A stretch of 64,000 nt of DNA from an uncultured Blautia sp. (GTDB lineage: Bacteria > Bacillota > Clostridia > Lachnospirales > Lachnospiraceae): positions 1-64,000 of the forward strand of contig NZ_CAKRNY010000013.1 in NCBI RefSeq assembly GCF_934371575.1. The letters are read 5' to 3'. The notes beneath the pieces were generated by a model. The model was given only the letters and a program-made list of their open reading frames with translations, was not told the DNA's origin and did no database searches. Below are positions 1 to 64,000 of the stretch, piece after piece. Within the stretch, counting starts at the first letter, position 1. Each line of letters starts with the position of its first letter. The position numbers were made by a program, and so were the translations under genes.

Positions 1-765
1 CTCTATAACGGAGAAGATATTCTTACATATGATAAGAAGAAAATGTGGGAAATGCGCCGGAAGCTGCAGATTATTTTTCAGGATCCGTATAGCTCTCTGA
101 ACCCGAGAATGACAGTATATGATCTGATCAGTGCACCTCTTGAGGTGTACAAGGTTGGTACCAGGGCAGAACGCCGGGAGATGGTAGAAGAAATCCTTCA
201 GGAGGTTGGCCTGGACAAGCAGTATCTGAATCGTTTTCCTCACGAGTTTTCGGGTGGCCAGAGACAGAGAATCGGAATTGCAAGGGCGCTGATCCTGAAT
301 CCGGAATTTGTCGTCTGTGATGAAGCGGTTTCTGCGCTGGATGTATCGGTCCGGGCCCAGGTTCTGAATCTTATGAGAAATATGCAGCAGAAGAAAAATC
401 TGACCTATCTGTTTATTTCCCATGACCTGAGCGTGGTCCGCCACATCAGTGACCGTATTGCGGTTATGTATCTTGGAAGTGTAGCTGAGGTTGCTGAAAA
501 GGATCAGCTCTATTCCAATCCCATGCATCCATATACAAAGGCGCTTCTTTCTGCCATTCCGCTTCCTGATGTGAAGAAGAAACGCCAGCGCATCATTCTG
601 GAGGGGGATGTGCCAAGCGCCTACAATCCACCATCCGGATGTAAATTCCACACCCGCTGTCCATATGCCAAAGAGCGCTGCAGATCAGAGGTTCCTGCGC
701 TGCAGGAGGTGGAAAAGGGACATCAGGTGGCCTGTCATAAGGCGTTGAATGGTTTGAAAAAATAA
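1..765 (+). CDS. Oligopeptide/dipeptide ABC transporter ATP-binding protein, 5'-truncated by the window edge
   Basis: This is the ATPase subunit of an Opp/Dpp-type peptide importer on the cytoplasmic face of the membrane. The reading frame is open from base 1, so the gene starts outside the window and Walker A is missing from view. Visible motifs in order are the Q-loop (IFQDPYSSLNPRM), the ABC signature (SGGQRQRIGIARAL), Walker B (FVVCDEAVSALD) and the H-loop (ISHDLS). The C-terminal oligo_HPY extension (PPSGCKFHTRCPYAKERC) is typical of OppD/OppF and DppD/DppF and separates it from other ABC ATPases. The lack of a preceding oligo-transporter gene in view prevents choosing between OppF and DppF. 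It is followed after 17 bp by a secreted-protein gene, probably in the same operon. Confidence 0.93.
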   Translation, partial: LYNGEDILTYDKKKMWEMRRKLQIIFQDPYSSLNPRMTVYDLISAPLEVYKVGTRAERREMVEEILQEVGLDKQYLNRFPHEFSGGQRQRIGIARALILNPEFVVCDEAVSALDVSVRAQVLNLMRNMQQKKNLTYLFISHDLSVVRHISDRIAVMYLGSVAEVAEKDQLYSNPMHPYTKALLSAIPLPDVKKKRQRIILEGDVPSAYNPPSGCKFHTRCPYAKERCRSEVPALQEVEKGHQVACHKALNGLKK

Positions 766-782
766 GCAGGGAGGATTACTAT

Positions 783-1568
783 ATGAAAAACAAATTATGG
801 AAACTGTTGCTTTTAAATGGAATCCTGGCTTCTTCAATGGCAATATCAGCCGGAACACCGGTAAGTGTTTTCGCAGAGGAAGAGACAACTGCTTCTGCTG
901 ATGGCGAGGAAGATTTACAAGTTCTTTTTGACCAGTCAGTAGAGGATGCAATGATCATTGATCATAATGAAATACTTCCTGTGGTAAGTCTGGATGAAGG
1001 ACAGCCCTATGCCGTATACGATGAGGAAGGCAGAATCCTTCTTTACACATTTCATAAATATCCGGACAGCTATCCTGACGGAGCGGATGTGAAGCTGGAA
1101 TGGGGAAATGTCTGGACCTTTACCGGCGGGGAACTGGAGGATTGGTACCAGAAGAACAAGGACGGTGTAACAGACTGGCCTGCAAGACTGAGAGAGCTGA
1201 TCGGTCTTCGACCGGATAATGAGGCAAACTGCTTTACAGCCATGTGGGCGAAGCCGGAAGATGTGTTCCGCCCGGCATATGTTTCAGATATTGGAACAGT
1301 CGAAATGGCAGACTCTTTTTCCGAGGATGTTGATGCTGACTATAAAGAGTGGTTTGATGCAAATATTATTTCCAGTTATTTTGACGGAGAATATCCGTGG
1401 ACAAGACTGGGCTATACTTACGACTGGGCTGATAACGGAACAAAATACGGTTTGTCTGAGTTTATCGTCAAACAGGACAGTGATGTAAAAGTTGCCTATA
1501 CGGTCAGTCTGGAGGACATGCTGAAAAAGCTGGAGGATAACACCTGGAATCCGCAGACAGCAAAATAG
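783..1568 (+). CDS. Secreted protein of unknown function
   Basis: This 261-residue protein has an N-terminal signal peptide (basic start, hydrophobic core, cleavage probably after VSVFA) and an acidic mature part rich in Trp, Tyr and Asp. No lipobox is visible. I recognise no family. A good ribosome-binding site (GGGAGG) lies just before the ATG. It sits 17 bp after the peptide-transporter ATPase gene and before a strong terminator, so it is probably the last gene of that operon. A role connected with peptide uptake or processing is only an inference from position. Confidence 0.75.
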   Translation: MKNKLWKLLLLNGILASSMAISAGTPVSVFAEEETTASADGEEDLQVLFDQSVEDAMIIDHNEILPVVSLDEGQPYAVYDEEGRILLYTFHKYPDSYPDGADVKLEWGNVWTFTGGELEDWYQKNKDGVTDWPARLRELIGLRPDNEANCFTAMWAKPEDVFRPAYVSDIGTVEMADSFSEDVDADYKEWFDANIISSYFDGEYPWTRLGYTYDWADNGTKYGLSEFIVKQDSDVKVAYTVSLEDMLKKLEDNTWNPQTAK

Positions 1569-1594
1569 TACCTGAACTGCAAATGATTGTTTAT

Positions 1595-1636
1595 GCCCGT
1601 GATTCGTTTCATGTATTCGAACACGGGCTCTTTTTA
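1595..1636 (+). terminator. Rho-independent terminator of the peptide transporter operon
   Basis: A 7-bp GC-rich stem (GCCCGTG at 1595-1601 pairing with CACGGGC at 1622-1628) is followed by a T-rich run. It separates the transporter operon from the biosynthetic operon. Confidence 0.8.
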
Positions 1637-1690
1637 TGTAAAGGAGATTGACTGTTTTTTGATAAATATACGGTTATTTTCTTTATTTTG

Positions 1691-1719
1691 TTGAAATATA
1701 TCAGAACTTTTGCTAAATT
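1691..1719 (+). promoter_or_regulatory. Candidate sigma-A promoter of the NRPS operon
   Basis: TTGAAA at 1691-1696 is separated by 17 bp from TAAATT at 1714-1719, which is preceded by TGC (extended -10). Transcription would begin near 1726. That is almost on top of the upstream GTG codon at 1730, so it favours the ATG at 1784 as the real start of the first gene. Confidence 0.5.
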
Positions 1720-1783
1720 ATAAATAGACGTGAAAAAAGTCCAATATTATTTGGCAATATTCTACAAAATTAAAGGGGATGGA

Positions 1784-3529
1784 ATGGTGGAAAACAGAAA
1801 TAACAGATTGCTGAATGCGAAATTAAACAAGTATATCGTTCCAGGTATTATGATGTCGCTGGCACTTCAGCTTGGAAACATTGTGGACACTATCTTTGTA
1901 AGTAATTTAATTGGTGTAGAAGCAATGTCCGCAGTCACAATGAGTCTTCCGGTTGAAACGATAGTTCAGCTTACCGGTTACTGTCTAGGTGTGGGAGGTT
2001 CCATAGCCGCAGGAAATATGCTTGGTAAACGTGACAAAGAAGGGGCTTCCAGATTGTTTTCAGCCACTTTCATCGTCACACTCGTGGTGGGACTGCTGTT
2101 TTCACTCATTGCATTTCCTGCCGCAGGACCTATTGCCAGATTTCTGGTATCCGGAGACGGAGTTTTGACAACTTATACAAGAGACTATATCCGCATCAGC
2201 ATGTTAGGTGCACCGGTAATCGGAATTGGTCTGATGATGGTAAATTACCTTGGGGTGGAAAATCATCCGGAGCTTGCTTCTGTTTATCTGATCGCAGCCA
2301 ATGTGATAAATCTTGTGCTGGATTACATATTTCTTAGATTTACACCACTTGGAGTCACAGGTGCATCCTTATCAACGGTACTTGGCTTCCTTTTTGCCAT
2401 GGTGGTTTTCATTTTCTATATTCGCTCAGATAAGAGGAATATCAGTTTCGTGCGGCTGAATGCAAAGGATTTCGGAATCGTGAAGGAAGCGGTGGTTACA
2501 GGTGTGCCCATGCTTGTTTTCATGGCAACCAATTTTGTAAAAGCCCTTGGCCTGAACACCATCATCATGAATCAGATCGGGGAAGACGGAATGGCAGTAT
2601 TTACGGTCTGCGACAATGTTTTGCTGATCGTGGAAATGCTTACAGGCGGAATCATTGGTGTAATTCCTAATGTTGCAGGAATTCTTTTTGGAGAAAAAGA
2701 CTATGTGGGAATCCGCGTCCTGTGCAAAAAAATGCTGAAATACAGCTACATCGTGCTGGCAGTCATATTCGTTCTGATCATGCTGTTTACAGAACAGATC
2801 ACCATTATGTTCGGAGGCGGTGGAGAGCTGGGACGGGAGATGGTTCATGCACTGCGTATTTTTGCTCTGTGTGTAGTGCCTTATCTTTGGAATAAATTTA
2901 CCGTAAGCTATTATGAATCTATTGAAGAGACTGCAATTGCAAGCTTTGTTACTTTCCTTGAAAACGCAGTGGCAGTTCTTCCTGCAACATTTATAGGAAT
3001 TTCTATCTGGAAACAGATTGATGGAATCGGTACAAATGGAATTGGTGTTGCATTCGTTGCCACAGAGATTATAACTCTGATCGCAGCCTGGATTTTCCGA
3101 AAGATCAAACACAAAAATTCTACTTTTTATATTGTTCCTGATCAAAATCCCGGAACCAATCTTGATTTTTCCATTAAGAGCACCATGGAAGAAGCAGGTG
3201 CAGTTAACAGAAAAATCCTGGAGTTCTGCAAAGAAAACGGTGTATCTGGAAACAGAGCCAATCTTGCTGCTGTGTGTGCAGAAGAAATGACTGTGAATAT
3301 CATTAAATTTGGTGGAAAAACTTCCAACTGGATCGACATCAACCTTTGCCTGGAGGATGACATTTGCCGGTTAAGGATAAGAGACAACGGAGTGAATTTT
3401 AATCCGCTAGAATACAGCTATGACCATGAGGAGTTTGATATTCATGGAATAGAGCTTGTGAAAAAGGTTTCAAAATCAATGGATTATATCCGCGCGATTG
3501 ATATGAATAACACTATAATATCTTTTTAG
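1784..3529 (+). CDS. MATE-family efflux protein fused to a C-terminal RsbW-like HATPase domain
   Basis: Residues about 1-435 are a MATE (multi-antimicrobial extrusion) exporter with 12 hydrophobic segments, an expected exporter for the NRPS product. Residues about 455-581 are a HATPase_c_2 domain of the anti-sigma-factor kinase type. It has an N-box (VCAEEMTVNI), a G1 box (RDNGVNFNP) and a G2-like box (HGIELVKKV), all positioned as in RsbW/SpoIIAB. The ATG at 1784 is preceded by AAAGGGGA at good spacing; an upstream in-frame GTG at 1730 has no ribosome-binding site. The stop overlaps the ribosome-binding site of the NRPS gene, so the two are tightly coupled. The fusion links export to a partner-switching domain. 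Whether the ATPase domain phosphorylates the STAS protein encoded downstream is inference. A frameshift joining two genes is unlikely because the frame is continuous and the linker is normal. Confidence 0.88.
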   Translation: MVENRNNRLLNAKLNKYIVPGIMMSLALQLGNIVDTIFVSNLIGVEAMSAVTMSLPVETIVQLTGYCLGVGGSIAAGNMLGKRDKEGASRLFSATFIVTLVVGLLFSLIAFPAAGPIARFLVSGDGVLTTYTRDYIRISMLGAPVIGIGLMMVNYLGVENHPELASVYLIAANVINLVLDYIFLRFTPLGVTGASLSTVLGFLFAMVVFIFYIRSDKRNISFVRLNAKDFGIVKEAVVTGVPMLVFMATNFVKALGLNTIIMNQIGEDGMAVFTVCDNVLLIVEMLTGGIIGVIPNVAGILFGEKDYVGIRVLCKKMLKYSYIVLAVIFVLIMLFTEQITIMFGGGGELGREMVHALRIFALCVVPYLWNKFTVSYYESIEETAIASFVTFLENAVAVLPATFIGISIWKQIDGIGTNGIGVAFVATEIITLIAAWIFRKIKHKNSTFYIVPDQNPGTNLDFSIKSTMEEAGAVNRKILEFCKENGVSGNRANLAAVCAEEMTVNIIKFGGKTSNWIDINLCLEDDICRLRIRDNGVNFNPLEYSYDHEEFDIHGIELVKKVSKSMDYIRAIDMNNTIISF

Positions 3530-3541
3530 GAGGTGCAGGAA

Positions 3542-6500
3542 ATGTCTGTGATCAATGAAAAAAGCAATTTTGCTTTTGCGTTTCAACCGGTAACAAAGCT
3601 GTTTGAAGAGCAGGTACGGCTTCATCCTGACAAATGTGCTGTTGCTTCAGCCAGGGAAAGCTTCACGTATGTCCAGCTGAATGAGAAGGCAAACAGAGTA
3701 GCAAATTCCCTCATAGAAAAAGGTGTGGGACGGGAAACAATCGTAGGCATTGTACTGGAACGCTGCTGTGATTTTTATGCAGTGCGGCAGGGTGTTCTGA
3801 AGTCCGGAGGCGCATTTGCCGTGGCAGCACCGGATTATCCTGATGACAGAATCCAGTTTATTTTCGAAGATTCCGGTGCACCGTTTGTTATCACAACAAA
3901 GCAGATTGCAGATGAACGCCGGGAACTGTTTTCAAAGCTTTCCTGCACGGTACTTCTTTTGGAGGAATTGCTTGCCAGCGGGAATACGGAAAATCCGGAT
4001 ACTGTAATCGGTGAACACGATCTTTGCTATTGCATTTATACCTCCGGCTCAACCGGAAAACCAAAAGGTGTTATGATCGAACATATCAATCTTGCGAATT
4101 TCGTAAACCCGGATCCAAGAAATGCAGAAACCTATGGCTATGTAAGCCGTGGAAGCGTTTCCCTTTCCATGGCAGCCATGACATTTGATGTTTCGGTACT
4201 GGAGGAATTTCTCCCTCTTACGAATGGAATGACTGCAGTGATCGCAAGTGATGAAGAGATCCTGAATCCGCTTATGCTTGGTGAACTGATCATAAAAAAC
4301 AAAGTTGATATCATGACCACTACACCGACCTATCTGTCCAATATGATCGATCTTCCTCAGCTTCAGGAAGCTGTTTTCGGAATTAAGGTCTTTGACGTAG
4401 GAGCAGAAGCATTCCCGCCGGCTCTTTACGATAAGATCCGTTCTGTGAATCCGGACGCATATATTATGAACGGTTATGGTCCTACAGAAACCACCATAAG
4501 CTGCACCATGAAGGTGATCACGGAAGGCAAAAATATTACCATCGGAACACCAAACGGGAATGTTAAGGTATATGTTGTGGATAAGGAAAACCGGATCCTT
4601 CCGGACGGAGAGACCGGTGAGCTTGTAATCGCAGGTCTTGGCGTTGGTCGCGGTTATATCAATCTGCCGGAAAAAACAGCTGATGTTTTCATAGAACTGA
4701 ATGGAGAACGGGCCTATAAGACTGGTGATCTTGCGAAAATAAATCCAGAGGGCGAAATCGAATTTTTCGGAAGAATCGATAATCAGATCAAGCTGCGCGG
4801 TCTGAGAATTGAGCTTGGTGAGATTGAAGAGGTAATTAACAGCTTCCCTGGAATTGTGACCAGTATTACCGTTCCTGTGGATAATAAGTATCTTTGCTGT
4901 TACTATATGGCAGACCGTAACATTGATTGCGGAGAAATTACCGCTTATGCGTCAGAATCACTGGCACATTATATGGTTCCGGATGTTTTTATCCAGCTGG
5001 AAAAAATGCCTTTGACACAGAATGGCAAAATCGATAAAAAAGCATTGCCAAAGCCTGTTTCAGAGCCAAAGAATCTGAAAGAGCCGGAAACACCAATGCA
5101 GAAGAAGATTTTCCAAATCGTTGCCCAGGTTGTGGAAAATGACTTTTTCGGAGTGGATACAAGCTTCTATAAAGCAGGTTTGTCTTCCATAAGCGCAATG
5201 AAGCTCTGTGTTCTCATTTCAGATGAATTCGGTGTCACTGTAAAAACAAGCGATATCCACGAGAACAATACCGTGGAGAAGCTGGAAAAATATGTCATGC
5301 TGGCGCCGAAGCTCAGAACCTACGAAAAGAGAGAGGTTTATCCTCTTACCGGTTCCCAGAAGGGTATTTTTGCAGAATGCAGCAAAAATCCTGAGAGTAC
5401 CGTATACAATATCCCATTCCTTTTTGAACTGGATCCTGCAGTGGATACCCGGAAATTATCCGATGCAGTTGCCAGAATGGTAAGCGCCCATTCCTACCTG
5501 CTCACACAGGTATATCTTGACGATAATGGGGAGATGGTACAGCGCCCAGGCAATGGGACTTTTGTGCCGGAAGTGATCGAGACCACAAATGAGAAATTTG
5601 CCAGCCAGAAGGAAAAACTTGTACGTCCGTTTAAGCTGGAAAAAGGATGTCTTCTTCGTGTGGCAATTTATGTGACAGAAGATAAAAAATACCTCTTTAC
5701 AGATTTCCACCATATTATTGCTGACGGCAACTCCTATGATATCATTTTCGAGGATATCAACAAGGCTTATATGGGCGAAAAGCTGGAGAAAGAGACCTAT
5801 ACCGGATTTGATGCGGCCCTTGACGAAGAGCAGCAGATGAAAGAGGGTAAATATAAAAAAGCTGAGAAATACTATGACAGCATTTTTGAAGGAATTGAAA
5901 CGGAATCCCTCCCTATGCCAGACCTGAATGGAAAAGCTCCTGAAAAAGGTTATCTGGAGAAGACCATGGGTATGAAAGAAGAGGCCATTCTTTCCTATTG
6001 CGAGAAGCTGGGTGTTACCCCGAATATTTTATTTACAGGTCTGTTCGGCATCCTTATGGCGAAATACTCCAATGCAGAGGACAGTCTGTTTTCCACTATT
6101 TATAATGGACGAAATGATTCCAGACTTGAGAATACAGTCTGCATGCTGGTAAAAACTCTTCCTGTATATTGCAAATTCGACCCGAAAACCACTGTACAGG
6201 CATATATGGCAGAGCTTTCCGAGCAGATGCTGTCTTCCATGGCAAATGATATTTTCCCATTTTCCGATATCTGTGCCAAATATGGCCTGAATTCAGATCT
6301 TACCTTTGCATACCAGGCAGAGTTAAGCGACGATTACCCAATCGGAGACACCATTGCCAGAGGCCATGACCTTTCCCTGGATATGGCAAAAATGCCTCTG
6401 CTGATCCAGGTAAGAGAGTACAATCACACCTATGTGCTCACTGCAGAATACCGCAGCGACATGTACAGCCAGGCCTTTATTGACGGAATCCTGGATTCCT

Positions 6501-9500
6501 ATGAGGCTGCGATGAGCTCCGCGTTGAAGACAAAACTTGTTTCCGAAATCTCCGTGATTTCCCAGCATGGAGTGGATAAGATTGCAGAATTCAACCATAC
6601 AGAAAGTGAATACGACAGAAACAAAACAATTTCTGATATGTTTGATGAACTGGTGGAAACCATTCCGGACCATACTGCTGTTGTATATAAAGACAGAAAA
6701 TACACTTATAAAGAGCTGGACGAGATCAGCGACAGACTTGGAAAATACATTGCATCCCAGGGAATCGGCAGGGAAGATGTTGTCTCCATCCTGATCCCAC
6801 GTTGCGAATATATGGCAATCGCGCCAATGGGCGTGATCAAAGCCGGTGCAGCATACCAGCCTCTTGATCCTACATACCCGAAAGACCGTCTGATGTACAT
6901 GCTGGGAGATTCCTCTGCCAAGCTGCTGATCGCAGACAGAGAGCTTCTGCCGCTGGTAGACGGATACCAGGGACCTGTATTGTTTACAGATGAGATCCCA
7001 CAGCTGGAAGAGCGTGATGTGGAACTTAGGAAGCCAGAGCTTCATGATCTGTTTATTTTACTGTACACCTCCGGTTCCACCGGTGTGCCGAAAGGCTGTA
7101 TGCTGGAATATGGAAATATCACTGCATTCTGCCACTGGTACAAAAAGTATTACCATGTAGATGACAGCTCCAAAGTAGCAGCTTATGCATCCTTTGGTTT
7201 TGATGCTTCTATGATGGATATTTATGGTGCAATTGCAAACGGCGCAGAGCTTCATATCATTCCTGAAGAGATCCGCCTTGATTTCATTGCACTTCAGCGT
7301 TATTTTGAAGAGAATGGCGTTACCCATTCCTTTATGACTACACAGGTGGGAAGACAGTTTGCGATGGAAATGAGCTGCGAGAGCCTGCAATATCTTTCCA
7401 TAGGTGGAGAGAAGCTTGTTCCTATGGAACCACCCAAGGATTACAGATTCTTTAATGCTTATGGCCCTACAGAGTGTACTATTTTTACAACTGTATTTGA
7501 AGTGGATAAATATTATCCAAACATTCCGATCGGAAAAGCGCTTGATAATTTCAAACTTTATATAACCGATAAGTTCGGCCACCTGCTTCCATATGGAGCC
7601 TGCGGTGAGTTGATGATCTCCGGATGGCAGGTTTCCAGAGGCTATCTGAATAAACCGGAGAAAACCGCGGAAGTTTATACCAGAAATATTTATGATGACA
7701 CCGAAGGCTATGAAGTCCTGTATCATTCCGGTGACGTTGCCAGATATCTTCCGGATGGAAATATCCAGATCATTGGAAGAAAAGACTCCCAGGTTAAGGT
7801 CAGAGGCTTTCGAATTGAGCTTTCCGAGGTTGAGGAAGTGATCAGAAGATACGAAGGCATAAAGGATGCGACCGTAGTTGCTTTTGATGATCCAAATGGC
7901 GGTGGAAAATATATTGCAGCTTACGTGGTATCCGACAGCCAGGTTGACATAAATAAGTTAAATGATTTCATCAAAGAAACCAAGCCTCCATATATGGTTC
8001 CTGCAGTTACCATGCAGATCGACGAGATCCCGCTGAACCAGAACCAGAAGGTAAATAAAAAAGCCCTTCCACTTCCAGAGCGGAAAGTAGAAGAGATCGT
8101 GAAACCGGAGAATGAAACCCAGCAGAAGCTGTTTGACTGTATTGCGGAGGTTCTTGGCTATACCGAATTTGGTATTACCACAGATATTTACGAGGCAGGA
8201 TTGACCTCCATCACTGCGATCAAGCTGAATATCCTGATTTCCAAAGCTTTTGACATTGTGATAAAAACATCTGACATCAAGGATCACCCCACCATTCAGA
8301 TGTTAGAGGGCTTTGTGAAGACTGCCGGAAAAGAAACCAGGAGGGAAATCCAGGAAAATTATCCTCTTACCAATACCCAGGAGGGAATTTTCATTGAGTG
8401 TACAGCCAATATGGGATCCACCATTTACAACATCCCATATCTTCTGAAGCTTGATAAGAAGATTGATCTGGACAAGCTGGCAGAAGCAATTGACTGCACC
8501 GTTGCAGCCCATCCTTATCTGAAAACCCGCCTCTTTATGAGCGATGAGGGAGAGGTTCTTCAGAAACGTGATGATGCTTTAACCTATAAGACACAGATTA
8601 TAAATGGAATGAACCGGGAGACACTGGTTCGCCCGTACATGCTGTTTAATGAGCAGCTTTTCCGCTTTGAAATCCACAGAACCTGTGATGGAAATTACCT
8701 GTTCCTTGACATTCACCATATTATTGCCGACGGTACCTCCCTGGGCATTATCCTGAACGATATCAACCGGGCTTACAGCGGTGAAAAGCTGGAAGTGGAA
8801 GCGTATACTTCCTATGACCTGGCTCTTGATAACAGGGATGCGCTGGCAGGTGATGCTTATAAGAATGCAGAGAGCTACTATAAATCCATTTTTGAAAATG
8901 TGGGCGGAAGCATCAACTTCTATCCGGACAAGAGCGGAGCCGTTCCAACCGCAGAGATGTATCACCGTGAGACCAGTGAGTTCTCCGTACAGGATGTGAA
9001 GGCATTCTGTAAAAAGCACGGGATTACGGAGAACGTATTCTTTATCTCTGCCTTTGGTATCACTCTTGGAAAATACAATTTCAGGAAGAATGCTGTGTTT
9101 ACCACTATTTACCACGGCAGAAACGATTCCAGGCTTTCCGATACCGTGGGTATGCTGGTAAAAACACTTCCTGTTTACTGTGACTTCTCAGGAAGCACTA
9201 CAGATTGCATGAATGCTGTCCAGCAGCAGCTGATTAATTCCATGAACAATGATATTTATCCGTTCTCCCAGATCAGCCATGAATTTAACATTAAGGCAGA
9301 TGCCATGGTGATCTATCAGGGCGACAACTTCGCCTTTGATAATATCGGCGGTGAATATGCACAGGAAGAGCCTGTTCAGCTGAATGCGGCGAAGGCCCCT
9401 GTTTCCATCAGTATTTCAATTGAGAGAAACAAGTTCGTCTTTGAGATTGAGTACAGAGGCGATATGTACAACGAGGAGACCATCAAATACCTTGCAGACA

Positions 9501-12500
9501 ACCTGGAAACAACGGCAGATGGAATCCTGAGAGAATACCAGCCAGAAGAGATCAGGCTGATGTTTGAGGAAGAGACCAAAATGGAAGATGATCCTTCCCA
9601 TGCTGGAAAGACCTTTGTAGACCTGTTCAGGGAAGCTGTTGCAAAATATCCGGACAGACCTGCGGTAAGGGACGGAATGGGCGAGCTTACCTATAAAGAA
9701 CTGGATCATATGTCAGATTATGTTGCCCAGAAGCTGACCGAAAACGGATTCGGAAGAGAGAAAGTAGCCGGTATTTTGTGCGGAAGAACAAAGGAATATG
9801 CCGTAGCTTATATCGGTGTTATGAAAGCTGGCGGCGCATATGTTCCACTGGATCCAGAATATCCGCAGAGCAGGATCGAGTACATGCTGAAGGATTCCGA
9901 AGCAGAAAACCTGCTTGTAATCGACCGTTACCGCAGTCTGGTAGGCTTCTACGACCAGAATGTGATCAGCCTGGATGACGTGGCAGCAGAATCCAAAGAC
10001 TTTGCGCTTTCTGTAGAGCTCACAGCTCCGAAACCAGAGAACCTGGCTTATATGATCTACACATCCGGTTCCACCGGAAAACCAAAAGGTGTTATGCTTG
10101 AACAGCGGAACCTGCTGAACCTGATCGAGTATATCCTTATGACAAGGAAACTGACACCAGATGATATTGTGGCAGAGTTTGCAAGCTTCTGCTTCGATGC
10201 ATCCGTGATCGACCTGTTTGCCCCGCTTACTGCAGGTGCGGTACTGTACATTTTGCCAGAGAGCATACGAAAAGATGCAGTTGCTGTTGGAAAATTCATA
10301 AAAGAAGAAAAAATTACCACAGCTACCTTCCCTACCCAGATGGGCGAGCTGGTTGCAGAGCTTCTTGACGACGCTCCGAGCCTGAAATTCGTTACCCTGG
10401 GTGGTGAGAAGTTCAAATATTACCGGGATAGAACCTACCAGATGATCAATGGCTATGGCCCCACAGAGAATACCGTTTCCTCTACAGAGTTCCTGGTTGA
10501 TAAACAGTACGACAACATCCCGATCGGTAAGTCACAGCGGAATATCCGCAGCTACATTGTGGACGAAAATATGAACCGGCTTCCGGTGGGCGCTTCTGGC
10601 GAGCTTTGCCATGCCGGACGTCAGATCGCAAGAGGATATCACAATCTTCCTGAGAAGACGGCCTCCGTATTTGTGGAAAATCCATTCTCCGTATGCAACG
10701 AGGACAAACGTCTTTACAGAACCGGTGATATGGTCCGCATGAAGGGTGACGGAAACATTGAGTATATTGGCAGAATTGACTCCCAGGTCAAGATCAGAGG
10801 TTACCGTATTGAGCTTGGGGAGATCGAAGGAGCCCTTCTGAAGCATGATCTGGTAAAGAACGCAGCAGTTACCGTAATTGAAAAAGGTGGAAATAAATAT
10901 ATTACTGCTTATTATACTGGTGAAACAATCCCGGAAGATGAGCTGAAGCCATTCCTGAACCCATTGATCCCGGATTACATGATGCCGTCTTTCTTTGTTC
11001 ATCTTGAGGAAATGCCGGTAACCCCAGGCGGCAAGATCGACAAAAAGGCGCTTCCGGTACCAGAAGTAACCACCACAGCCAGCACAGACTATGTAGAGCC
11101 TGTCACGACTGTCCAGATTGCACTTTGTGAAATATTTGAAAAAGCACTTGGCATTGAAAAAGTGGGAATTGAGGACAACTTCTTTGAACTTGGAGGCTCC
11201 TCACTTACTGCATCGAAGGTTGCTGTTATGTGCCTTTCCAAGAATATTTCCATTGTATATGCGGACATTTTCAAATATCCGACTATCCGTGAGCTTTCTG
11301 CAATTGTGGATAATAGTGAGGCATTTGAAAATCCACAGAGTGAGAACGAATTCTCCAGCTACAATTATAACCGGATCCAGAGCGTGATCAGTGGAAATGT
11401 GGAAGAAAACGTAAACCAGGTGACAAAGGAAGAAATTGGTGATATCATGATCACAGGTGCAACCGGCTTCCTGGGAATTCATGTTCTGAAGGCCTACCTG
11501 GATAATTATGACGGCAAGGTTTACTGCCTGGTACGCAAAGGTAAATATGAGTCCATGGAGAAGCGGATGATGCATATGCTGATGTATTACTTCGATAATC
11601 CATGCCAGGAACTGTTTGGCGAGCGTATTATCTGTGTGGACGGCGATATTACTTCGAAAGAACAGGTGGAGAAATTTGCAGATTACAAATTTAACACCAT
11701 CATTAACTGTGCAGCCTGCGTAAAGCATTTTGCTGCTGGTGATGTACTGGAGAAGATAAATGTACACGGAGTGGAAAATCTGATTGAATTCTGTAAAAAT
11801 AACGGACGCAGACTGATCCAGATTTCTACTGTTTCTGTTGCCGGGGAAGGTTCCGATGGTGTTCCGCCAATGTCCAGAGTCTTTAATGAAAACGATCTGT
11901 ATATTGGACAGAACATCACAAATGAATACATCCGCACAAAATTCCTTGCAGAGAGAGCGGTACTGGAAGCGGTTTCCAGTGGGCTTGACGGAAAGGTTAT
12001 CCGTGTAGGAAATCTGATGAGCCGAAATTCAGATGGTGAATTCCAGATCAACTTTATTACAAACGGATTCCTGCGAAGTCTGCGAGGATATGAGGCAGTT
12101 GGTAAATTCCCAATTGGGGCTATGCACGAAGTTACAGAATTTTCACCAATTGATTCTACTGCACTTGCAGTATTGAGACTGGTGCAGACAGACCGGAGAT
12201 TTACCGTATTCCACGCCTGCAACAGCCACCATATCTATATGGCGGATCTGATCTATGCAATGCGGAGCCATGGATTTGACATTGACATTGTAAGTGATGA
12301 AGCGTTTGAGGCTGCGGTAAAAGAATTTGCAAAGAACAGTGATGACTCGGATGTTGTTTCCGGACTGATCGCGTATACGGCTCATAATGAAAATGAGATC
12401 TATACCCTGGATTACAGCAACCGGTTTACAGCACAGGTTCTTTACAGACTGGATTACAAATGGCCGGTTACAGATGACAGATATCTGGAAAGCGCTATTG

Positions 12501-12532
12501 AGGCACTTGACAGACTTGCATTCTTTGATTGA
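3542..12532 (+). CDS. Trimodular nonribosomal peptide synthetase with terminal reductase (A-T-C-A-T-C-A-T-R)
   Basis: This 2996-residue enzyme would assemble a tripeptide and release it reductively as an aldehyde or alcohol. Adenylation domains carry YTSGSTGKPKG (near residue 165), YTSGSTGVPKG (near 1174) and YTSGSTGKPKG (near 2173). Carrier domains carry GLSSISA (near 546), GLTSITA (near 1553) and canonical FFELGGSSL (near 2550). The two condensation domains carry HHIIADG (near 722 and 1724). The C-terminal thioester reductase has ITGATGFLG (near 2636) and a YxxxK pair (YIRTK, near 2795). There is no starter condensation domain and no thioesterase or epimerase. The first two carrier domains have a shortened, atypical serine motif compared with the third. 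The ATG at 3542 follows AGGAGGTG at ideal spacing; the GTG at 3533 lies inside that ribosome-binding site. The enzyme resembles the reductase-terminated NRPS family of gut Clostridia known for peptide aldehydes and pyrazinones. Substrates cannot be called with confidence. Confidence 0.95.
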   Translation: MSVINEKSNFAFAFQPVTKLFEEQVRLHPDKCAVASARESFTYVQLNEKANRVANSLIEKGVGRETIVGIVLERCCDFYAVRQGVLKSGGAFAVAAPDYPDDRIQFIFEDSGAPFVITTKQIADERRELFSKLSCTVLLLEELLASGNTENPDTVIGEHDLCYCIYTSGSTGKPKGVMIEHINLANFVNPDPRNAETYGYVSRGSVSLSMAAMTFDVSVLEEFLPLTNGMTAVIASDEEILNPLMLGELIIKNKVDIMTTTPTYLSNMIDLPQLQEAVFGIKVFDVGAEAFPPALYDKIRSVNPDAYIMNGYGPTETTISCTMKVITEGKNITIGTPNGNVKVYVVDKENRILPDGETGELVIAGLGVGRGYINLPEKTADVFIELNGERAYKTGDLAKINPEGEIEFFGRIDNQIKLRGLRIELGEIEEVINSFPGIVTSITVPVDNKYLCCYYMADRNIDCGEITAYASESLAHYMVPDVFIQLEKMPLTQNGKIDKKALPKPVSEPKNLKEPETPMQKKIFQIVAQVVENDFFGVDTSFYKAGLSSISAMKLCVLISDEFGVTVKTSDIHENNTVEKLEKYVMLAPKLRTYEKREVYPLTGSQKGIFAECSKNPESTVYNIPFLFELDPAVDTRKLSDAVARMVSAHSYLLTQVYLDDNGEMVQRPGNGTFVPEVIETTNEKFASQKEKLVRPFKLEKGCLLRVAIYVTEDKKYLFTDFHHIIADGNSYDIIFEDINKAYMGEKLEKETYTGFDAALDEEQQMKEGKYKKAEKYYDSIFEGIETESLPMPDLNGKAPEKGYLEKTMGMKEEAILSYCEKLGVTPNILFTGLFGILMAKYSNAEDSLFSTIYNGRNDSRLENTVCMLVKTLPVYCKFDPKTTVQAYMAELSEQMLSSMANDIFPFSDICAKYGLNSDLTFAYQAELSDDYPIGDTIARGHDLSLDMAKMPLLIQVREYNHTYVLTAEYRSDMYSQAFIDGILDSYEAAMSSALKTKLVSEISVISQHGVDKIAEFNHTESEYDRNKTISDMFDELVETIPDHTAVVYKDRKYTYKELDEISDRLGKYIASQGIGREDVVSILIPRCEYMAIAPMGVIKAGAAYQPLDPTYPKDRLMYMLGDSSAKLLIADRELLPLVDGYQGPVLFTDEIPQLEERDVELRKPELHDLFILLYTSGSTGVPKGCMLEYGNITAFCHWYKKYYHVDDSSKVAAYASFGFDASMMDIYGAIANGAELHIIPEEIRLDFIALQRYFEENGVTHSFMTTQVGRQFAMEMSCESLQYLSIGGEKLVPMEPPKDYRFFNAYGPTECTIFTTVFEVDKYYPNIPIGKALDNFKLYITDKFGHLLPYGACGELMISGWQVSRGYLNKPEKTAEVYTRNIYDDTEGYEVLYHSGDVARYLPDGNIQIIGRKDSQVKVRGFRIELSEVEEVIRRYEGIKDATVVAFDDPNGGGKYIAAYVVSDSQVDINKLNDFIKETKPPYMVPAVTMQIDEIPLNQNQKVNKKALPLPERKVEEIVKPENETQQKLFDCIAEVLGYTEFGITTDIYEAGLTSITAIKLNILISKAFDIVIKTSDIKDHPTIQMLEGFVKTAGKETRREIQENYPLTNTQEGIFIECTANMGSTIYNIPYLLKLDKKIDLDKLAEAIDCTVAAHPYLKTRLFMSDEGEVLQKRDDALTYKTQIINGMNRETLVRPYMLFNEQLFRFEIHRTCDGNYLFLDIHHIIADGTSLGIILNDINRAYSGEKLEVEAYTSYDLALDNRDALAGDAYKNAESYYKSIFENVGGSINFYPDKSGAVPTAEMYHRETSEFSVQDVKAFCKKHGITENVFFISAFGITLGKYNFRKNAVFTTIYHGRNDSRLSDTVGMLVKTLPVYCDFSGSTTDCMNAVQQQLINSMNNDIYPFSQISHEFNIKADAMVIYQGDNFAFDNIGGEYAQEEPVQLNAAKAPVSISISIERNKFVFEIEYRGDMYNEETIKYLADNLETTADGILREYQPEEIRLMFEEETKMEDDPSHAGKTFVDLFREAVAKYPDRPAVRDGMGELTYKELDHMSDYVAQKLTENGFGREKVAGILCGRTKEYAVAYIGVMKAGGAYVPLDPEYPQSRIEYMLKDSEAENLLVIDRYRSLVGFYDQNVISLDDVAAESKDFALSVELTAPKPENLAYMIYTSGSTGKPKGVMLEQRNLLNLIEYILMTRKLTPDDIVAEFASFCFDASVIDLFAPLTAGAVLYILPESIRKDAVAVGKFIKEEKITTATFPTQMGELVAELLDDAPSLKFVTLGGEKFKYYRDRTYQMINGYGPTENTVSSTEFLVDKQYDNIPIGKSQRNIRSYIVDENMNRLPVGASGELCHAGRQIARGYHNLPEKTASVFVENPFSVCNEDKRLYRTGDMVRMKGDGNIEYIGRIDSQVKIRGYRIELGEIEGALLKHDLVKNAAVTVIEKGGNKYITAYYTGETIPEDELKPFLNPLIPDYMMPSFFVHLEEMPVTPGGKIDKKALPVPEVTTTASTDYVEPVTTVQIALCEIFEKALGIEKVGIEDNFFELGGSSLTASKVAVMCLSKNISIVYADIFKYPTIRELSAIVDNSEAFENPQSENEFSSYNYNRIQSVISGNVEENVNQVTKEEIGDIMITGATGFLGIHVLKAYLDNYDGKVYCLVRKGKYESMEKRMMHMLMYYFDNPCQELFGERIICVDGDITSKEQVEKFADYKFNTIINCAACVKHFAAGDVLEKINVHGVENLIEFCKNNGRRLIQISTVSVAGEGSDGVPPMSRVFNENDLYIGQNITNEYIRTKFLAERAVLEAVSSGLDGKVIRVGNLMSRNSDGEFQINFITNGFLRSLRGYEAVGKFPIGAMHEVTEFSPIDSTALAVLRLVQTDRRFTVFHACNSHHIYMADLIYAMRSHGFDIDIVSDEAFEAAVKEFAKNSDDSDVVSGLIAYTAHNENEIYTLDYSNRFTAQVLYRLDYKWPVTDDRYLESAIEALDRLAFFD

Positions 12533-12560
12533 TTTACGCAACTTAAAGGAGGAAATTGTA

Positions 12561-12863
12561 ATGGAAATTGTAAGTAAGACAGAGGGCAGCAAGGTAACTA
12601 TGGAGATCACAGGATGGCTTGACACCCAGACTGCACCGCAGCTGGAAAAGGAGCTGTCAGCACTTGATCCTGGCACAACAAGCCTGGTATTTGACTTTGC
12701 AAACCTGGAATATATCTCTTCCGCCGGACTTCGTCTGGTAATCGCCGCTTATAAGAAGATGGCAGGCAAGGAAGGCTTCAGGATTGTAAATGTTTCTGAT
12801 GAAGTGTACGATGTTTTCAGCCTTACCGGATTTGACCAGAAGATCAATATTGAGAAAAGATAA
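12561..12863 (+). CDS. STAS-domain anti-sigma factor antagonist
   Basis: This 100-residue protein is a single STAS domain of the SpoIIAA/RsbV type. The conserved phosphorylatable serine motif is present (EYISSAGLRLVI). An AAAGGAGG ribosome-binding site lies 8 bases before the ATG at 12561, 28 bp after the NRPS stop. Proteins of this family bind RsbW-like kinases in the unphosphorylated state and are released by phosphorylation. Here the partners could be the stand-alone HATPase encoded next and/or the HATPase domain fused to the MATE exporter. The gene's position inside the NRPS operon is unusual for a housekeeping sigma regulator. Confidence 0.92.
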   Translation: MEIVSKTEGSKVTMEITGWLDTQTAPQLEKELSALDPGTTSLVFDFANLEYISSAGLRLVIAAYKKMAGKEGFRIVNVSDEVYDVFSLTGFDQKINIEKR

Positions 12864-12919
12864 AAACAGGAAATGGAATTATTATTTACGTCAGGCGGGG
12901 TGATTTTCTGAAAAGCTAT

Positions 12920-13315
12920 GTGGAAGATAAAGCAGAACAGTTTGAGAAATGTCTGGAATTGTCCTGTGATCTATCAGAACTTGAAAAAATAAAAAAATGC
13001 ATCTTTGAGCTTCAGATCGATAACGGAATAAAAAAGAAAATTTTTCTTGCATGTGACGAAATTTTTTCCAATATCACAAGCTATTCCGGAGCAGAGTGGG
13101 TACAGCTTTGCTGTATTAAGAGTGCAGATAAAGTGACGGTTACCTTTACAGATAATGGAATATCCTTCAATCCGCTTGAAAGCAAGGTGGAAATGGATTT
13201 TGAAGATTTCGATCTGGGTGGAATGGGGATCAGTCTTGTGAAAAAATTATGCTCCTGTATCAATTACAGTAACATTCGGGGGGCAAATATCCTCAGTCTG
13301 GAATTTGCAGTGTAA
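12920..13315 (+). CDS. RsbW-like HATPase (anti-sigma factor kinase)
   Basis: This ~131-residue protein is a small GHKL ATPase with an N-box (ACDEIFSNIT), a G1 box (TDNGISFNPL) and a G2 box (GGMGISLVKKL). It closely resembles the domain fused to the exporter in the same operon; both carry an NGxxFNPLE-like segment, so they are probably paralogues. The start is uncertain. GTG at 12920 has a poor ribosome-binding site. An in-frame CTG at 12908 lies at good distance from GGCGGGGTGA, and it overlaps the TGA of a 12-codon reading frame (12873-12911). It probably phosphorylates the STAS protein encoded just upstream. No sigma factor is encoded beside it, so the final target is unknown. Confidence 0.88.
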   Translation: MEDKAEQFEKCLELSCDLSELEKIKKCIFELQIDNGIKKKIFLACDEIFSNITSYSGAEWVQLCCIKSADKVTVTFTDNGISFNPLESKVEMDFEDFDLGGMGISLVKKLCSCINYSNIRGANILSLEFAV

Positions 13316-13322
13316 AAGAACG

Positions 13323-13955
13323 ATGAAATTATACAGAATCAATATTAATAATTTTGAGGATCCTCTGCAAAATGAAAGTCTTCTGGAACTGGTTGGTCCA
13401 GAAAGAAGAAAAAAGGTCATCCGGTATTGCCAGCCGGATGACCGGAAAAGAAGCCTGGGCGCAGGTATTGTGATTAAAACCATTCTTAACGAAAACGGAC
13501 TTTCGGAAAGCAGTCTGAAATATTCCGAAAACGAAAAACCCACGGCGGATAATCTTTTCTTTAACATAACCCATTCCGGTGCTTATGTTGTGGGAGTGCA
13601 GTCAGACTGTGAGGTGGGATGTGACATCGAAAAAATAGATGCGGCACCGCTGGAAATTGCGGAGCATTATTTTCGTCCCGCGGAATGTGAGTATATAAAA
13701 TCTGCGAAGGATAAAAACAGGGCATTTTTTACACTATGGACATTAAAGGAAAGTTATATGAAAATGACAGGACGGGGACTGAGCATTCCATTGGATTCCT
13801 TTGAAATTATCCGGAAGGCAAATGGATATGCCTTGAAGGAATCTTATGGAAAGCCCTGTTTCCTTAAAACCATGGAATTTGATGACCATGTTTTTTCAGT
13901 ATGCAATGAAACTGAGTTTGCATTTGGGCCCGGTGATTTCCATGATATTATGTGA
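13323..13955 (+). CDS. Sfp-type 4'-phosphopantetheinyl transferase
   Basis: This 210-residue enzyme would add the phosphopantetheine arm to the three carrier domains of the NRPS. Family motifs are present: FNITHSG, GCDIEKI (Mg-binding Asp/Glu) and the W-x-x-KES-x-x-K box (WTLKESYMKMTGRG). The ATG at 13323 lies 7 bp after the stop of the ATPase gene, so translation is probably coupled; an earlier in-frame TTG overlaps that gene. It closes the biosynthetic operon. No clear terminator follows before the ribosomal-protein promoter near 14033. Confidence 0.95.
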   Translation: MKLYRININNFEDPLQNESLLELVGPERRKKVIRYCQPDDRKRSLGAGIVIKTILNENGLSESSLKYSENEKPTADNLFFNITHSGAYVVGVQSDCEVGCDIEKIDAAPLEIAEHYFRPAECEYIKSAKDKNRAFFTLWTLKESYMKMTGRGLSIPLDSFEIIRKANGYALKESYGKPCFLKTMEFDDHVFSVCNETEFAFGPGDFHDIM

Positions 13956-14032
13956 CAGCCGGACGGAAGCCCAGGGGCGAAAAACCAACAAAAATTCAGC
14001 AAAAATTCATTAAGAAATTATATGCAAAAGAC

Positions 14033-14062
14033 TTGACGGATATGTTTGCATTGTGGTAAACT
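14033..14062 (+). promoter_or_regulatory. Promoter of the rpmG-secE-nusG-rplK-rplA operon
   Basis: TTGACG at 14033-14038 and TAAACT at 14057-14062 are separated by 18 bp, in an AT-rich intergenic stretch just upstream of rpmG. A T8 run at 14089-14096 follows in the leader but no strong hairpin precedes it. Confidence 0.65.
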
Positions 14063-14171
14063 GTACAAGCGACATGGAAGTTAGGTCTTTTTTTTATGCC
14101 TGAAAACGATGGCGGATACATCGAACAGGTACAGAAAGACCATGCAAATGAAAACACTGGAGGTGGAAGTT

Positions 14172-14321
14172 GTGCGCGTTAGGATTACATTAGCATGTAC
14201 AGAGTGCAAGCAGCGTAACTACAATATGACTAAGGAGAAAAAGAACCATCCTGAGAGAATGGAAACCAAGAAATATTGTAAGTTCTGCCAGAGACACACA
14301 ATGCACAAGGAAACAAAATAG
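14172..14321 (+). CDS. rpmG: 50S ribosomal protein L33
   Basis: This 49-residue zinc-type L33 has the four cysteines in CTEC and CKFC and the usual end (HKETK). The GTG at 14172 is chosen because it gives the family's normal N-terminus ([18 protein letters not shown]) and follows GGAGGTGG at 6-base spacing; longer in-frame starts would add a non-conserved extension. The rpmG-secE-nusG order is conserved in Firmicutes. Confidence 0.97.
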
Positions 14322-14346
14322 TCACTTTAGATTGTGAGGTTAGGCT

Positions 14347-14571
14347 ATGCAAGAAAAAGAAAAATCTGCAGGCAAGACCGCCAAGGCTAAGGAGCCGAAG
14401 AAATCCTGGTTCCAGGGGCTGAAGGCAGAGTTCAACAAAATTGTCTGGACAGACCGCGAAACACTGATGAAACAGTCAGTTGTTGTTATTGTCATAACCG
14501 TAATTCTCGGTGTGATCATCAGTGTGATGGATGCAGGCATTCTGGAATGCATTAATCTTTTAATCAAATAA
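14347..14571 (+). CDS. secE: Preprotein translocase subunit SecE
   Basis: This 74-residue protein has a charged N-terminus, the conserved amphipathic segment (FNKIVWTDRETL) and one C-terminal membrane helix, as in the short SecE of Gram-positive bacteria. It is the essential small subunit of the SecYEG channel. Position between rpmG and nusG is canonical. Confidence 0.95.
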   Translation: MQEKEKSAGKTAKAKEPKKSWFQGLKAEFNKIVWTDRETLMKQSVVVIVITVILGVIISVMDAGILECINLLIK

Positions 14572-14587
14572 GGACAAAGGTGATTGT

Positions 14588-15103
14588 ATGTCAGAAGCAA
14601 AATGGTACGTTGTCCATACCTATTCCGGTTATGAGAACAAGGTAAAGGCCAACATTGAGAAGACAATTGAAAACCGACATCTTGAGGATCAGATTCTGGA
14701 AGTACGGGTTCCTCTGGAAGACGTTGTGGAGATGCGTAATGGTGTTTCCAAGCAGGTTCAGAGAAAAATGTTCCCAAGCTATGTTCTTATCAACATGGTC
14801 ATGAACGACGATACCTGGTATGTTGTCCGGAATACCCGTGGAGTGACTGGGTTTGTTGGTCCGGGATCCAAGCCTGTACCGCTCACAGAAGAGGAAATGA
14901 AGCCGCTGGGCATCAAAGATGAGACTGTCCACGTTGATTTCGCTGAGGGCGATACCGTAGTAGTAACAGGCGGAGCCTGGAAAGACACTACAGGCGTTGT
15001 GACTGCCATCAATCCGCAGAAACAGCTTGTAACGATCAATGTAGAGATGTTTGGACGCGAAACACCGGTTGTAATCAGTTTCGCAGAAGTTCAGAAAATG
15101 TAA
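14588..15103 (+). CDS. nusG: Transcription termination/antitermination factor NusG
   Basis: This 171-residue protein has an N-terminal NGN domain starting WYVVHTYSGYENKVK and a C-terminal KOW domain (EGDTVVVTGGAWKDTTGVV). It binds RNA polymerase and affects pausing and termination. Start ATG 14588 lies 16 bp after secE. Confidence 0.97.
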   Translation: MSEAKWYVVHTYSGYENKVKANIEKTIENRHLEDQILEVRVPLEDVVEMRNGVSKQVQRKMFPSYVLINMVMNDDTWYVVRNTRGVTGFVGPGSKPVPLTEEEMKPLGIKDETVHVDFAEGDTVVVTGGAWKDTTGVVTAINPQKQLVTINVEMFGRETPVVISFAEVQKM

Positions 15104-15125
15104 CAGACAAAGGTAACACAATATC

Positions 15126-15155
15126 GTGGGAGGGACATACCCCCGCCAATACCAC
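15126..15155 (+). promoter_or_regulatory. Conserved hairpin before rplK (candidate r-protein control site)
   Basis: The motif GTGGGAGGG...CCCCGCC...ACCAC can fold with GTGG pairing to CCAC and an inner G/C stem, ending just before the ribosome-binding site of rplK. A close copy precedes rplA. The repetition and position suggest autogenous control, probably by L1, but that is inference. Confidence 0.5.
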
Positions 15156-15171
15156 ATAGGAGGTGCCGAAA

Positions 15172-15597
15172 ATGGCAAAGAAAGTAACAGGATATATCAA
15201 ATTACAGATTCCCGCTGGTAAAGCAACTCCAGCACCACCTGTAGGTCCGGCTCTTGGACAGCACGGTGTAAATATCGTTCAGTTTACAAAAGAGTTCAAT
15301 GCAAGAACAGCAGACCAGGATGGTATGATCATTCCTGTAGTAATCACTGTTTATGCAGATAGAAGTTTCAGCTTCATAACCAAAACTCCGCCGGCTGCAG
15401 TTCTTCTTAAGAAAGCTGCAAACATCAAATCCGGTTCCGGCGTACCGAACAAAACAAAAGTTGCTAAAGTTACAAAGGCTCAGGTTGAGGAGATCGCTCA
15501 GCTTAAGATGAAAGACTTAAATGCAGCATCCATCGAAGCAGCAGCAAGCATGATTGCTGGTACTGCAAGAAGTATGGGAATTGAAGTAGTTGATTAA
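15172..15597 (+). CDS. rplK: 50S ribosomal protein L11
   Basis: This 141-residue protein begins [18 protein letters not shown] and has the L11 hallmarks [13 protein letters not shown] and [13 protein letters not shown] 15172 follows AGGAGGTG; an earlier in-frame GTG falls inside that ribosome-binding site. Confidence 0.98.
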
Positions 15598-15610
15598 TCA
15601 CAAATAGTAA

Positions 15611-15639
15611 GTGGGAGGGCTTTTCCCCGCAAATACCAC
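15611..15639 (+). promoter_or_regulatory. Second copy of the GTGGGAGGG...CCAC hairpin, before rplA
   Basis: GTGGGAGGG at 15611-15619 and CCCCGC then AATACCAC down to 15639 repeat the layout seen before rplK, again directly followed by the GGAGG of the next gene. Confidence 0.5.
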
Positions 15640-15653
15640 AGGAGGTTATAGAA

Positions 15654-16346
15654 ATGAAACGAGGAAAGAAATACGTGGAAGCTGCTAAGGCAGTAGACCG
15701 CGCAACATTATACGATACTGATGAAGCTATCAGCTTAGTTAAAAAAGCTGCTGTTGCCAAATTTGACGAGACTATCGAAGTTCATATCCGCACAGGCTGC
15801 GATGGACGTCATGCAGATCAGCAGATCCGTGGTGCAGTAGTTCTGCCACACGGTACAGGTAAAACTGTCCGTGTTCTTGTATTCGCTAAGGATGCAAAAG
15901 CTGAGGAAGCTAAGGCTGCAGGTGCTGATTTCGTTGGCGCTGAGGACCTTATTCCGAAGATCCAGAACGAAGGATGGCTTGACTTCGACGTTGTTGTTGC
16001 AACTCCAGATATGATGGGTGTTGTTGGACGTCTTGGTCGTGTACTTGGACCGAAAGGTTTAATGCCTAACCCGAAGGCTGGTACAGTAACTATGGATGTT
16101 ACTAAAGCTGTTAATGATATCAAAGCTGGTAAGATTGAGTATCGTCTTGACAAATCAAACATTATCCATGTGCCGATCGGTAAAGCTTCCTTTACTGAGG
16201 AGCAGTTAAGCGACAACTTCCAGACGCTGATTGGAGCTATTGTAAAGGCTAGACCTAGCACACTGAAAGGACAGTATTTAAAGAGCGTTGTTATCGCTCC
16301 GACAATGGGTCCTGGAGTGAAGATCAACCCGATCAAATTAGCTTAA
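15654..16346 (+). CDS. rplA: 50S ribosomal protein L1
   Basis: This 230-residue protein starts [16 protein letters not shown] and includes the signature [18 protein letters not shown] and the conserved [15 protein letters not shown]. It binds 23S rRNA at the L1 stalk and represses its own mRNA in many bacteria. It is the last gene of this operon; a terminator follows at once instead of the usual rplJ-rplL. Confidence 0.98.
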
Positions 16347-16361
16347 TAGATGAGATGAAGA

Positions 16362-16389
16362 GCACTCACCGCGAGGTGGGTGCTTTTTG
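16362..16389 (+). terminator. Terminator after rplA
   Basis: GCACTCACC (16362-16370) pairs with GGTGGGTGC (16375-16383) with one G-U pair, loop GCGA, followed by TTTTT. Confidence 0.88.
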
Positions 16390-16479
16390 CGTTATAAAAC
16401 TTACAGGAAAATTAAAGACTGGTGTGGTAAGATGAGATAGTATATAATATAAGAATTAAATGTTAAGGTGGTGCAATCG

Positions 16480-17445
16480 ATGGCGAAGAATAGAAACAGA
16501 CGAAAGAAAGAGCGGCGGCGGATGGTAATCAGTGCCTTGATAGAGCTTTTGATTCTGCTGCTTCTGGCGGGGGCTTTTTGCTGGAACAGAGGCCTGAGCG
16601 CCAGAGTATCCGGGCTCCTTGGAGTTTTCGACAGACCGCCTGTGACGGAACTGGATGTGTCGGGAGTGAACAGCTCAAATGTGCTTTTAATGGATGTAAA
16701 AAGCGGAAAGGTCATTGGAAATCTGAATGGGGAAGAGCGGATTTATCCGGCGTCCATGACGAAGATCATGACTGCAATTGTGGCGCTGGAAGCATTTTCA
16801 GATCTGGATCATGAGATTACGTTAAGTGAGAATATTTTTTATGCTCTGGACGGACAGGATGCCACACAGGCAGGCTTTCAGCCAGGGGAGAGCGTGAGAG
16901 TGCGTGATCTGGTCTACGGCGTAATGCTGCCTTCCGGAGCAGAATGTTGTCTGGCTTTGGCAGATGAAGTGTCAGGTTCAGAAGAAGCTTTTGTGGCAAA
17001 AATGAATCAGAAGGCGAAATCTATTGGCATGAAGAATACTAATTTTATGAATTCTACAGGGCTTCATGATTCGGAGCATTACAGTACAGCATATGATATG
17101 GCGCTGCTTTTGAAATATGCTTTACATAATGATGCGTTTCGTGATGTGATCGGGAGTTATTTTCACTCAACACCGGCGACCAATGTACATCCTGAGGGAA
17201 TTACTTATTACAGTACCATGTTTAAAAACATGTCGGATACATCGGTAACCGGCGGAGAAATTCTGGGCGGCAAAACCGGGTATACCTCTGAGGCAGGTCA
17301 TTGTCTGGCAAGCTTTGCACAGATTTATGGCAGGGAGTACATTCTGGTAACTGCAGGCGCAGCTGCAGATGCTACGGGAGTGCCGCATTTATTAGATGCC
17401 AAGACGATATATAACCGGCTAGGTGAAGCGGTGGCACAGAAATAA
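16480..17445 (+). CDS. Serine-type D-alanyl-D-alanine carboxypeptidase (DacF/PBP5-like, S11)
   Basis: This 321-residue membrane-anchored enzyme trims the terminal D-Ala of peptidoglycan stem peptides. It has a basic N-terminus, one membrane helix (residues about 16-36), then the S11 domain with SMTK (active-site Ser/Lys), LPSGAE in place of the SxN box, and GGKTGYT (KTG box). The ATG at 16480 follows AAGGTGGTG at 6-base spacing; an earlier GTG lies in that ribosome-binding site. A perfect TATAAT (16443-16448) lies just upstream, though the -35 is weak. It lacks the usual C-terminal amphipathic anchor domain, consistent with the N-terminal anchor. Confidence 0.9.
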   Translation: MAKNRNRRKKERRRMVISALIELLILLLLAGAFCWNRGLSARVSGLLGVFDRPPVTELDVSGVNSSNVLLMDVKSGKVIGNLNGEERIYPASMTKIMTAIVALEAFSDLDHEITLSENIFYALDGQDATQAGFQPGESVRVRDLVYGVMLPSGAECCLALADEVSGSEEAFVAKMNQKAKSIGMKNTNFMNSTGLHDSEHYSTAYDMALLLKYALHNDAFRDVIGSYFHSTPATNVHPEGITYYSTMFKNMSDTSVTGGEILGGKTGYTSEAGHCLASFAQIYGREYILVTAGAAADATGVPHLLDAKTIYNRLGEAVAQK

Positions 17446-17483
17446 GAAATGACAAATCCAGTGAGGAATTAAATAAACAAAAT

Positions 17484-17555
17484 AAAAGAGCATTCACGCA
17501 ATGATACATATCACAATTCATATGAAGGATTGTGAAAGAAGTGAATGCTCTTTTT
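17484..17555. terminator. Bidirectional terminator between convergent genes
   Basis: AAAAGAGCATTCAC (17484-17497) pairs with GTGAATGCTCTTTTT (17541-17555), flanked by A and T runs so it can work for both the carboxypeptidase (+) and the dehydrogenase (-). A second small hairpin (TCACAAT/ATTGTGA, 17511-17535) sits in the loop. Confidence 0.88.
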
Positions 17556-17583
17556 CTATGCTGTGTTTTGAGTCAGGATGGTG

Positions 17584-18738
17584 TTATTTCGCCATTTGCA
17601 GGATTGCCACAATATCTTCTTTCGTCAACTGTTGGAAGAAACCGATATGCCCATTTCTGCCGAAAACACATTTCTCAGCCATTTCCTCAATCTGGGCATC
17701 CGTTGGATGAACGCCAAGTTCAGTGAGGGTGGTTGGCATGCCTATGGAGTGGCACCAGGTCTCCCAGGCAGTGATAGAATCACTATCCCCGAAAACTTTC
17801 TCGCCAAACTGTGCAAACCTTCCCGGATTTGTCTTATACACATATCTCGCCCAGCTTCCCCAGACAGCTGCAAGTCCGGCTCCGTGAGCCACATCAAACA
17901 TACCGCCAAGCTCATGTTCAATTTTGTGTGTGGCAAAATCAGATACACGTCCGGCACCGGTCAGACCGTTATGGGAAAGGCTTCCGGCCCACATAAGAGT
18001 AGCCCGGGCGTCATAGTTCTCAGGCTCTTTTACAGCAACCTGTGCGGCATCACGAACGGAAATCATCAGTCCCTCTGCAATCCGGTCAGTAAGGCTGGTA
18101 TCTGTGTCTGTAGGGGTAAAATAACGCTCCATAGTGTGCATCATAATATCGGCTGCGCCGCTGGCTGTCTGATATGCCGAAAGGCTGTAAGTCAGCTTGG
18201 GATTCATAATGGCAAATCTGGGGCGTGCGCAGTCATGTCCATAAGAACGCTTCATCATGCCATCTTCAATTGTGAGAACCATAGAAGAAGACATTTCAGA
18301 GCCTGCGGCAGCGATTGTAAGAATAACGCCAATGGGCAGGTTTTTATCTGTTTTTACACGTCCGTAAAGCAGGTCTTCCATTTCAAAATCATTGGCAATT
18401 CCGTAACCAATTCCCTTTGCTGTATCAATTACACTGCCGCCTCCAATTGGCAGAAGGAAGTCAACACCTTCCGTCCGTCCAATGCGGATTCCCTCTTTTA
18501 CCAGGGAAAGACGGGGATTTGGTACAACGCCGTTCAAATCCACATAGGAAAGTCCTGCATCACTTAAACTCTTGTGAACCAGATCCAAAAGCCCGGAAGT
18601 TTCAATATGTCCGCCCTTTTTTCCATAAACGATCATAACCTTGTGTCCACCAAACGCTGCAACCTGTTTTCCAACCTCACTCTCACGGCCAGCACCGAAA
18701 AGAATCTTAGTGGGAGTGAAAAAATCAAAATTTATCAT
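17584..18738 (-). CDS. Iron-containing alcohol dehydrogenase (butanol dehydrogenase/YqhD-like)
   Basis: This 384-residue cytoplasmic group III alcohol dehydrogenase starts MINFDFFTPTKILFGAG. It has the nucleotide-binding GGGSVIDTAKGI and metal-ligand region HKIEHELGG...DVAHGAGLAAVW with the expected histidines. The family usually reduces aldehydes to alcohols with NAD(P)H. The start at 18738 follows GGAGG at suitable spacing; an 18-codon upstream extension is possible but lacks a ribosome-binding site. It stands alone, convergent with the carboxypeptidase gene. Confidence 0.93.
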   Translation of the reverse strand: MINFDFFTPTKILFGAGRESEVGKQVAAFGGHKVMIVYGKKGGHIETSGLLDLVHKSLSDAGLSYVDLNGVVPNPRLSLVKEGIRIGRTEGVDFLLPIGGGSVIDTAKGIGYGIANDFEMEDLLYGRVKTDKNLPIGVILTIAAAGSEMSSSMVLTIEDGMMKRSYGHDCARPRFAIMNPKLTYSLSAYQTASGAADIMMHTMERYFTPTDTDTSLTDRIAEGLMISVRDAAQVAVKEPENYDARATLMWAGSLSHNGLTGAGRVSDFATHKIEHELGGMFDVAHGAGLAAVWGSWARYVYKTNPGRFAQFGEKVFGDSDSITAWETWCHSIGMPTTLTELGVHPTDAQIEEMAEKCVFGRNGHIGFFQQLTKEDIVAILQMAK

Positions 18739-18849
18739 AAGAAAATTCCTCCGTTGAAATGTGCAATTAATAAATTCTTTTTCTGAGCCCATTATATAGC
18801 AGGATTCGGAAAATATCCATTACTTTCCCGGGTGCCTTTGGGGCACTTT

Positions 18850-20055
18850 TTATTTACAGGATTCCCGCGTCAGCAGCCGCTTATAACTGCAATCCATTCC
18901 AATCGCTCCCAGCGGTGCGGTGATGAGAATGCCAAGTACGGCCACAGAAAGCACAACCTGTCCGCAGGGGAGACCCATGGCCATTGGTACAGAGCCGATG
19001 GCAGCCTGGACAGTTGCTTTGGGAAGGTAGGCAATGGAGCAGAACAGTTTTTCTTTTGCGGTAAGGCTGGTTCCGGCTACGCAGAGGGAGACACCGAGGG
19101 TACGGATCAGCAGTGCGGCGAAAATCATGGCCAGAGCTGTTGGACCAGCTTTCAAGGTGTAGCGGATATCTACGGATGCACCTACAAGTACAAAAAGCAG
19201 GACTTCAGCAGCCAGCCACAGCTTTCCGAATTTCTGGGAAAGACGTGCGGAAACGGAAGGTGTGCATTTCAGTTTCAAAATGCATGCCATACTTACCACA
19301 GCCAGAAGCCCGGACACAGAGACCATCGGTTTCAGCCATGTTTCAACAGACATAAGCAGGAAAGAGACGCCCATTACCACGATCACCTTCATACTGTTCC
19401 GTACCATGTGGCTGTGGGCGTAAGCAGTTTCGAAAAACAGGGAAAGCAGATACCCTGCGACACTTCCAAGCAGGATTCCAAGCACAATAGAAACCGGAAT
19501 GTTGATAAAATCCCGTACATGTGCACTACCTCCCTGTGCCATAGCAGAAAATGTGGAAAACAGCACGATCACATAAATATCGTCACAGGAAGCGCCAGCC
19601 AGGATCATCTGGGGAATGCTTTTGGCTGTGCCGTATTTTTCCTCCATCAACTGTACCATTCTCGGGACAACAACTGCTGGGGAAACAGCACCCATTACGG
19701 CACCCATAACAGCAGCTTCCAGTCTGTTGATTCCCAGAAAATAAGGAGCCAGTAAAAAGTATGCCAGAATTTCAAAGGTCGCTGGGATGCAGGCCATCAT
19801 GATCGCAGGCCGTCCTACTTTTTTCAGATCAGCCAGATTCAGGGAAAGTCCTGCTTTCAATAAAATAATGATCAGAGCGATCTGCCGCAGCTCCGATGAG
19901 ATGGAAAGAATGGATGGATCCAGTGCATTCAGTACATAAGGTCCCAGAAGAATGCCAGTAATCAGCATTCCGATAATACGGGGAAGCTTCAGTGCCTGGC
20001 AGATTGCCGCCAGGGAAAGTCCAGCAAGAAAAATAAAAGCCAAAGATGTTAACAT
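18850..20055 (-). CDS. Cation:proton antiporter (CPA family) under a probable fluoride riboswitch
   Basis: This 401-residue integral membrane protein has about 12 hydrophobic segments. It has the CPA-type features LPRIIGMLITGILLGP, an acidic pair inside the membrane (AGASCDDIYVI) and GAVSPAVVVP. The start at 20055 follows GGAGGAAC at good spacing. The 5' leader carries a crcB-type (fluoride) aptamer. Na+/H+-antiporter-like genes are known members of the fluoride-riboswitch regulon beside crcB and eriC(F), so a role in fluoride resistance is likely, but the transported ion is not shown by the sequence. Confidence 0.87.
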   Translation of the reverse strand: MLTSLAFIFLAGLSLAAICQALKLPRIIGMLITGILLGPYVLNALDPSILSISSELRQIALIIILLKAGLSLNLADLKKVGRPAIMMACIPATFEILAYFLLAPYFLGINRLEAAVMGAVMGAVSPAVVVPRMVQLMEEKYGTAKSIPQMILAGASCDDIYVIVLFSTFSAMAQGGSAHVRDFINIPVSIVLGILLGSVAGYLLSLFFETAYAHSHMVRNSMKVIVVMGVSFLLMSVETWLKPMVSVSGLLAVVSMACILKLKCTPSVSARLSQKFGKLWLAAEVLLFVLVGASVDIRYTLKAGPTALAMIFAALLIRTLGVSLCVAGTSLTAKEKLFCSIAYLPKATVQAAIGSVPMAMGLPCGQVVLSVAVLGILITAPLGAIGMDCSYKRLLTRESCK

Positions 20056-20081
20056 TGTTATAAGTTCCTCCTTTTTACGCA

Positions 20082-20131
20082 GAAAAGCTGATGCCTCCTG
20101 CGACAATTGTTATCACAGAAGTCATCAGCTT
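20082..20131 (-). terminator. Expression-platform hairpin overlapping the fluoride aptamer
   Basis: Read on the minus strand, AAGCTGATGA then CTTCTGTGA pairs with TCGCAGGAG then a CATCAGCTT arm, a stem of about 18 bp including G-U pairs, followed by a short T tract (TTTT then CTG). The left arm uses the same bases as the aptamer's 3' half, so hairpin and aptamer exclude each other, as expected of a ligand-on attenuator. Confidence 0.6.
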
Positions 20132-20177
20132 AATAAGCGGTTCGGGATGATCCCAGGGAGACATTCATTCCCCTTTT
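20114..20177 (-). promoter_or_regulatory. Probable fluoride riboswitch (crcB motif)
   Basis: On the minus strand the leader contains GGGGAATGAATGTCTCCC, a small GGGATCATCCC hairpin, then AACCGC, a short AAGC stem and GCTGATGACTTCTG. The 3' part matches the crcB consensus (AACCGC...GCTGATGAC-YCCT-like) closely. The loop segment GAA(T)GTC can form the pseudoknot with GACTTC through one bulge. The extra small hairpin between the first stem and AACCGC is not something I recall in the standard motif, so the assignment is strong but not certain. Confidence 0.72.
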
Positions 20178-20193
20178 GTAAATTTCTGAAGGT

Positions 20194-20222
20194 ATAATAA
20201 CATATTAGAAAGATTATAGCAA
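20194..20222 (-). promoter_or_regulatory. Promoter of the riboswitch-antiporter transcript
   Basis: On the minus strand TTGCTA (20222-20217) and TATTAT (20199-20194) are separated by 17 bp, with TG before the -10 (extended -10). Transcription would start about 10 bases before the aptamer. Confidence 0.55.
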
Positions 20223-20243
20223 GAAAGATTATAGCAATAAAAA

Positions 20244-20669
20244 TCAAAATAAAGTTTCTTCGTTTTCCTCAAAGAGTTTATCATTAATTTCAAACAGCTC
20301 AAGTCCATGCAGCAGCCCATAATAGATAATGGCATCTCTCTTTAATTTCGGGTATAGCTGCGCTATTCCACAAAGCTTCAGCAGCTCCTGGGTTTCTTCA
20401 ATACTTGCTTCCAGTCCATAACACAGGCACAGCAAACGGTTACGGGAAGGATTTCTGCGGCCGGCAAAAATCTGATGCAGGTAAATTTCACTCATTCCAG
20501 CCTGTTTGGCAAGCGCTGCCTTTGAAATATTTTTCTCTTCGAACAGACGGTTTAATAATTCTGCCACACTTTTATTTTCAAATTGTTCCTGGTTCTGGGA
20601 AAGAAACTGACTCAGATTCGGGGAATCCATAAGCTCCTGATGCAAACCATCTGTATTTTTCTTTTTCAT
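20244..20669 (-). CDS. XRE-family helix-turn-helix regulator
   Basis: This 141-residue protein has a HTH_3/XRE DNA-binding domain at residues about 34-95 (SKAALAKQAGMSEIYLHQIF then GRRNPSRNRLLCL) and a short C-terminal region of unknown fold. It is divergent from a Hanks-type kinase gene. In Clostridia such HTH and kinase genes are often neighbours, so it may respond to or regulate the kinase locus, but this is inferred from position only. Confidence 0.82.
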   Translation of the reverse strand: MKKKNTDGLHQELMDSPNLSQFLSQNQEQFENKSVAELLNRLFEEKNISKAALAKQAGMSEIYLHQIFAGRRNPSRNRLLCLCYGLEASIEETQELLKLCGIAQLYPKLKRDAIIYYGLLHGLELFEINDKLFEENEETLF

Positions 20670-20712
20670 ATTTCGCGCCTTTACATTAATTTGTCAATAA
20701 GTTAAAATATTC

Positions 20713-20741
20713 TTAACAGTATACTCAAATAAAAATATACT
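20713..20741 (+). promoter_or_regulatory. Promoter of the kinase operon
   Basis: TTAACA at 20713-20718 and TATACT at 20736-20741 with a 17-bp spacer. The resulting leader is about 110 nt. Confidence 0.6.
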
Positions 20742-20782
20742 ATAAATAATTCTGAAAAACAATATGCAGACAGCATAGTGTT

Positions 20783-20846
20783 AGCTACTGCTCATCGGAT
20801 ATATTTCGTGAATTGCGTTACCGGGGAGGGCGTGAGCCGTAGCTTA
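20783..20846 (+). promoter_or_regulatory. Long-range hairpin in the kinase leader
   Basis: AGCTACTGCTCA (from 20783) can pair with TGAGCCGTAGCT with one mismatch, enclosing a GC-rich loop (ACCGGGGAGGGCG). It ends just before the AAGGAGG of the kinase gene. I do not recognise a known riboswitch. Confidence 0.35.
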
Positions 20847-20860
20847 AGACAAGGAGGCAA

Positions 20861-21565
20861 ATGGACATTTATGACAGTCTTTTGAGTACAGTTCATGACG
20901 AATATGACAGAATCCGGTTGATCAAAAAAAGTGAACGGGGTGAAGTGTCCCTGGTACGTCATAGAGCAAGTGGAAAGTGTTATATTTTCAGACATTTTTC
21001 AGGCAACAGTGAAGTATACCGGAAGCTTCTTTCTATTTCCTGTCCAAATCTTCCCCAGATTATGGAAGTAGGGGAAAAGGAGGGGAAAACAGTTCTGCTG
21101 GAAGAATATGTGCAGGGGGATACTCTTGGAGAGATTTTGCAGGGGGGACTTTTGACAGCGGCACAGGCCCGACAGATTACCCGCCAGCTTTGCATGGCCT
21201 TATGGGTGCTTCATTCCATGGGAATGGTACATAGAGATGTAAAGCCAGACAATGTGATCATATGTGGAAAAGAAGCTGTTCTCATCGATTTTGATGCAGC
21301 CAGGATCTATAAAAACGAAAACAGGGAAGATACGCAGATTCTGGGAACTACAGGCTTTGCAGCACCAGAGCAGTACGGGCTTTCCCAGTCTGACGGGCGT
21401 GCGGATATTTATGCGCTGGGAGTTCTGCTGAACATTATGCTGACAGGAGAACATCCTTCCAGAAAGCTGGCCGGCGGCAGAATGGGCAGAATTGTCCAAC
21501 GCTGCACTATGGTAAATCCGGCAAAAAGATATAAGAATATTCTTCATTTGATGGAGGTTTTATAA
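20861..21565 (+). CDS. Hanks-type Ser/Thr protein kinase with altered ATP-binding motifs
   Basis: This 234-residue protein is a bare kinase domain without membrane anchor or PASTA repeats. The catalytic loop is intact (HRDVKPDN) and the activation segment end is present (GTTGFAAPEQYG). The metal-binding motif reads DFD instead of DFG. The glycine loop keeps only one glycine (SERGEVSLV), and the position of the ATP-binding lysine appears to be arginine (YIFRHF). It may be a weak or unusual kinase. AAGGAGG precedes the ATG closely. It is followed after 11 bp by a zinc-ribbon membrane protein gene, a likely partner or substrate. Confidence 0.88.
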   Translation: MDIYDSLLSTVHDEYDRIRLIKKSERGEVSLVRHRASGKCYIFRHFSGNSEVYRKLLSISCPNLPQIMEVGEKEGKTVLLEEYVQGDTLGEILQGGLLTAAQARQITRQLCMALWVLHSMGMVHRDVKPDNVIICGKEAVLIDFDAARIYKNENREDTQILGTTGFAAPEQYGLSQSDGRADIYALGVLLNIMLTGEHPSRKLAGGRMGRIVQRCTMVNPAKRYKNILHLMEVL

Positions 21566-21576
21566 AGGAGAAGAGA

Positions 21577-22824
21577 ATGAATAACAAATGTATAAAATGC
21601 GGACGGCCCCTTCCGGACAATGCTTCTTTTTGTCCACATTGTACAGCGGTTCAGACTGAAAAACAGGAGATAAAAGCGCCAAAACGGTGGAGAAAAACGG
21701 CTTTCTGTGTGACAGCTGTGGCGGTGCTGCTGGCGGTAGTTGTGACTGCTTTTTCCCTGCATCATCGCCCTAAATCCTATGAGGGTGGTGCGCAGGTGGT
21801 TTATACAGACAAAGGAAAAGCTTATAAACTGCTGTTGAATTTTTCCGAAGATGATGGAGTAACAGGACATGCCCAGGGAGAACGTACTGATACACTGGCG
21901 CAGGGAATGGAAAGTGCCCTTCCCTGTCAGCTGTATGTTCTGGATCAGGAAACTGGGGGACTGGCGTGGGAAGAATTTACAAAAAAGGTGGATTCCTGTA
22001 AGGTGAACACAAAACCTGGCGAAAATTCAAAGAAAGCAGAATATGTGGAACCGGTTCATAACGAGAGCTTCCCCAATGCGGCTTACGTTTCAGATATTTA
22101 TTATTCTGCTGATAGCGGTATTAACGATATCTTGTGGAACCTGACTATGAAAAATGGAGATACGATTTCTCTCAGCACACGGCTTACCATTGAAAAGCAG
22201 GCAGCAGTTGCCTATTTTTCAGAGGATACGCCTATGGAGACCACAGAGGAATTGAATGCATTGCTGGCTTCCATTGAGGAAGAGGTGCCATCGGAAACGC
22301 CGGTTTACCTCCATCTTCCAGCAGTAACTTATGATGGTGATATCATTTTTGGAAATCATGTGTGGGGAATTTATGGAAGCTCAGACGGGGATGATGTGAC
22401 TACTTTCACAGGAACTGTCAGTATGCGGGGCCTGAATGGAAATTATGCGGAAATGTCAGGAATCCAGTTTAAGGGGGATTCCGGAATCGGGGTGAACGCG
22501 TACTGTCTTGCTTTATTTTCCCGGTGCGGTTTTGATGGTTGGGATACGGCGGCAATCGCCAATAATGGAGCCTGGATAAATGCAATGGACTGTACTTTTA
22601 CCAATAATAAAATTGCACTGAAATTCAACAGCAGCATGGCTTATGGTACAGCGCCAAACTATCTGAATAATACATTTACCGGAAATGGAACGGCGGTTTG
22701 CATTGAGAATCTGCCTGGAAATGAAGTACTTGATTTTGCAGGCAGCATATTCTCGGGAAATGATGTGGATATTGATAATAAGGCAGATCATTCGGTAGAT
22801 ACCGCGAAGGCGGTTTTTGAATAA
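21577..22824 (+). CDS. Zinc-ribbon, single-pass membrane protein with parallel beta-helix region
   Basis: This 415-residue protein begins with a zinc ribbon (CIKCGRPLPDNASFCPHC), then a membrane helix at residues about 46-64. The large outer part ends in repeats rich in Asn and Gly (residues about 275-400) that look like a right-handed parallel beta-helix. The topology puts the ribbon inside and the beta-helix outside the cell. It is in one operon with the kinase (11 bp apart). The ribbon could be a docking or regulated module. The function is unknown. Confidence 0.75.
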   Translation: MNNKCIKCGRPLPDNASFCPHCTAVQTEKQEIKAPKRWRKTAFCVTAVAVLLAVVVTAFSLHHRPKSYEGGAQVVYTDKGKAYKLLLNFSEDDGVTGHAQGERTDTLAQGMESALPCQLYVLDQETGGLAWEEFTKKVDSCKVNTKPGENSKKAEYVEPVHNESFPNAAYVSDIYYSADSGINDILWNLTMKNGDTISLSTRLTIEKQAAVAYFSEDTPMETTEELNALLASIEEEVPSETPVYLHLPAVTYDGDIIFGNHVWGIYGSSDGDDVTTFTGTVSMRGLNGNYAEMSGIQFKGDSGIGVNAYCLALFSRCGFDGWDTAAIANNGAWINAMDCTFTNNKIALKFNSSMAYGTAPNYLNNTFTGNGTAVCIENLPGNEVLDFAGSIFSGNDVDIDNKADHSVDTAKAVFE

Positions 22825-22874
22825 TTTGGGAGGACTATGCTGGCAGGTAATTGTTTTTGTAAAGAATTGGTTTT

Positions 22875-23561
22875 ATGATAAATTATCTAACTGTTGAAGA
22901 TCCGGATGTACCGGTAACCCCAGGTAAGAGAGAAGATCTTATTGATCCTGAGATTCCAGATGGATTCTACTACGTACACAAGATCAAAATCACAAAGAAT
23001 GTAGTTGATGCAAATGGAAATGCAAAGAATACTAATGAGACATTCTATGCAGGAATTTTTACAGATGCAGATTTTACTACCTTGGCAGCAAATGTATCAC
23101 AGAATATTGTTCCACTGGAAATGGCTGGCGGTTCAGAAACGAGTGTTGAGGTTGAGCTTTCCATTCTTAAGACAGAATCCGCAACTCTATATATTGCAGA
23201 GGTTGATGCAGAAGGAAATCTGGTAGACGATGATGAAAACTTTGCATATGATGTAAGCGTAGATAGTGAAGAAATTACTCTCAATGCCGAAAATCAGAAT
23301 GCAGCAGTAACGATTGTTAACACAGAAATTGAGCCGGAACAGGTAACTCCGACTCCTACACAGGAGGATGACACAACTCCGGCTCCGGCACAGGAGGACG
23401 ATACAGCTCCGGCTCCGGCATCAGAAGGCAATGGAACTCAGAAAACAGGTGTTAAGACTGGTGATGATACTCCAATCAATCAGTTTGGATTCCTCCTCAT
23501 ATGCTCAGTAGCATGCATAGCACTGATCATCGGAAAACGTAAGAGAGAAAAACGTTCCTGA
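22875..23561 (+). pseudogene. Truncated cell-wall-anchored surface protein (3' remnant)
   Basis: This 228-residue frame has a pilin-like/Cna-B-type beta domain (FYAGIFTDADFTTLA), a Pro/Thr-rich linker with two EDDT-A-PAP repeats and a cell-wall sorting end (VKTGDDTPI, hydrophobic helix, KRKREKR), but no signal peptide. It lacks a convincing ribosome-binding site of its own. A GGAGG-led 13-codon frame (22837-22878) ends in an ATGA overlap with its first codon, so some translation by coupling is conceivable. The simplest reading is the 3' end of a larger adhesin whose 5' part was lost by deletion next to the beta-helix gene. An expressed short protein could not be anchored properly without a signal. 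Confidence 0.6.
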
Positions 23562-23630
23562 AGAGTCACTAAAAAGTCTTAAAAAGCCTCTGAAAAGAGA
23601 GGACTGTCAAAAAAATAGATAGATCCCAAA

Positions 23631-23675
23631 CCAGGGAGGGTGTGATCCATTTGGTCACACCCTCTCTGGCTTTTG
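23631..23675 (+). terminator. Strong terminator after the surface-protein remnant
   Basis: CCAGGGAGGGTGTGA (23631-23645) pairs with TCACACCCTCTCTGG (23655-23669) and is followed by TTTT. A smaller CCTCT/AGAGAGG hairpin lies at about 23587-23602. Confidence 0.85.
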
Positions 23676-23806
23676 GACTATTCAGAAAAATGAAATATCT
23701 GGAAATAAACAGGACAATCGTGGTAAAATATGGTATGATAAATTTTGATTAAACAGTCGTTTATTATTTATGCTTGGGAAAAATTACGGGATTCGGGTGA
23801 GAACAT

Positions 23807-24349
23807 ATGATTATAGATGAAGTCCTGTATGAGCGCTTCTGGAATGGGGAGAAAACAGCGGCAGATGAGTTGGTGCATAGGCATGGGGATATGCTGGTAC
23901 TGTTTTTGAACAGTTATGTGAAGGATATCCATGAGGCGGAGGATCTGATGATCGAGGCCTTTGCGCAGATGTTTGTGAGGCGGCGGTCGATATCGGAGGA
24001 TGGCAGTTTCCGCGCCTATTTATATAAGACAGCAAGGCGTCTTGCAGGAAATGCGATAAAAAAACACAGAGTATATATTGGATTGGAAGAACTTCCTTTC
24101 GAGCTGCCGGGGGAGGCTCTGGCTGAGACAAGCCTGTTTGAAAATGAACGGAAGAAGCAGCTTTATGAAGCTATGGAAGAACTAAAACCGGAATACCAGG
24201 AAGCTCTGTACCTGGTTTACTTCGAGGACATGAGCTACCAGGGCACTGCAGAAGTCATGTGCAGGTCAGAAAGCCAGGTTAAAAATCTGGTTCACAGAGG
24301 GAAAAAGAGTCTGAAAGAGCTTCTGGGGAAAAATGGATTTGAGTATTAG
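23807..24349 (+). CDS. ECF-like RNA polymerase sigma factor
   Basis: This 180-residue protein has a sigma-70 region 2 (residues about 20-85, with DIHEAEDLMIEAFAQMF) and a region 4.2 helix-turn-helix (EDMSYQGTAEVMCRSESQVKNLVHRGKKSL). It is followed by its own terminator. No anti-sigma gene is adjacent. The next gene encodes a giant secreted protein, and a PrsW-like protease gene lies 9 kb downstream on the same strand, the kind of protease that activates sigma factors by cutting membrane anti-sigma factors. The link is inference. Confidence 0.9.
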   Translation: MIIDEVLYERFWNGEKTAADELVHRHGDMLVLFLNSYVKDIHEAEDLMIEAFAQMFVRRRSISEDGSFRAYLYKTARRLAGNAIKKHRVYIGLEELPFELPGEALAETSLFENERKKQLYEAMEELKPEYQEALYLVYFEDMSYQGTAEVMCRSESQVKNLVHRGKKSLKELLGKNGFEY

Positions 24350-24350
24350 A

Positions 24351-24381
24351 AACCGTCATAGATGAAATGTGGCGGTTTTTT
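24351..24381 (+). terminator. Terminator after the sigma factor gene
   Basis: AACCGTCATA (24351-24360) pairs imperfectly with TGTGGCGGTT (24369-24378), followed by TTTT. Confidence 0.75.
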
Positions 24382-24519
24382 CTATGGAAAAAATAAAATA
24401 TTTTAAATTTTTTCATTTTTAGTGAGAGGATTTTGGATTTGGTGCCTTTTATATAGTATAGAATAGTGGGAAAAACATAGGAACGGATTAGAAAGCAGGA
24501 ATATGGAGGGAGAAACAAA

Positions 24520-27500
24520 ATGAAGAAAATCGAATTAGCAAAAAAGAGCCGGAAACTATTTTCCGCGATCCTGGCAGGAGCAATGCTCACCACATCTATG
24601 ATACCGGAATCTTTTGTCTGGGCGTCTGAGGCAGAGGAAGTACAGGGATTTGGAGACAGTGAGAGCATGGGCTTTGAATCCACACCAGATCCTGTGACTG
24701 GGGATGGTGAAGCTGGGGAAAATCAGGAGATTTCAGATTTTCAGGGTGCTTCAGATATTCAAAATGGAAATGCTATGGTGGAGATGGAAGAAGGCTTTAC
24801 AGACGAGATTGCTTCTTTTGGTAGCAACGGCAGCGATACCCCTGTAGAATCTGGCTTCCAGAGCCTGGCGTCTGCAGAAGAACTGCAGGAGCGAATCAAT
24901 GCCCTTCCAACTGTGGAAGAATTTCAGAACCTGGCGGATGGTACTACAGTAGAAGGAAGCACCTTAAATCAGGCACAAACAGATGTGTATGCAGAAGCCC
25001 AGGATATTGCAGAGAAACTGGATCTGCTTTCGGAAGACGAGCAGGGAATGGTGGATGTAAGTAGGCTGGAAGAGCTGTTTGAGTATTTTAATGGGATGAC
25101 GGAAGAGTTAGCGGATACCAACACAATTTCGCCTGGAAATAATGTAACGATCACTTCTGGAGGAACGTATACGGTACAGGGAGGAACATATCAGCCTAGT
25201 AAGAGTGGAGTCATTACTATTGATACTACAGAGAAAGTTACTCTGGAGATTACTGGAAACATTAATATGCCAGGGAAGGATAATGGCCGTTTTATTAGTA
25301 TAGAAAATGCTTGTAAAGAGTTAACGATTATTAATAAGGATACGGTGAATGTTGATAATAATTCTTTTCTGATCAATAAAAATAAAGATGCAACAGTTAC
25401 TTTTGAGGGCGGTACTTATGAGGGTTTAACGGATGATGGAATTTCCATAATTGAAAACGGAGGGGTTGTCAACCTTAAGAATGTTAAATTTAATGTAACT
25501 GGTTCTGACGATTATGGAAATATTGTATACAATTTTTGGTCCGATCTTGAAGGAACGATAAATATTCAGGATGGAACGATATTGGATAATAATAATAGAA
25601 ATGGAAATCTGCCAAACTATCCTTGTATTTACCTAGGAACTGTCAATATGTATGGCGGAACCATTACATCGTCAGCGGGAAAAGGTTTTAGAGGAATAAT
25701 GGCACTAAAAATTAAAGTTGTTGGCGGAAAAATCTCAAATTTTTATTATGCAATCGATAATAGTGCTGTTGAAAATTCATCAACTACGATTGGAAATGTA
25801 ACCTTTGAAAATAATAATAGCGATATTGTGTTGGGGGGAAAAAAACTTATCATACAAGATGACTTCAAAGGAACTGCAAGTGTTAGTCAAGGTCATTTTG
25901 TTGAATACCCATATATAATTACAATGCCAGGAACATCTCCGGAGATGCGCACAAGGATTACTTATACGGGTGCAGGGGGTAATCCTCATTCAGTAAATTA
26001 TGATACAACTGAAAAGTATCTGTATGCAAGTGATCATGTTCATTCATGGAGTTATTCAACAAGTACTGATAAAATCATTGCAACATGTACGGCGAAGACA
26101 GATTGTGAATTTAATCCCGGTAAATTAAATTTAACCCTGGCAGCAGTCGATGCATACTATTCCGGCAAAGCTTATACCGGAGCAACCGTGACAAATGACA
26201 TTACCTGTCAGACAGGTGATGAAGCGAATATCGTATATTATCTGAAAGATGGCACGAAGACAACCAGCAGCAACAGCGGTGCTGCGAGTGAAGGTGCCGC
26301 ACCGGTAAATTTGGGACAATATACGGTAAAAGCTACAGCTGGCGGCCAGACAATAAGTGATGATTTTGAGATTAAAAAAGCGAAAATTAATCCGACAGTG
26401 ACCATGGATGACTGGACCTATGGACAGAAGGCGAACACACCAAGCATAACAGTTAAGTCAGGTGAAAGTGACATTACAGCTTCTTATGATGCCTCCAGCT
26501 ATACCTGTACATACTACACAGATGCCGGCTGTACAAATATGACGACCACAGCAGATGGCGCAGCCACAAATGGAGGAGTACCAAAGAACGCAGGTACTTA
26601 CTATGTGAAGGCGATTGTGGCAGAGAATGGAAATTATGCAGGGGCAGAAGCGGAAGCTTCCTTCACGGTCGCACCACTTCCGGCAGATCTGATCTGGTCG
26701 AAAACAGATCTGATTTATACAGGAAGTGAGCAGCGTGTATTGGCGACAGTTGCGAATGCAGTAGAGGGCGATTCGTTTGTAATTGTCTATGAAGGCAATA
26801 CACAGACAGAAGCAGGCGACAACTATACTGCAACGGTAACAGACCTTGGAAATGATAACTATACACTTACCGGTGCTACGGGTGTTTCCCAGAACTGGAG
26901 CATCAGCTATCTGCAGAGTTCAGCAGCTGCACAGGTTTCCGGAACGAAAGGTAACAATGACTGGTACGTAAGCCCTGTGAAACTTGTACCGGACAGTGGA
27001 TACCAGATATCGACAGATAAAACAGACTGGAAGGATTCGATTGGGGATTACACAGATCAGGGAGAACAGTCTGCAGGATATTATCTGAAAGAAACTGCAA
27101 CAGGTGCTGTTACCGATAAAAAAACAGTAACCTTCAAAATTGATACTGAAATGCCATCAGGCAGTATCCAGATCAGAGAAAATACATTTGACAGTGCCCT
27201 GAAGGATATTACCTATGGTTACTGGTTCAAAGATAATGCTTCTGTTGACATCACAGGAACAGATGCTGCCAGTGGAATTGCTTCTGTAGAATACCAGGCG
27301 GTCAGCGCAGAGGAATCCTATGATGTAAACGGTACATGGCTGCCATGGAATGCAGCGGAGAAACTTTCTCTGACAGAAGGCGGCAGGTATGTGATCTATG
27401 CCCGTGTTACAGACAAGGCAGGAAACCAGACGATCGTCAATTCGGATGGGGTAGTTGTATTTAAAGATTCCGTAGTAGTGGATTCTTCTATCGACTACAC

Positions 27501-30500
27501 AAGAACAACTAAGACTTCCGTGGACGCGGAAGTAATGCTGAATGGAAATACAGTAGCGTCTGTAAAAAATGGAGAAACCACTTTAACTGCAGGAAAGGAA
27601 TATACAGTTTCTGCAGATAAAATTACATTCAGTGGAGACTATCTTGATACTTTGGCAGTTGGATCTTATACAATGACTGTTGCATATAATCTCCAGGGAG
27701 TAACGGAGTATAAAGGCGGTGACAAACCTGCCGACAGCCAGATTGCAGTAAATGTGAAACGTCGGACTGCTAATATAAAAATCACAAGTGTTCTGGATAA
27801 AGAGTATGACGGACAGCCTGCAGATCTGGCATATACAACAAACAGCAATGCCAAAGTAAAAGTTGAGTACAACGTAAATGGAACCTGGCAGACAGAAGCT
27901 CCGACACATGCTGGTACTTATGAAGTAAAGGTAAGTGTACCTGAAAACGGTGATTTTACCGCTGCTTCAGATACGAAGACCTATACCATTAAGCCAAGAG
28001 AGGTGGTAATCTCTGGAATTGTCGCAAATGAAAAGGTATATGATGGAACTGCGAATGCAGAACTGGATTACAGCAAAGCGGTATTTACAGGCTTGGTTAA
28101 GGGAGACACCCTTACGGTAAGTGCGGAAGGCACATTTGCTGACAGTAATGCAGCCAAAGGAAAAACAGTTACGATCACAAATCTGATACTGAGCGGCGTT
28201 TCAGCAGATAACTATGTCCTGGCTGCTAACGGACAGCAGACAAGTACCACAGCTGCTATCAATCCGAAAGAGATTACCGTTACCATCACACCAAACGGTG
28301 GAATCTACGAAGGAACCATTACCCCGGCAACAGCCAAATTAAACGGACTGGTAGGAAAAGATGATCCTGCAATCATCCTGACTTATACTGGTACAGCAAA
28401 TGATGGTACACCAGCGGATGGAAAAGTACCTTCTAAGGCAGGAACTTATACGGTGACTGCTTCCATCAACGACAGCAACTACAGCCTGAAAGAAGAGGGA
28501 CGTTCTGCTAAATTTATAGTAGAAAAGGCATATCCACAGTTAAGCATTTCCGCTGTGACAGACAAGAATTATGGAGAAGAAGCCTTTAAGCTGGGAGTAA
28601 GCAATAAAGGTGACGGTTCTAAATCTTATGCGAGCAGTAATGACAAGGTTGTAAAGGTCGATGAAAATGGAACCGTAACCATTGTCGGGGCTGGGACAGC
28701 AACATTAACAGTTTCCCTTGCGGAGTGCGCGAACTATACTAAAGATCAGAAAGAAGTTACCGTAACTGTTAAAAAGATTAATCATAGCCTTGTGGTAACG
28801 AAGCTTACTTATGAAGTAACTTACGGAGATCCAGTGTTCAAAATTGCAGCAAATGCAGAAGATACAGAGTCCGGTATTCATTTTACAAGTGATAATGAAT
28901 ATGTTGCCACAGTAAGCGCGGATGGAACAGTAACCATTAAAAATGCAGGAACCGCTAAGATTACAGTTTCCATGGATGAGAGCCAGAATTTCCTTGCAGT
29001 TTCCAAAGAAGTGGTTGTAACCGTTGCTCCGAAAGAAATAACCGTAACCCCAGACAATGCTTCCAAGGTTTATGGGGAAAGTGATAAGGAATTTACTTAC
29101 ACGCCAAGCGGCCCGGTAGGAGAAGATACCCTTTCCGATATCACACTGTCAAGAGCAGAGGGCGAGAACGTTGGAACTTATGAGATTACAGCAGCCCAGA
29201 AAAAAGGTGCGAACCCGAATTATAATGTGAAATTTAATAAGGGAACCTTTACGATCAGTCCGAAAGAGATCACCGTTACGATCACACCAAACGGCGGAAC
29301 CTATGAAGGTGCCATTATCCCTGCAAACGCAGCCCTGAACGGACTGGTTGGAGAGGATAAGCCGGAGATTACTTTGACTTATACTGGCAAAGCAAACGAC
29401 GGAACAGAAGTAAATGGAACTGAGATACCAGTTCTTGCAGGAACTTATACGGTAACAGCTTCTATTACAGACAGCAATTATCGTTTGAAAGCAGAGGGAA
29501 CAACGGCTGAGTTTACTGTTGCGAAAGCGTCTCCAGGGCTTAGTGTATCGGCAGTAGCAGATCGGAATTATGGCGGGGAAGCTTTTAAGCTGGAGGTAAG
29601 CCATAAAGGTGATGGTGTGAAGGCTTATACAAGCAGTGATGACAAGGTTGTTACGGTAGATGAAGCTGGAACCGTAACGATTGTTGGAGCTGGAACAGCA
29701 ACATTAACAGTTTCTATTGCGGAGACTGCAAACTATACATCAGACCAGAAAGAAATTACCCTTACTGTTAAAAAAATCAATCATAACTTTGTGGTAGATA
29801 GAATTGATTATGAAGTAACATATGGAGACCCAGCTTTTAAGATAGCAGCAAATGCAGGCGACACGGAGTCTGACATCCGTTTTACAAGTGATAACGAAAA
29901 TGTTGCCACAGTAAGCAAAGACGGAAGTGTAACCATCAAAAATGCAGGAACCGCTAAGATTACAGTTTCCATGGATGAGAGCCAGAATTTCCTTGCAGTT
30001 TCCAAAGAAGTGACTGTAACTGTTGCTCCGAAAGAAATAACCGTAACCCCAGACAATGCTTCCAAGGTTTATGGGGAAAGTGATAAGGAATTTACTTACA
30101 CTCCAAGCGGCCTGGTAGGAGAAGATACCCTTTCCGATATCACACTGTCAAGAGCAAAGGGCGACAACGTTGGAACCTATGAGATTACAGCAGTCCAGAA
30201 AAAAGATGCGAACCCGAATTATAGTGTGAAATTTAACAAAGGAACATTTACGATCAATCCGAAAGAGATCACGGTTACGATCACACCAAACGGCGGAACC
30301 TATGAGGGAAACATTATCTCAGCAGCTGCTGTTTTAAATGGTCTGGTAGGAGAGGATAAGCCAGAGATTATTTTGACCTATGCAGGCAAGGCAAACGACG
30401 GAACAGAGGTAAATGGAACTAAGACACCGGTTCTTGCAGGAACTTATACGGTAACCGCGTCTATTACAGACAGCAATTATAACCTGAAAGCAGAAGGCAC

Positions 30501-31863
30501 AACGGCTGAGTTTACTGTTGCGAAAGCGTCTCCAGGGCTTAGTGTATCGGCTGTAGCAGATCGGAATTATGGCGGGGAAGCTTTTAAGCTGGAGGTAAGC
30601 CATAAAGGCGATGGTGTGAAGACTTACACAAGCAGTAATGACAAGATTGTAAAGGTTGATGAAACTGGAACGGTAACAATTGTTGGAGCTGGAACCGCAA
30701 CCCTGACAGTTTCCCTTGCAGAGACTGCAAACTATAAATCAGACCAGAAAGAAGTTACCGTTACTGTTAAAAAGATCAATCATAGCTTTGTGGTAGATAG
30801 AATTGATTATGAAGTAACATACGGGGATTCAGCTTTTAAGATTGCAGCAAATGCAGGCGACACGGAGTCTGACATCTATTTTACAAGTGACAACGAAAAT
30901 GTTGCCACAGTAAGCGAAGACGGAAACGTAACCATCAAAAATGCAGGAACTGCAAAGATTACAGTTTCCATGGATGAAAGCCAGAATTACACTGCGGTTT
31001 CCAAAGAAGTGATTGTAACCGTTGCTCCAAAGGCGATAACGGTAACAGCTGATAATCTGAAGAAGATCGTTGGCGGGGCAGATCCTGTCCTTACCTATAC
31101 AGCAGACGGTCTGGTAGGAGAAGACACCCTGTCCGGAATTACCGTGAAACGAAAAGCTGGTGAAAAAGTGGGAACCTATGCGGTCACAGTTTCCCAGAAG
31201 GCAGGCGCCAACCCGAATTACAGGATTACATTTAAGAAAGGTACTTTCACAATCCAGCAGGCTGACCAGTCAAAACTGAAAGGAAAAGATGTTTATCGTC
31301 TGAAACTCCCGATATTTTTGGCAAAAGGAAAAGCAAAGAAGAACAGCATAGTTCTTTCCTGGAAGAAATATACTGGTGCAACAGGCTACGATGTTTACTG
31401 GCGCTACTGTGATGGCAGTATAAATTATAAAAAAGTTGGAACTGTCAAAAATGGAAAACTTTCCATAACCCATAAGAAGCTGAAGAAAGACCGTGAATAT
31501 AAGTACTTTATTGCTGCTTATAAAATGGTGGAAGGAAGAAAGATCTATATTGCCAAATCCAATGGCGTGCATGTTGCCATGAAAAAGGCTGCAACAACAA
31601 ACGCGGCTTCCATTAAAGTGAATAAGACGAAGGTTACGTTATCAGTTGGGAAAACCTTCGAATTGAAATGCAGAATAAAATCTGAAAACAGCAGAAAAGA
31701 TCTGATTTCCCATACCAGTTTCTACCGCTATTACACCACCAACAGCAAAGTAGCAACAGTAAGTAAAGCGGGAGTAATCAAGGCAAAAGGCAAAGGCACT
31801 TGCAGTATATACGTACTGGCAAACAACGGGGTGTACAAAAAAGTGAAGGTAAAAGTGAAATAA
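24520..31863 (+). CDS. Giant secreted repeat protein with MBG/YDG and bacterial Ig-like domains
   Basis: This 2447-residue secreted protein has an N-terminal signal peptide (KLFSAILAGAMLTTSMIPES...) and an acidic linker. A beta-helix-like region follows (about residues 200-480), then several MBG- and YDG-type domains (such as VANEKVYDGTANAELDY and ASKVYGESDKEFTYTPSG). Next come three near-identical ~332-residue units (residues about 1248-2245), an Fn3-like segment, and a final Big_2-type Ig domain (SKVATVSKAGVIKAKGKGT). It has no LPxTG-like sorting signal and no C-terminal membrane helix, so attachment would have to be non-covalent or through the Ig-like end. It is likely an adhesin or matrix protein. 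Near-perfect repeats mean copy number may vary between strains. Confidence 0.88.
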   Translation: MKKIELAKKSRKLFSAILAGAMLTTSMIPESFVWASEAEEVQGFGDSESMGFESTPDPVTGDGEAGENQEISDFQGASDIQNGNAMVEMEEGFTDEIASFGSNGSDTPVESGFQSLASAEELQERINALPTVEEFQNLADGTTVEGSTLNQAQTDVYAEAQDIAEKLDLLSEDEQGMVDVSRLEELFEYFNGMTEELADTNTISPGNNVTITSGGTYTVQGGTYQPSKSGVITIDTTEKVTLEITGNINMPGKDNGRFISIENACKELTIINKDTVNVDNNSFLINKNKDATVTFEGGTYEGLTDDGISIIENGGVVNLKNVKFNVTGSDDYGNIVYNFWSDLEGTINIQDGTILDNNNRNGNLPNYPCIYLGTVNMYGGTITSSAGKGFRGIMALKIKVVGGKISNFYYAIDNSAVENSSTTIGNVTFENNNSDIVLGGKKLIIQDDFKGTASVSQGHFVEYPYIITMPGTSPEMRTRITYTGAGGNPHSVNYDTTEKYLYASDHVHSWSYSTSTDKIIATCTAKTDCEFNPGKLNLTLAAVDAYYSGKAYTGATVTNDITCQTGDEANIVYYLKDGTKTTSSNSGAASEGAAPVNLGQYTVKATAGGQTISDDFEIKKAKINPTVTMDDWTYGQKANTPSITVKSGESDITASYDASSYTCTYYTDAGCTNMTTTADGAATNGGVPKNAGTYYVKAIVAENGNYAGAEAEASFTVAPLPADLIWSKTDLIYTGSEQRVLATVANAVEGDSFVIVYEGNTQTEAGDNYTATVTDLGNDNYTLTGATGVSQNWSISYLQSSAAAQVSGTKGNNDWYVSPVKLVPDSGYQISTDKTDWKDSIGDYTDQGEQSAGYYLKETATGAVTDKKTVTFKIDTEMPSGSIQIRENTFDSALKDITYGYWFKDNASVDITGTDAASGIASVEYQAVSAEESYDVNGTWLPWNAAEKLSLTEGGRYVIYARVTDKAGNQTIVNSDGVVVFKDSVVVDSSIDYTRTTKTSVDAEVMLNGNTVASVKNGETTLTAGKEYTVSADKITFSGDYLDTLAVGSYTMTVAYNLQGVTEYKGGDKPADSQIAVNVKRRTANIKITSVLDKEYDGQPADLAYTTNSNAKVKVEYNVNGTWQTEAPTHAGTYEVKVSVPENGDFTAASDTKTYTIKPREVVISGIVANEKVYDGTANAELDYSKAVFTGLVKGDTLTVSAEGTFADSNAAKGKTVTITNLILSGVSADNYVLAANGQQTSTTAAINPKEITVTITPNGGIYEGTITPATAKLNGLVGKDDPAIILTYTGTANDGTPADGKVPSKAGTYTVTASINDSNYSLKEEGRSAKFIVEKAYPQLSISAVTDKNYGEEAFKLGVSNKGDGSKSYASSNDKVVKVDENGTVTIVGAGTATLTVSLAECANYTKDQKEVTVTVKKINHSLVVTKLTYEVTYGDPVFKIAANAEDTESGIHFTSDNEYVATVSADGTVTIKNAGTAKITVSMDESQNFLAVSKEVVVTVAPKEITVTPDNASKVYGESDKEFTYTPSGPVGEDTLSDITLSRAEGENVGTYEITAAQKKGANPNYNVKFNKGTFTISPKEITVTITPNGGTYEGAIIPANAALNGLVGEDKPEITLTYTGKANDGTEVNGTEIPVLAGTYTVTASITDSNYRLKAEGTTAEFTVAKASPGLSVSAVADRNYGGEAFKLEVSHKGDGVKAYTSSDDKVVTVDEAGTVTIVGAGTATLTVSIAETANYTSDQKEITLTVKKINHNFVVDRIDYEVTYGDPAFKIAANAGDTESDIRFTSDNENVATVSKDGSVTIKNAGTAKITVSMDESQNFLAVSKEVTVTVAPKEITVTPDNASKVYGESDKEFTYTPSGLVGEDTLSDITLSRAKGDNVGTYEITAVQKKDANPNYSVKFNKGTFTINPKEITVTITPNGGTYEGNIISAAAVLNGLVGEDKPEIILTYAGKANDGTEVNGTKTPVLAGTYTVTASITDSNYNLKAEGTTAEFTVAKASPGLSVSAVADRNYGGEAFKLEVSHKGDGVKTYTSSNDKIVKVDETGTVTIVGAGTATLTVSLAETANYKSDQKEVTVTVKKINHSFVVDRIDYEVTYGDSAFKIAANAGDTESDIYFTSDNENVATVSEDGNVTIKNAGTAKITVSMDESQNYTAVSKEVIVTVAPKAITVTADNLKKIVGGADPVLTYTADGLVGEDTLSGITVKRKAGEKVGTYAVTVSQKAGANPNYRITFKKGTFTIQQADQSKLKGKDVYRLKLPIFLAKGKAKKNSIVLSWKKYTGATGYDVYWRYCDGSINYKKVGTVKNGKLSITHKKLKKDREYKYFIAAYKMVEGRKIYIAKSNGVHVAMKKAATTNAASIKVNKTKVTLSVGKTFELKCRIKSENSRKDLISHTSFYRYYTTNSKVATVSKAGVIKAKGKGTCSIYVLANNGVYKKVKVKVK
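28261..31255 (+). repeat. Three tandem ~996-bp coding repeats in the surface protein gene
   Basis: Units begin at 28261, 29257 and 30256 (each starting with codons for a Pro-Lys-Glu-Ile-Thr-Val segment), giving periods of 996 and 999 bp, in frame. Each unit encodes about 332 residues: YDG/MBG domain, two Ig-like Big domains, and a second MBG domain. The third unit diverges at its end (KAITVTADNLKK). Confidence 0.92.
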
Positions 31864-31874
31864 GGAGAATGGAA

Positions 31875-32216
31875 ATGCGAACAGAACAGGAACGGATGGA
31901 ACTGATTCGTAAAAGAACATTGGAAATACGAAAAAAAGAGAAAAAGCGCAGACAGTGGATCATTGATATGGGATGTGCAGCTGCCTGTGTGCTCCTAATC
32001 ATCTGTCTGGGCATGTTAATGCCTCAGATAACTGCTCAGACAGAGGGTACAAGGATGGATGGTGTCTTTGGGGGAGCTGCCAGCATTTTTGGCGCAAACA
32101 GTGCACAGGGGTATATCGTGATGGGAATAATCTGCTTTTTCATAGGAGTCTGCGTAACAGTCCTTTTATATCGGTTACATAGAAAAGCAGAAAGGGATCA
32201 TTTCGATGAATTTTGA
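31875..32216 (+). CDS. Small membrane protein of unknown function
   Basis: This 113-residue protein has a highly charged, probably cytoplasmic helix (ERMELIRKRTLEIRKKEKKRR), a membrane helix at about residues 33-53, a short outer loop and a second membrane helix at about 77-97. AAGGAG overlaps the stop of the surface protein gene and lies 7 bases before the ATG at 31875. It overlaps the next gene by 11 bp. Its position between a sigma factor/surface protein and a PrsW-like protease makes it a candidate membrane regulator, but it has no recognisable anti-sigma domain. Confidence 0.72.
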   Translation: MRTEQERMELIRKRTLEIRKKEKKRRQWIIDMGCAAACVLLIICLGMLMPQITAQTEGTRMDGVFGGAASIFGANSAQGYIVMGIICFFIGVCVTVLLYRLHRKAERDHFDEF

Positions 32217-32820
32217 AATTATTGATAACCTGTTTCAGGTTCTGGTATTGTTTAGCGCAATGGCAGCCTCTGCCGTAACCGCCTGTAAGAGGAAAAGCAG
32301 AGATTTTCTGCTCCTTGCAGGCGGCTATGGCTGCTTTATGATGGGGACACTTTACTATGTACTGCATCTCATCATTACCGGGGATATCCCACAGATCTTT
32401 TATGTGGCGGAAATCTCCTGGCTGGCGGCATATCTGTTCTTTCTATCTCTTTCTTTATCCAGAAGAAGCACAAAGGGAAATTTTCCAGGCGTTATTTCCA
32501 TTTTCTGTGCGGTGTTGATTATGTGTTTGATTTTTGTTTTTCAGATATTCGGGCCAGCGTTGCTTTTTTCTCTTTGCTTTGCCGTTACAGAAGGGACAAT
32601 TGTTCTTAGATGTATGGAAGTGATCAGAAGAGAACGAAAGAAGCATCTGCTGGACTCAATCCTGTTGCTTGTATCCTGGCTTCAGGTTGCCTTATACATC
32701 GTATCTGAATTTTTATCAGATTATACCCGATTTAATTTTTATTTTGTGGTAGATATGGTGCTGACACTTACGATGGCGTCCATGTATTTTGCCCTTCTAA
32801 GAGAGGTTGAGCGTGAATGA
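32206..32820 (+). CDS. Polytopic membrane protein of unknown function
   Basis: This 204-residue protein has about seven hydrophobic segments covering almost its whole length. I recognise no family. It overlaps the gene before by 11 bp and the PrsW-like gene after by an ATGA overlap, so the three form one translationally coupled unit and probably work together in the membrane. Confidence 0.75.
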   Translation: MNFEIIDNLFQVLVLFSAMAASAVTACKRKSRDFLLLAGGYGCFMMGTLYYVLHLIITGDIPQIFYVAEISWLAAYLFFLSLSLSRRSTKGNFPGVISIFCAVLIMCLIFVFQIFGPALLFSLCFAVTEGTIVLRCMEVIRRERKKHLLDSILLLVSWLQVALYIVSEFLSDYTRFNFYFVVDMVLTLTMASMYFALLREVERE

Positions 32821-33461
32821 GTTACTATATTGAGAATATTTTCCTGTGTTTGGCAGTTCCGCTTATCTTAAGCATGCTATTCCGAAAAGGGAAGCAACGG
32901 ACATTTACCACATTTGTGATTCTTGGAATGGGATGCTGCCTCTTATCAGCCTATGTGAGCAGCTTTTTTGCCGGATATTACCATGCAGGCACTGCCGCCG
33001 CTGTAATGGAAATTACTCCTGTGTGCGAGGAAGTGATGAAGTTTCTTCCGCTTTTGTTTTATCTGCTGGTATTTGAACCGGATAAACAGGAGGTGATATC
33101 CCCGGCAATCGGAATCGCAGTTGGATTTGCTACATTTGAAAACGTATGTTATCTTACAGAAAACGGTGCAGCTGATTTTTACGATATTCTGATCCGCGGA
33201 GTATCGGCTGGTTCCCTTCATCTTCTGTGCGGAATTGCACTCAGTTGTGGAATTGCTTATGTATTTCGAAAGAAGTGGATTATGGTTACCGGGACCATCG
33301 GTGCACTTGGGGCCTGTGTGGTTTTTCATGGGATTTATAATATACTGATCACAGCAAAAGGCAGATGGAATCTGATCGGATATCTGTTTCCGATATTTTT
33401 GATCTTTGCCCTTCTGGTCGTTAAAAAATCGCGGTTTTATAAGAAAATTGAATTCGAATAA
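32817..33461 (+). CDS. PrsW-family intramembrane metalloprotease
   Basis: This 214-residue polytopic protein keeps the PrsW hallmarks: CEEVMKFLP (EExxK), GFATFENVCYL (FxxxEN), a conserved His in SLHLLCG and FHGIYN near the end. PrsW in Bacillus makes the first cut in the anti-sigma factor RsiW. Here it closes the locus that starts with a sigma factor and the giant surface protein. Its substrate might be one of the two upstream membrane proteins, which is inference. Start ATG overlaps the upstream stop. Confidence 0.88.
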   Translation: MSYYIENIFLCLAVPLILSMLFRKGKQRTFTTFVILGMGCCLLSAYVSSFFAGYYHAGTAAAVMEITPVCEEVMKFLPLLFYLLVFEPDKQEVISPAIGIAVGFATFENVCYLTENGAADFYDILIRGVSAGSLHLLCGIALSCGIAYVFRKKWIMVTGTIGALGACVVFHGIYNILITAKGRWNLIGYLFPIFLIFALLVVKKSRFYKKIEFE

Positions 33462-33504
33462 AATCAATCTGAAAGAGGCTGTCGCCCAATAAAATAGCAA
33501 AAAT

Positions 33505-33536
33505 AAATGCCCTTGCAAGTAAACTTGCAGGGCATT
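33505..33536. terminator. Bidirectional terminator (ancestral rubrerythrin terminator)
   Basis: AATGCCCTTGCAAGT pairs with ACTTGCAGGGCATT, with A and T runs outside. It now ends the PrsW transcript. It lies next to the displaced rubrerythrin 3' end at attL, so it was probably the shared terminator with rubrerythrin before the element inserted. Confidence 0.8.
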
Positions 33537-33574
33537 ATTTTAATCATTTTGCATGGCTTGCAGATTAGCCGAAG

Positions 33575-33621
33575 TATCTCTTAAGCAGACCAGCGAATGC
33601 TTTTCCGTGTCTAGCTTCGTC
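33575..33621. repeat. attL (47-bp identity with attR)
   Basis: It is identical to 38555-38601. Left of it is the host rubrerythrin tail with its old terminator. Right of it, the element carries a synonymous copy of the codons for Glu-Met-Ala-Arg-Asp, with GAAATGGCTCGC here and GAGATGGCAAGA in the intact gene. Confidence 0.88.
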
Positions 33622-33777
33622 GCGAGCCATTTCATAAGTCACTTCGCTTCGCTCGTGACTTCAAAACCTCTGTATTATAAAGGATTTCTTATCTTTTATA
33701 AGAAACACAGGTGTCTCCAAAAGTAAAAGAAAAATCCTAAAAAATGTGTCCCCAGAACACAGGAAAGGGTGACAAAA

Positions 33778-34989
33778 ATGACAAAAACACAGGATTTAGG
33801 AATATCTCAATTACCAAACGGAAACTGGTGCTATCGTTTCACAAAAACAGTAGATGGGAAAAGAGTAAACCGCAAAGGCTCAAAAGATGAAGCGGGAACC
33901 CCTTTGAAAACAAAGCGGGCAGCAGCACAGGCAAAAGCGATTGCAGAAATGCGTTTTGAAGCAAGTCTGAACCAGAAGCCAGAACACCGCATGACTTTTG
34001 GAGAGGTTTACATGGAATATTGCGAACAGGGGCGCAGCGGAAAAGCATATTCCACGATAAAGAAACAAAACAGCTTATGGAAAAATCATCTTGAAGAAAA
34101 ATTTGGTTCGCGCTATGTTGACAGCATTTCTGTTGCGGAAGTAAATGACTATCTTTCTTTTCTGTATTACAACGAGGGACGCGCTTATAAGTATGTAGAG
34201 GGTTTTTTGAAAATGTTCTATCTGATATTCGGACAGGCGTATTCTCGCAATTATTTAGATGTAGATGTATATAACAAATTATGCGTAAACAAAGATGTTC
34301 GGATTCGTATGCCGAAAATGAAGATTGATGAAGATACCGAAATTGTAGCATTCAGCAAAGAAGAAACAGAACGCCTTGACACTTATTTTCAAGGCACAAA
34401 TGCAGAAACCGCTTATCTGTTGGGAAAGTGCTGCGGCTTGCGTATCAATGAGTGTTACGGCTTAAAATGGGAAAATGTTGATATTGAGAACGGCAGAATA
34501 ACTATAGACCGACAAATGCAGTATCAAGATGGCTTGATTAAACTTGTACCGCTGAAAACGCGCAACGCGCGGCGTGTAATCTATATGAGCCAGAAGCTAA
34601 AAGACTATTTTGTAAGACTTGCGGCAGAAACAAAAGCGCATGAGGTTGATTTAAAGGCGCAGCGGGCGCAAAATTGCACTTATATTTATGATGTTGACGG
34701 TAACAAAATTTCATCTTTAGAATTAGTAAACAGTTTATCGAACGGAAAAATACAGACTGTAAATTCTATGAAATATCACAGCCGAACAATCAAAACAGCA
34801 TTAAAAATAGACTTTAAATATCACTATCTGCGCCATACATACGGCACGCGGCTTGCAGAGTTAAATACACCTACACACATTCTTTGTAATCAGATGGGAC
34901 ACGCAAGCGGAAAAGTCACAGAGCGTTATTATCTTGCAGTTTCAAAGTCTGGAATTGATATTCTTGTAAGAAATTTAAACGCTATATAA
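33778..34989 (+). CDS. int: Tyrosine-family site-specific integrase
   Basis: This 403-residue recombinase has an N-terminal arm-binding region, a SAM-like core-binding domain (MTFGEVYMEYCEQGRSGKAYSTIK) and a catalytic domain. The catalytic residues are visible: Arg in CGLRINE, H-x-x-R in HYLRHTYGT, His in MGHAS and Tyr in ERYYLAVSKSG. ATG 33778 follows AGGAAAGGG; an in-frame GTG at 33769 is too close to that site. It lies about 160 bp inside attL, the usual place for the integrase of an element integrated by the same att site. It probably catalyses integration into and excision from the rubrerythrin gene. Confidence 0.95.
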   Translation: MTKTQDLGISQLPNGNWCYRFTKTVDGKRVNRKGSKDEAGTPLKTKRAAAQAKAIAEMRFEASLNQKPEHRMTFGEVYMEYCEQGRSGKAYSTIKKQNSLWKNHLEEKFGSRYVDSISVAEVNDYLSFLYYNEGRAYKYVEGFLKMFYLIFGQAYSRNYLDVDVYNKLCVNKDVRIRMPKMKIDEDTEIVAFSKEETERLDTYFQGTNAETAYLLGKCCGLRINECYGLKWENVDIENGRITIDRQMQYQDGLIKLVPLKTRNARRVIYMSQKLKDYFVRLAAETKAHEVDLKAQRAQNCTYIYDVDGNKISSLELVNSLSNGKIQTVNSMKYHSRTIKTALKIDFKYHYLRHTYGTRLAELNTPTHILCNQMGHASGKVTERYYLAVSKSGIDILVRNLNAI

Positions 34990-35066
34990 AATAAGCGTGT
35001 GACGCATGAAACGGCTATTTACGGCACGCGGCAGCAGCAGACGGATATTTTATCTATACAAAAGAA

Positions 35067-35099
35067 AAGCGGGACGCGCAAGGCTTCCCGCTTATTTTA
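35067..35099. terminator. Terminator after the integrase
   Basis: AAGCGGGA (35067-35074) pairs with TCCCGCTT (35086-35093), followed by ATTTT. It can act in both directions between the integrase and the minus-strand genes. Confidence 0.75.
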
Positions 35100-35105
35100 A
35101 AGCTA

Positions 35106-35300
35106 TTAGAAATCAAATACTCCACCCTCATTTATCTCATATTTACGCACAGGATAAGGACACTGTAAATCGTCATGCAAAAGATGATACATATTATCCA
35201 GAAGTACAAGCATTTCCCCGCATACTTCTCTATCTTGCATTTGTAAGCCCATATTATCCCAAACAAGTTGTAAAGTTCCTAACATTTCTTTTTCTGTCAT
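35106..35300 (-). CDS. Small acidic protein of unknown function (element)
   Basis: This 64-residue acidic protein (MTEKEMLGTLQLVWDNMG...) is of unknown family. It has a GGGGAG ribosome-binding site 8 bases before the start. It follows the winged-helix gene closely on the same strand and is preferred over a 98-residue frame on the other strand that has no good start signal. Confidence 0.6.
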   Translation of the reverse strand: MTEKEMLGTLQLVWDNMGLQMQDREVCGEMLVLLDNMYHLLHDDLQCPYPVRKYEINEGGVFDF

Positions 35301-35315
35301 AGTGAGTTCTCCCCT

Positions 35316-35819
35316 TTAAAAATTGAATTGCATCGGCGTAGGAGAAACTTGTTTCTCCACGCCGCTAATATTTATAGTATCTGTTTTATTTATATTTATT
35401 TCTATATCCTTTCCCGCTTCGTTATTTACGGTTTGCGGCGTTCCATAAGCGTCAGCCGTAAAGTCTAAGCCGTCAATCGTTTCTATTGGCTCTGTATGCG
35501 TGACGCGTTGTGGTGTTTCGTAGAAATCATAAATATTACTTTCCTTGCGCCGCACAAGATACCCTTTATCTACCAGTTTTACAAATTGGTCGCGATAAGT
35601 AGACGCAGGCATTCCTATTGCCTGCCTTATGGCAGCAGGTGAGAGCGCAAACTCATAATTATTAGCATTAGACGCAAGATATAAATAAAGCATGAGCGCG
35701 TGTGCGCCTAAGTCGCGCGCCGCAGCTTGCCAGTTTGCGTTTTGTATTCCTAAGAAATCATTTAAAAGCATGTTTCTATGAATGAATACGGTACGCTGAT
35801 TAGGTACTGTATAAGGCAT
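35316..35819 (-). CDS. Winged-helix DNA-binding protein, possible replication initiator or regulator (element)
   Basis: This 167-residue protein has a helix-rich N-terminal part that looks like a winged helix (GAHALMLYLYLASNANNYEF then ALSPAAIRQAIGMPASTYRDQF and KLVDKGYLVRR), followed by a low-complexity, polar tail (residues about 105-167). Such domains occur in RepA_N/DnaD-like proteins and in regulators of small elements. It starts with a GAAGAGG ribosome-binding site. A four-copy 20-bp iteron-like array lies about 560 bp away, which makes a replication role plausible but unproven. Confidence 0.6.
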   Translation of the reverse strand: MPYTVPNQRTVFIHRNMLLNDFLGIQNANWQAAARDLGAHALMLYLYLASNANNYEFALSPAAIRQAIGMPASTYRDQFVKLVDKGYLVRRKESNIYDFYETPQRVTHTEPIETIDGLDFTADAYGTPQTVNNEAGKDIEININKTDTINISGVEKQVSPTPMQFNF

Positions 35820-35877
35820 ATATAAACCTCTTCTCTATTGGAATGGCAGGGCGGTAGAACCGCCCGCCAGTGTATTC

Positions 35878-36129
35878 TTATTTACGTTCTAAACTGTCTA
35901 TTTTGTCGTTTAGTCCATCTATTTTGTTAAATATCTCTTGCACGTCAACCGCTGTATTTAAACGTGATAAAACTTCTTCGGTTACTTCATGGACAATTTG
36001 TTCATGTTCCATTTGCTTATAAAGCTGTTGATTCATCATTTCCTTTTGGAATGTATATGATAAATTTACATCTCCTGCTTTTCTCAGAAATTCAGCAAAT
36101 TGATAAGTAAATCCGTTGTCACCAAACAT
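35878..36129 (-). CDS. Small coiled-coil protein (element)
   Basis: This 83-residue protein is rich in Glu, Gln and Met in its middle and ends in a heptad-like helix (VQEIFNKIDGLNDKIDSLERK). A GGGGGAT ribosome-binding site precedes the start. The function is unknown; coiled-coil ends suggest oligomerisation. It is the first gene of the leftward three-gene set of the element. Confidence 0.65.
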   Translation of the reverse strand: MFGDNGFTYQFAEFLRKAGDVNLSYTFQKEMMNQQLYKQMEHEQIVHEVTEEVLSRLNTAVDVQEIFNKIDGLNDKIDSLERK

Positions 36130-36380
36130 ACGGTATCCCCCTTTCTTTTAGATTTAAGAAATTTCTTTTTCTTATGAATATATTATAACAAAATTTTTTA
36201 TGTGAATAAAATAAAGGGCGTTTTAACTTGACAGGAGAATATAATAAACCTGCTGCCACCCCCGTCCCTATTTCGGGAAAAATATTATTTTTACGCGTAG
36301 CGCGGCTTATGCGTGAGCAATTTCGACACGAAATCACTTTTTTATTTACCGTTATCGTTAAAAACTGTATATTAAATCTT

Positions 36381-36460
36381 ATTTTAACGAAATAAGCACT
36401 AATATATAAAAATAAGAACTATTTCATTGAAATAAGCATTATTTTAATAAAATAACATAA
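36381..36460. repeat. Four-copy 20-bp iteron-like array
   Basis: AATAAG occurs at 36391, 36411 and 36431, and AATAAC at 36451, an exact 20-bp period. The units are ATTTTAACGAAATAAGCACT-like (36381), AATATATAAA + AATAAGAACT (36401), ATTTCATTGA + AATAAGCATT (36421) and ATTTTAATAA + AATAACATAA (36441). The array sits in an extremely AT-rich gap between the divergent gene sets of the element. It is typical in form for replication-initiator iterons or a repeated operator. Confidence 0.7.
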
Positions 36461-36525
36461 ATTAAAGTATATTAGATGAAAATGTGATATTTTCACATAA
36501 AAGCAAATAACGACAACATAAACTA

Positions 36526-36554
36526 TTGACATAATATACATGTATCTATATAAT
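36526..36554 (+). promoter_or_regulatory. Consensus promoter of the rightward element genes, with palindrome
   Basis: Perfect TTGACA (36526-36531) and TATAAT (36549-36554) with 17-bp spacing. The spacer contains ATACATGTAT (36537-36546), a perfect palindrome, and TGTGATATTTTCACA lies upstream (36484-36498). Both are candidate repressor sites. Confidence 0.8.
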
Positions 36555-36620
36555 CAGATATATAAATTTATGAAAAATACACAAGAAATTACATTTTTCA
36601 ATTCTGAGGAGGAAACCAAA

Positions 36621-36950
36621 ATGCGTGTGACTATTGACCTTGACAGAGACATTATCATCATTCCAGACAATTTTTTCAAAAAAATTGGAGAAGAAAATGA
36701 AAAACTTGAAAAATATGGTGCAACCGCAGTAGACCCACTTGTCCGTATCTGGCATTCTTTTTTAACGGCTATGGATGATACAAACAATCGTCTTTTAACA
36801 CAGACCAATGCAAAGACTTCTACTCGTAAAAAGAAAACGGTTAATGTTAAAGAAACTGAAAAAAGAATAGAGGAAAAGAAGAAAAATTTTGAAAAGGAAT
36901 CCGCGGAAAAGAAAGTGAAAGCAGAAAAAGCTGCTGCCGATGAGGAATAA
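36621..36950 (+). CDS. Charged protein of unknown function (element)
   Basis: This 109-residue protein has an N-terminal segment (MRVTIDLDRDIIIIPDNFF) and a long, Lys/Glu-rich C-terminal helix. GAGGAGG lies 8 bases before the ATG at 36621; a longer upstream frame has no ribosome-binding site. Its stop overlaps the next start by one base. The function is unknown. Confidence 0.68.
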   Translation: MRVTIDLDRDIIIIPDNFFKKIGEENEKLEKYGATAVDPLVRIWHSFLTAMDDTNNRLLTQTNAKTSTRKKKTVNVKETEKRIEEKKKNFEKESAEKKVKAEKAAADEE

Positions 36951-37138
36951 TGGGCGCGCCGCGTGTAACGCCGCAGGAAATCGTTCAAATGTATCAGTTA
37001 TATGCACAGCTTGGTAATTATGCCGCCGTAGGGCGCGCTATGGGGCGTAGTGCAAGTACAGTATCAAAGTACATACAAATGAAAGGCGTGCCGCTGAATG
37101 TAAGACTTGCGGTCAATAATTTAATGCAAAATGTATAA
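36950..37138 (+). CDS. Small helix-turn-helix protein (element)
   Basis: This 62-residue protein is almost entirely a recombinase/transposase-like helix-turn-helix (YAAVGRAMGRSASTVSKYIQ). Its TAATG overlap with the preceding gene shows translational coupling. It could be a regulator or an excisionase-like accessory factor; the sequence does not decide. Confidence 0.68.
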   Translation: MGAPRVTPQEIVQMYQLYAQLGNYAAVGRAMGRSASTVSKYIQMKGVPLNVRLAVNNLMQNV

Positions 37139-37181
37139 AGATAGGGGTGGGAAATTATTCCTCCCTTTGTAGGAGGTACAT

Positions 37182-37424
37182 ATGGTAACAGGAATTTTAT
37201 TGATTATGTTAGTTGTTTACCTTGGTTTAGTAATTATAAAATATAAGAAAATGAGTAATCCTAAAATAGAGGGTACAATGCAACTTATACAAGGAATACT
37301 ATGGCTTTTTATTCTTGCTGGTAATTGGACAAATAGTTCTATTATATTGAAAGTTGCTTATATTATAATAGCTGTTCTGTCAGTTATAGCTGGAATTAAA
37401 GAATTTAGTAAATGCAAACAATGA
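37182..37424 (+). CDS. Small membrane protein (element)
   Basis: This 80-residue protein has an N-terminal membrane helix (GILLIMLVVYLGLVII) and two further hydrophobic stretches. TAGGAGG lies 6 bases before the ATG. No family recognised. A terminator follows directly. Confidence 0.65.
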   Translation: MVTGILLIMLVVYLGLVIIKYKKMSNPKIEGTMQLIQGILWLFILAGNWTNSSIILKVAYIIIAVLSVIAGIKEFSKCKQ

Positions 37425-37443
37425 TATCTTGTTTGTTAAATGT

Positions 37444-37480
37444 AAAAATAGCGTGGGGCGCGTACTCCACGCTATTTTTT
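37444..37480. terminator. Terminator before the resolvase region
   Basis: AAAAATAGCGTGG (37444-37456) pairs with CCACGCTATTTTT (37467-37479); the run continues in T. It insulates the resolvase promoter from the upstream genes. Confidence 0.88.
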
Positions 37481-37488
37481 TGTGTCTC

Positions 37489-37627
37489 TTGGTGTTCGTA
37501 AGAGTACACCTTTACAAACACGCAAAATAGCGTGTATTTTTATGTTCGAGAAAGTTGTTTTTATATTTACAAACATATTCACAAAATATATTGACATTTA
37601 CGAACACTTTTGATATAATACGAACAT
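37489..37627. promoter_or_regulatory. Resolvase promoter with repeated TTACGAACA-type sites (candidate res site)
   Basis: A perfect promoter (TTGACA 37591-37596, 17 bp, TATAAT 37614-37619) is embedded in repeats of a TTAC(G/A)AACA motif. One faces left near 37492 (GTGTTCGTAA). Others face right near 37511, 37567, 37597 and 37619 (TTTACAAACAC, TTTACAAACAT, TTTACGAACAC, ATACGAACAT), and one faces left near 37542 (ATGTTCGAGAA). Such spacing fits a resolvase binding region that also controls its own gene. Confidence 0.65.
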
Positions 37628-37649
37628 AAGGAAATGGGAGGGCGCAAAC

Positions 37650-38258
37650 ATGAACAGCCGCACATACTATTATGCAAGAGTATCAAGTAAAGAACAGAAC
37701 CTTGACCGTCAGATAGCAGCTTTTAAGGCTCTTGGAGCAGATGAAAGAGATATTATCACAGATAAGGAAAGCGGAAAAGATTTAGACAGAAAAGGTTATC
37801 AAGCATTAAAAAATGCTATGTTGCGCCGCGGCGATACACTTGTTGTAAAATCCCTTGACAGATTGAGCAGAAACAAAAGCGATATTCACAACGAATTGCA
37901 GTATTTCAAAGACAACGGCATTCGTTTGAAAGTGATTGACTTGCCAACTACTATGATGGACTTACCAGAGGGGCAAGAGTGGGTTTTTGAGATGGTGAAC
38001 AACATTCTGATTGAAGTATTAGGAACAATCGCAGAACAAGAACGCACAACAATCAAACAGCGTCAAGCAGAGGGGATTGCAGCAGCCAAACAGAACGGAA
38101 AACGTCTTGGACGTCCCGCACTCACATTTCCCGAAAACTGGAATGAAGTCTATTCCTCTTGGAAAGCGGGAGAGATTACTGCAAAGACCGCAATGGAACA
38201 GACAAATACCAAAAGAACAAGCTTTTATAAGCTTGTAAACATGACTGAAAACAATTAA
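37650..38258 (+). CDS. Serine recombinase (resolvase/invertase family)
   Basis: This 202-residue small serine recombinase has catalytic Ser in YARVSSKEQN, the core RLSRNK and GTIAEQERTTIKQRQAEGI, and a C-terminal helix-turn-helix (GEITAKTAMEQTNTKRTSFY). A GGGAGGG ribosome-binding site precedes it. In a small replicon it would resolve multimers; in an integrated element it is an unusual companion to a tyrosine integrase. The last codons are duplicated in the downstream repeat. Confidence 0.93.
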   Translation: MNSRTYYYARVSSKEQNLDRQIAAFKALGADERDIITDKESGKDLDRKGYQALKNAMLRRGDTLVVKSLDRLSRNKSDIHNELQYFKDNGIRLKVIDLPTTMMDLPEGQEWVFEMVNNILIEVLGTIAEQERTTIKQRQAEGIAAAKQNGKRLGRPALTFPENWNEVYSSWKAGEITAKTAMEQTNTKRTSFYKLVNMTENN

Positions 38259-38450
38259 ATTTCGGGACACATTTTTCAAGGACACATTTTCTTACTTTTG
38301 GACTTTTCAAAAGGCAGTGGGACACGCAAGGGACACTTTTACAGCCTGTAAATATGACAGAGAATAACTAAAATGCGGGACACATTTTTAAAAGACACAT
38401 TTTCTTGCTTTTAGGATTTTCAAAAAGGCAGCAGGACACGCAAAGGACAC
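38234..38450. repeat. Two imperfect ~113-bp direct repeats next to attR (candidate integrase arm sites)
   Basis: Copies start at 38234 and 38347 and include the resolvase's last codons, GGGACACATTTTT, ACACATTTTCTT and GACACGCAAxGGACAC segments. The same GGACACATTTT element occurs inverted at the other end of the mobile element (TGTGTCC near 33744, TCCAAAAGTAAAAG near 33717). Such end-located repeats are typical of arm-type integrase binding sites. Confidence 0.65.
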
Positions 38451-38483
38451 AGGAAATATAAAAAATCAGCAGAAGCAGCAAAA

Positions 38484-38512
38484 AAGAGAGAACAGATTTC
38501 TCTATTCTCTCT
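38484..38512 (-). terminator. Element-supplied terminator for rubrerythrin
   Basis: AAGAGAGAA pairs with TTCTCTCTT; on the minus strand a T run follows. It replaces the original rubrerythrin terminator displaced to 33505-33536. Confidence 0.75.
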
Positions 38513-38544
38513 TACAAAAATCCTTATTTTATGCGGCTTGTAGA

Positions 38545-39087
38545 TTAGCCGAAATATCTCTTAAGCAGACCAGCGAATGCTTTTCCGTGTCTAGCTTCGT
38601 CTCTTGCCATCTCATGAACTGTGTCATGGATTGCATCAAGGTTAGCTGCTTTAGCACGTTTCGCAAGGTCAGTCTTACCAGCTGTAGCGCCGTTCTCAGC
38701 TGCTACACGCATCTCAAGGTTCTTCTTGGTGCTGTCTGTAACAACTTCACCTAATAACTCAGCAAATTTAGCTGCGTGCTCTGCTTCTTCATAAGCAGCT
38801 TTCTCATAATACATACCAACTTCCGGATATCCTTCTCTGTGAGCAACACGTGCCATAGCAAGATACATACCAACCTCAGAGCACTCGCCCTCGAAGTTTG
38901 CTCTTAAATCAGCAAGGATGTCTTCGCTGACACCTTTAGCAACGCCTACAACATGCTCAGCTGCCCATGCCATTTCATCATCCTGTTTCGTAAATTTCTC
39001 AGCCGGAGCCTTGCAGATTGGACATACTTCCGGAGCTGTGTCACCTTCATGAACATAACCACATACACTACATACCCATTTAGCCAT
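38545..39087 (-). CDS. Reverse rubrerythrin (rubredoxin domain N-terminal), peroxide reductase
   Basis: This 180-residue protein has an N-terminal rubredoxin-type Fe site (CSVCGYVH...CPICKAP) followed by a four-helix di-iron domain with [10 protein letters not shown] and EEAEHA motifs and a second EARHG motif. This reversed order marks the reverse rubrerythrins of anaerobes, which reduce H2O2. The promoter shares an operator with perR. The last few codons and stop come from the mobile element inserted at the 3' end, and they restore the normal protein end (KRYFG). Confidence 0.93.
38555..38601. repeat. attR (47-bp identity with attL), inside the rubrerythrin coding region
   Basis: It is identical to 33575-33621. 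Codons to its left (the final residues and stop of rubrerythrin) belong to the element, codons to its right to the host. Confidence 0.88.
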
Positions 39088-39137
39088 AATTAATATCTCC
39101 TTTTCTTATATGAAATTTTATTTAGTTTTTTAATAAT

Positions 39138-39184
39138 AGTAATCATTACTGTTTTATAGTAACATATCATTTCTTGCTTGTCAA
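39138..39184 (-). promoter_or_regulatory. Rubrerythrin promoter with PerR-type operator
   Basis: On the minus strand TTGACA (39184-39179) and TACTAT (39161-39156) are 17 bp apart. The perfect palindrome AGTAATCATTACT (39138-39150) covers the start region. Confidence 0.75.
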
Positions 39185-39224
39185 GAGTTATTGAAACTTT
39201 TTTCAAACAGGCTCTAATGTCCGT

Positions 39225-39623
39225 TTAGTGAGATTCTTCTTTTAGACAGTCATTGCAGATTCCGAAAAATCGTGCTTTATAATCAGAAATCTGTCCATCC
39301 TTGAAATCGGCGGCAATACTCTCCAGGCTCTTGTCAATATGTTCGCTGAACACATCCATCACTTTGCCGCAGCGGGTGCACATAAAGTGGCAGTGAGGAG
39401 CCGTACGGGCATCAAAACGATCTGCCCCGCCAAAGCTGGAAAGCTTCTGTATTTCACCCAGATCAGCGAGAAGAGAGAGATTTCGGTATACAGTTCCAAG
39501 GCTGATGTTTGGATAAATCTGCTTCATATTCTCATAAACAAAATCAGCGGTGGGATGGTCGGTTCTGCCGGTAAGAAATTCCTTAATAGATTCTCTCTGG
39601 CGACTGTATTTCAATGTGGCCAT
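39225..39623 (-). CDS. perR: Fur-family transcriptional regulator, PerR type
   Basis: This 132-residue protein has a winged-helix N-terminus (HPTADFVYENMKQIYPNISLGTVYRNLSLL), the regulatory metal site region (DRFDARTAPHCHFMC) and two CxxC zinc pairs (CTRC, CNDC). The start at 39623 follows GGAGG; a longer start is unsupported. It is transcribed in the same direction as rubrerythrin, and both promoters carry the same operator, so it most likely represses both until peroxide oxidises it. Confidence 0.9.
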   Translation of the reverse strand: MATLKYSRQRESIKEFLTGRTDHPTADFVYENMKQIYPNISLGTVYRNLSLLADLGEIQKLSSFGGADRFDARTAPHCHFMCTRCGKVMDVFSEHIDKSLESIAADFKDGQISDYKARFFGICNDCLKEESH

Positions 39624-39648
39624 CGGTTTCCTCCTTTCTCTCAATAAT

Positions 39649-39696
39649 AGTAATTGTTACTGATACTAATATAAACGATAAATCGCAATTTGTCAA
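39649..39696 (-). promoter_or_regulatory. perR promoter with PerR-type operator
   Basis: On the minus strand TTGACA (39696-39691) and TATATT (39673-39668) are 17 bp apart. AGTAATTGTTACT (39649-39661) covers the start region, the same layout as at the rubrerythrin promoter. Confidence 0.75.
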
Positions 39697-39730
39697 TAGT
39701 ATTATTAACTAATATATCAAAAAATATAAA

Positions 39731-39759
39731 TTGAAATGGGTTTACAAAACCTGTAAAAT
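39731..39759 (+). promoter_or_regulatory. Promoter of the T-box-metG transcript
   Basis: TTGAAA (39731-39736), 17 bp, TAAAAT (39754-39759). Confidence 0.5.
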
Positions 39760-39765
39760 ATGATA

Positions 39766-40204
39766 CGCTTTTACCTATGAAACACGAGGTTTTCAGTCCT
39801 CGTTATAGTTCAAACCCTTAGAAAAAGAGAGTATATTTGTGTACCGCATTACAGAGAATCCCCCCGGGAAGACAGAGCGTGTCAGAGCGGATCTGCGCAC
39901 TGCAGCAAGGTTTTCCACAGGCTGAGAGGGGTGTGCATGGAACAGATGGAAGATGGCTTTGGAGGGGCACAGTCGAAGGATATTGCCGGGAGTGCTGCGA
40001 ACAGTGATCGGTAATGGATGTAGGCTGCGACAGGACCGCCTGTTATAGCGGAAGGGTATGGAAGTACCCGGTAAGGTTCCCGAAGATAAAGTTCCCTGAT
40101 AATTTGGAAGAATATTATCTGTACCGTGAGGAGGGAATAAATAGAAGTGGTAACACGGGAATAACTCGTCTTCTCAGAACAGAAATTTGAGAGGGCGTTT
40201 TTTT
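39766..40204 (+). promoter_or_regulatory. T-box riboswitch controlling metG
   Basis: The ~440-nt leader has the T-box consensus (AGAAGTGGTAACACGGG, 40144-40160) followed by a terminator (CGTCTTCTCA 40167-40176 pairing with TGAGAGGGCG 40188-40197, then seven T). An early hairpin (ACGAGG/CCTCGT, 39784-39803) and a long stem I region precede it. Uncharged tRNA-Met would be the ligand, judged by the downstream gene; I did not fix the specifier codon position. Confidence 0.88.
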
Positions 40205-40231
40205 GTGTAAATAGAAGGAGGAAATACAATA

Positions 40232-42190
40232 ATGAGTAAACCAAAATATTATATCACCACAGCTATTGCTTATACATCCGGTAAGCCGCATATTGGAAAT
40301 ACCTATGAGGCAGTTCTGGCAGATGCAATCGCACGTTATAAAAGACAGCAGGGCTATGACGTATTTTTCCAGACAGGAACTGATGAGCATGGTCAGAAAA
40401 TCGAGCTGAAAGCAGAAGAAGCTGGTGTTACACCGAAGGAATTTGTTGATAATGTATCCGGACAGATCAAGGGTATCTGGGATATGATGAATACATCTTA
40501 TGACAAATTTATCCGTACCACAGATGCAGATCATGAGAAACAGGTTCAGAAGATTTTCAAAAAAATGTATGCCAAAGGGGATATCTACAAGGGAGAGTAC
40601 GAGGGAATGTACTGTACTCCATGTGAGTCCTTCTTCACAGAGTCCCAGCTTGTAGACGGCAAATGTCCGGACTGTGGACGCCCTTGTATTCCGGCAAAAG
40701 AAGAGGCTTATTTCTTCAAAATGAGCAAATACGCAGACCGTCTTATTGAGCATATTAAGACACATCCGGAATTTATTCAGCCTGAATCACGTAAAAACGA
40801 GATGATGAATAACTTCCTTCTTCCGGGACTTCAGGATCTGTGCGTATCCAGAACCTCTTTCAAATGGGGAATTCCGGTAGACTTTGATCCAAAGCATGTT
40901 GTATATGTATGGCTGGATGCTCTGACCAACTATATTACCGGAATCGGTTATGATTGCGATGGAGACAATTCTGAACTGTTTAATAAGATGTGGCCTGCAG
41001 ACCTTCATCTTATTGGAAAAGATATCATCCGTTTCCATACTATTTACTGGCCGATCTTCCTGATGTCACTGGATCTCCCGCTTCCGAAGCAGGTATTTGG
41101 TCATCCGTGGCTGCTTCAGGGTGATGGTAAAATGAGTAAATCCAAAGGAAACGTTATCTACGCAGATGAACTGGTTGATTTCTTTGGCGTTGATGCTGTC
41201 CGTTATTTTGTACTTCACGAAATGCCATTTGATAACGATGGTGTGATCACCTGGGAGCTGATGGTAGAGCGTATGAATTCCGAGCTGGCAAATACCCTTG
41301 GAAACCTTGTAAACCGTACCATCTCCATGTCCAACAAATATTTTGGCGGAGTAGTAGAGAATAAAGGTGTAACAGATCCGGTTGATGATGATATGAAGAA
41401 TTTCATTCTTTCCGTACCTGCAAAGGTAGAGGCGAAGATGGAGAAGCTTCGTGTGGCAGATGCGATCACAGAGGTATTTACTATTTTTAAACGTTGTAAT
41501 AAATATATTGACGAGACAATGCCATGGGCACTTGCGAAGGATGAGTCCAAACAGGATCGTCTTGCAACCGTTCTTTACAATCTGGTTGAGGGTATCTGCA
41601 TTGGAACCACTCTTCTTGAGTCCTTTATGCCGGATACAACTAAGAGAATCCTTGCACAGCTTAATGCATCTGCGAGAACCCTTGAAGATCTGAAGACATT
41701 TGGTCTTTATCCGTCCGGAAACAAAGTAACAGAGAAACCGGAGATCCTTTTTGCCCGTATGGATATCAAAGAGGTTATGGAAAAAGTAAACGAGCTTCAT
41801 CCACCGAAAGAAGAGCCGAAGGAAGAGAAGCCAGAGGAGAAGGTTGTAGATGTTGAAGCGAAGCCGGAAATCACATTTGAGGATTTTGAGAAGCTTCAGT
41901 TCCAGGTAGGTGAGGTTATCGCCTGTGAGGCAGTGAAGAAATCCAAAAAGCTTCTCTGCTCTCAGGTTAAGATCGGAAGCCAGGTTCGCCAGATCGTATC
42001 CGGTATCAAAGCTTACTATACACCGGAAGAAATGGTTGGCAAAAAGGTTATGGTAGTGACCAACTTAAAGCCGGCTAAGCTTGCCGGAATCCTCAGTGAG
42101 GGAATGATCCTTTGTGCAGAGGACGCTGAAGGAAACGTATGTGTAGTCAGCCCTGAGAAAAATATGCCGGCAGGATCTGAGATCTGCTGA
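40232..42190 (+). CDS. metG: Methionyl-tRNA synthetase
   Basis: This 652-residue class I synthetase has the HIGH-type PHIGN near residue 20, a zinc-binding Cys set (YCTPCES, CPDCGRP) and KMSKSKG near residue 300. The C-terminal EMAP-like tRNA-binding domain (FEKLQFQVGEVIACEAV...) is joined through a Lys/Glu/Pro linker. It charges tRNA-Met and is controlled by the T-box upstream. Confidence 0.98.
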   Translation: MSKPKYYITTAIAYTSGKPHIGNTYEAVLADAIARYKRQQGYDVFFQTGTDEHGQKIELKAEEAGVTPKEFVDNVSGQIKGIWDMMNTSYDKFIRTTDADHEKQVQKIFKKMYAKGDIYKGEYEGMYCTPCESFFTESQLVDGKCPDCGRPCIPAKEEAYFFKMSKYADRLIEHIKTHPEFIQPESRKNEMMNNFLLPGLQDLCVSRTSFKWGIPVDFDPKHVVYVWLDALTNYITGIGYDCDGDNSELFNKMWPADLHLIGKDIIRFHTIYWPIFLMSLDLPLPKQVFGHPWLLQGDGKMSKSKGNVIYADELVDFFGVDAVRYFVLHEMPFDNDGVITWELMVERMNSELANTLGNLVNRTISMSNKYFGGVVENKGVTDPVDDDMKNFILSVPAKVEAKMEKLRVADAITEVFTIFKRCNKYIDETMPWALAKDESKQDRLATVLYNLVEGICIGTTLLESFMPDTTKRILAQLNASARTLEDLKTFGLYPSGNKVTEKPEILFARMDIKEVMEKVNELHPPKEEPKEEKPEEKVVDVEAKPEITFEDFEKLQFQVGEVIACEAVKKSKKLLCSQVKIGSQVRQIVSGIKAYYTPEEMVGKKVMVVTNLKPAKLAGILSEGMILCAEDAEGNVCVVSPEKNMPAGSEIC

Positions 42191-42224
42191 TATCAGACTG
42201 AGTTTTTTTGATAAATAAAATGAG

Positions 42225-42262
42225 AATGCCAGGAGTTGGATTGATTTCGCTCCTGGTATTAT
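42225..42262 (+). terminator. Hairpin after metG
   Basis: AATGCCAGGAG (42225-42235) pairs with CTCCTGGTATT (42250-42260). The following T run is weak, so termination may be partial. Confidence 0.6.
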
Positions 42263-42358
42263 ACTATTATCAGTTATGTTCCCTGCGCAGTCTGCTGGGA
42301 ATGATAAAAACAGGATGAAACTTGCTTTTTGTCAATATTGTTATAAAAGGAATGAATT

Positions 42359-42886
42359 ATGGGAAATAAATTAAGCCATTTTGATGAAAATGGTAATGCT
42401 GTTATGGTAGATGTTTCGGACAAACCAATCACTCACAGAACTGCAATTGCAACAGGTGCTATTTCGGTGGGCGCAGAAATTATGGGGCGTCTTACCTCCG
42501 GAACTGTGGCAAAAGGAGATGTTCTCGGGGTGGCAAGAGTTGCGGGAATCATGTCTGTGAAGCACACCTCCGATCTGGTACCTATGTGTCACCCTTTGCC
42601 GGTAACCAAGTGTACCATTGATTTTGAACTGGAAAAAGAGCAGGGGATTATCCGCACCTTTTGCACTGTGAAGACAGATGGTAAAACCGGCGTGGAGATG
42701 GAAGCTCTTACCGGTGTGCAGGTGACACTTCTTACCATTTATGATATGTGCAAGGCAATTGACAAGCACATGGTAATGACCGATATCCATTTGGTAGAAA
42801 AAACCGGTGGTAAGAGTGGAGATTTTCTGTTTAAAGGAGAAAAGAAGAATGGAAATGAAGCGGGTAGCAATTGTCACATCCAGTGA
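42359..42886 (+). CDS. moaC: Cyclic pyranopterin monophosphate synthase MoaC
   Basis: This 175-residue enzyme makes cyclic pyranopterin monophosphate in molybdenum cofactor synthesis. Motifs include [14 protein letters not shown], the conserved MCHPLPVTK and [21 protein letters not shown] lies before the ATG. It overlaps mogA by 38 bp. No moaA, moaE or moeA is nearby. Confidence 0.94.
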
Positions 42887-43343
42887 TATGGGATATGAAG
42901 GCAAACGAGAAGATTTAAGCGGTCCGGCTATTAAGGAAATTGTGGAGAGAGAGGGATATCAGGTGGTGTCCATGGACATTCTTCCAGATGACCGTGCTAT
43001 GCTTTCCAGGAGAATGGCGGAAATCGCAGATGAAAATCAGGCAGAACTGATCCTGACGACTGGTGGAACCGGTTTTTCCCCACGGGATGTTATGCCGGAG
43101 GCTACGGAAGATATTACAGAACGTAAAGTTCCGGGAATCCCGGAAGCTATCCGCGCCTACAGCATGACCATTACAAATCGTGCCATGCTCAGCCGCGCCA
43201 CTGCCGGAATCCGGAAAAAAACCCTGATCATCAATCTTCCGGGAAGTCCAAAAGCGGTGAAGGAGAGTCTGGAATTTATAATCGGTGCACTGGGACATGG
43301 CATTGAGATTATGACCGGAGAGGCAGGAAACTGCGCAGGATAA
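42849..43343 (+). CDS. mogA: Molybdopterin adenylyltransferase (MogA/MoaB family)
   Basis: This 164-residue protein has the MoCF-biosynthesis core: [18 protein letters not shown], the serine-rich end [13 protein letters not shown] and HGIEIMTGE. It would adenylylate molybdopterin before molybdenum insertion. ATG 42849 is 9 bases after AAGGAG; 42855 is also possible. It overlaps moaC, indicating a two-gene operon. Confidence 0.9.
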
Positions 43344-43436
43344 TCGGAGCTGACGCTGGAAATAAAAGTTTTACAAACGATTTTATAACGCTTTATTAAC
43401 TTCTTTTGACTATGATATAATTAACGAGGCATTAAA

Positions 43437-44231
43437 ATGATATTTGATACACATGCACATTATGATGATGAAGCTTTTGACGACGACAGAGATCAGCTCC
43501 TTTCTTCTATGGAGGACGGCGGTGTGGGCTGTATTGTAAATGTATGCGCATCTGTGGGTGGATTTGGCGGAACGCTGAAGCTTATGAAGGCGTATCCGTT
43601 TGTGTATGGCGCAGTGGGAGTTCATCCTGATGACGCGGAGCTTATGACGCAGGATACATTGGATGAGATCCGCAGCCTTTCCCATATGGAGAAAATGGTC
43701 GCTATCGGAGAGATTGGATTGGACTATTACTGGCATAAGGAAGAGGCTGAGCATAAGCGTCAGCAGGAAATGTTCCGTGCCCAGATGGACATTGCTAGGG
43801 AGGAGAAGCTGCCATTTATGATCCATAGCCGGGATGCAGCCGAGGACACGCTGGAGATTGTAAGGGAATATATGAAAAAGGATATGTCCGGCGGAATCAT
43901 CCATTGCTTTTCCTACAGTAAGGAGATTGCGGCAGAGTATCTGAAAATGGGACTTTATCTTGGAATCGGCGGTGTGCTTACTTTCAAAAATGCGAAGAAG
44001 CTGAAAGAGGTAGCAGCTCTGGCACCGTTGTCTCAGATCGTTCTGGAAACAGACTGTCCATACATGTCTCCGGAACCCCACAGAGGAAAGCGAAATTCTT
44101 CCCTGAATCTGCCTTACGTAGCAGAAGCGCTGGCACAAATAAAGGGAATTACAGCAGAAGAAGTAATTGCAGTTACACAAGAGAATGCGAAGAAGCTTCT
44201 GTTTCAGAAGGGTTTACAGCAAACACTATAA
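43437..44231 (+). CDS. TatD-family metal-dependent hydrolase/DNase
   Basis: This 264-residue TIM-barrel hydrolase has the metal-binding start FDTHAHYDD, the conserved GEIGLDYYW, FMIHSRDA and IVLETDCPY motifs. TatD proteins are 3'-5' exonucleases, sometimes tRNA or D-amino-acid related. It begins a run of three closely spaced genes with the methyltransferase and GNAT genes. Confidence 0.93.
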   Translation: MIFDTHAHYDDEAFDDDRDQLLSSMEDGGVGCIVNVCASVGGFGGTLKLMKAYPFVYGAVGVHPDDAELMTQDTLDEIRSLSHMEKMVAIGEIGLDYYWHKEEAEHKRQQEMFRAQMDIAREEKLPFMIHSRDAAEDTLEIVREYMKKDMSGGIIHCFSYSKEIAAEYLKMGLYLGIGGVLTFKNAKKLKEVAALAPLSQIVLETDCPYMSPEPHRGKRNSSLNLPYVAEALAQIKGITAEEVIAVTQENAKKLLFQKGLQQTL

Positions 44232-44242
44232 GGAGAATCAGA

Positions 44243-45115
44243 TTGCAAAATCAAGTTGTTTTTCAGGAAGAAAAGGAGAGGGAACGTCTCCTTATACAGA
44301 ATCGTCTTTTGTCGCAGGAGGAGAAGCCTGCGCTGGAGCATTTTTTTGCAGGGAAAACAGAACTTTCCGTTCTGGATATTGGCTGCAATGATGGAAGCAG
44401 GACCTTCAGCCGTTTTTCAGATGACAGAATATCCAGGGTGGTCGGTCTTGAATATAATCAGGAGCTTGTGGAAAAAGCAAAACAGCAATATGGAGACTCC
44501 AGATTTTCCTTTTATCAGATGGATGTGGAGAAAGGCCTGCTTTCAGGAAATCTTCATAACCTGCCGGGCAGAGCGGGACGGTGTAAATTTGATCTGATCT
44601 GTCTGTCATATGTACTGATGCATTTGCAGGAGGGAGAGAAGCTGCTTCGCCACTTAAGGCGTTTCCTGAAAAAGGACGGAGTGATTTTTATTATAGAAAG
44701 CAATGACAGTTCTTCTTGTCTGCTTCCCGATGAGAAAGGGCTTCTGGGAGCATTTCTGGATATCCTGAGGCAGGATAAATATGCTGGGAAAAGAGAAACC
44801 GGTGCCAGGCTCTTTGGCTGGCTGACGAATTGCGGATATGACCATATTCAGGTGTGGTGTGACGGGATTTCTGCAGGGAAAGAAGAGGATGAACGGAAAA
44901 AAGAAATTTTTCAGACCTTTTTTTCCTATTTGCCGGAAGATGTGAAAATTTTGCTTTCTGAAGAACCGGATAACAGGAAATATCAGCTATGGCAGGAATG
45001 GCTGGAACAGAATTATGAGGATCTGCGGCAGTTGATTTTGCAGAAAAATTCTGAGATCACCATGGGAATGCAGATCATATCATGCAAAAGAGCTTTGCGA
45101 AGAAAGAATGTGTGA
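44243..45115 (+). CDS. SAM-dependent methyltransferase (class I)
   Basis: This 290-residue protein has the SAM-binding motif LDIGCNDGSRTF, an acidic motif II (VVGLEYNQELVEKA) and FDLICLSYVLMHL, followed by a longer C-terminal part of unknown fold. The start is a TTG at 44243 with AGGAG at proper spacing. The substrate is not evident. It lies between TatD and GNAT genes with 11- and 10-bp gaps. Confidence 0.85.
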   Translation: MQNQVVFQEEKERERLLIQNRLLSQEEKPALEHFFAGKTELSVLDIGCNDGSRTFSRFSDDRISRVVGLEYNQELVEKAKQQYGDSRFSFYQMDVEKGLLSGNLHNLPGRAGRCKFDLICLSYVLMHLQEGEKLLRHLRRFLKKDGVIFIIESNDSSSCLLPDEKGLLGAFLDILRQDKYAGKRETGARLFGWLTNCGYDHIQVWCDGISAGKEEDERKKEIFQTFFSYLPEDVKILLSEEPDNRKYQLWQEWLEQNYEDLRQLILQKNSEITMGMQIISCKRALRRKNV

Positions 45116-45125
45116 AGGATAAAAT

Positions 45126-45719
45126 ATGACGCATGAAATTAAGGCAGGCGGGCAGACATTCTCTTTTGCCTGGCTTGGTTTGGAAGATTTTGAGGAAACT
45201 CTTTGGCTGTGTGACAGGTGTGTGGGAAAAAATCTGTACACCCGGGAAGATCTGACGCAGGCAATTGAGGCTGAGAACAGTACGTTCCTGCTCCTGAAAA
45301 CAAAAGAAGGACAGATAGCCGGGTATATTTATTATTATCTTACAGATGTGGAGCAGATTGCCCGGGATTCCAGACTGCAGACAGAGAGAATCAGCGAAGT
45401 CTGTGCCTGTGGAAATCAGATGCCTGTTGGCAAAATACAGTCAATAGGCATAAAAGAAGAGTTCCGGAGCCTGGGGCTGGCGGGACAGCTGGTGCGTTTT
45501 GCATTGACACAGCTGGCAGAGAAAGGTGCATCTGAAACATTTATTATCTGCTGGAATATAAGAGGCCAGATTCCTCTGGGAAAAGTGCTCAGGGAGTGTC
45601 ATTTTACCCATTTGGCTACGGCGAAAATGATATGGTATGACAAAAAGGCGCTTTATTGCCCTTATTGTAAAGGACGCTGCAAATGCGACGCAGAAGTGTT
45701 TATAAGAAACTTGGTGTAA
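45126..45719 (+). CDS. GNAT-family acetyltransferase with C-terminal cysteine cluster
   Basis: This 197-residue protein has the GNAT acetyl-CoA loop IGIKEEFRSLGLAGQLV and a C-terminal metal-ligand-like cluster (CPYCKGRCKC). The Cys cluster is not part of the standard fold and could bind zinc. Substrate unknown. A GTCGGG/CCCCGAC hairpin (45740-45760) lies between it and the next gene. Confidence 0.8.
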   Translation: MTHEIKAGGQTFSFAWLGLEDFEETLWLCDRCVGKNLYTREDLTQAIEAENSTFLLLKTKEGQIAGYIYYYLTDVEQIARDSRLQTERISEVCACGNQMPVGKIQSIGIKEEFRSLGLAGQLVRFALTQLAEKGASETFIICWNIRGQIPLGKVLRECHFTHLATAKMIWYDKKALYCPYCKGRCKCDAEVFIRNLV

Positions 45720-45784
45720 GTGGTAAAAGGTAAAAAGGTGTCGGGTTCAAAAGCCCCGACTAATGATCACGAAAGGAAATACAA

Positions 45785-47431
45785 ATGAAAATCAGACTTC
45801 TTCCCAAATTTATTATTTCCCTTGGTGTGATGGGAGTCATTCTGACAATCGCAATTTCTCTTTTCAGCTACGAAAGCTCCAAAGATTCACTGGAGGATAT
45901 GTACGCACAGCGAGTAATGACCAACTGTAACAGCATTGCAGATATGATCTCAGTTTCGGATGTGAAGAAAATCCTGGCAGAAGGTGGGGACAAGACAGAA
46001 GAATATGAGAAAATGTCTGCCCTCTTTAATAAACTGAAAAAGGATGGCAATGTTACATATCTGTCTCTGGTTGTTCCGGATGAGGACAGTGTTCATTTCT
46101 ACATTGATGCTCTGGTAGAGGAAATGGGAGATGACCCGGCGAATCAGATTGCCTACGACAGCGATATTTTGTACACAGATGCTGCCAATCCGGATGATCC
46201 GTCTGATATGGAGAAATACATTACCATATGGAATCAGTATCAGCAGGATAAAGGCGTAGATTATCCACTTGTGACGGATAACAGCTATGGGTATAACTAT
46301 ACAGGCATTTCAGCGATTCTGGACGAGAATGGAACGGCAATTGCAGAGATCCAGTATATTCTGGATATGAAAGAGGTCAGAAATTATCTGAATTCATTTC
46401 TCAGCAATATGCTGCTGATTTCTTTTCTTATTATCTGCGTGACTGTAGTAGTTTATATTGTGTTTGTACGAAAGACGATTACCAGACCGATCAGTAAGCT
46501 GGCAGCTTTCACCAAAGAGATCACAGACAGCGGAAAGTTTGAAAATCAGAGAATCACCATGAAAACCGGTGATGAAATTGAAGCGCTGAGCGATTCCTTC
46601 AATTTTATGCTGGAAGAGCTTGAAAATTACATTGCAAACTTGTCGAAGGTCACAGCTGAGAAGGAGAGAATTGGCACGGAGCTTGATATTGCCCGAAACA
46701 TTCAGGCATCTATGCTTCCCTGTATTTTCCCGGCTTTTCCGGACAGAAAGGAATTTGATATTTACGCAACCATGACACCTGCAAAGGAAGTGGGCGGTGA
46801 CTTTTATGATTTCTTTATGGTAGACCAGACACACCTTGCAATTGTTATGGCTGATGTGTCAGGGAAAGGAGTTCCCGCTGCGCTTTTCATGGTCATTGGA
46901 AAAACACTGATCAAGGATCACACTACTGCAGAAAGGGATTTAGGCGAGGTCTTTTCTACTGTGAATAATCTTCTTTGCGAAGCGAATAGTGAAGGTCTGT
47001 TTATTACCGCTTTTGAAGGTGTGCTGGATCTTGTTACAGGAGAATTCCGCTTTGCAAATGCAGGTCATGAGCTGCCGTTTATCTGTAAGGCCGGCGGTAA
47101 TTTTGAACCGTACAAAATACGGCCGGGGTTTGTTCTAGCCGGAATTGAGGATATGGATTATCAGTCCGGCTGCATGATGCTGGATGTGGGGGATATGGTT
47201 TTCCAGTACACAGACGGTGTTACAGAGGCTGTTAATGAGGAGAATAAGCTTTATGGAATGGAACGTCTTGAAAAGGTTCTGAACCGTGTAAAAGACAGAA
47301 CGCCATCGGAAATCCTTCATGAAGTAAAAAAAGATATTGATACATTTGCCGGAGCCGCGCCGCAGTTTGACGACATTACCATGCTTTGTCTGGAGTATAA
47401 AAACAGAATGAAGCCGGATCAGGCAGAGTAA
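45785..47431 (+). CDS. Membrane HAMP-SpoIIE phosphatase (RsbU-like, PP2C)
   Basis: This 548-residue protein has an N-terminal membrane helix, an outer sensing part (residues about 30-200), a second helix, a HAMP domain (RKTITRPISKLAAFTKEI...) and a SpoIIE-type PP2C domain (ARNIQASMLPCIFPAFP, EVGGDFYDFFMVDQTHLAIVMADVSGKGVPAALFM, FQYTDGVTEA, QFDDITML). Such proteins dephosphorylate STAS anti-sigma antagonists. Its only STAS protein in this window is the one in the NRPS operon, so it is a candidate for the upstream signal, but it lies 32 kb away. Confidence 0.93.
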   Translation: MKIRLLPKFIISLGVMGVILTIAISLFSYESSKDSLEDMYAQRVMTNCNSIADMISVSDVKKILAEGGDKTEEYEKMSALFNKLKKDGNVTYLSLVVPDEDSVHFYIDALVEEMGDDPANQIAYDSDILYTDAANPDDPSDMEKYITIWNQYQQDKGVDYPLVTDNSYGYNYTGISAILDENGTAIAEIQYILDMKEVRNYLNSFLSNMLLISFLIICVTVVVYIVFVRKTITRPISKLAAFTKEITDSGKFENQRITMKTGDEIEALSDSFNFMLEELENYIANLSKVTAEKERIGTELDIARNIQASMLPCIFPAFPDRKEFDIYATMTPAKEVGGDFYDFFMVDQTHLAIVMADVSGKGVPAALFMVIGKTLIKDHTTAERDLGEVFSTVNNLLCEANSEGLFITAFEGVLDLVTGEFRFANAGHELPFICKAGGNFEPYKIRPGFVLAGIEDMDYQSGCMMLDVGDMVFQYTDGVTEAVNEENKLYGMERLEKVLNRVKDRTPSEILHEVKKDIDTFAGAAPQFDDITMLCLEYKNRMKPDQAE

Positions 47432-47458
47432 TAAATAAGATAAAATTTTATACATAAA

Positions 47459-47521
47459 AAAGGACTGTGATTCCGGAAGAGATTGAGGTTTTCTTACTTC
47501 TCTTCTGATTCACAGTCCTTT
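47459..47521. terminator. Terminator after the SpoIIE phosphatase
   Basis: AAAGGACTGTGA pairs with TCACAGTCCTTT around a long loop that itself has inverted repeats (GAAGAG/CTCTTC). Confidence 0.8.
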
Positions 47522-47561
47522 GCTTTTAACCAGACAGCTGCCGTCTGGCGACATCATCATA

Positions 47562-47724
47562 TATGAAAGTCAGCTGTTCCGCGCTATGGCGCTCCCACAG
47601 TTGCCGCCCGTATTCGTAATCCGGGCTATCGCCCTACTTACTCATACGGTCTAGCCCGGACCATATCCATGAATTCGCTCATGCAAGCATGGCTCATTCA
47701 TGGCTGCGGTCCGGGACTTTCATA
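47562..47724. repeat. 163-bp multi-hairpin inverted-repeat element (REP/MITE-like)
   Basis: The terminal inverted repeats are TATGAAAGTC (47562-47571) and GACTTTCATA (47715-47724). Inside are a GCGCTATGGCGC hairpin, a CCGTAT/ATACGG stem (47608-47649) and a long stem of CCCGGACC, CCATGAAT and CATGC against GCATG, ATTCATGG and GGTCCGGG (47655-47715). A separate CAGACAGCTGCCGTCTG hairpin lies just left (47531-47547). No protein is encoded. It sits between convergent genes after a terminator. Confidence 0.7.
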
Positions 47725-47729
47725 GTAAA

Positions 47730-48377
47730 TTATTTCGTACCGAAAATTCTGTCTCCGGCATCACCAAGTCCCGGGCAGATATAAGCACGGTCATTCAGCT
47801 CTCTGTCCAGATGACCTACATAGATCTGCACATCCGGATGTGCCTCATGGAGACGCTTCAGTCCCTCCGGAGCTGCGATCACGAACATGCATTTAATGCT
47901 CTTTCCGCCATGTTCCTTGATGAAATTAACGGCAGAAATAGCGGATCCGCCTGTAGCAAGCATGGGGTCAACCATAACGATGAGACGCTGGTCAATAGGA
48001 TCCGGAAGCTTGCAGTAATATTCGTGTGGCTCATGGGTAACAGGATCACGGTAAAGTCCGATGTGTCCAATCTTGGCAGATGGAACTAAAGTGGTGATAC
48101 CATTCACCATACCAAGACCTGCACGAAGTACCGGGACAACTGCCAGCTTTTTACCGGAAATCATAGGTGTCTGACAGGTCTCAATAGGAGTCTCAACTTC
48201 AACATCCTCCAGTGGAAGATCGCGAAGCGCTTCAAAACCCATAAGAACTGCAATCTCTTCAATGAGTTTACGGAATTCGTTCGTTCCGGTCTCTTTATTA
48301 CGAAGAATGGAAATCTTATGCTGGATCAGCGGGTGATCCATAATAAAAATATTGTCAATATCTGCGAAATCTGACAT
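47730..48377 (-). CDS. upp: Uracil phosphoribosyltransferase
   Basis: This 215-residue enzyme converts uracil plus PRPP to UMP. Motifs include [20 protein letters not shown] and the PRPP loop [11 protein letters not shown]. It is divergent from the uracil permease gene with overlapping promoters, a salvage pair. Confidence 0.97.
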
Positions 48378-48412
48378 GGTAAAAACCTCCGTAGTGTAAG
48401 AATACTGATGAA

Positions 48413-48441
48413 ATCATACCGCACTTTCCGGGGAAAGTCAA
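48413..48441 (-). promoter_or_regulatory. upp promoter
   Basis: On the minus strand TTGACT (48441-48436), 17 bp, TATGAT (48418-48413). Confidence 0.6.
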
Positions 48442-48444
48442 TAA

Positions 48445-48473
48445 TTGTAAAAAGTTGTTGATTACTTTATACT
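48445..48473 (+). promoter_or_regulatory. Uracil permease promoter
   Basis: TTGTAA (48445-48450), 17 bp, TATACT (48468-48473). The two divergent -35 boxes are only three bases apart, so transcription from one may hinder the other. Confidence 0.55.
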
Positions 48474-48502
48474 AGTACAAGGGAAAAAAGGAGGACTTTT
48501 TT

Positions 48503-49858
48503 ATGAAATTCAGAGTTGAAGGTATTTACGATGCCAAAAAGCTGGGAATTCCGCAGATGCTGATTCTGGGACTCCAGCACATGTTTGCCATGTTTGGTGC
48601 TACGATTCTGGTGCCGATTCTGGTAAACAATTATTTTCACGGTGAGGGGTTATCCATTCAGGTGACCTTGTTCTGTGCCGGATTTGGCACACTTTTGTTT
48701 CATGTACTTACCAAGATGAAGGTACCGGCATTTCTTGGTTCATCATTTGCATTTCTGGGCGGATTTGCCACAGTTGCAGAGCTGGACACAGGAATCTTTG
48801 CGGATATGTCCTATGGAGAGAAGCTTCCATATGCATGCGGCGGTGTATTTGTGGCAGGACTTTTGTATCTGGTTCTTGCCCTGATCGTAAAGGCAATCGG
48901 TGTAAAAAGAGTTATGCGTTATCTGCCGCCGGTTGTAACCGGTCCGATCATTATCTGCATTGGTCTCAGCCTTGCACCATCTGCTATCAGCAATGCATCC
49001 CAGAACTGGCTGCTTGCCCTGGTGGCACTTGGAACTGTTATTTTCTTCAATATCTGGGGAGTCGGCATGTTCCGTATTATTCCGATTCTGATGGGTATTG
49101 TAGTGTCTTATGTAGTAGCCCTGATCATGAATGCAGCGGGCATGACAAACGCAGATGGAAGTGCTATCCTCAGCTTTGCAGGCGTAGCAAGCGCACCGGT
49201 TATTGGTGTTCCGAAATTCTTCCTCTGCAAATTTAATATCACAGCCATTCTTGCAATGGCACCTATCGCTATCGCTTCCATGATGGAGCATATCGGTGAT
49301 ATTTCCGCTATCTCTGCCACTGTTGACCGTAACTTTATTGAGGATCCGGGACTTCACCGTACGCTTCTTGGTGACGGACTTGCCACATCCCTGTCTGCCC
49401 TGATCGGTGGACCGGCAAATACAACCTACGGTGAGAATACAAGTGTCCTTGCGCTGAGCCGTGTTTATGATCCGAAGGTAATACGTCTTGCGGCTGTTTA
49501 TGCGGTAATTCTCAGCTTTATTCCGAAGATGGCAGAAGTGATCAGTTCCCTTCCGTCTGCGATTATTGGTGGTATCAGCTTTATTCTTTACGGAATGATC
49601 TCTGCTGTTGGTGTTCGTAACGTAGTTGAGAATAAAGTGGATCTGACACGTTCCCGTAACCTGGTTATTACCGCAGTTATTCTGGTATGCGGTCTTGGTG
49701 TTTCAGATGGTCTTACATTTACAATCGCAGGTGCACATATTACCCTTACAGGTCTTGCACTTGCAGCAATTGTGGGAATCCTGCTGAACGCTATTCTTCC
49801 GGGAAATGACTATGTATTTGAAACTTCCAAAAAGAAGGAAGAACTGGAAGACGATTGA
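48503..49858 (+). CDS. uraA: Uracil/uracil-xanthine permease (NCS2 family)
   Basis: This 451-residue integral membrane protein has about 12-14 membrane segments and NCS2 motifs (GLQHMFAMFGATILVP, GPANTTYGENTSVLALS, plus SMMEHIGD). It imports uracil for the adjacent UPRT. AAAAAAGGAGG lies at normal distance from the ATG. Confidence 0.94.
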   Translation: MKFRVEGIYDAKKLGIPQMLILGLQHMFAMFGATILVPILVNNYFHGEGLSIQVTLFCAGFGTLLFHVLTKMKVPAFLGSSFAFLGGFATVAELDTGIFADMSYGEKLPYACGGVFVAGLLYLVLALIVKAIGVKRVMRYLPPVVTGPIIICIGLSLAPSAISNASQNWLLALVALGTVIFFNIWGVGMFRIIPILMGIVVSYVVALIMNAAGMTNADGSAILSFAGVASAPVIGVPKFFLCKFNITAILAMAPIAIASMMEHIGDISAISATVDRNFIEDPGLHRTLLGDGLATSLSALIGGPANTTYGENTSVLALSRVYDPKVIRLAAVYAVILSFIPKMAEVISSLPSAIIGGISFILYGMISAVGVRNVVENKVDLTRSRNLVITAVILVCGLGVSDGLTFTIAGAHITLTGLALAAIVGILLNAILPGNDYVFETSKKKEELEDD

Positions 49859-49881
49859 TTTTGAAAGACTGATTTTTTGAA

Positions 49882-49951
49882 AAAAGAACCTGATTCAGGG
49901 GCATTTGAACGGTAAACATGTTCATCTGCCAGTTCTGAATCAGGTTCTTTT
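49882..49951. terminator. Bidirectional terminator between convergent genes
   Basis: AAAAGAACCTGATTCAG (49882-49898) pairs with CTGAATCAGGTTCTTTT (49935-49951). Confidence 0.9.
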
Positions 49952-49956
49952 ATTTT

Positions 49957-50817
49957 TCAGAAGCTTCCGCCGGTACCGCCGTGGTCACTGTCGGAGCCTC
50001 CTGTGGAGGAACTGTCATCTTTCGGCTTCGCTGTTTTGGTGACGGTAGTATAAAGGAAAATGTCATTTGATCTGACAAGATCCATACTTCCCTGTCGTAC
50101 GTAATCAACAGCGCTGTCCTTTGCCCGTACGCTCTTAAGCTGGGATTTCATGCTTGAGGTACGTAAAAATGCAAGTACAAGTCCGATTCCAATAGAAATA
50201 GGAATCCATTTGAAAGGAAGGGGGTCACGTGGAAGCGTGGAAGAGTCATAAGGCTCTCCTGTGGCCGCCTGTTCCAGGAAAAGTCTGCTAAGGTCGGCAT
50301 AAGTATCAAATGCACTGTAGTAATCTTCTTCTTTTAACAGAGGCTGGACTTTTCCCTTCATGTAATCCAGTCCGTCCTGGTTAAATACAGTTCTTGCATA
50401 TCCGTGAGTGGTAATGTGCCATTCACGGTCTCCGATGCTGATCATGAAAAGAATACCATCGTAGGTATCCCCTGTTCCATAAGCGTTATCATCGAAGAAA
50501 TCGTCACAGAATTTGTTCATCTGAACGCCGTCTGTAGACTGGACAGTGGCAACTGCCACGTCAAAATCATATTCCTCACTGAGGGAGTTCAGTTTATCCA
50601 GAAGCAGGGACTCTTCATCATCAGTCAGAAGGTCTGCAGCATCTGAAACAAGAGAAAACTCAGGACTCCGGGAAGAATCTCCGAAGCTGTTGGTGTCTGC
50701 GGCCTGGATCGCAACAGGCTGAAATCCACAGATATTTCCTGCGCCTGTAGCTGTACCGAACAGGCTTCCTGCTCCAATTGCCGCTGCCAGAATGATTCCA
50801 AAAGTTTGTTTTTTCAT
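49957..50817 (-). CDS. TPM-domain membrane protein (YdjH-like)
   Basis: This 286-residue protein has a signal peptide or N-terminal membrane helix, a TPM domain (SDAADLLTDDEESLLLDKLN...GILFMISIGDREWHITTHGYA), a membrane helix near residues 205-220 and a Gly/Ser-rich C-terminus (GGSDSDHGGTGGSF). With the two genes encoded upstream on the same strand it matches the Bacillus ydjGHI set linked to membrane stress. Gene order and neighbours support this more than sequence alone. Confidence 0.85.
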   Translation of the reverse strand: MKKQTFGIILAAAIGAGSLFGTATGAGNICGFQPVAIQAADTNSFGDSSRSPEFSLVSDAADLLTDDEESLLLDKLNSLSEEYDFDVAVATVQSTDGVQMNKFCDDFFDDNAYGTGDTYDGILFMISIGDREWHITTHGYARTVFNQDGLDYMKGKVQPLLKEEDYYSAFDTYADLSRLFLEQAATGEPYDSSTLPRDPLPFKWIPISIGIGLVLAFLRTSSMKSQLKSVRAKDSAVDYVRQGSMDLVRSNDIFLYTTVTKTAKPKDDSSSTGGSDSDHGGTGGSF

Positions 50818-50830
50818 GGCATGTTCCTCC

Positions 50831-51919
50831 TTAGAAAAATGTGTGAACCAGCCATGCTATGGCATAGGCAGCTGCGGAAAATCCGATGGTAAGTCCAACG
50901 AACCATTTGGTGAAAATACCTTTGTCAACCGGCAGGTTTCCGACAAACTTGCCTGTCTGGCCATTCATGCCAAATAGATAATGATCGCCTTTCCAGGTGG
51001 TGGAAAGAAGCCATACCGGAAACAGGGCATAATGGGTTTTGCCGCCTCTGAGCTGGATACGTGTATCTTCAGGTGTAACGCTGTCATATCCGACCACAGT
51101 GTCACGGAAAGCATTTTCAGCAGCTTTTTTTACACGCTGGTTGGCGCGCTCAACAGATTCCTCGGCAGATACGTCATATTTATCAGCAACATAGCCAGCC
51201 AGGTAAGGTGTGGCGAAATCCACTGCCTCGGAAATTACATAAGGCTCCAGTGATTCTGTCAGATCATTGTCAATTTTTGAAGAGCCATCTACCGGAATCT
51301 GGTCAAAACCAATATTTCCGGAACGGAAAACTGAATAATGGCTAGTCTCTGTGTAATCATAATCGCTGTCGCTCCAGCAGCGGACTTTGGTTGCGTGATA
51401 GCGGATATCAGCAGCGGCGTCTGTGTCAAAAAGCCAGAATGGTACATAGACACCTTTTATTTCATCAATGTGGTTCTCTTTTTTAAATACCTTTGGAAGA
51501 AGGGTTTTGCCATGAAGGTGTTTGCTGAGCCCTTCTTTGGCAGCTTTTTTATCCAGCTTGAACGGGATAATAAAGTCAGGGCGCAGAGCGCCGGAGAACT
51601 TACCGGACATTACAACCGGATTACCGCAGAATGGGCAGGCAGATGCACCTGTGCTTTCATCAGCTACGATTTCACCGCCGCAGGATTTACAAGTGTAAAC
51701 AGACATTCCGTTGGTTTCGCCTTCATTCCAGTCGGCAGTGGTAGCATTCTCCCATTTCATATCATCAGCCTGCTGACCGGCAGATGCTTCATTAAATTCC
51801 TTGACTGTTTCCAGATCAAACTCTGTGTCGCAGTAAGGACATTTCATTTTCTGGAGCGCACTGTTGAATTCAATGGCTCCACCACAACAAGGGCATTTAT
51901 ATTCAAGTAAATCGGACAT
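50831..51919 (-). CDS. Zinc-ribbon membrane protein (YdjG-like)
   Basis: This 362-residue protein has two N-terminal zinc ribbons (CPCCGG...CPYC; CKSCGG...CPFC), a middle domain with WLFDTDAAADIRYHATKV, and a C-terminal membrane helix (FVGLTIGFSAAAYAIAWLV). YdjG-like proteins work with an SPFH partner and a TPM protein at the membrane. It lies 13 bp before the TPM gene and 47 bp after the SPFH gene. Confidence 0.85.
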   Translation of the reverse strand: MSDLLEYKCPCCGGAIEFNSALQKMKCPYCDTEFDLETVKEFNEASAGQQADDMKWENATTADWNEGETNGMSVYTCKSCGGEIVADESTGASACPFCGNPVVMSGKFSGALRPDFIIPFKLDKKAAKEGLSKHLHGKTLLPKVFKKENHIDEIKGVYVPFWLFDTDAAADIRYHATKVRCWSDSDYDYTETSHYSVFRSGNIGFDQIPVDGSSKIDNDLTESLEPYVISEAVDFATPYLAGYVADKYDVSAEESVERANQRVKKAAENAFRDTVVGYDSVTPEDTRIQLRGGKTHYALFPVWLLSTTWKGDHYLFGMNGQTGKFVGNLPVDKGIFTKWFVGLTIGFSAAAYAIAWLVHTFF

Positions 51920-51966
51920 AGTTCATCTCCTTTCGCCGTGTAAGGAAAATGTGGGGATATATGAAG

Positions 51967-53328
51967 TTACTGGATGTCATTCTCGTTAAAAGAGTCTCCG
52001 CAGTTTGGACAGAATTTCGGCGGATTGGTAGGGTCTTCCGGTTCCCAGCCGCATTTGTCGCAGCGATAGCGCGGTTTCATGGCAGGTCTTGGTGATCCGC
52101 AGTTACTGCAGAATTTGCCGGTGTTTACGGCGCCGCAGGAACAGGTCCAGCCTGCATCTGCTGCAGGAGCCTGAGGCTTTTTGGAACCGCATTCCGGGCA
52201 GAAATTTCCGGAAACCAGAGCACCACAGGAGCATTTCCATTGATCTGCGGAAGCCGGAGCTGCTGCCGGCTGTGCCATCGGCTGAGGCTGATTCGGCATC
52301 TGAGGAGCCTGTGCTGCCTGCTGCTGGCCCATAGCGTAAAGATTCTGCGCGTTCAGGCCGCCAGCCATATTTGCCATGTTCATTCCCATGAAGCCGGTCA
52401 TAGCGCCGCCTGCATTGCCTGCTGCTGTTTTCATAGCGTCAGCCTGTGCACCTGCAAGTGTGGCAGCTGCCATGGCAGGATTGCGAAGCATAGCCATACG
52501 CTGAGCTTCTTTGATCATCTGTGCGTCTTCCTCTGGAAGAGTGATCGGATTCATGGCTACAGATACGATCACAAGACCACGAAGCTGGCTCCACTTCTGG
52601 GTAAGTGCCTGGTTCATGGCATCGCAAAGCTCCATTGCATGAGCCGGAAGTGCGCTTGGACGGATTCCCTGCTGGGAAATGCTTGCAAACGCCGGCTGGA
52701 GAGCAGAAACAAACTCTGTTTTCAGCTGACCTTCAATCTGATTTCTGTCATACTGCTGTTCAAAGTTTCCGCAGACATTTGCATAGAAAAGAAGGGGATC
52801 GGCGATTCTGTAAGAATAAACACCGCTGCAGCGTACGGAAACATCAATGTCCAGACCGATATTCTGGTCTACTACACGGAACGGAATCGGGTTAGGAGTA
52901 CCAAATTTATTATCAATCAGCTCTTTGGTATTGAAGTAGTAAACACGCTGGTCTTTGCCCGTGTCTCCACCGAAGGTGAAGCGTTTGCCAATAGTCTGGA
53001 ATGTCTTTGAAATGGCATCACCCAGATTTCCGGAAAAAATACTTGGCTCAGTGGATGCATCATATGTATATTCGCCAGGCTCTGCACAGATATCTACGAT
53101 CTTTCCCTGTTCTACGATCATCATACACTGTCCGTCTGCAACTGCAATTCCGGACCCGCTTGTGATAATATTGTCACTTCCTTTTGTGTTGGAGGAGCGT
53201 TTGGAGGTTCGTTTCTGACCCTTTACTGCCAGAACGTCATTGTCGATAGATTCGCAGTAAAAAAATTCTTTCCACTGGTCTGCAAGTGTACCACCTACGG
53301 CTCCAAGGCCTGCTTTAATAAGTCCCAT
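51967..53328 (-). CDS. SPFH-domain protein with C-terminal zinc ribbons (YdjI-like)
   Basis: This 453-residue protein has a virion-core/YdjI-type SPFH region (MGLIKAGLGAVGGTLADQW onward to about residue 320), an Ala/Met/Gln/Pro-rich linker and three tandem zinc ribbons (CSCGALVSGNFCPECG, CSCGAVNTGKFCSNCG, CDKCGWEPEDPTNPPKFCPNCG). The start at 53328 follows AGGAG at good spacing; a 50-codon upstream extension has no ribosome-binding site. It probably scaffolds a membrane complex with the next two proteins. The pspA homologue that goes with these genes in Bacillus is absent here. Confidence 0.88.
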   Translation of the reverse strand: MGLIKAGLGAVGGTLADQWKEFFYCESIDNDVLAVKGQKRTSKRSSNTKGSDNIITSGSGIAVADGQCMMIVEQGKIVDICAEPGEYTYDASTEPSIFSGNLGDAISKTFQTIGKRFTFGGDTGKDQRVYYFNTKELIDNKFGTPNPIPFRVVDQNIGLDIDVSVRCSGVYSYRIADPLLFYANVCGNFEQQYDRNQIEGQLKTEFVSALQPAFASISQQGIRPSALPAHAMELCDAMNQALTQKWSQLRGLVIVSVAMNPITLPEEDAQMIKEAQRMAMLRNPAMAAATLAGAQADAMKTAAGNAGGAMTGFMGMNMANMAGGLNAQNLYAMGQQQAAQAPQMPNQPQPMAQPAAAPASADQWKCSCGALVSGNFCPECGSKKPQAPAADAGWTCSCGAVNTGKFCSNCGSPRPAMKPRYRCDKCGWEPEDPTNPPKFCPNCGDSFNENDIQ

Positions 53329-53508
53329 AATAAAAACTCCTTTCTTTAAAAACGTCCCAAGGTCGTATAAATATTTTCTTATCTGAATTTTACATGATTT
53401 TGTCTGAAAAAACAAGCAACATGTGAAAAAAGACAGGTTTTCGTGATAATAAGTACAAAAAATCCGCAGTATTTTCATAAAGTACTGCGGATTTCTGGCA
53501 TCATTGGG

Positions 53509-54891
53509 TTATTCTTCTGAGTCATCCGAACCTTCCAGTGACTGGTAATATCCGGAAGAGGTGATGGAATCATGATCTTCTACATAATTTCCATCGGAAT
53601 CCATCATATTTCCATCGGAATCAAAGGAAACGTCCATAAGATCTGTCTTAGTAGATGGCGTTACATTCATAGACATGATCTCGTCGTATTTGGTCTGGAG
53701 GTTTTCAAGAGAAAATTCATCTCCAATAGATTCCCGTACGCTGTGCGCGGAAGCAAGGGTATCTGTATAATCGGAAAGCTTATATGGCGCATATTCCTGG
53801 TTATCATAGCTGTAGTGCATTACCAGAGGGGTAAGTGATGCGCTCTGAATCTCAATGCTGGTCTGGTCCCCATCTACGGTCTTCTGAATGGTAAAAGAAG
53901 CCATTCCTCCGAGAAGCTGTTTCAGTGTTTCCTGACCGGTAACAAAATTGCCAAGAGAATAGTAAATCAGCATATTGTGACCGGAATCATCTGTAAGATA
54001 TCCATACGGCTGAAGCACATTGGGATTGGTGCCAATCACAACATCAACACCCTGTTCCATAAGGAAGTTTGCCCATTCCTTCTCATACTCGGTAGGCATG
54101 GGTTCTTCGGTTTTTCCCCAGTTTGCACAGAAAACAGTGCAGTCGGCAGATGCTTTCGCCTGTTTGATGGCGGCGGCAACAGCTGTGGTATTGAAGGTGT
54201 CCACCATAGAGCCTGCGGACTGGTCTTCATATACAGGGAAGGTGTAGTTAAGGATGGCAATCCGGATTCCGTTGGCATCTATGATCTTCGGAGCATCTGT
54301 ACCGGACTGGTCTTCGTGGATTCCTGCCAGGGTAACGTCCGGATGGCTGGTTTTCCAGTAATTCAGGGTTTCTGTGATCATGGAGGTGCCATTGCCATCA
54401 ATAAGTGAGGTGGCAGATGTGATCACATTAAATCCTGCGTTTACAAGGGCATCCCCGATCTCTGTGGGAGTAGCGTAAGGTGCAGTTCCGCTGACCGCGT
54501 CATGGTCGGCGGTAAACGGCGTCTCCTGATTGACAATCGCAACATCCGCTGCCTGGATATCAGATTTCAGATTGGTGTAAACGCTGTCATAATTCCAGGT
54601 ACTGTTATCTGACTGCCCGGAAGAAAGGAGACTTGGCTGAACCAGATTGTCTCCGACTGCAACTACAGTGGCAGTGGTGACTTCCGGAGCTGCGACAGCA
54701 GCTTCTTCCTCCTTCTGTTTCTGTGCTTCGGCGGCTTTTTTCGCCTGGGCAGCAGGCTGACGGATCATGGAGTAGTCCATCTGGTTAAAAACCAGACACA
54801 GAACTATCAGGACTGCAATGGAAACCAGAAAACTGGTTCTGGAATTTAGTCGTTCTTTGTAATTTAATGGAAGATTCTCTCTTTTTTTCAT
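53509..54891 (-). CDS. CapA-like (PGA_cap) membrane protein lacking the usual active-site histidines
   Basis: This 460-residue protein has a membrane anchor (residues about 20-40), an Ala/Glu/Lys linker and a calcineurin-like PGA_cap domain. The framework is recognisable (AVGDNLV, VAIVNQETPF, VVIGTNPNVLQPYGYL, YSLGNF). The histidines usual in the family are replaced: NLV-QPS where an NxIH segment is normal, TSATSLIDGNG for THATNHxxDKG, CANWGKTEE for MHWGxEY, and GTNPNVLQP for GTHPHVLQP. The C-terminus has two short SDGN repeats. It is probably a catalytically dead relative with a structural or regulatory role. Confidence 0.85.
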   Translation of the reverse strand: MKKRENLPLNYKERLNSRTSFLVSIAVLIVLCLVFNQMDYSMIRQPAAQAKKAAEAQKQKEEEAAVAAPEVTTATVVAVGDNLVQPSLLSSGQSDNSTWNYDSVYTNLKSDIQAADVAIVNQETPFTADHDAVSGTAPYATPTEIGDALVNAGFNVITSATSLIDGNGTSMITETLNYWKTSHPDVTLAGIHEDQSGTDAPKIIDANGIRIAILNYTFPVYEDQSAGSMVDTFNTTAVAAAIKQAKASADCTVFCANWGKTEEPMPTEYEKEWANFLMEQGVDVVIGTNPNVLQPYGYLTDDSGHNMLIYYSLGNFVTGQETLKQLLGGMASFTIQKTVDGDQTSIEIQSASLTPLVMHYSYDNQEYAPYKLSDYTDTLASAHSVRESIGDEFSLENLQTKYDEIMSMNVTPSTKTDLMDVSFDSDGNMMDSDGNYVEDHDSITSSGYYQSLEGSDDSEE

Positions 54892-55011
54892 GATTTAATT
54901 CCCTTTTCATAGATGTAGGAAAGCTAAAAACAGTATATTTCGGACCATGGCGGAGCCAAAACATAATCTTGGTTTATTATAGCAAATTATTGCAGGCAAA
55001 GAAAGAAGTTA

Positions 55012-56874
55012 TTACATAAATTTTACATTTTCGTTCATGTATTTTCGAAGAACCGGAAACTGTACGGGACCGATGGTAAGAATCTGCTGGTGAAAAGCAT
55101 TCAAGTCAAATTTTTCTCCGAGAAGAATCTGTTGTTCTTCCTTTAGATCAAGAAAATTCAGATAACCTGCATAATATTTCAGATAGTTGGCTGGTGTTTC
55201 TGTGATATAACGGTAGATTTCAGCTGTAACGTGGGCATCGCGGATCCCAAAACGATTCAGAAAACGGGCTGCCTGTGCAGAAGTCCAACTTTGGTAGTGA
55301 ATTCCTATGTCCAGAAGGGAGTAGATGCACAGGTTGATGCTGCGGTTCAGCCAGGAAAGGCGTGTGTAGGCAGCTGCCTCTTCTGCGGATAATGGGGCGG
55401 CTGAGTTCCCTGCAGTTCTTCCGGAGAGATATTTTGCCGCGTACTGGTATGCAAGGCTTTCTGCGTAAGTGGCCCAGCCTTCCACATAACCGCTGCAGTC
55501 GATCAGATAGCGGATGTGTGAAGGCTTTTGCCGTCCGAAATAAACAGTCTGATAAAGATGGCCGGGAAAACCTTCGTGTGCAAGAGTGGTAAACAGTTCC
55601 AGGTTGGAAATGTTACGTCCCTGATTGATGTAGATCACATTTGGCGTACCAGTGTCCATTGGAGGTGTCAGGTAAAATGCGGGGCTTAGAAAATCCTCCA
55701 TAGATTTATGTACAGTCCGAAGCTCAAAGCTTACAGAATCAGTGAATGGAAAATCCTGCTGAATATCTGCTTCCAGAGTAGTCAGAATCTGCTTGGGCTC
55801 CATATCTGGCAAATCGGTTTTCGCTTCCAGAAAGGAGAGAAGCTGCGGATATTTATTTAAAAGCTGTGAAAGCTCCCGGGAGTCTGCCAAAAGCTGCTGG
55901 GCAAGGCGGTCTTCCAGCTTTTCCACAGGCATGTAGATTCCAACCTGGCTTTGAAGAAGATACTGATAATATTCTTTTCCGCCGGAAAAACGGGCAAGAC
56001 CGCCAGTGTTTTTTCCTGTTCCCCGAAGCTGTTCCAGACCTTCCATCAGCTTCTGATAAGCCGGAAAAATCTTTTCCCGGAGAATCTGTTTGTGGGAAAT
56101 GAGAAGCTGTGTCTGATCCTGGGCGGAGAGTCTGCCGTAATCCTTCAGTTTCCGGGAGAAAATTTCCTGCATGTAATTGGAATCCGGATTCTGAAGAAAA
56201 GCGCGGCATTGAGCCAGAATGCGGTCAAGGGTTTCGTCGCACATGAAAAAGCCGGCATCTGATTTTGCCTGCTCGAATGTGAGAATACTCTGGAAGTAGC
56301 GTTCTGTACTGCACAGAAGATTCAGATAATCGGTAATATCCTGATTGTCATAGAATGTGTACTCTGCAAGAAGTACAGGAAGCTGGGCCTGTATGCCAAG
56401 GCTGGGACCGAGTGGTTCTTCCAGCAGATAATGATTTCCGAGAGATGCTTCGGTGTGATAGTAAAGAAGCAGCTGATCCAGGGTCAGACGGTTGACTGTG
56501 GAAAGTTCGGAGGTGGAAAAAGTTTTCAGAGTTTTCTCATAGTCCTGACACTGGGCAATTGTTTTTTGGTTATTTACAGGAATGGTGCCCAGAGTGGCAT
56601 GGGAACGGGAAATTCCCTGCTTTTCCGGGTAAGCCAGAGAATAGTGGAGGTTCAGGGCGTTTCCGGAGACTTCTTTTTCAAATATAGACTCCGCAAAGGC
56701 TTCAAATCGTGCATTTTCCGAAAAAAAGGGGCTGAAAAACCAGAAAACAGAAAAGGCTGTGAGCAGAATAACAGCCAGTATAAGGATTATTTTTCGGATT
56801 TTTTTCAGGTTGGATGTTGAAATACAGGTGCGGTTATGGGGGTGAAAGGCCTGAATGTTGGGGAGATTTGACAT
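55012..56874 (-). CDS. Membrane-anchored DUF885-family peptidase-like protein
   Basis: This 620-residue protein has an N-terminal membrane helix (residues about 28-47) and a DUF885 domain with the zinc-type motif LAHEGFPGHLYQ (HExxxxH-like) near residue 435. DUF885 members are often annotated as metallo-carboxypeptidases related to M32. GGAGGG precedes the ATG. It is the last of a run of minus-strand genes. Confidence 0.8.
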   Translation of the reverse strand: MSNLPNIQAFHPHNRTCISTSNLKKIRKIILILAVILLTAFSVFWFFSPFFSENARFEAFAESIFEKEVSGNALNLHYSLAYPEKQGISRSHATLGTIPVNNQKTIAQCQDYEKTLKTFSTSELSTVNRLTLDQLLLYYHTEASLGNHYLLEEPLGPSLGIQAQLPVLLAEYTFYDNQDITDYLNLLCSTERYFQSILTFEQAKSDAGFFMCDETLDRILAQCRAFLQNPDSNYMQEIFSRKLKDYGRLSAQDQTQLLISHKQILREKIFPAYQKLMEGLEQLRGTGKNTGGLARFSGGKEYYQYLLQSQVGIYMPVEKLEDRLAQQLLADSRELSQLLNKYPQLLSFLEAKTDLPDMEPKQILTTLEADIQQDFPFTDSVSFELRTVHKSMEDFLSPAFYLTPPMDTGTPNVIYINQGRNISNLELFTTLAHEGFPGHLYQTVYFGRQKPSHIRYLIDCSGYVEGWATYAESLAYQYAAKYLSGRTAGNSAAPLSAEEAAAYTRLSWLNRSINLCIYSLLDIGIHYQSWTSAQAARFLNRFGIRDAHVTAEIYRYITETPANYLKYYAGYLNFLDLKEEQQILLGEKFDLNAFHQQILTIGPVQFPVLRKYMNENVKFM

Positions 56875-57075
56875 AGGGAAACCCTCCGGAGCCTGGGGAT
56901 TTCTACTATATTATTGAGATTTTCGGTTAAGTATGCAAGATATTTGGTCCCATGGCTTTGTAAGTATGAGGAATATGTGTACAGGACTGGCATGAACTAC
57001 AAAAAAAGCCTGGAATGAAGAAAAAAGTTGTGTGATTTTACGGAAAATAACAGACTTTTGTTCGGATGTGGAAAA

Positions 57076-57104
57076 TTGACGGAGAAAGTCTGGTGTGATA
57101 TTAT
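57076..57104 (+). promoter_or_regulatory. Promoter of the NlpC/P60 gene
   Basis: TTGACG (57076-57081), 17 bp, TATTAT (57099-57104). The rest of the 56875-57196 gap shows nothing else I can support. Confidence 0.6.
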
Positions 57105-57196
57105 ACGTGAATGTTACATATATTTAATAAAAATGTAACAAATGAAGCGGGGAAGATTTCCGCGTAATAACAGGAAGAAATTTGAGAGGTGTATAA

Positions 57197-57733
57197 ATGT
57201 TTGAAAATAAAGTAAAAAAACTGGTTTGTGGTGCGCTTATGTGTATAACTGTCTGTGCCCAGATGGCTTTTCCACAGAATGCTTTTGCGGCAACCGAAAA
57301 AGCGGTGGAAAAAGCGGGAGAGGCGTTTGTGGCAGAGATGGAAGATGCAGAAGCAGAAACAGATGTGATCTCTGAGGAAGAGCTTCGCCAGCAGATTGTG
57401 GATTTCGCATTACAGTTTGAGGGAAATCCTTATGTTTACGGTGGAACAAGCCTGACAAACGGGGCAGACTGTTCCGGCTTCGTGATGTCTGTATTTGCAC
57501 AGTTTGGATATTCTCTGCCAAGAGTGGCAGCGGATCAGTATTATCAGTCTATTCAGAAGTCTGTGGCGGATCTGGAACCGGGAGATCTGGTATTCTATGG
57601 AAGTGGAATCAGTCATGTGGCGCTTTATATTGGCGATGGACAGATTATTCATGCCAGTACATCCGCTTCCGGGATCAAGGTTTCTGCATATGATTATGAA
57701 GCTCCGGTTGGAGTGGGGACTTATGTTGGATAG
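57197..57733 (+). CDS. Secreted NlpC/P60-family cell-wall hydrolase
   Basis: This 178-residue protein has a signal peptide (cleaved probably after QNAFA), an acidic linker and a C40 peptidase domain with the catalytic Cys (NGADCSGFVMSVF) and His (ISHVALYIGDG), plus IIHAST. It would cut peptidoglycan stem peptides. No SH3 or choline-binding module is present, so it is a minimal enzyme. GAGAGGTG precedes the ATG. Confidence 0.92.
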   Translation: MFENKVKKLVCGALMCITVCAQMAFPQNAFAATEKAVEKAGEAFVAEMEDAEAETDVISEEELRQQIVDFALQFEGNPYVYGGTSLTNGADCSGFVMSVFAQFGYSLPRVAADQYYQSIQKSVADLEPGDLVFYGSGISHVALYIGDGQIIHASTSASGIKVSAYDYEAPVGVGTYVG

Positions 57734-57849
57734 TGAACGAACAAAATTGATTTGTGTGTATTTTGTAGGGTATTGTAAAGACGATATTTTTCAAGAGTAA
57801 ATGTCGAAAAATGTTGAAATTAGCAGATTGCACAAAGCGTTTATGAAAA

Positions 57850-57969
57850 TGTGGATAGGTGAATTAGTGTAGAGAAAGTTATCCACTTCTCCAAAAACGA
57901 AAAAACGTTGAAAAATCAAGTTATGCACAAAGTTATCCACATTATCCACATGGAAAAGCATGTGGATGA
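57850..57969. repeat. Cluster of six DnaA boxes
   Basis: Exact TTATCCACA at 57933-57941 and 57942-57950, TTATGCACA at 57921-57929, TTATCCACT at 57879-57887, and inverted near-matches at 57850-57858 (TGTGGATAG) and 57961-57969 (TGTGGATGA). The next ~300 bp is very AT-rich. No dnaA or dnaN gene is nearby, so it may be an origin-like or DnaA-titrating site. Confidence 0.65.
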
Positions 57970-58054
57970 GTTGATTTACATAATGGGAATCGAAACAAAT
58001 GTTTTGGTTATTGTTATGAAAATGTAAAATTCGACAGAAATTGGCAAAAAGGTA

Positions 58055-58084
58055 TTGACTTTTACAAAATCAAAATATTATAGA
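58055..58084 (+). promoter_or_regulatory. Promoter-like pair without a downstream gene
   Basis: TTGACT (58055-58060) and TATAGA (58079-58084) with 18-bp spacing point toward a stretch (58090-58260) with no reading frame. A small RNA is possible, but the T-rich sequence there may simply be by chance. Confidence 0.3.
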
Positions 58085-58261
58085 ATATTCACAGAAAAAA
58101 TTACAATTTAGGAATTGGATGGAAAATTATCTGATAATTCAAAAGCTTTAAATAGACTGGCCGTTGGGTGGTTACAATAATAGAAACAGAGAGTACAAGA
58201 GTTGCTAAAATAGTTTTTTATTCATATTCTTCTATAATAAAGTGAATTTTCAGTGTAAAAA

Positions 58262-58285
58262 AGGGACTGTCTTTTGACAGTCCCT
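58262..58285 (-). terminator. Terminator of the secreted-protein gene
   Basis: AGGGACTGTC pairs with GACAGTCCCT around TTTT; on the minus strand a T run follows. Confidence 0.85.
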
Positions 58286-58295
58286 AGAGTCTGTA

Positions 58296-59063
58296 TTACC
58301 ATAACATAAACTGGAAATCGGAATAAAGTGGAGTTGGCTGTCCTTCGTAATAGTAGTGGTAGTCAGAACCAGGTGCTTTGTAATATTGTGGCTTTTTCGT
58401 TGTATGGTAGGTAACAGTGATTGCAGTAGCGTTTTTTAGAGAAGCCTTCTGTCCGTTTTTAATCTTTTGGGTGAAAGCTTTGTTACCCTTTCTATAAGCA
58501 ATTTCGATAAAATCTATTTTGTAATTTTTAGCAGCAGTAACTTTTATCTGTGTTTTTCCAGAGCGGGAAACTTTGGCACCATACTGCCAGTAACCTTTGA
58601 TTGCAGAAGCATAATTTTTGGAGCCGACCTTAAAGGATTTAAAAACTACGGGATGCTGCTTGAAGGTTACCTTGCAGGATAACTTATAGCTTTTACCATT
58701 TTGGTTAACCACAAAGCTGAAAGTGGATTTTTCTCCGGCCTTAACCTTGTGATTTTTCATGTAGAACTTATTGCTTGCACTAATCTGGATGGCATTTAAT
58801 CCCTGGCGAGTGTAAGCTGTGTAGTATTTGTTGGATGATTTTACGTTGGTGATAGTTGCTGTGGATGAAAGATTTTTGATGTAAATATAGCCATTTACAG
58901 ATGTCTGATTTACGTTTTTGACAGGGGTTAATTTTTCAAAATAAAGGGTCTGAGTTTTGGGACAAGCAGGTGCTTTGGCAGCTGCATTTGCCAATAATGG
59001 GGTGACGGCGACTAACAGCAGGCATGTAAGAAAGCCGCAAAGTGTCTTTTTCATTTTCTTCAT
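58296..59063 (-). CDS. Secreted protein of unknown function
   Basis: This 255-residue protein has a signal peptide (cleaved probably after LANA) and a basic, Lys/Tyr/Ser-rich mature part that looks like beta-sandwich material, ending in a Tyr/Pro-rich tail. GGAGG lies 8 bases before the ATG. No family recognised. It has its own promoter and terminator, so it is a single-gene unit. Confidence 0.75.
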   Translation of the reverse strand: MKKMKKTLCGFLTCLLLVAVTPLLANAAAKAPACPKTQTLYFEKLTPVKNVNQTSVNGYIYIKNLSSTATITNVKSSNKYYTAYTRQGLNAIQISASNKFYMKNHKVKAGEKSTFSFVVNQNGKSYKLSCKVTFKQHPVVFKSFKVGSKNYASAIKGYWQYGAKVSRSGKTQIKVTAAKNYKIDFIEIAYRKGNKAFTQKIKNGQKASLKNATAITVTYHTTKKPQYYKAPGSDYHYYYEGQPTPLYSDFQFMLW

Positions 59064-59145
59064 TTCATTTTCCTCCCTACATTTTTGTTTAATGGTTGTA
59101 AATTTTCTTCTCCTTTCTGATGAATTTTAACGTATATTTTTTATT

Positions 59146-59174
59146 ATTGTATCGCTAATAATCGGTATAGTCAA
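59146..59174 (-). promoter_or_regulatory. Promoter of the secreted-protein gene
   Basis: On the minus strand TTGACT (59174-59169), 17 bp, TACAAT (59151-59146). Confidence 0.65.
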
Positions 59175-59256
59175 TCCTATCAAAACAATGTACACTGAAT
59201 GATGTGCTTACGTTTCGAGAAGGTGAGTGAAAATATTTTACTGGCTTTTAGAGCAC

Positions 59257-59302
59257 AAAAAAACACCGTCCCCGCGGCAATCGCTTTGTCCGCAAAAACA
59301 GT
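59257..59302 (-). terminator. Terminator of the tRNA-Lys gene
   Basis: On the minus strand CACTGTTTTTGCGG pairs with CCGCGGGGACGGTG, including several G-U pairs, followed by seven T. Confidence 0.8.
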
Positions 59303-59310
59303 GCTTTCAG

Positions 59311-59383
59311 TGCGCCTTCAGGGGTTCGAACCCTGGACACCCTGATTAAGAGTCAGGTGCTCTACCAACTGAGCTAAAGGCGC
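59311..59383 (-). tRNA. tRNA-Lys (anticodon CTT)
   Basis: The full cloverleaf is present: acceptor GCGCCTT/AAGGCGC, D-arm with AGCTCAGTTGGTAGAGC, anticodon stem CCTGA/TCAGG with loop CTCTTAA, and T-arm CAGGGTTCGAACCCTG. The CCA end is not encoded. Confidence 0.97.
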
Positions 59384-59426
59384 ATCTCTTATTTCGCTGA
59401 GTTGTTATTTCCTCAACGCAAGATGT

Positions 59427-59456
59427 ATTATATATCAGGTGTGCACCAAAAGTCAA
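59427..59456 (-). promoter_or_regulatory. Promoter of the tRNA-Lys gene
   Basis: On the minus strand TTGACT (59456-59451), 18 bp, TATAAT (59432-59427). Confidence 0.7.
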
Positions 59457-59526
59457 TAGGAATTTTATAATTTTTTTAAATTTTTTCGAAAACTTTTACG
59501 ATTGCTATTTTGTGGGTTAGGAGGGG

Positions 59527-59586
59527 GATTGGTTTCCCTATACTTTCTTGGCAACAATAAGGTATAGGGATAACGACCAACCAATC
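59527..59586. repeat. Long inverted repeat after the SNF2 gene
   Basis: GATTGGTT (59527-59534) pairs with AACCAATC (59579-59586), and CCCTATAC (59536-59543) with GTATAGGG (59562-59569). It has no T run on either side, so it is not a standard terminator; it may protect the mRNA 3' end. Confidence 0.6.
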
Positions 59587-59597
59587 TCCTTTCTTTC

Positions 59598-62500
59598 TTA
59601 CAACAATTCCAAAATATCTTCCCTGCTCATACCACTCAGCTGTCCCATATCGCCGCTGATGATCTGCTCTGCCAGGTCCTGCTTTGCTTCCTGGAGCTTC
59701 TGGATCTTTTCTTCGATGGTATTGCGGGCGATGAGCTTGTACACGGTAACCTTCTTCGTCTGACCGATGCGGTGGGCGCGGTCAGTGGCCTGGTTCTGGA
59801 CGGCCTGGTTCCACCAGGGATCATAGTGGATAACCACATCTGCACCTGTCAGGTTCAGTCCAACGCCACCTGCCTTCAGGGAAATGAGAAATACAGGAGT
59901 GGTATCAGAATTAAACTGCTTCACAAGCTCCTGGCGTTTCTGCTTGGAGGTTTCACCAGTGATGATGTAATAAGGGATTCCCTCTTTTTCCAGTGCTGCC
60001 TGAAGAAGAGCCAGCATGGAAGTAAACTGGGAAAATAAAAGCATACGGTGTCCGCCATCAATAGCACTCTGGATCAGCTGCATACAGCTGTCAGCTTTGG
60101 CAGATTCACCCCGGTAATTTTCAAAGCAAAGAGAAGGAGAGCAGCAGATCTGTCGCAGCTTTGTTAATTCAGCCAGAATCCACAATTTGCTCTTATTAAA
60201 TTCGCCCTCGTCCTGTTGGGCAATTTTTTCCTTCATATGTACAACCTGGGCGTCATACAGCTTCTGCTGGGTGTCATCAAACTTCACGTAGCGGACTTCT
60301 TCCAGTTTTTCCGGAAGATCCTTCAGCACATCCTCTTTCAGACGGCGAAGGATAAATGGGGACACCATTTTCTGAAGGCGGGTCATGGCAGACTCATCGT
60401 CGTTCTTTACGATCGGAGTTTCAAATTCCTTTTTAAAGGTGTCGTAACCGTAGAGGAATCCCGGCATTAAATAATCAAAGATACTCCAAAGCTCACTGAG
60501 GCGGTTCTCAATTGGTGTACCTGTGAGTGCATAGCGGGTCTGGCTGTGGATCACCTTTACAGACTTGGCTGCTGCTGTTGTGTGATTCTTGATATACTGT
60601 GCCTCGTCAATAATCTGGTATAAAAATTCTTTTTTCTCATACTGGTCAATATCTCTTTTTAAAAGGTCGTAAGAGGTGACCAGAACATCGAAATCCGTGT
60701 ATGTCTGGAGCTTCGCCTGACGCTCGGACTGACTTCCTGCGATCAGGGAAAACTTCAGCTGCGGGGCAAATCGGGCAAGCTCTTCACCCCAGTTAAAAAC
60801 AAGGGCAGCAGGGGCCACTACCAGGGATGTGCCGGTTTTGCCTTCAAGCTTCGCTGCGAGAAGAACTGCGATTACCTGTAAGGTTTTTCCAAGTCCCATA
60901 TCATCAGCGAGAATTCCGCCAAATTTCCATGCTTCCAGGGTGCGCAGCCATTTGTAACCGTTCTTCTGATATTTTCGCATGATCTTGGAAAGACTTTCCG
61001 GCTCTTCAAAATCGGCATCGTTAATGGTTTTGAAGCCTTTTACGATTTCACGGAAATGACGGTCACGGTTGGCATATATGTTTTCGTTGCTCTCCAGCAT
61101 CTGATCCAGATATAAGGTGCGGTATGCCGGAATATGCATTTTTCCTTTAACAAATTCCTTCGGGGTGAGATGAAGGGTTTTCATCAGTTCTGCCAGCATT
61201 TCCAGGTTCTGCTCCTGGAGATTGACAAATTCGCCGCTTTTCAGCTTGTAATATTTTTTCTTCAGCTGATAGCTTTTCAGGATGTCCAGAAGCTCCTGGC
61301 TGGAAATATCTTCGGTGGAAATATTCAGATCCAGGAGTCCGCCGGATACGGACACTCCAACGGAAACCTTTACGGTCTTTAAGGTGTGTCTGCTGCGGAA
61401 ACGGTTGGTGCAGCGTACTTCGCCAAGTTCCATGAGGGCGGCAGTTCCCGACTCCATGATCTGGTAAATCAGTTCTTCGTCATGGTTGCAGTGAAGTACG
61501 TCAAAGTCGGGATCATAGTAAGGCAGCCATTCCATTGTCTGATCCAGAACACTGTTTTCCAGGGGAAAATCACGGAACTGCTGGTCCGGGGAGATGTTCT
61601 CATGAAGTAAAAGCTTTCCTACAGAGAATTCCCTTTTTCCATAAAAGGCGCTTACTTTGCAGATAACGTTATCATTTTCCATGTCCAGATAAAATACAAA
61701 GTGTGCTTCAGGAGTGAGGTACTGTCTGAATTTCTCCGGATTTTCCTCCGTAATATCTGCCACTTCCTGAAGCTGAGGCAGCACATTGTGATAAAAATTG
61801 GACAATGTATTACGCCCCATCTGGAAGTGGAATTCTCCATTTCTGGAAAGCTCTGTCAATGGACGGACCTTCTCCATAAAGGCCGGTTCGGTTTTGCAGA
61901 AGCTGTCATCCTGGATAAAGTATGCAGAGTCCATGCCCTGAAAAAGCTCTGGGATGTACCCTTTTACTGTGACACCATCAAACTGCTTTTTATCCTTAGA
62001 GGCATCCAGAATTCGTATGGAAATCCGTGGATTCCCTGTTTTGCAGTGAAGCTGGGCTTTTTTACGGGCTGCATCCGGAGTTTTATCTTCAAAATCTATT
62101 TTATCATTGCATATATTGTCATAAAAACTGTCCAGACGCCAGCCAAAAAGATCCAGAGAATTGCCTACATTAAACTTCTTTGGCAAATAGATGCCGGAAT
62201 TCTGGATTTTGTCTACGAACTGCTCTTCCTCACGTACGATCCGGTCAATATAGCGGATCCATTTGCGGCTCTCCTCTGTGAAATCCTGCGTTTTGTGGCT
62301 GATCTGGGTGCTGGAGCCATACTGAACGGTCTCACCGTTGCGAACCTGGCGGCAGAAGTCGTCCAGTTTTTTTACCACGAACATTTTGGAAGTTCCCACT
62401 TTAAAAGAAACGGAAAGCTTATTGCCATTCTGAGTCAGCCTTGGAACCAGGGAAACACTTGGAGAAATCTGGGCCGGTGTTTCTTTCTGGCCATTTTTGA

Positions 62501-63083
62501 GCTGCCCTCTGCGATAGGAGTTCAGCAGATAGTCTCCGTTCATGTCGGTGGCATCCGAAAAGTTGCTGTGGTTTACATAATCACGAATATAGAAGGCAAG
62601 TGCAGCTGTATACTGGCATCTGGAATTGTCTGAGTACCAGCCCCAGTATTTTCTGCGGCATTCCGGGCATTCACATCTTGCATAAGTAACTTCCTCGTGG
62701 GAGAAAAGGAGTGTGGCGCCGAAGATATCTCTGCCAGTCTGGAATGTTGCTTCAACCTGACCAAGGCGCTGACCGTTCATCCTGTCGTAGCCGCAGGAAA
62801 TATCTGTGACATTCATTTTCTGCTGGCGATAGATGGCTTCCCCGTTTTTTCTGTCTTTGGGGGCAAGCTTTAAGGATTCAAGAATTTTGTCGCCGTCAAA
62901 GTAGCTGTAATTTTCCAGCTGTTGGATATTTCCTTCTAATGAGGAATCGTCGTCTGTGTCACTGTCATTCTGGGAACCGCCAAGAAGCTGGTACGTTTCG
63001 TTACGCTTTTGTTTTTCAAGCTCTTCCTGACGTTTGCGCTCTTCCATTTCTTTCTTTTTCACTTCTGTCGGAGAATCTTTCAT
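59598..63083 (-). CDS. SNF2-family helicase with N-terminal SWIM zinc finger
   Basis: This 1161-residue protein has a charged N-terminus, a SWIM-type zinc finger (CECPECRRKYWGW...C), a long bacterial SNF2-associated middle region, then the motor. Walker A is DDMGLGKT, motif II is DEAQ, and the helicase C-terminal half has TGADVVIHYDPWWNQAVQNQ and QATDRAHRIGQ. Such proteins translocate on double-stranded DNA; their role in bacteria is little known. The start at 63083 follows AAGGAAG and the stop of a small gene; the longer frame overlaps that gene. Confidence 0.9.
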   Translation of the reverse strand: MKDSPTEVKKKEMEERKRQEELEKQKRNETYQLLGGSQNDSDTDDDSSLEGNIQQLENYSYFDGDKILESLKLAPKDRKNGEAIYRQQKMNVTDISCGYDRMNGQRLGQVEATFQTGRDIFGATLLFSHEEVTYARCECPECRRKYWGWYSDNSRCQYTAALAFYIRDYVNHSNFSDATDMNGDYLLNSYRRGQLKNGQKETPAQISPSVSLVPRLTQNGNKLSVSFKVGTSKMFVVKKLDDFCRQVRNGETVQYGSSTQISHKTQDFTEESRKWIRYIDRIVREEEQFVDKIQNSGIYLPKKFNVGNSLDLFGWRLDSFYDNICNDKIDFEDKTPDAARKKAQLHCKTGNPRISIRILDASKDKKQFDGVTVKGYIPELFQGMDSAYFIQDDSFCKTEPAFMEKVRPLTELSRNGEFHFQMGRNTLSNFYHNVLPQLQEVADITEENPEKFRQYLTPEAHFVFYLDMENDNVICKVSAFYGKREFSVGKLLLHENISPDQQFRDFPLENSVLDQTMEWLPYYDPDFDVLHCNHDEELIYQIMESGTAALMELGEVRCTNRFRSRHTLKTVKVSVGVSVSGGLLDLNISTEDISSQELLDILKSYQLKKKYYKLKSGEFVNLQEQNLEMLAELMKTLHLTPKEFVKGKMHIPAYRTLYLDQMLESNENIYANRDRHFREIVKGFKTINDADFEEPESLSKIMRKYQKNGYKWLRTLEAWKFGGILADDMGLGKTLQVIAVLLAAKLEGKTGTSLVVAPAALVFNWGEELARFAPQLKFSLIAGSQSERQAKLQTYTDFDVLVTSYDLLKRDIDQYEKKEFLYQIIDEAQYIKNHTTAAAKSVKVIHSQTRYALTGTPIENRLSELWSIFDYLMPGFLYGYDTFKKEFETPIVKNDDESAMTRLQKMVSPFILRRLKEDVLKDLPEKLEEVRYVKFDDTQQKLYDAQVVHMKEKIAQQDEGEFNKSKLWILAELTKLRQICCSPSLCFENYRGESAKADSCMQLIQSAIDGGHRMLLFSQFTSMLALLQAALEKEGIPYYIITGETSKQKRQELVKQFNSDTTPVFLISLKAGGVGLNLTGADVVIHYDPWWNQAVQNQATDRAHRIGQTKKVTVYKLIARNTIEEKIQKLQEAKQDLAEQIISGDMGQLSGMSREDILELL

Positions 63084-63099
63084 TTGTTTGGCTTCCTTT

Positions 63100-63261
63100 T
63101 TATGATTTTTCTTTGTTGTTTTTATCTTTGGGAAACATGCTGTCCAGCAGTTTGGACAGTTCGTTGGCATGTTTCTTTATGCCAGAGAAGGGATTGATTC
63201 TGTTTTTATGTTCATAGCCAAATTGAGCAGCAAATTTTTGCAAAGATCTGGTTCGCTTCAT
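63100..63261 (-). CDS. Small basic protein encoded before the SNF2 helicase
   Basis: This 53-residue protein (MKRTRSLQKFAAQFGYEHKN... ending KNNKEKS) is strongly basic and has a GGCAGGAG ribosome-binding site 8 bases before its ATG. Its stop is 16 bp before the helicase start, so the two are likely co-translated. The same region read in another frame would make an unsupported N-terminal extension of the helicase. Confidence 0.6.
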   Translation of the reverse strand: MKRTRSLQKFAAQFGYEHKNRINPFSGIKKHANELSKLLDSMFPKDKNNKEKS

Positions 63262-63326
63262 ATAAAAAACTCCTGCCGGATATTTCTTCCTTATAATATG
63301 AAAAGAAATACAGCAAGGTGAAACAT

Positions 63327-63980
63327 TTAACGACGAATGATCATCTTACAGATCGGATTTCCCATAGAGGAAAATTTTTCTTCATATTCGGTCATTACAT
63401 TTCCAATCATCATTTCTTCGTTATGGTGGAGGTCAAAGGTGTGTGCCTCCAGCTTCCATCCGGCTTCAGGGACTTCTTCCAGGGAAAAGTCGAACAGGCC
63501 GCGGTTGTCAGTTTTGAACTCGATGGTTCCGTCTTCTTTCAGAATCTTGTCGTAGCGGGCAAGAAATTCCCGGGAGGTAAGGCGGCGGGAAGCGTGGCGG
63601 GCCTTAGGCCAGGGATCAGAGAAATTCAGATAGATCCTGGAAACCTCGCCTTTTTCAAAAACTTCGGGAAGAAGTCTTGCGTCCATGCGCATGAATTTTA
63701 AATTAGAAAGCTCCTGTCCTTCTTCTGCAAGGGCTTCTTTCTTCTGGATGGCACGAAGGAGTACGCTGTCATACATTTCGATTCCGATATAGTTGATCTC
63801 CGGATGGAGTTTCGCCATATCCATAAGAAAGCGGCCTTTTCCCATGCCAACCTCCAGATGGACAGGCTGATTCTGTGGGAAAACCTTGTCCCAGTTTCCC
63901 TTATTCTCCTGGGGATTCTGGATCACGTAGATACTTTCTTCAATTGCGTCTTTGGCGCCTGGTATATTTCTAAGTCGCAT
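63327..63980 (-). CDS. trmB: tRNA (guanine-N7-)-methyltransferase TrmB
   Basis: This 217-residue enzyme makes m7G46 in tRNA. Motifs present: VHLEVGMGKGRFLMDMA, NYIGIEMYDSVLLRA, YLNFSDPWPKARHASRRLT and FKTDNRGLFDFS. AGGAGG precedes the ATG. Confidence 0.96.
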   Translation of the reverse strand: MRLRNIPGAKDAIEESIYVIQNPQENKGNWDKVFPQNQPVHLEVGMGKGRFLMDMAKLHPEINYIGIEMYDSVLLRAIQKKEALAEEGQELSNLKFMRMDARLLPEVFEKGEVSRIYLNFSDPWPKARHASRRLTSREFLARYDKILKEDGTIEFKTDNRGLFDFSLEEVPEAGWKLEAHTFDLHHNEEMMIGNVMTEYEEKFSSMGNPICKMIIRR

Positions 63981-64000
63981 GGGTTCCTCCTGTAATTAAA

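Follow-up and report, generated by a model that had tools for sequence, protein, structure and literature searches.

The window analysed here, a stretch of 64,000 nucleotides from an uncultured Blautia sp., carries on its forward strand an operon in which a reductase-terminated peptide synthetase (NRPS) adjoins a MATE exporter with a fused RsbW/SpoIIAB-like domain and genes of the partner-switch type. The initial annotation of this DNA had concentrated on the NRPS alone; the more unusual feature is the exporter-kinase fusion together with its partner-switch neighbours. As a whole, the operon may make and export a small peptide aldehyde, its export being gated by a partner switch, a reading that we find plausible and hold tentatively. 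A transporter that includes an RsbW-type domain, and is kept with STAS and often SpoIIE proteins across many such clusters, offers a concrete control point; if the reading is true, partner switching would act on a membrane transporter as well as on sigma factors, and gut bacteria may directly switch the release of such peptide aldehydes. In the openly readable literature the control of this release is described for a single archaeal cluster, and there as a prediction, in the accessible part of PMC2812497.

The synthetase and its predicted product

The NRPS gene (3542..12532, on the forward strand like all features below) is read in an uninterrupted frame from ATG 3542, with AGGAGG just 5′ of it, to the stop at 12532 and encodes 2996 amino acids; the mechanical start of the ORF is GTG 3533, from which the motif residue numbers are counted. 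The order A-T-C-A-T-C-A-T-R, which lacks a starter C and a TE domain, as first annotated, was borne out by Pfam (three AMP-binding, two Condensation, three PP-binding and one NAD_binding_4 stretches) and can be read directly from the motif positions: those of the A domains at residues 168, 1177 and 2175, HHIIADG (HHxxxDG) at 726 and 1728, the T3 carrier motif DNFFELGGSSL at 2548 and the reductase motifs TGATGFLG at 2641 and YIRTK (YxxxK) at 2799. A1 (approximately 3593..5047; Pfam and pocket columns) is followed by T1 (5105..5296; Pfam and the motif GLSSI), C1 (approximately 5333..6562; Pfam and the first HHIIADG), A2 (approximately 6593..8062; pocket columns), T2 (approximately 8078..8302; GLTSI), C2 (8351..9532; Pfam and the second HHIIADG), A3 (approximately 9608..11062; pocket columns), T3 (approximately 11093..11332; GGSSL) and the terminal thioester reductase R (11423..12529; NAD_binding_4, E 1.6e-32). 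The T-R region matches PDB 6vtj (E 2e-98) and the AusA reductase 4f6l (E 6e-51), and the 10 Pfam families reported include no thioesterase. With only two Condensation-type stretches, the enzyme lacks a separate epimerization domain; the Pfam match 'Epimerase' (PF01370) is the NAD-binding portion of the reductase. An identical domain order was found by tblastn in an 87% identical relative (L001).

The atypical motifs of the first two carrier domains, already remarked on in the initial annotation, are FYKAGLSSI (T1) and IYEAGLTSI (T2). Both retain the carrier serine, and GL[ST]S[ILV] accounts for 21 of the 51 matches of one regular expression across the family, which points to a family feature rather than a defect. 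An inactive R or T domain, the objection foreseen at that stage, was looked for; the carrier serines and the reductase YxxxK are intact, and inactivity of the T domains is ruled out.

Pocket columns were mapped via alignments to PDB LgrA and are numbered by what we take to be the GrsA positions (235, 278, 299 and 301). The corrected codes are DVLTDGGIS (A1), DAMFSGAIF (A2) and DAITTGGVS (A3); position 278 is F and not S in A2 and T and not A in A3, positions 299/301 of A1 are D/G and not F/V, and the remaining letters stand as first given. Asp235 is retained in A1 in this alignment, so residue 1 should be an alpha-amino acid. DAMFSG of A2 recurs in 31 of the 39 loci with A-domain rows, and residue 2 is likely to be hydrophobic and common to most of the family.

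Judged by its sequence, the NRPS belongs with the known gut and aureusimine reductase NRPSs as a relative with three modules. Guo et al. in 2017 reportedly described the gut reductase-terminated family, with 47 BGCs. It is reviewed in the accessible part of PMC8210680 as yielding pyrazinones, dihydropyrazinones and dipeptide aldehydes that inhibit host proteases; as far as that account goes, the window shares with it the gut habitat and presumed aldehyde release, and differs in having three modules. AusA, the aureusimine synthetase of Staphylococcus, has the order A1-T1-C-A2-T2-R without starter C or TE (PMC12153313, in part), a logic common to the window NRPS, which has one extra module and different accessory genes. 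The AusA model NF047350 scored 1643.1 bits on the window NRPS, below its curated cut-off of 2500, with the best stretch at residues 6-1595. The idea that the three-module layout is rare is ruled out: among the 120 matches listed of 7419, 119 share 84-96% identity with the query across 98-100% of its length, the remaining one being a 4000-aa protein with 58% identity.

The NRPS begins with an A domain, lacks a starter C, has R in place of TE and keeps its motifs intact, as expected of a free-amine reductase-terminated NRPS. It is strongly supported that the enzyme, primed by its own 4′-phosphopantetheinyl transferase (PPTase), would join three residues into a free-amine tripeptide and release it reductively as the aldehyde; release of this kind, predicted in the initial annotation, agrees with the domain order, the intact reductase, the AusA-type relatives and Asp235 of A1. 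The cyclisation suggested along with it is judged less likely than for dipeptide aldehydes, because on chemical grounds a nine-membered imine would be needed, and the product is likely a linear tripeptide aldehyde. It seems quite improbable that something other than the plain aldehyde is made (an alcohol after further reduction, a cyclic imine or thiazolidine trap, or a peptide with a non-protein residue), even though we know of no substrate that the three pocket codes fit and take the Asp at 299 of A1, with its faint likeness to the ACV-synthetase Cys code, to be unusual. Against such a product, no tailoring gene was recognised among the gene families seen in at least three loci, and AusA-type relatives release aldehydes according to the accessible parts of PMC8210680 and PMC12153313. 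By analogy with known relatives the product likely acts in protease inhibition in the gut, host protease targets having been proposed for gut peptide aldehydes in that part of PMC8210680.

The exporter fusion and the partner-switch genes

The gene 5′ of the NRPS (1784..3529) encodes a MATE exporter of 581 amino acids (MatE, E 1.5e-27) with a C-terminal kinase-fold domain fused to it (3116..3526); the start at 1784 was chosen since the 99% identical P0002 has 581 residues, the mechanical start being GTG 1730. Two MatE stretches were found by Pfam, and Foldseek gave a TMt of about 0.8 to PF0708 and DinF-BH. The HATPase_c_2 match on the tail (E 1.4e-5) reached 25.5 bits, slightly below the Pfam cut-off of 27.4, and fold comparison identifies the tail as a SpoIIAB/RsbW-type fold, the closest folds being anti-sigma factors, including the SpoIIAB-SigmaF and UsfX/anti-sigma-SigF complexes. 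Further fold matches (SiaB, LvrC and histidine kinases) were taken merely as the wider GHKL fold. All 14 aligned tails, which share 29-90% identity with that of the window, keep E57 and N61 of the N-box and D90 and G92 of the G1 box. The G2 box is shorter (DIH--GIELV vs GGMGISLV), and elsewhere in the family L058 and L048_4457 have lost both the N-box Asn and the G1 Asp, and L057 and L066 the N-box Asn, which makes kinase activity of the tail doubtful in some members. Phage records similar to the exporter numbered 47, all below 60% identity and none spanning 80% of it, the 20 listed being 21.6-26.5% identical. A promoter-like site (1691..1719; TTGAAA-17-TAAATT, 9 of 12, with TG before the second hexamer) precedes the exporter gene, for which the evidence is weak, three such sites having been seen where 1.2 were expected.

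Downstream of the NRPS lies a gene for an RsbV/SpoIIAA-type STAS protein (12561..12863, start ATG 12561; STAS, E 3.2e-12 on the longer ORF from 12387). An acceptor-type serine, which we take to correspond to SpoIIAA Ser58, was seen by eye in 27 of 27 STAS sequences of the family, that of the window included. STAS was detected in L057 by tblastn only; it was not found in L007, L009, L010, L017, L046, L050, L060 and L062-L066, some of which are cut, or in L008, L015 and L016, whose DNA lies within the NRPS. The next gene (12920..13315; HATPase_c_2, E 4.9e-8) encodes a free RsbW-like HATPase that shares 55% identity across 122 aa with the C-terminus of a 654-aa SpoIIE-HATPase protein of L003. The two domains are fused in the nearest relatives L003 and L005, separate short HATPase copies occur in L045, L048, L052 and L058, and the free gene of the window may be a remnant of a SpoIIE-HATPase sensor or an ancestral free gene. 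L001 and L002 have the STAS gene and no free RsbW-like gene in the DNA examined, which leaves the exporter tail as the sole local STAS partner seen there.

The SpoIIE phosphatase is present in L003 and many other relatives (those beyond L003 being recognised by a custom profile, not Pfam); in the window, L001, L002 and L004 none was found. In 17 of 17 SpoIIE proteins, hydrophobic segments lie close to the N-terminus and around residues 185-265, consistent with a membrane anchor with an extracytoplasmic sensor. A further gene (13323..13955; mechanical start TTG 13305) encodes the AusB-like PPTase (ACPS, E 2.4e-19), on which the AusB model scored 68.4 bits, below its cut-off of 225. Pfam was run on 18 proteins of the window, and its sole sigma match lies at 23807-24349, about 10 kb from the cluster.

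Recurrence of the association

In an NRPS-led search the MATE gene with its tail was found in 14 of 19 loci, and the contigs of the remaining five (L004, L008, L015, L016 and L019) end within the NRPS on the MATE side; an in-frame stop interrupts the tail in L005. A MATE-led search (E<=1e-60) of evenly sampled genomes gave matches in 6/200, 10/398 and 8/391 genomes, corresponding to 25 distinct places, three of which (G001, G003 and G005) are also counted as NRPS-led loci. The tail was present in all 25, and NRPS domains lay within 1.5 kb of 22 and, in wider regions, beside 24, of which L050 has a reductase remnant only; L053 has MATE-tail and STAS without NRPS. None of 30 other MATE loci from 12 of the same genomes lies by NRPS domains, the flanks in this control being shorter than in the test loci (about 1.5 kb around half a gene). 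The PPTase query had a match in one control locus (L084). Across the phylum, a profile search of 398 genomes returned G001 alone at E<=1e-90, a cut-off so strict that it is little informative on spread.

Co-divergence of STAS and tail was not accepted as proof of their pairing: the Pearson partial correlation (r 0.337, n 22, permutation p 0.0005) was lost under rank statistics (Spearman 0.053, p 0.28; control pair STAS-MATE 0.262, p 0.009) and in nine dereplicated loci (0.191, p 0.19).

Gating of export and alternative readings

ClbM, a MATE exporter tied to the NRPS product colibactin, is among the fold matches of the window exporter (PDB 4z3n); its listed chain has 431 residues, compared with 581 including the kinase-fold tail in the window. 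The MATE protein here probably exports the peptide aldehyde. That a partner switch gates this export is a possibility that we put forward with some reserve: the cytosolic RsbW-like tail would bind STAS in one phosphorylation state, set by the free RsbW-like kinase and, in relatives, by the membrane SpoIIE phosphatase, which would have gone from the window lineage, leaving only the free kinase-type gene. RsbU-RsbV-RsbW and SpoIIE-SpoIIAA-SpoIIAB are alike in protein types, tail fold (with N and G1 boxes present) and STAS serine. The window differs from them in that the exporter incorporates one RsbW-like copy, no cognate sigma factor adjoins the cluster, and SpoIIE is missing from it and from its clade. 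More doubtful still is the extension to the whole family, in which STAS/SpoIIE would directly target the anti-sigma-type domain fused to MATE, and an outside signal would gate inhibitor release post-translationally, without a sigma factor.

The cluster of Methanobrevibacter ruminantium M1 around mru0068 is the sole description of an exporter/partner-switch association found in the openly readable literature (Leahy et al. 2010, PMC2812497). In its accessible part, an NRPS is accompanied, as in the present family, by MatE, anti-sigma factor antagonist and serine phosphatase genes; unlike the window NRPS it is archaeal and described with a thioesterase (a reductase appears in a supplementary legend), and that part makes no mention of an exporter-kinase fusion. 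There the association is read as sensing and regulation of NRPS expression, in line with an ordinary transcriptional switch in which STAS, free kinase and tail would titrate a sigma factor encoded elsewhere, MATE being a membrane anchor or a sensor of intracellular product. The nearness of the tail to anti-sigma folds and one ORF of L050 that resembles an ECF sigma factor by eye also speak for it; we nevertheless consider it rather unlikely, as in every MATE-led place the tail forms part of the exporter itself, and no sigma-factor family was seen in at least three of 41 loci by ORF clustering in limited flanks, with families judged by eye. The short G2 box, the residues lost in distant members and the lack of a SpoIIE protein in the window, L001, L002 and L004 would suit a degenerate or structural tail serving assembly or stability without switching, with STAS and RsbU at work elsewhere in the cell; this is distinctly unlikely, given the four invariant residues and the retention of STAS beside the tail in L001 and L002, where no other RsbW was found.

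The tail on which export gating would depend is easy to overlook: among the exporter matches listed, the Pfam label falls on only 10 of 120 relatives, and a permissive motif set is present in all 120.

Architecture of the synthetase and its gene neighborhood

The frame at 3542-12532 (forward strand) is open, starts with an ATG preceded by AGGAGG and encodes a three-module synthetase (NRPS) of 2996 aa, in which Pfam recognized three AMP-binding, two Condensation, three PP-binding and one terminal NAD_binding_4 stretches. Condensation, carrier and reductase motifs were all found, and the motif order together with the Pfam stretches confirmed the architecture A-T-C-A-T-C-A-T-R proposed in the initial annotation. 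The T-R end matched PDB entries 6vtj (E 2e-98) and 4f6l, the AusA reductase (E 6e-51); parts of a published description (PMC12153313) give the domain order of AusA as A1-T1-C-A2-T2-R. No thioesterase family was reported by Pfam for the NRPS protein. A Pfam 'Epimerase' match was rejected as a separate epimerase, being the NAD-binding fold of the reductase.

Upstream of the NRPS, 1784-3529 codes for a MATE exporter extended by an additional domain at its C-terminus. Downstream are a STAS gene (12561-12863), a free HATPase of 131 aa (12920-13315) and an AusB-like PPTase (13323-13955). Beyond the PPTase gene lie rpmG, a name given by eye, then nusG and genes for L11 and L1. The exporter tail, assigned to the SpoIIAB/RsbW-type kinase fold, scored 25.5 bits with HATPase_c_2, under the Pfam cut-off of 27.4; among the matches listed the HATPase label is carried by only 10 of 120 close relatives, and a permissive set of tail motifs is kept in all 120. 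Upstream of the cluster (43-1568) there are the end of an OppF-like ATPase and an unmatched secreted-looking protein of 261 aa. Elsewhere in the window, a sigma-70-family regulator (23807-24349) is encoded just upstream of the gene for a surface-type protein of 2447 aa (24520-31863) with MBG_2, YDG, Big_2 and CBM_X2 domains.

Association of the exporter-kinase fusion with NRPS genes

The NRPS-led search gave 19 loci, of which 14 encode a MATE protein with the tail (split by an in-frame stop in L005), and the contigs of the other five (L004, L008, L015, L016 and L019) end inside the NRPS on the MATE side. The MATE-led search (E<=1e-60) of three evenly drawn genome samples found matches in 6 of 200, 10 of 398 and 8 of 391 genomes at 25 distinct places, those in genomes G001, G003 and G005 being also NRPS-led loci. 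The tail was present at all 25, and NRPS domains lay within 1.5 kb of the MATE gene at 22 and in wider regions at 24, one of which (L050) holds only a reductase remnant; L053 has no NRPS domains. Among 30 other MATE loci of 12 of the same genomes, with flanks of ~1.5 kb around half a gene and so shorter than the test loci, NRPS, STAS and HATPase matches were found in none and a PPTase match in one.

In L050 the fusion (4824-6844) adjoins the short remnant, apparently a decayed NRPS cluster with the exporter kept. The L053 fusion (159-2314) is accompanied by STAS on a 7.2-kb contig, and a second copy in that genome occurs with an NRPS (L057). Two fusions are encoded in L048 (4457-6199 and 11669-13516), one adjoining STAS, the other a ligase-like gene and NRPS.

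Parts of reviews (PMC11257994, PMC8210680) cover the family of gut NRPSs from Guo 2017 along with its aldehyde products, and a partial text on rumen NRPSs supports bacterial-archaeal relatedness (PMC8241843). Sections of Leahy et al. 2010 (PMC2812497) describe an archaeal NRPS flanked by genes for MatE, an anti-sigma factor antagonist and a serine phosphatase, interpreted there as serving sensing, regulation of expression and export, so the gene association is partly known already. Those sections contain no mention of an exporter-kinase fusion; the fusion, its regularity and the idea that a partner switch gates the exporter are the additions of the present analysis.

Components of the putative partner switch

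STAS domains occur at 27 places (loci and window), with the acceptor-type serine kept in all; none was detected by profile in 12 MATE-bearing loci (L007, L009, L010, L017, L046, L050, L060 and L062-L066), nor in L057, whose STAS match came from tblastn alone. All 17 SpoIIE-type proteins have hydrophobic segments, which suggest an extracytoplasmic sensor, and 13 end in a C-terminal HATPase. The 131-aa HATPase of the window is 55% identical to the C-terminal end of such a protein in L003 (SpoIIE plus HATPase, 654 aa), and the phosphatase part has therefore probably been lost in the window's clade; separate short HATPases in L045, L048, L052 and L058 would also be compatible with a different history.

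Clustering of ORFs of at least 90 aa from 41 loci and the window returned NRPS, MATE, STAS, SpoIIE, PPTase and short HATPase as recurring families, and four further families at three loci (ABC-transporter-like, 260-aa, ligase-like 460-aa and helix-turn-helix-like, by eye). By eye no sigma factor was recognized among these four; a single ECF-sigma-like ORF was noted in L050 (2976-3509). The signal of a co-divergence test between STAS and tail was lost on a robustness check. It is uncertain whether the tail is active as a kinase, and past domain content we infer function.

Kinship of the clusters and substrate pockets

The window's ribosomal protein L1 shows identities of 99, 96, 80, 65 and 62% with its counterparts in genomes G004, G001, G002, G005 and G003, and the NRPS identities of 91 (part only), 87, 86, 80 and 79% with those of the same genomes (L004, L001, L002, L005 and L003); in G065, L1 is 87% and the NRPS domains only 55-71% identical. 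This disagreement is the pattern expected if the cluster had been transferred horizontally. The window and L004 both have the cluster next to rpmG-nusG. The G001 cluster is on a contig other than that of rpmG, around which MATE, STAS and PPTase genes are absent over 19 kb.

Pocket columns were mapped through PDB LgrA alignments and an alignment of 97 domains, at positions which we take to follow GrsA numbering. The window codes read DVLTDGGIS (A1), DAMFSGAIF (A2) and DAITTGGVS (A3). The string DAMFSG recurs in 31 of 39 loci with A-domain rows (window counted), near variants in three more (L014, L048 and L061) and neither in five (L049, L055, L056, L059 and L060); the pockets of the first and last modules vary among loci.

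Where the first A domain was seen, Asp235 is kept in eight loci (window, L001, L002, L003, L005, L045, L046 and L051) and replaced by V or I in 19 (L006, L007, L009-L014, L017, L018, L047-L049, L055, L056, L059, L062, L065 and L066), the rumen group having VAAFMGNGT and similar pockets. The V/I-235 pockets suggest a starter other than an alpha-amino acid, which would make the free-amine start a mark of the window's group. In L049, L055-L059 and L066 the pocket of the last A domain reads DMKN[LM]GTVS. With its Lys at 239 this pocket would fit an acidic side chain, for example that of Glu, and is possibly ruminopeptin-like (ruminopeptin is described in part of PMC12327764).
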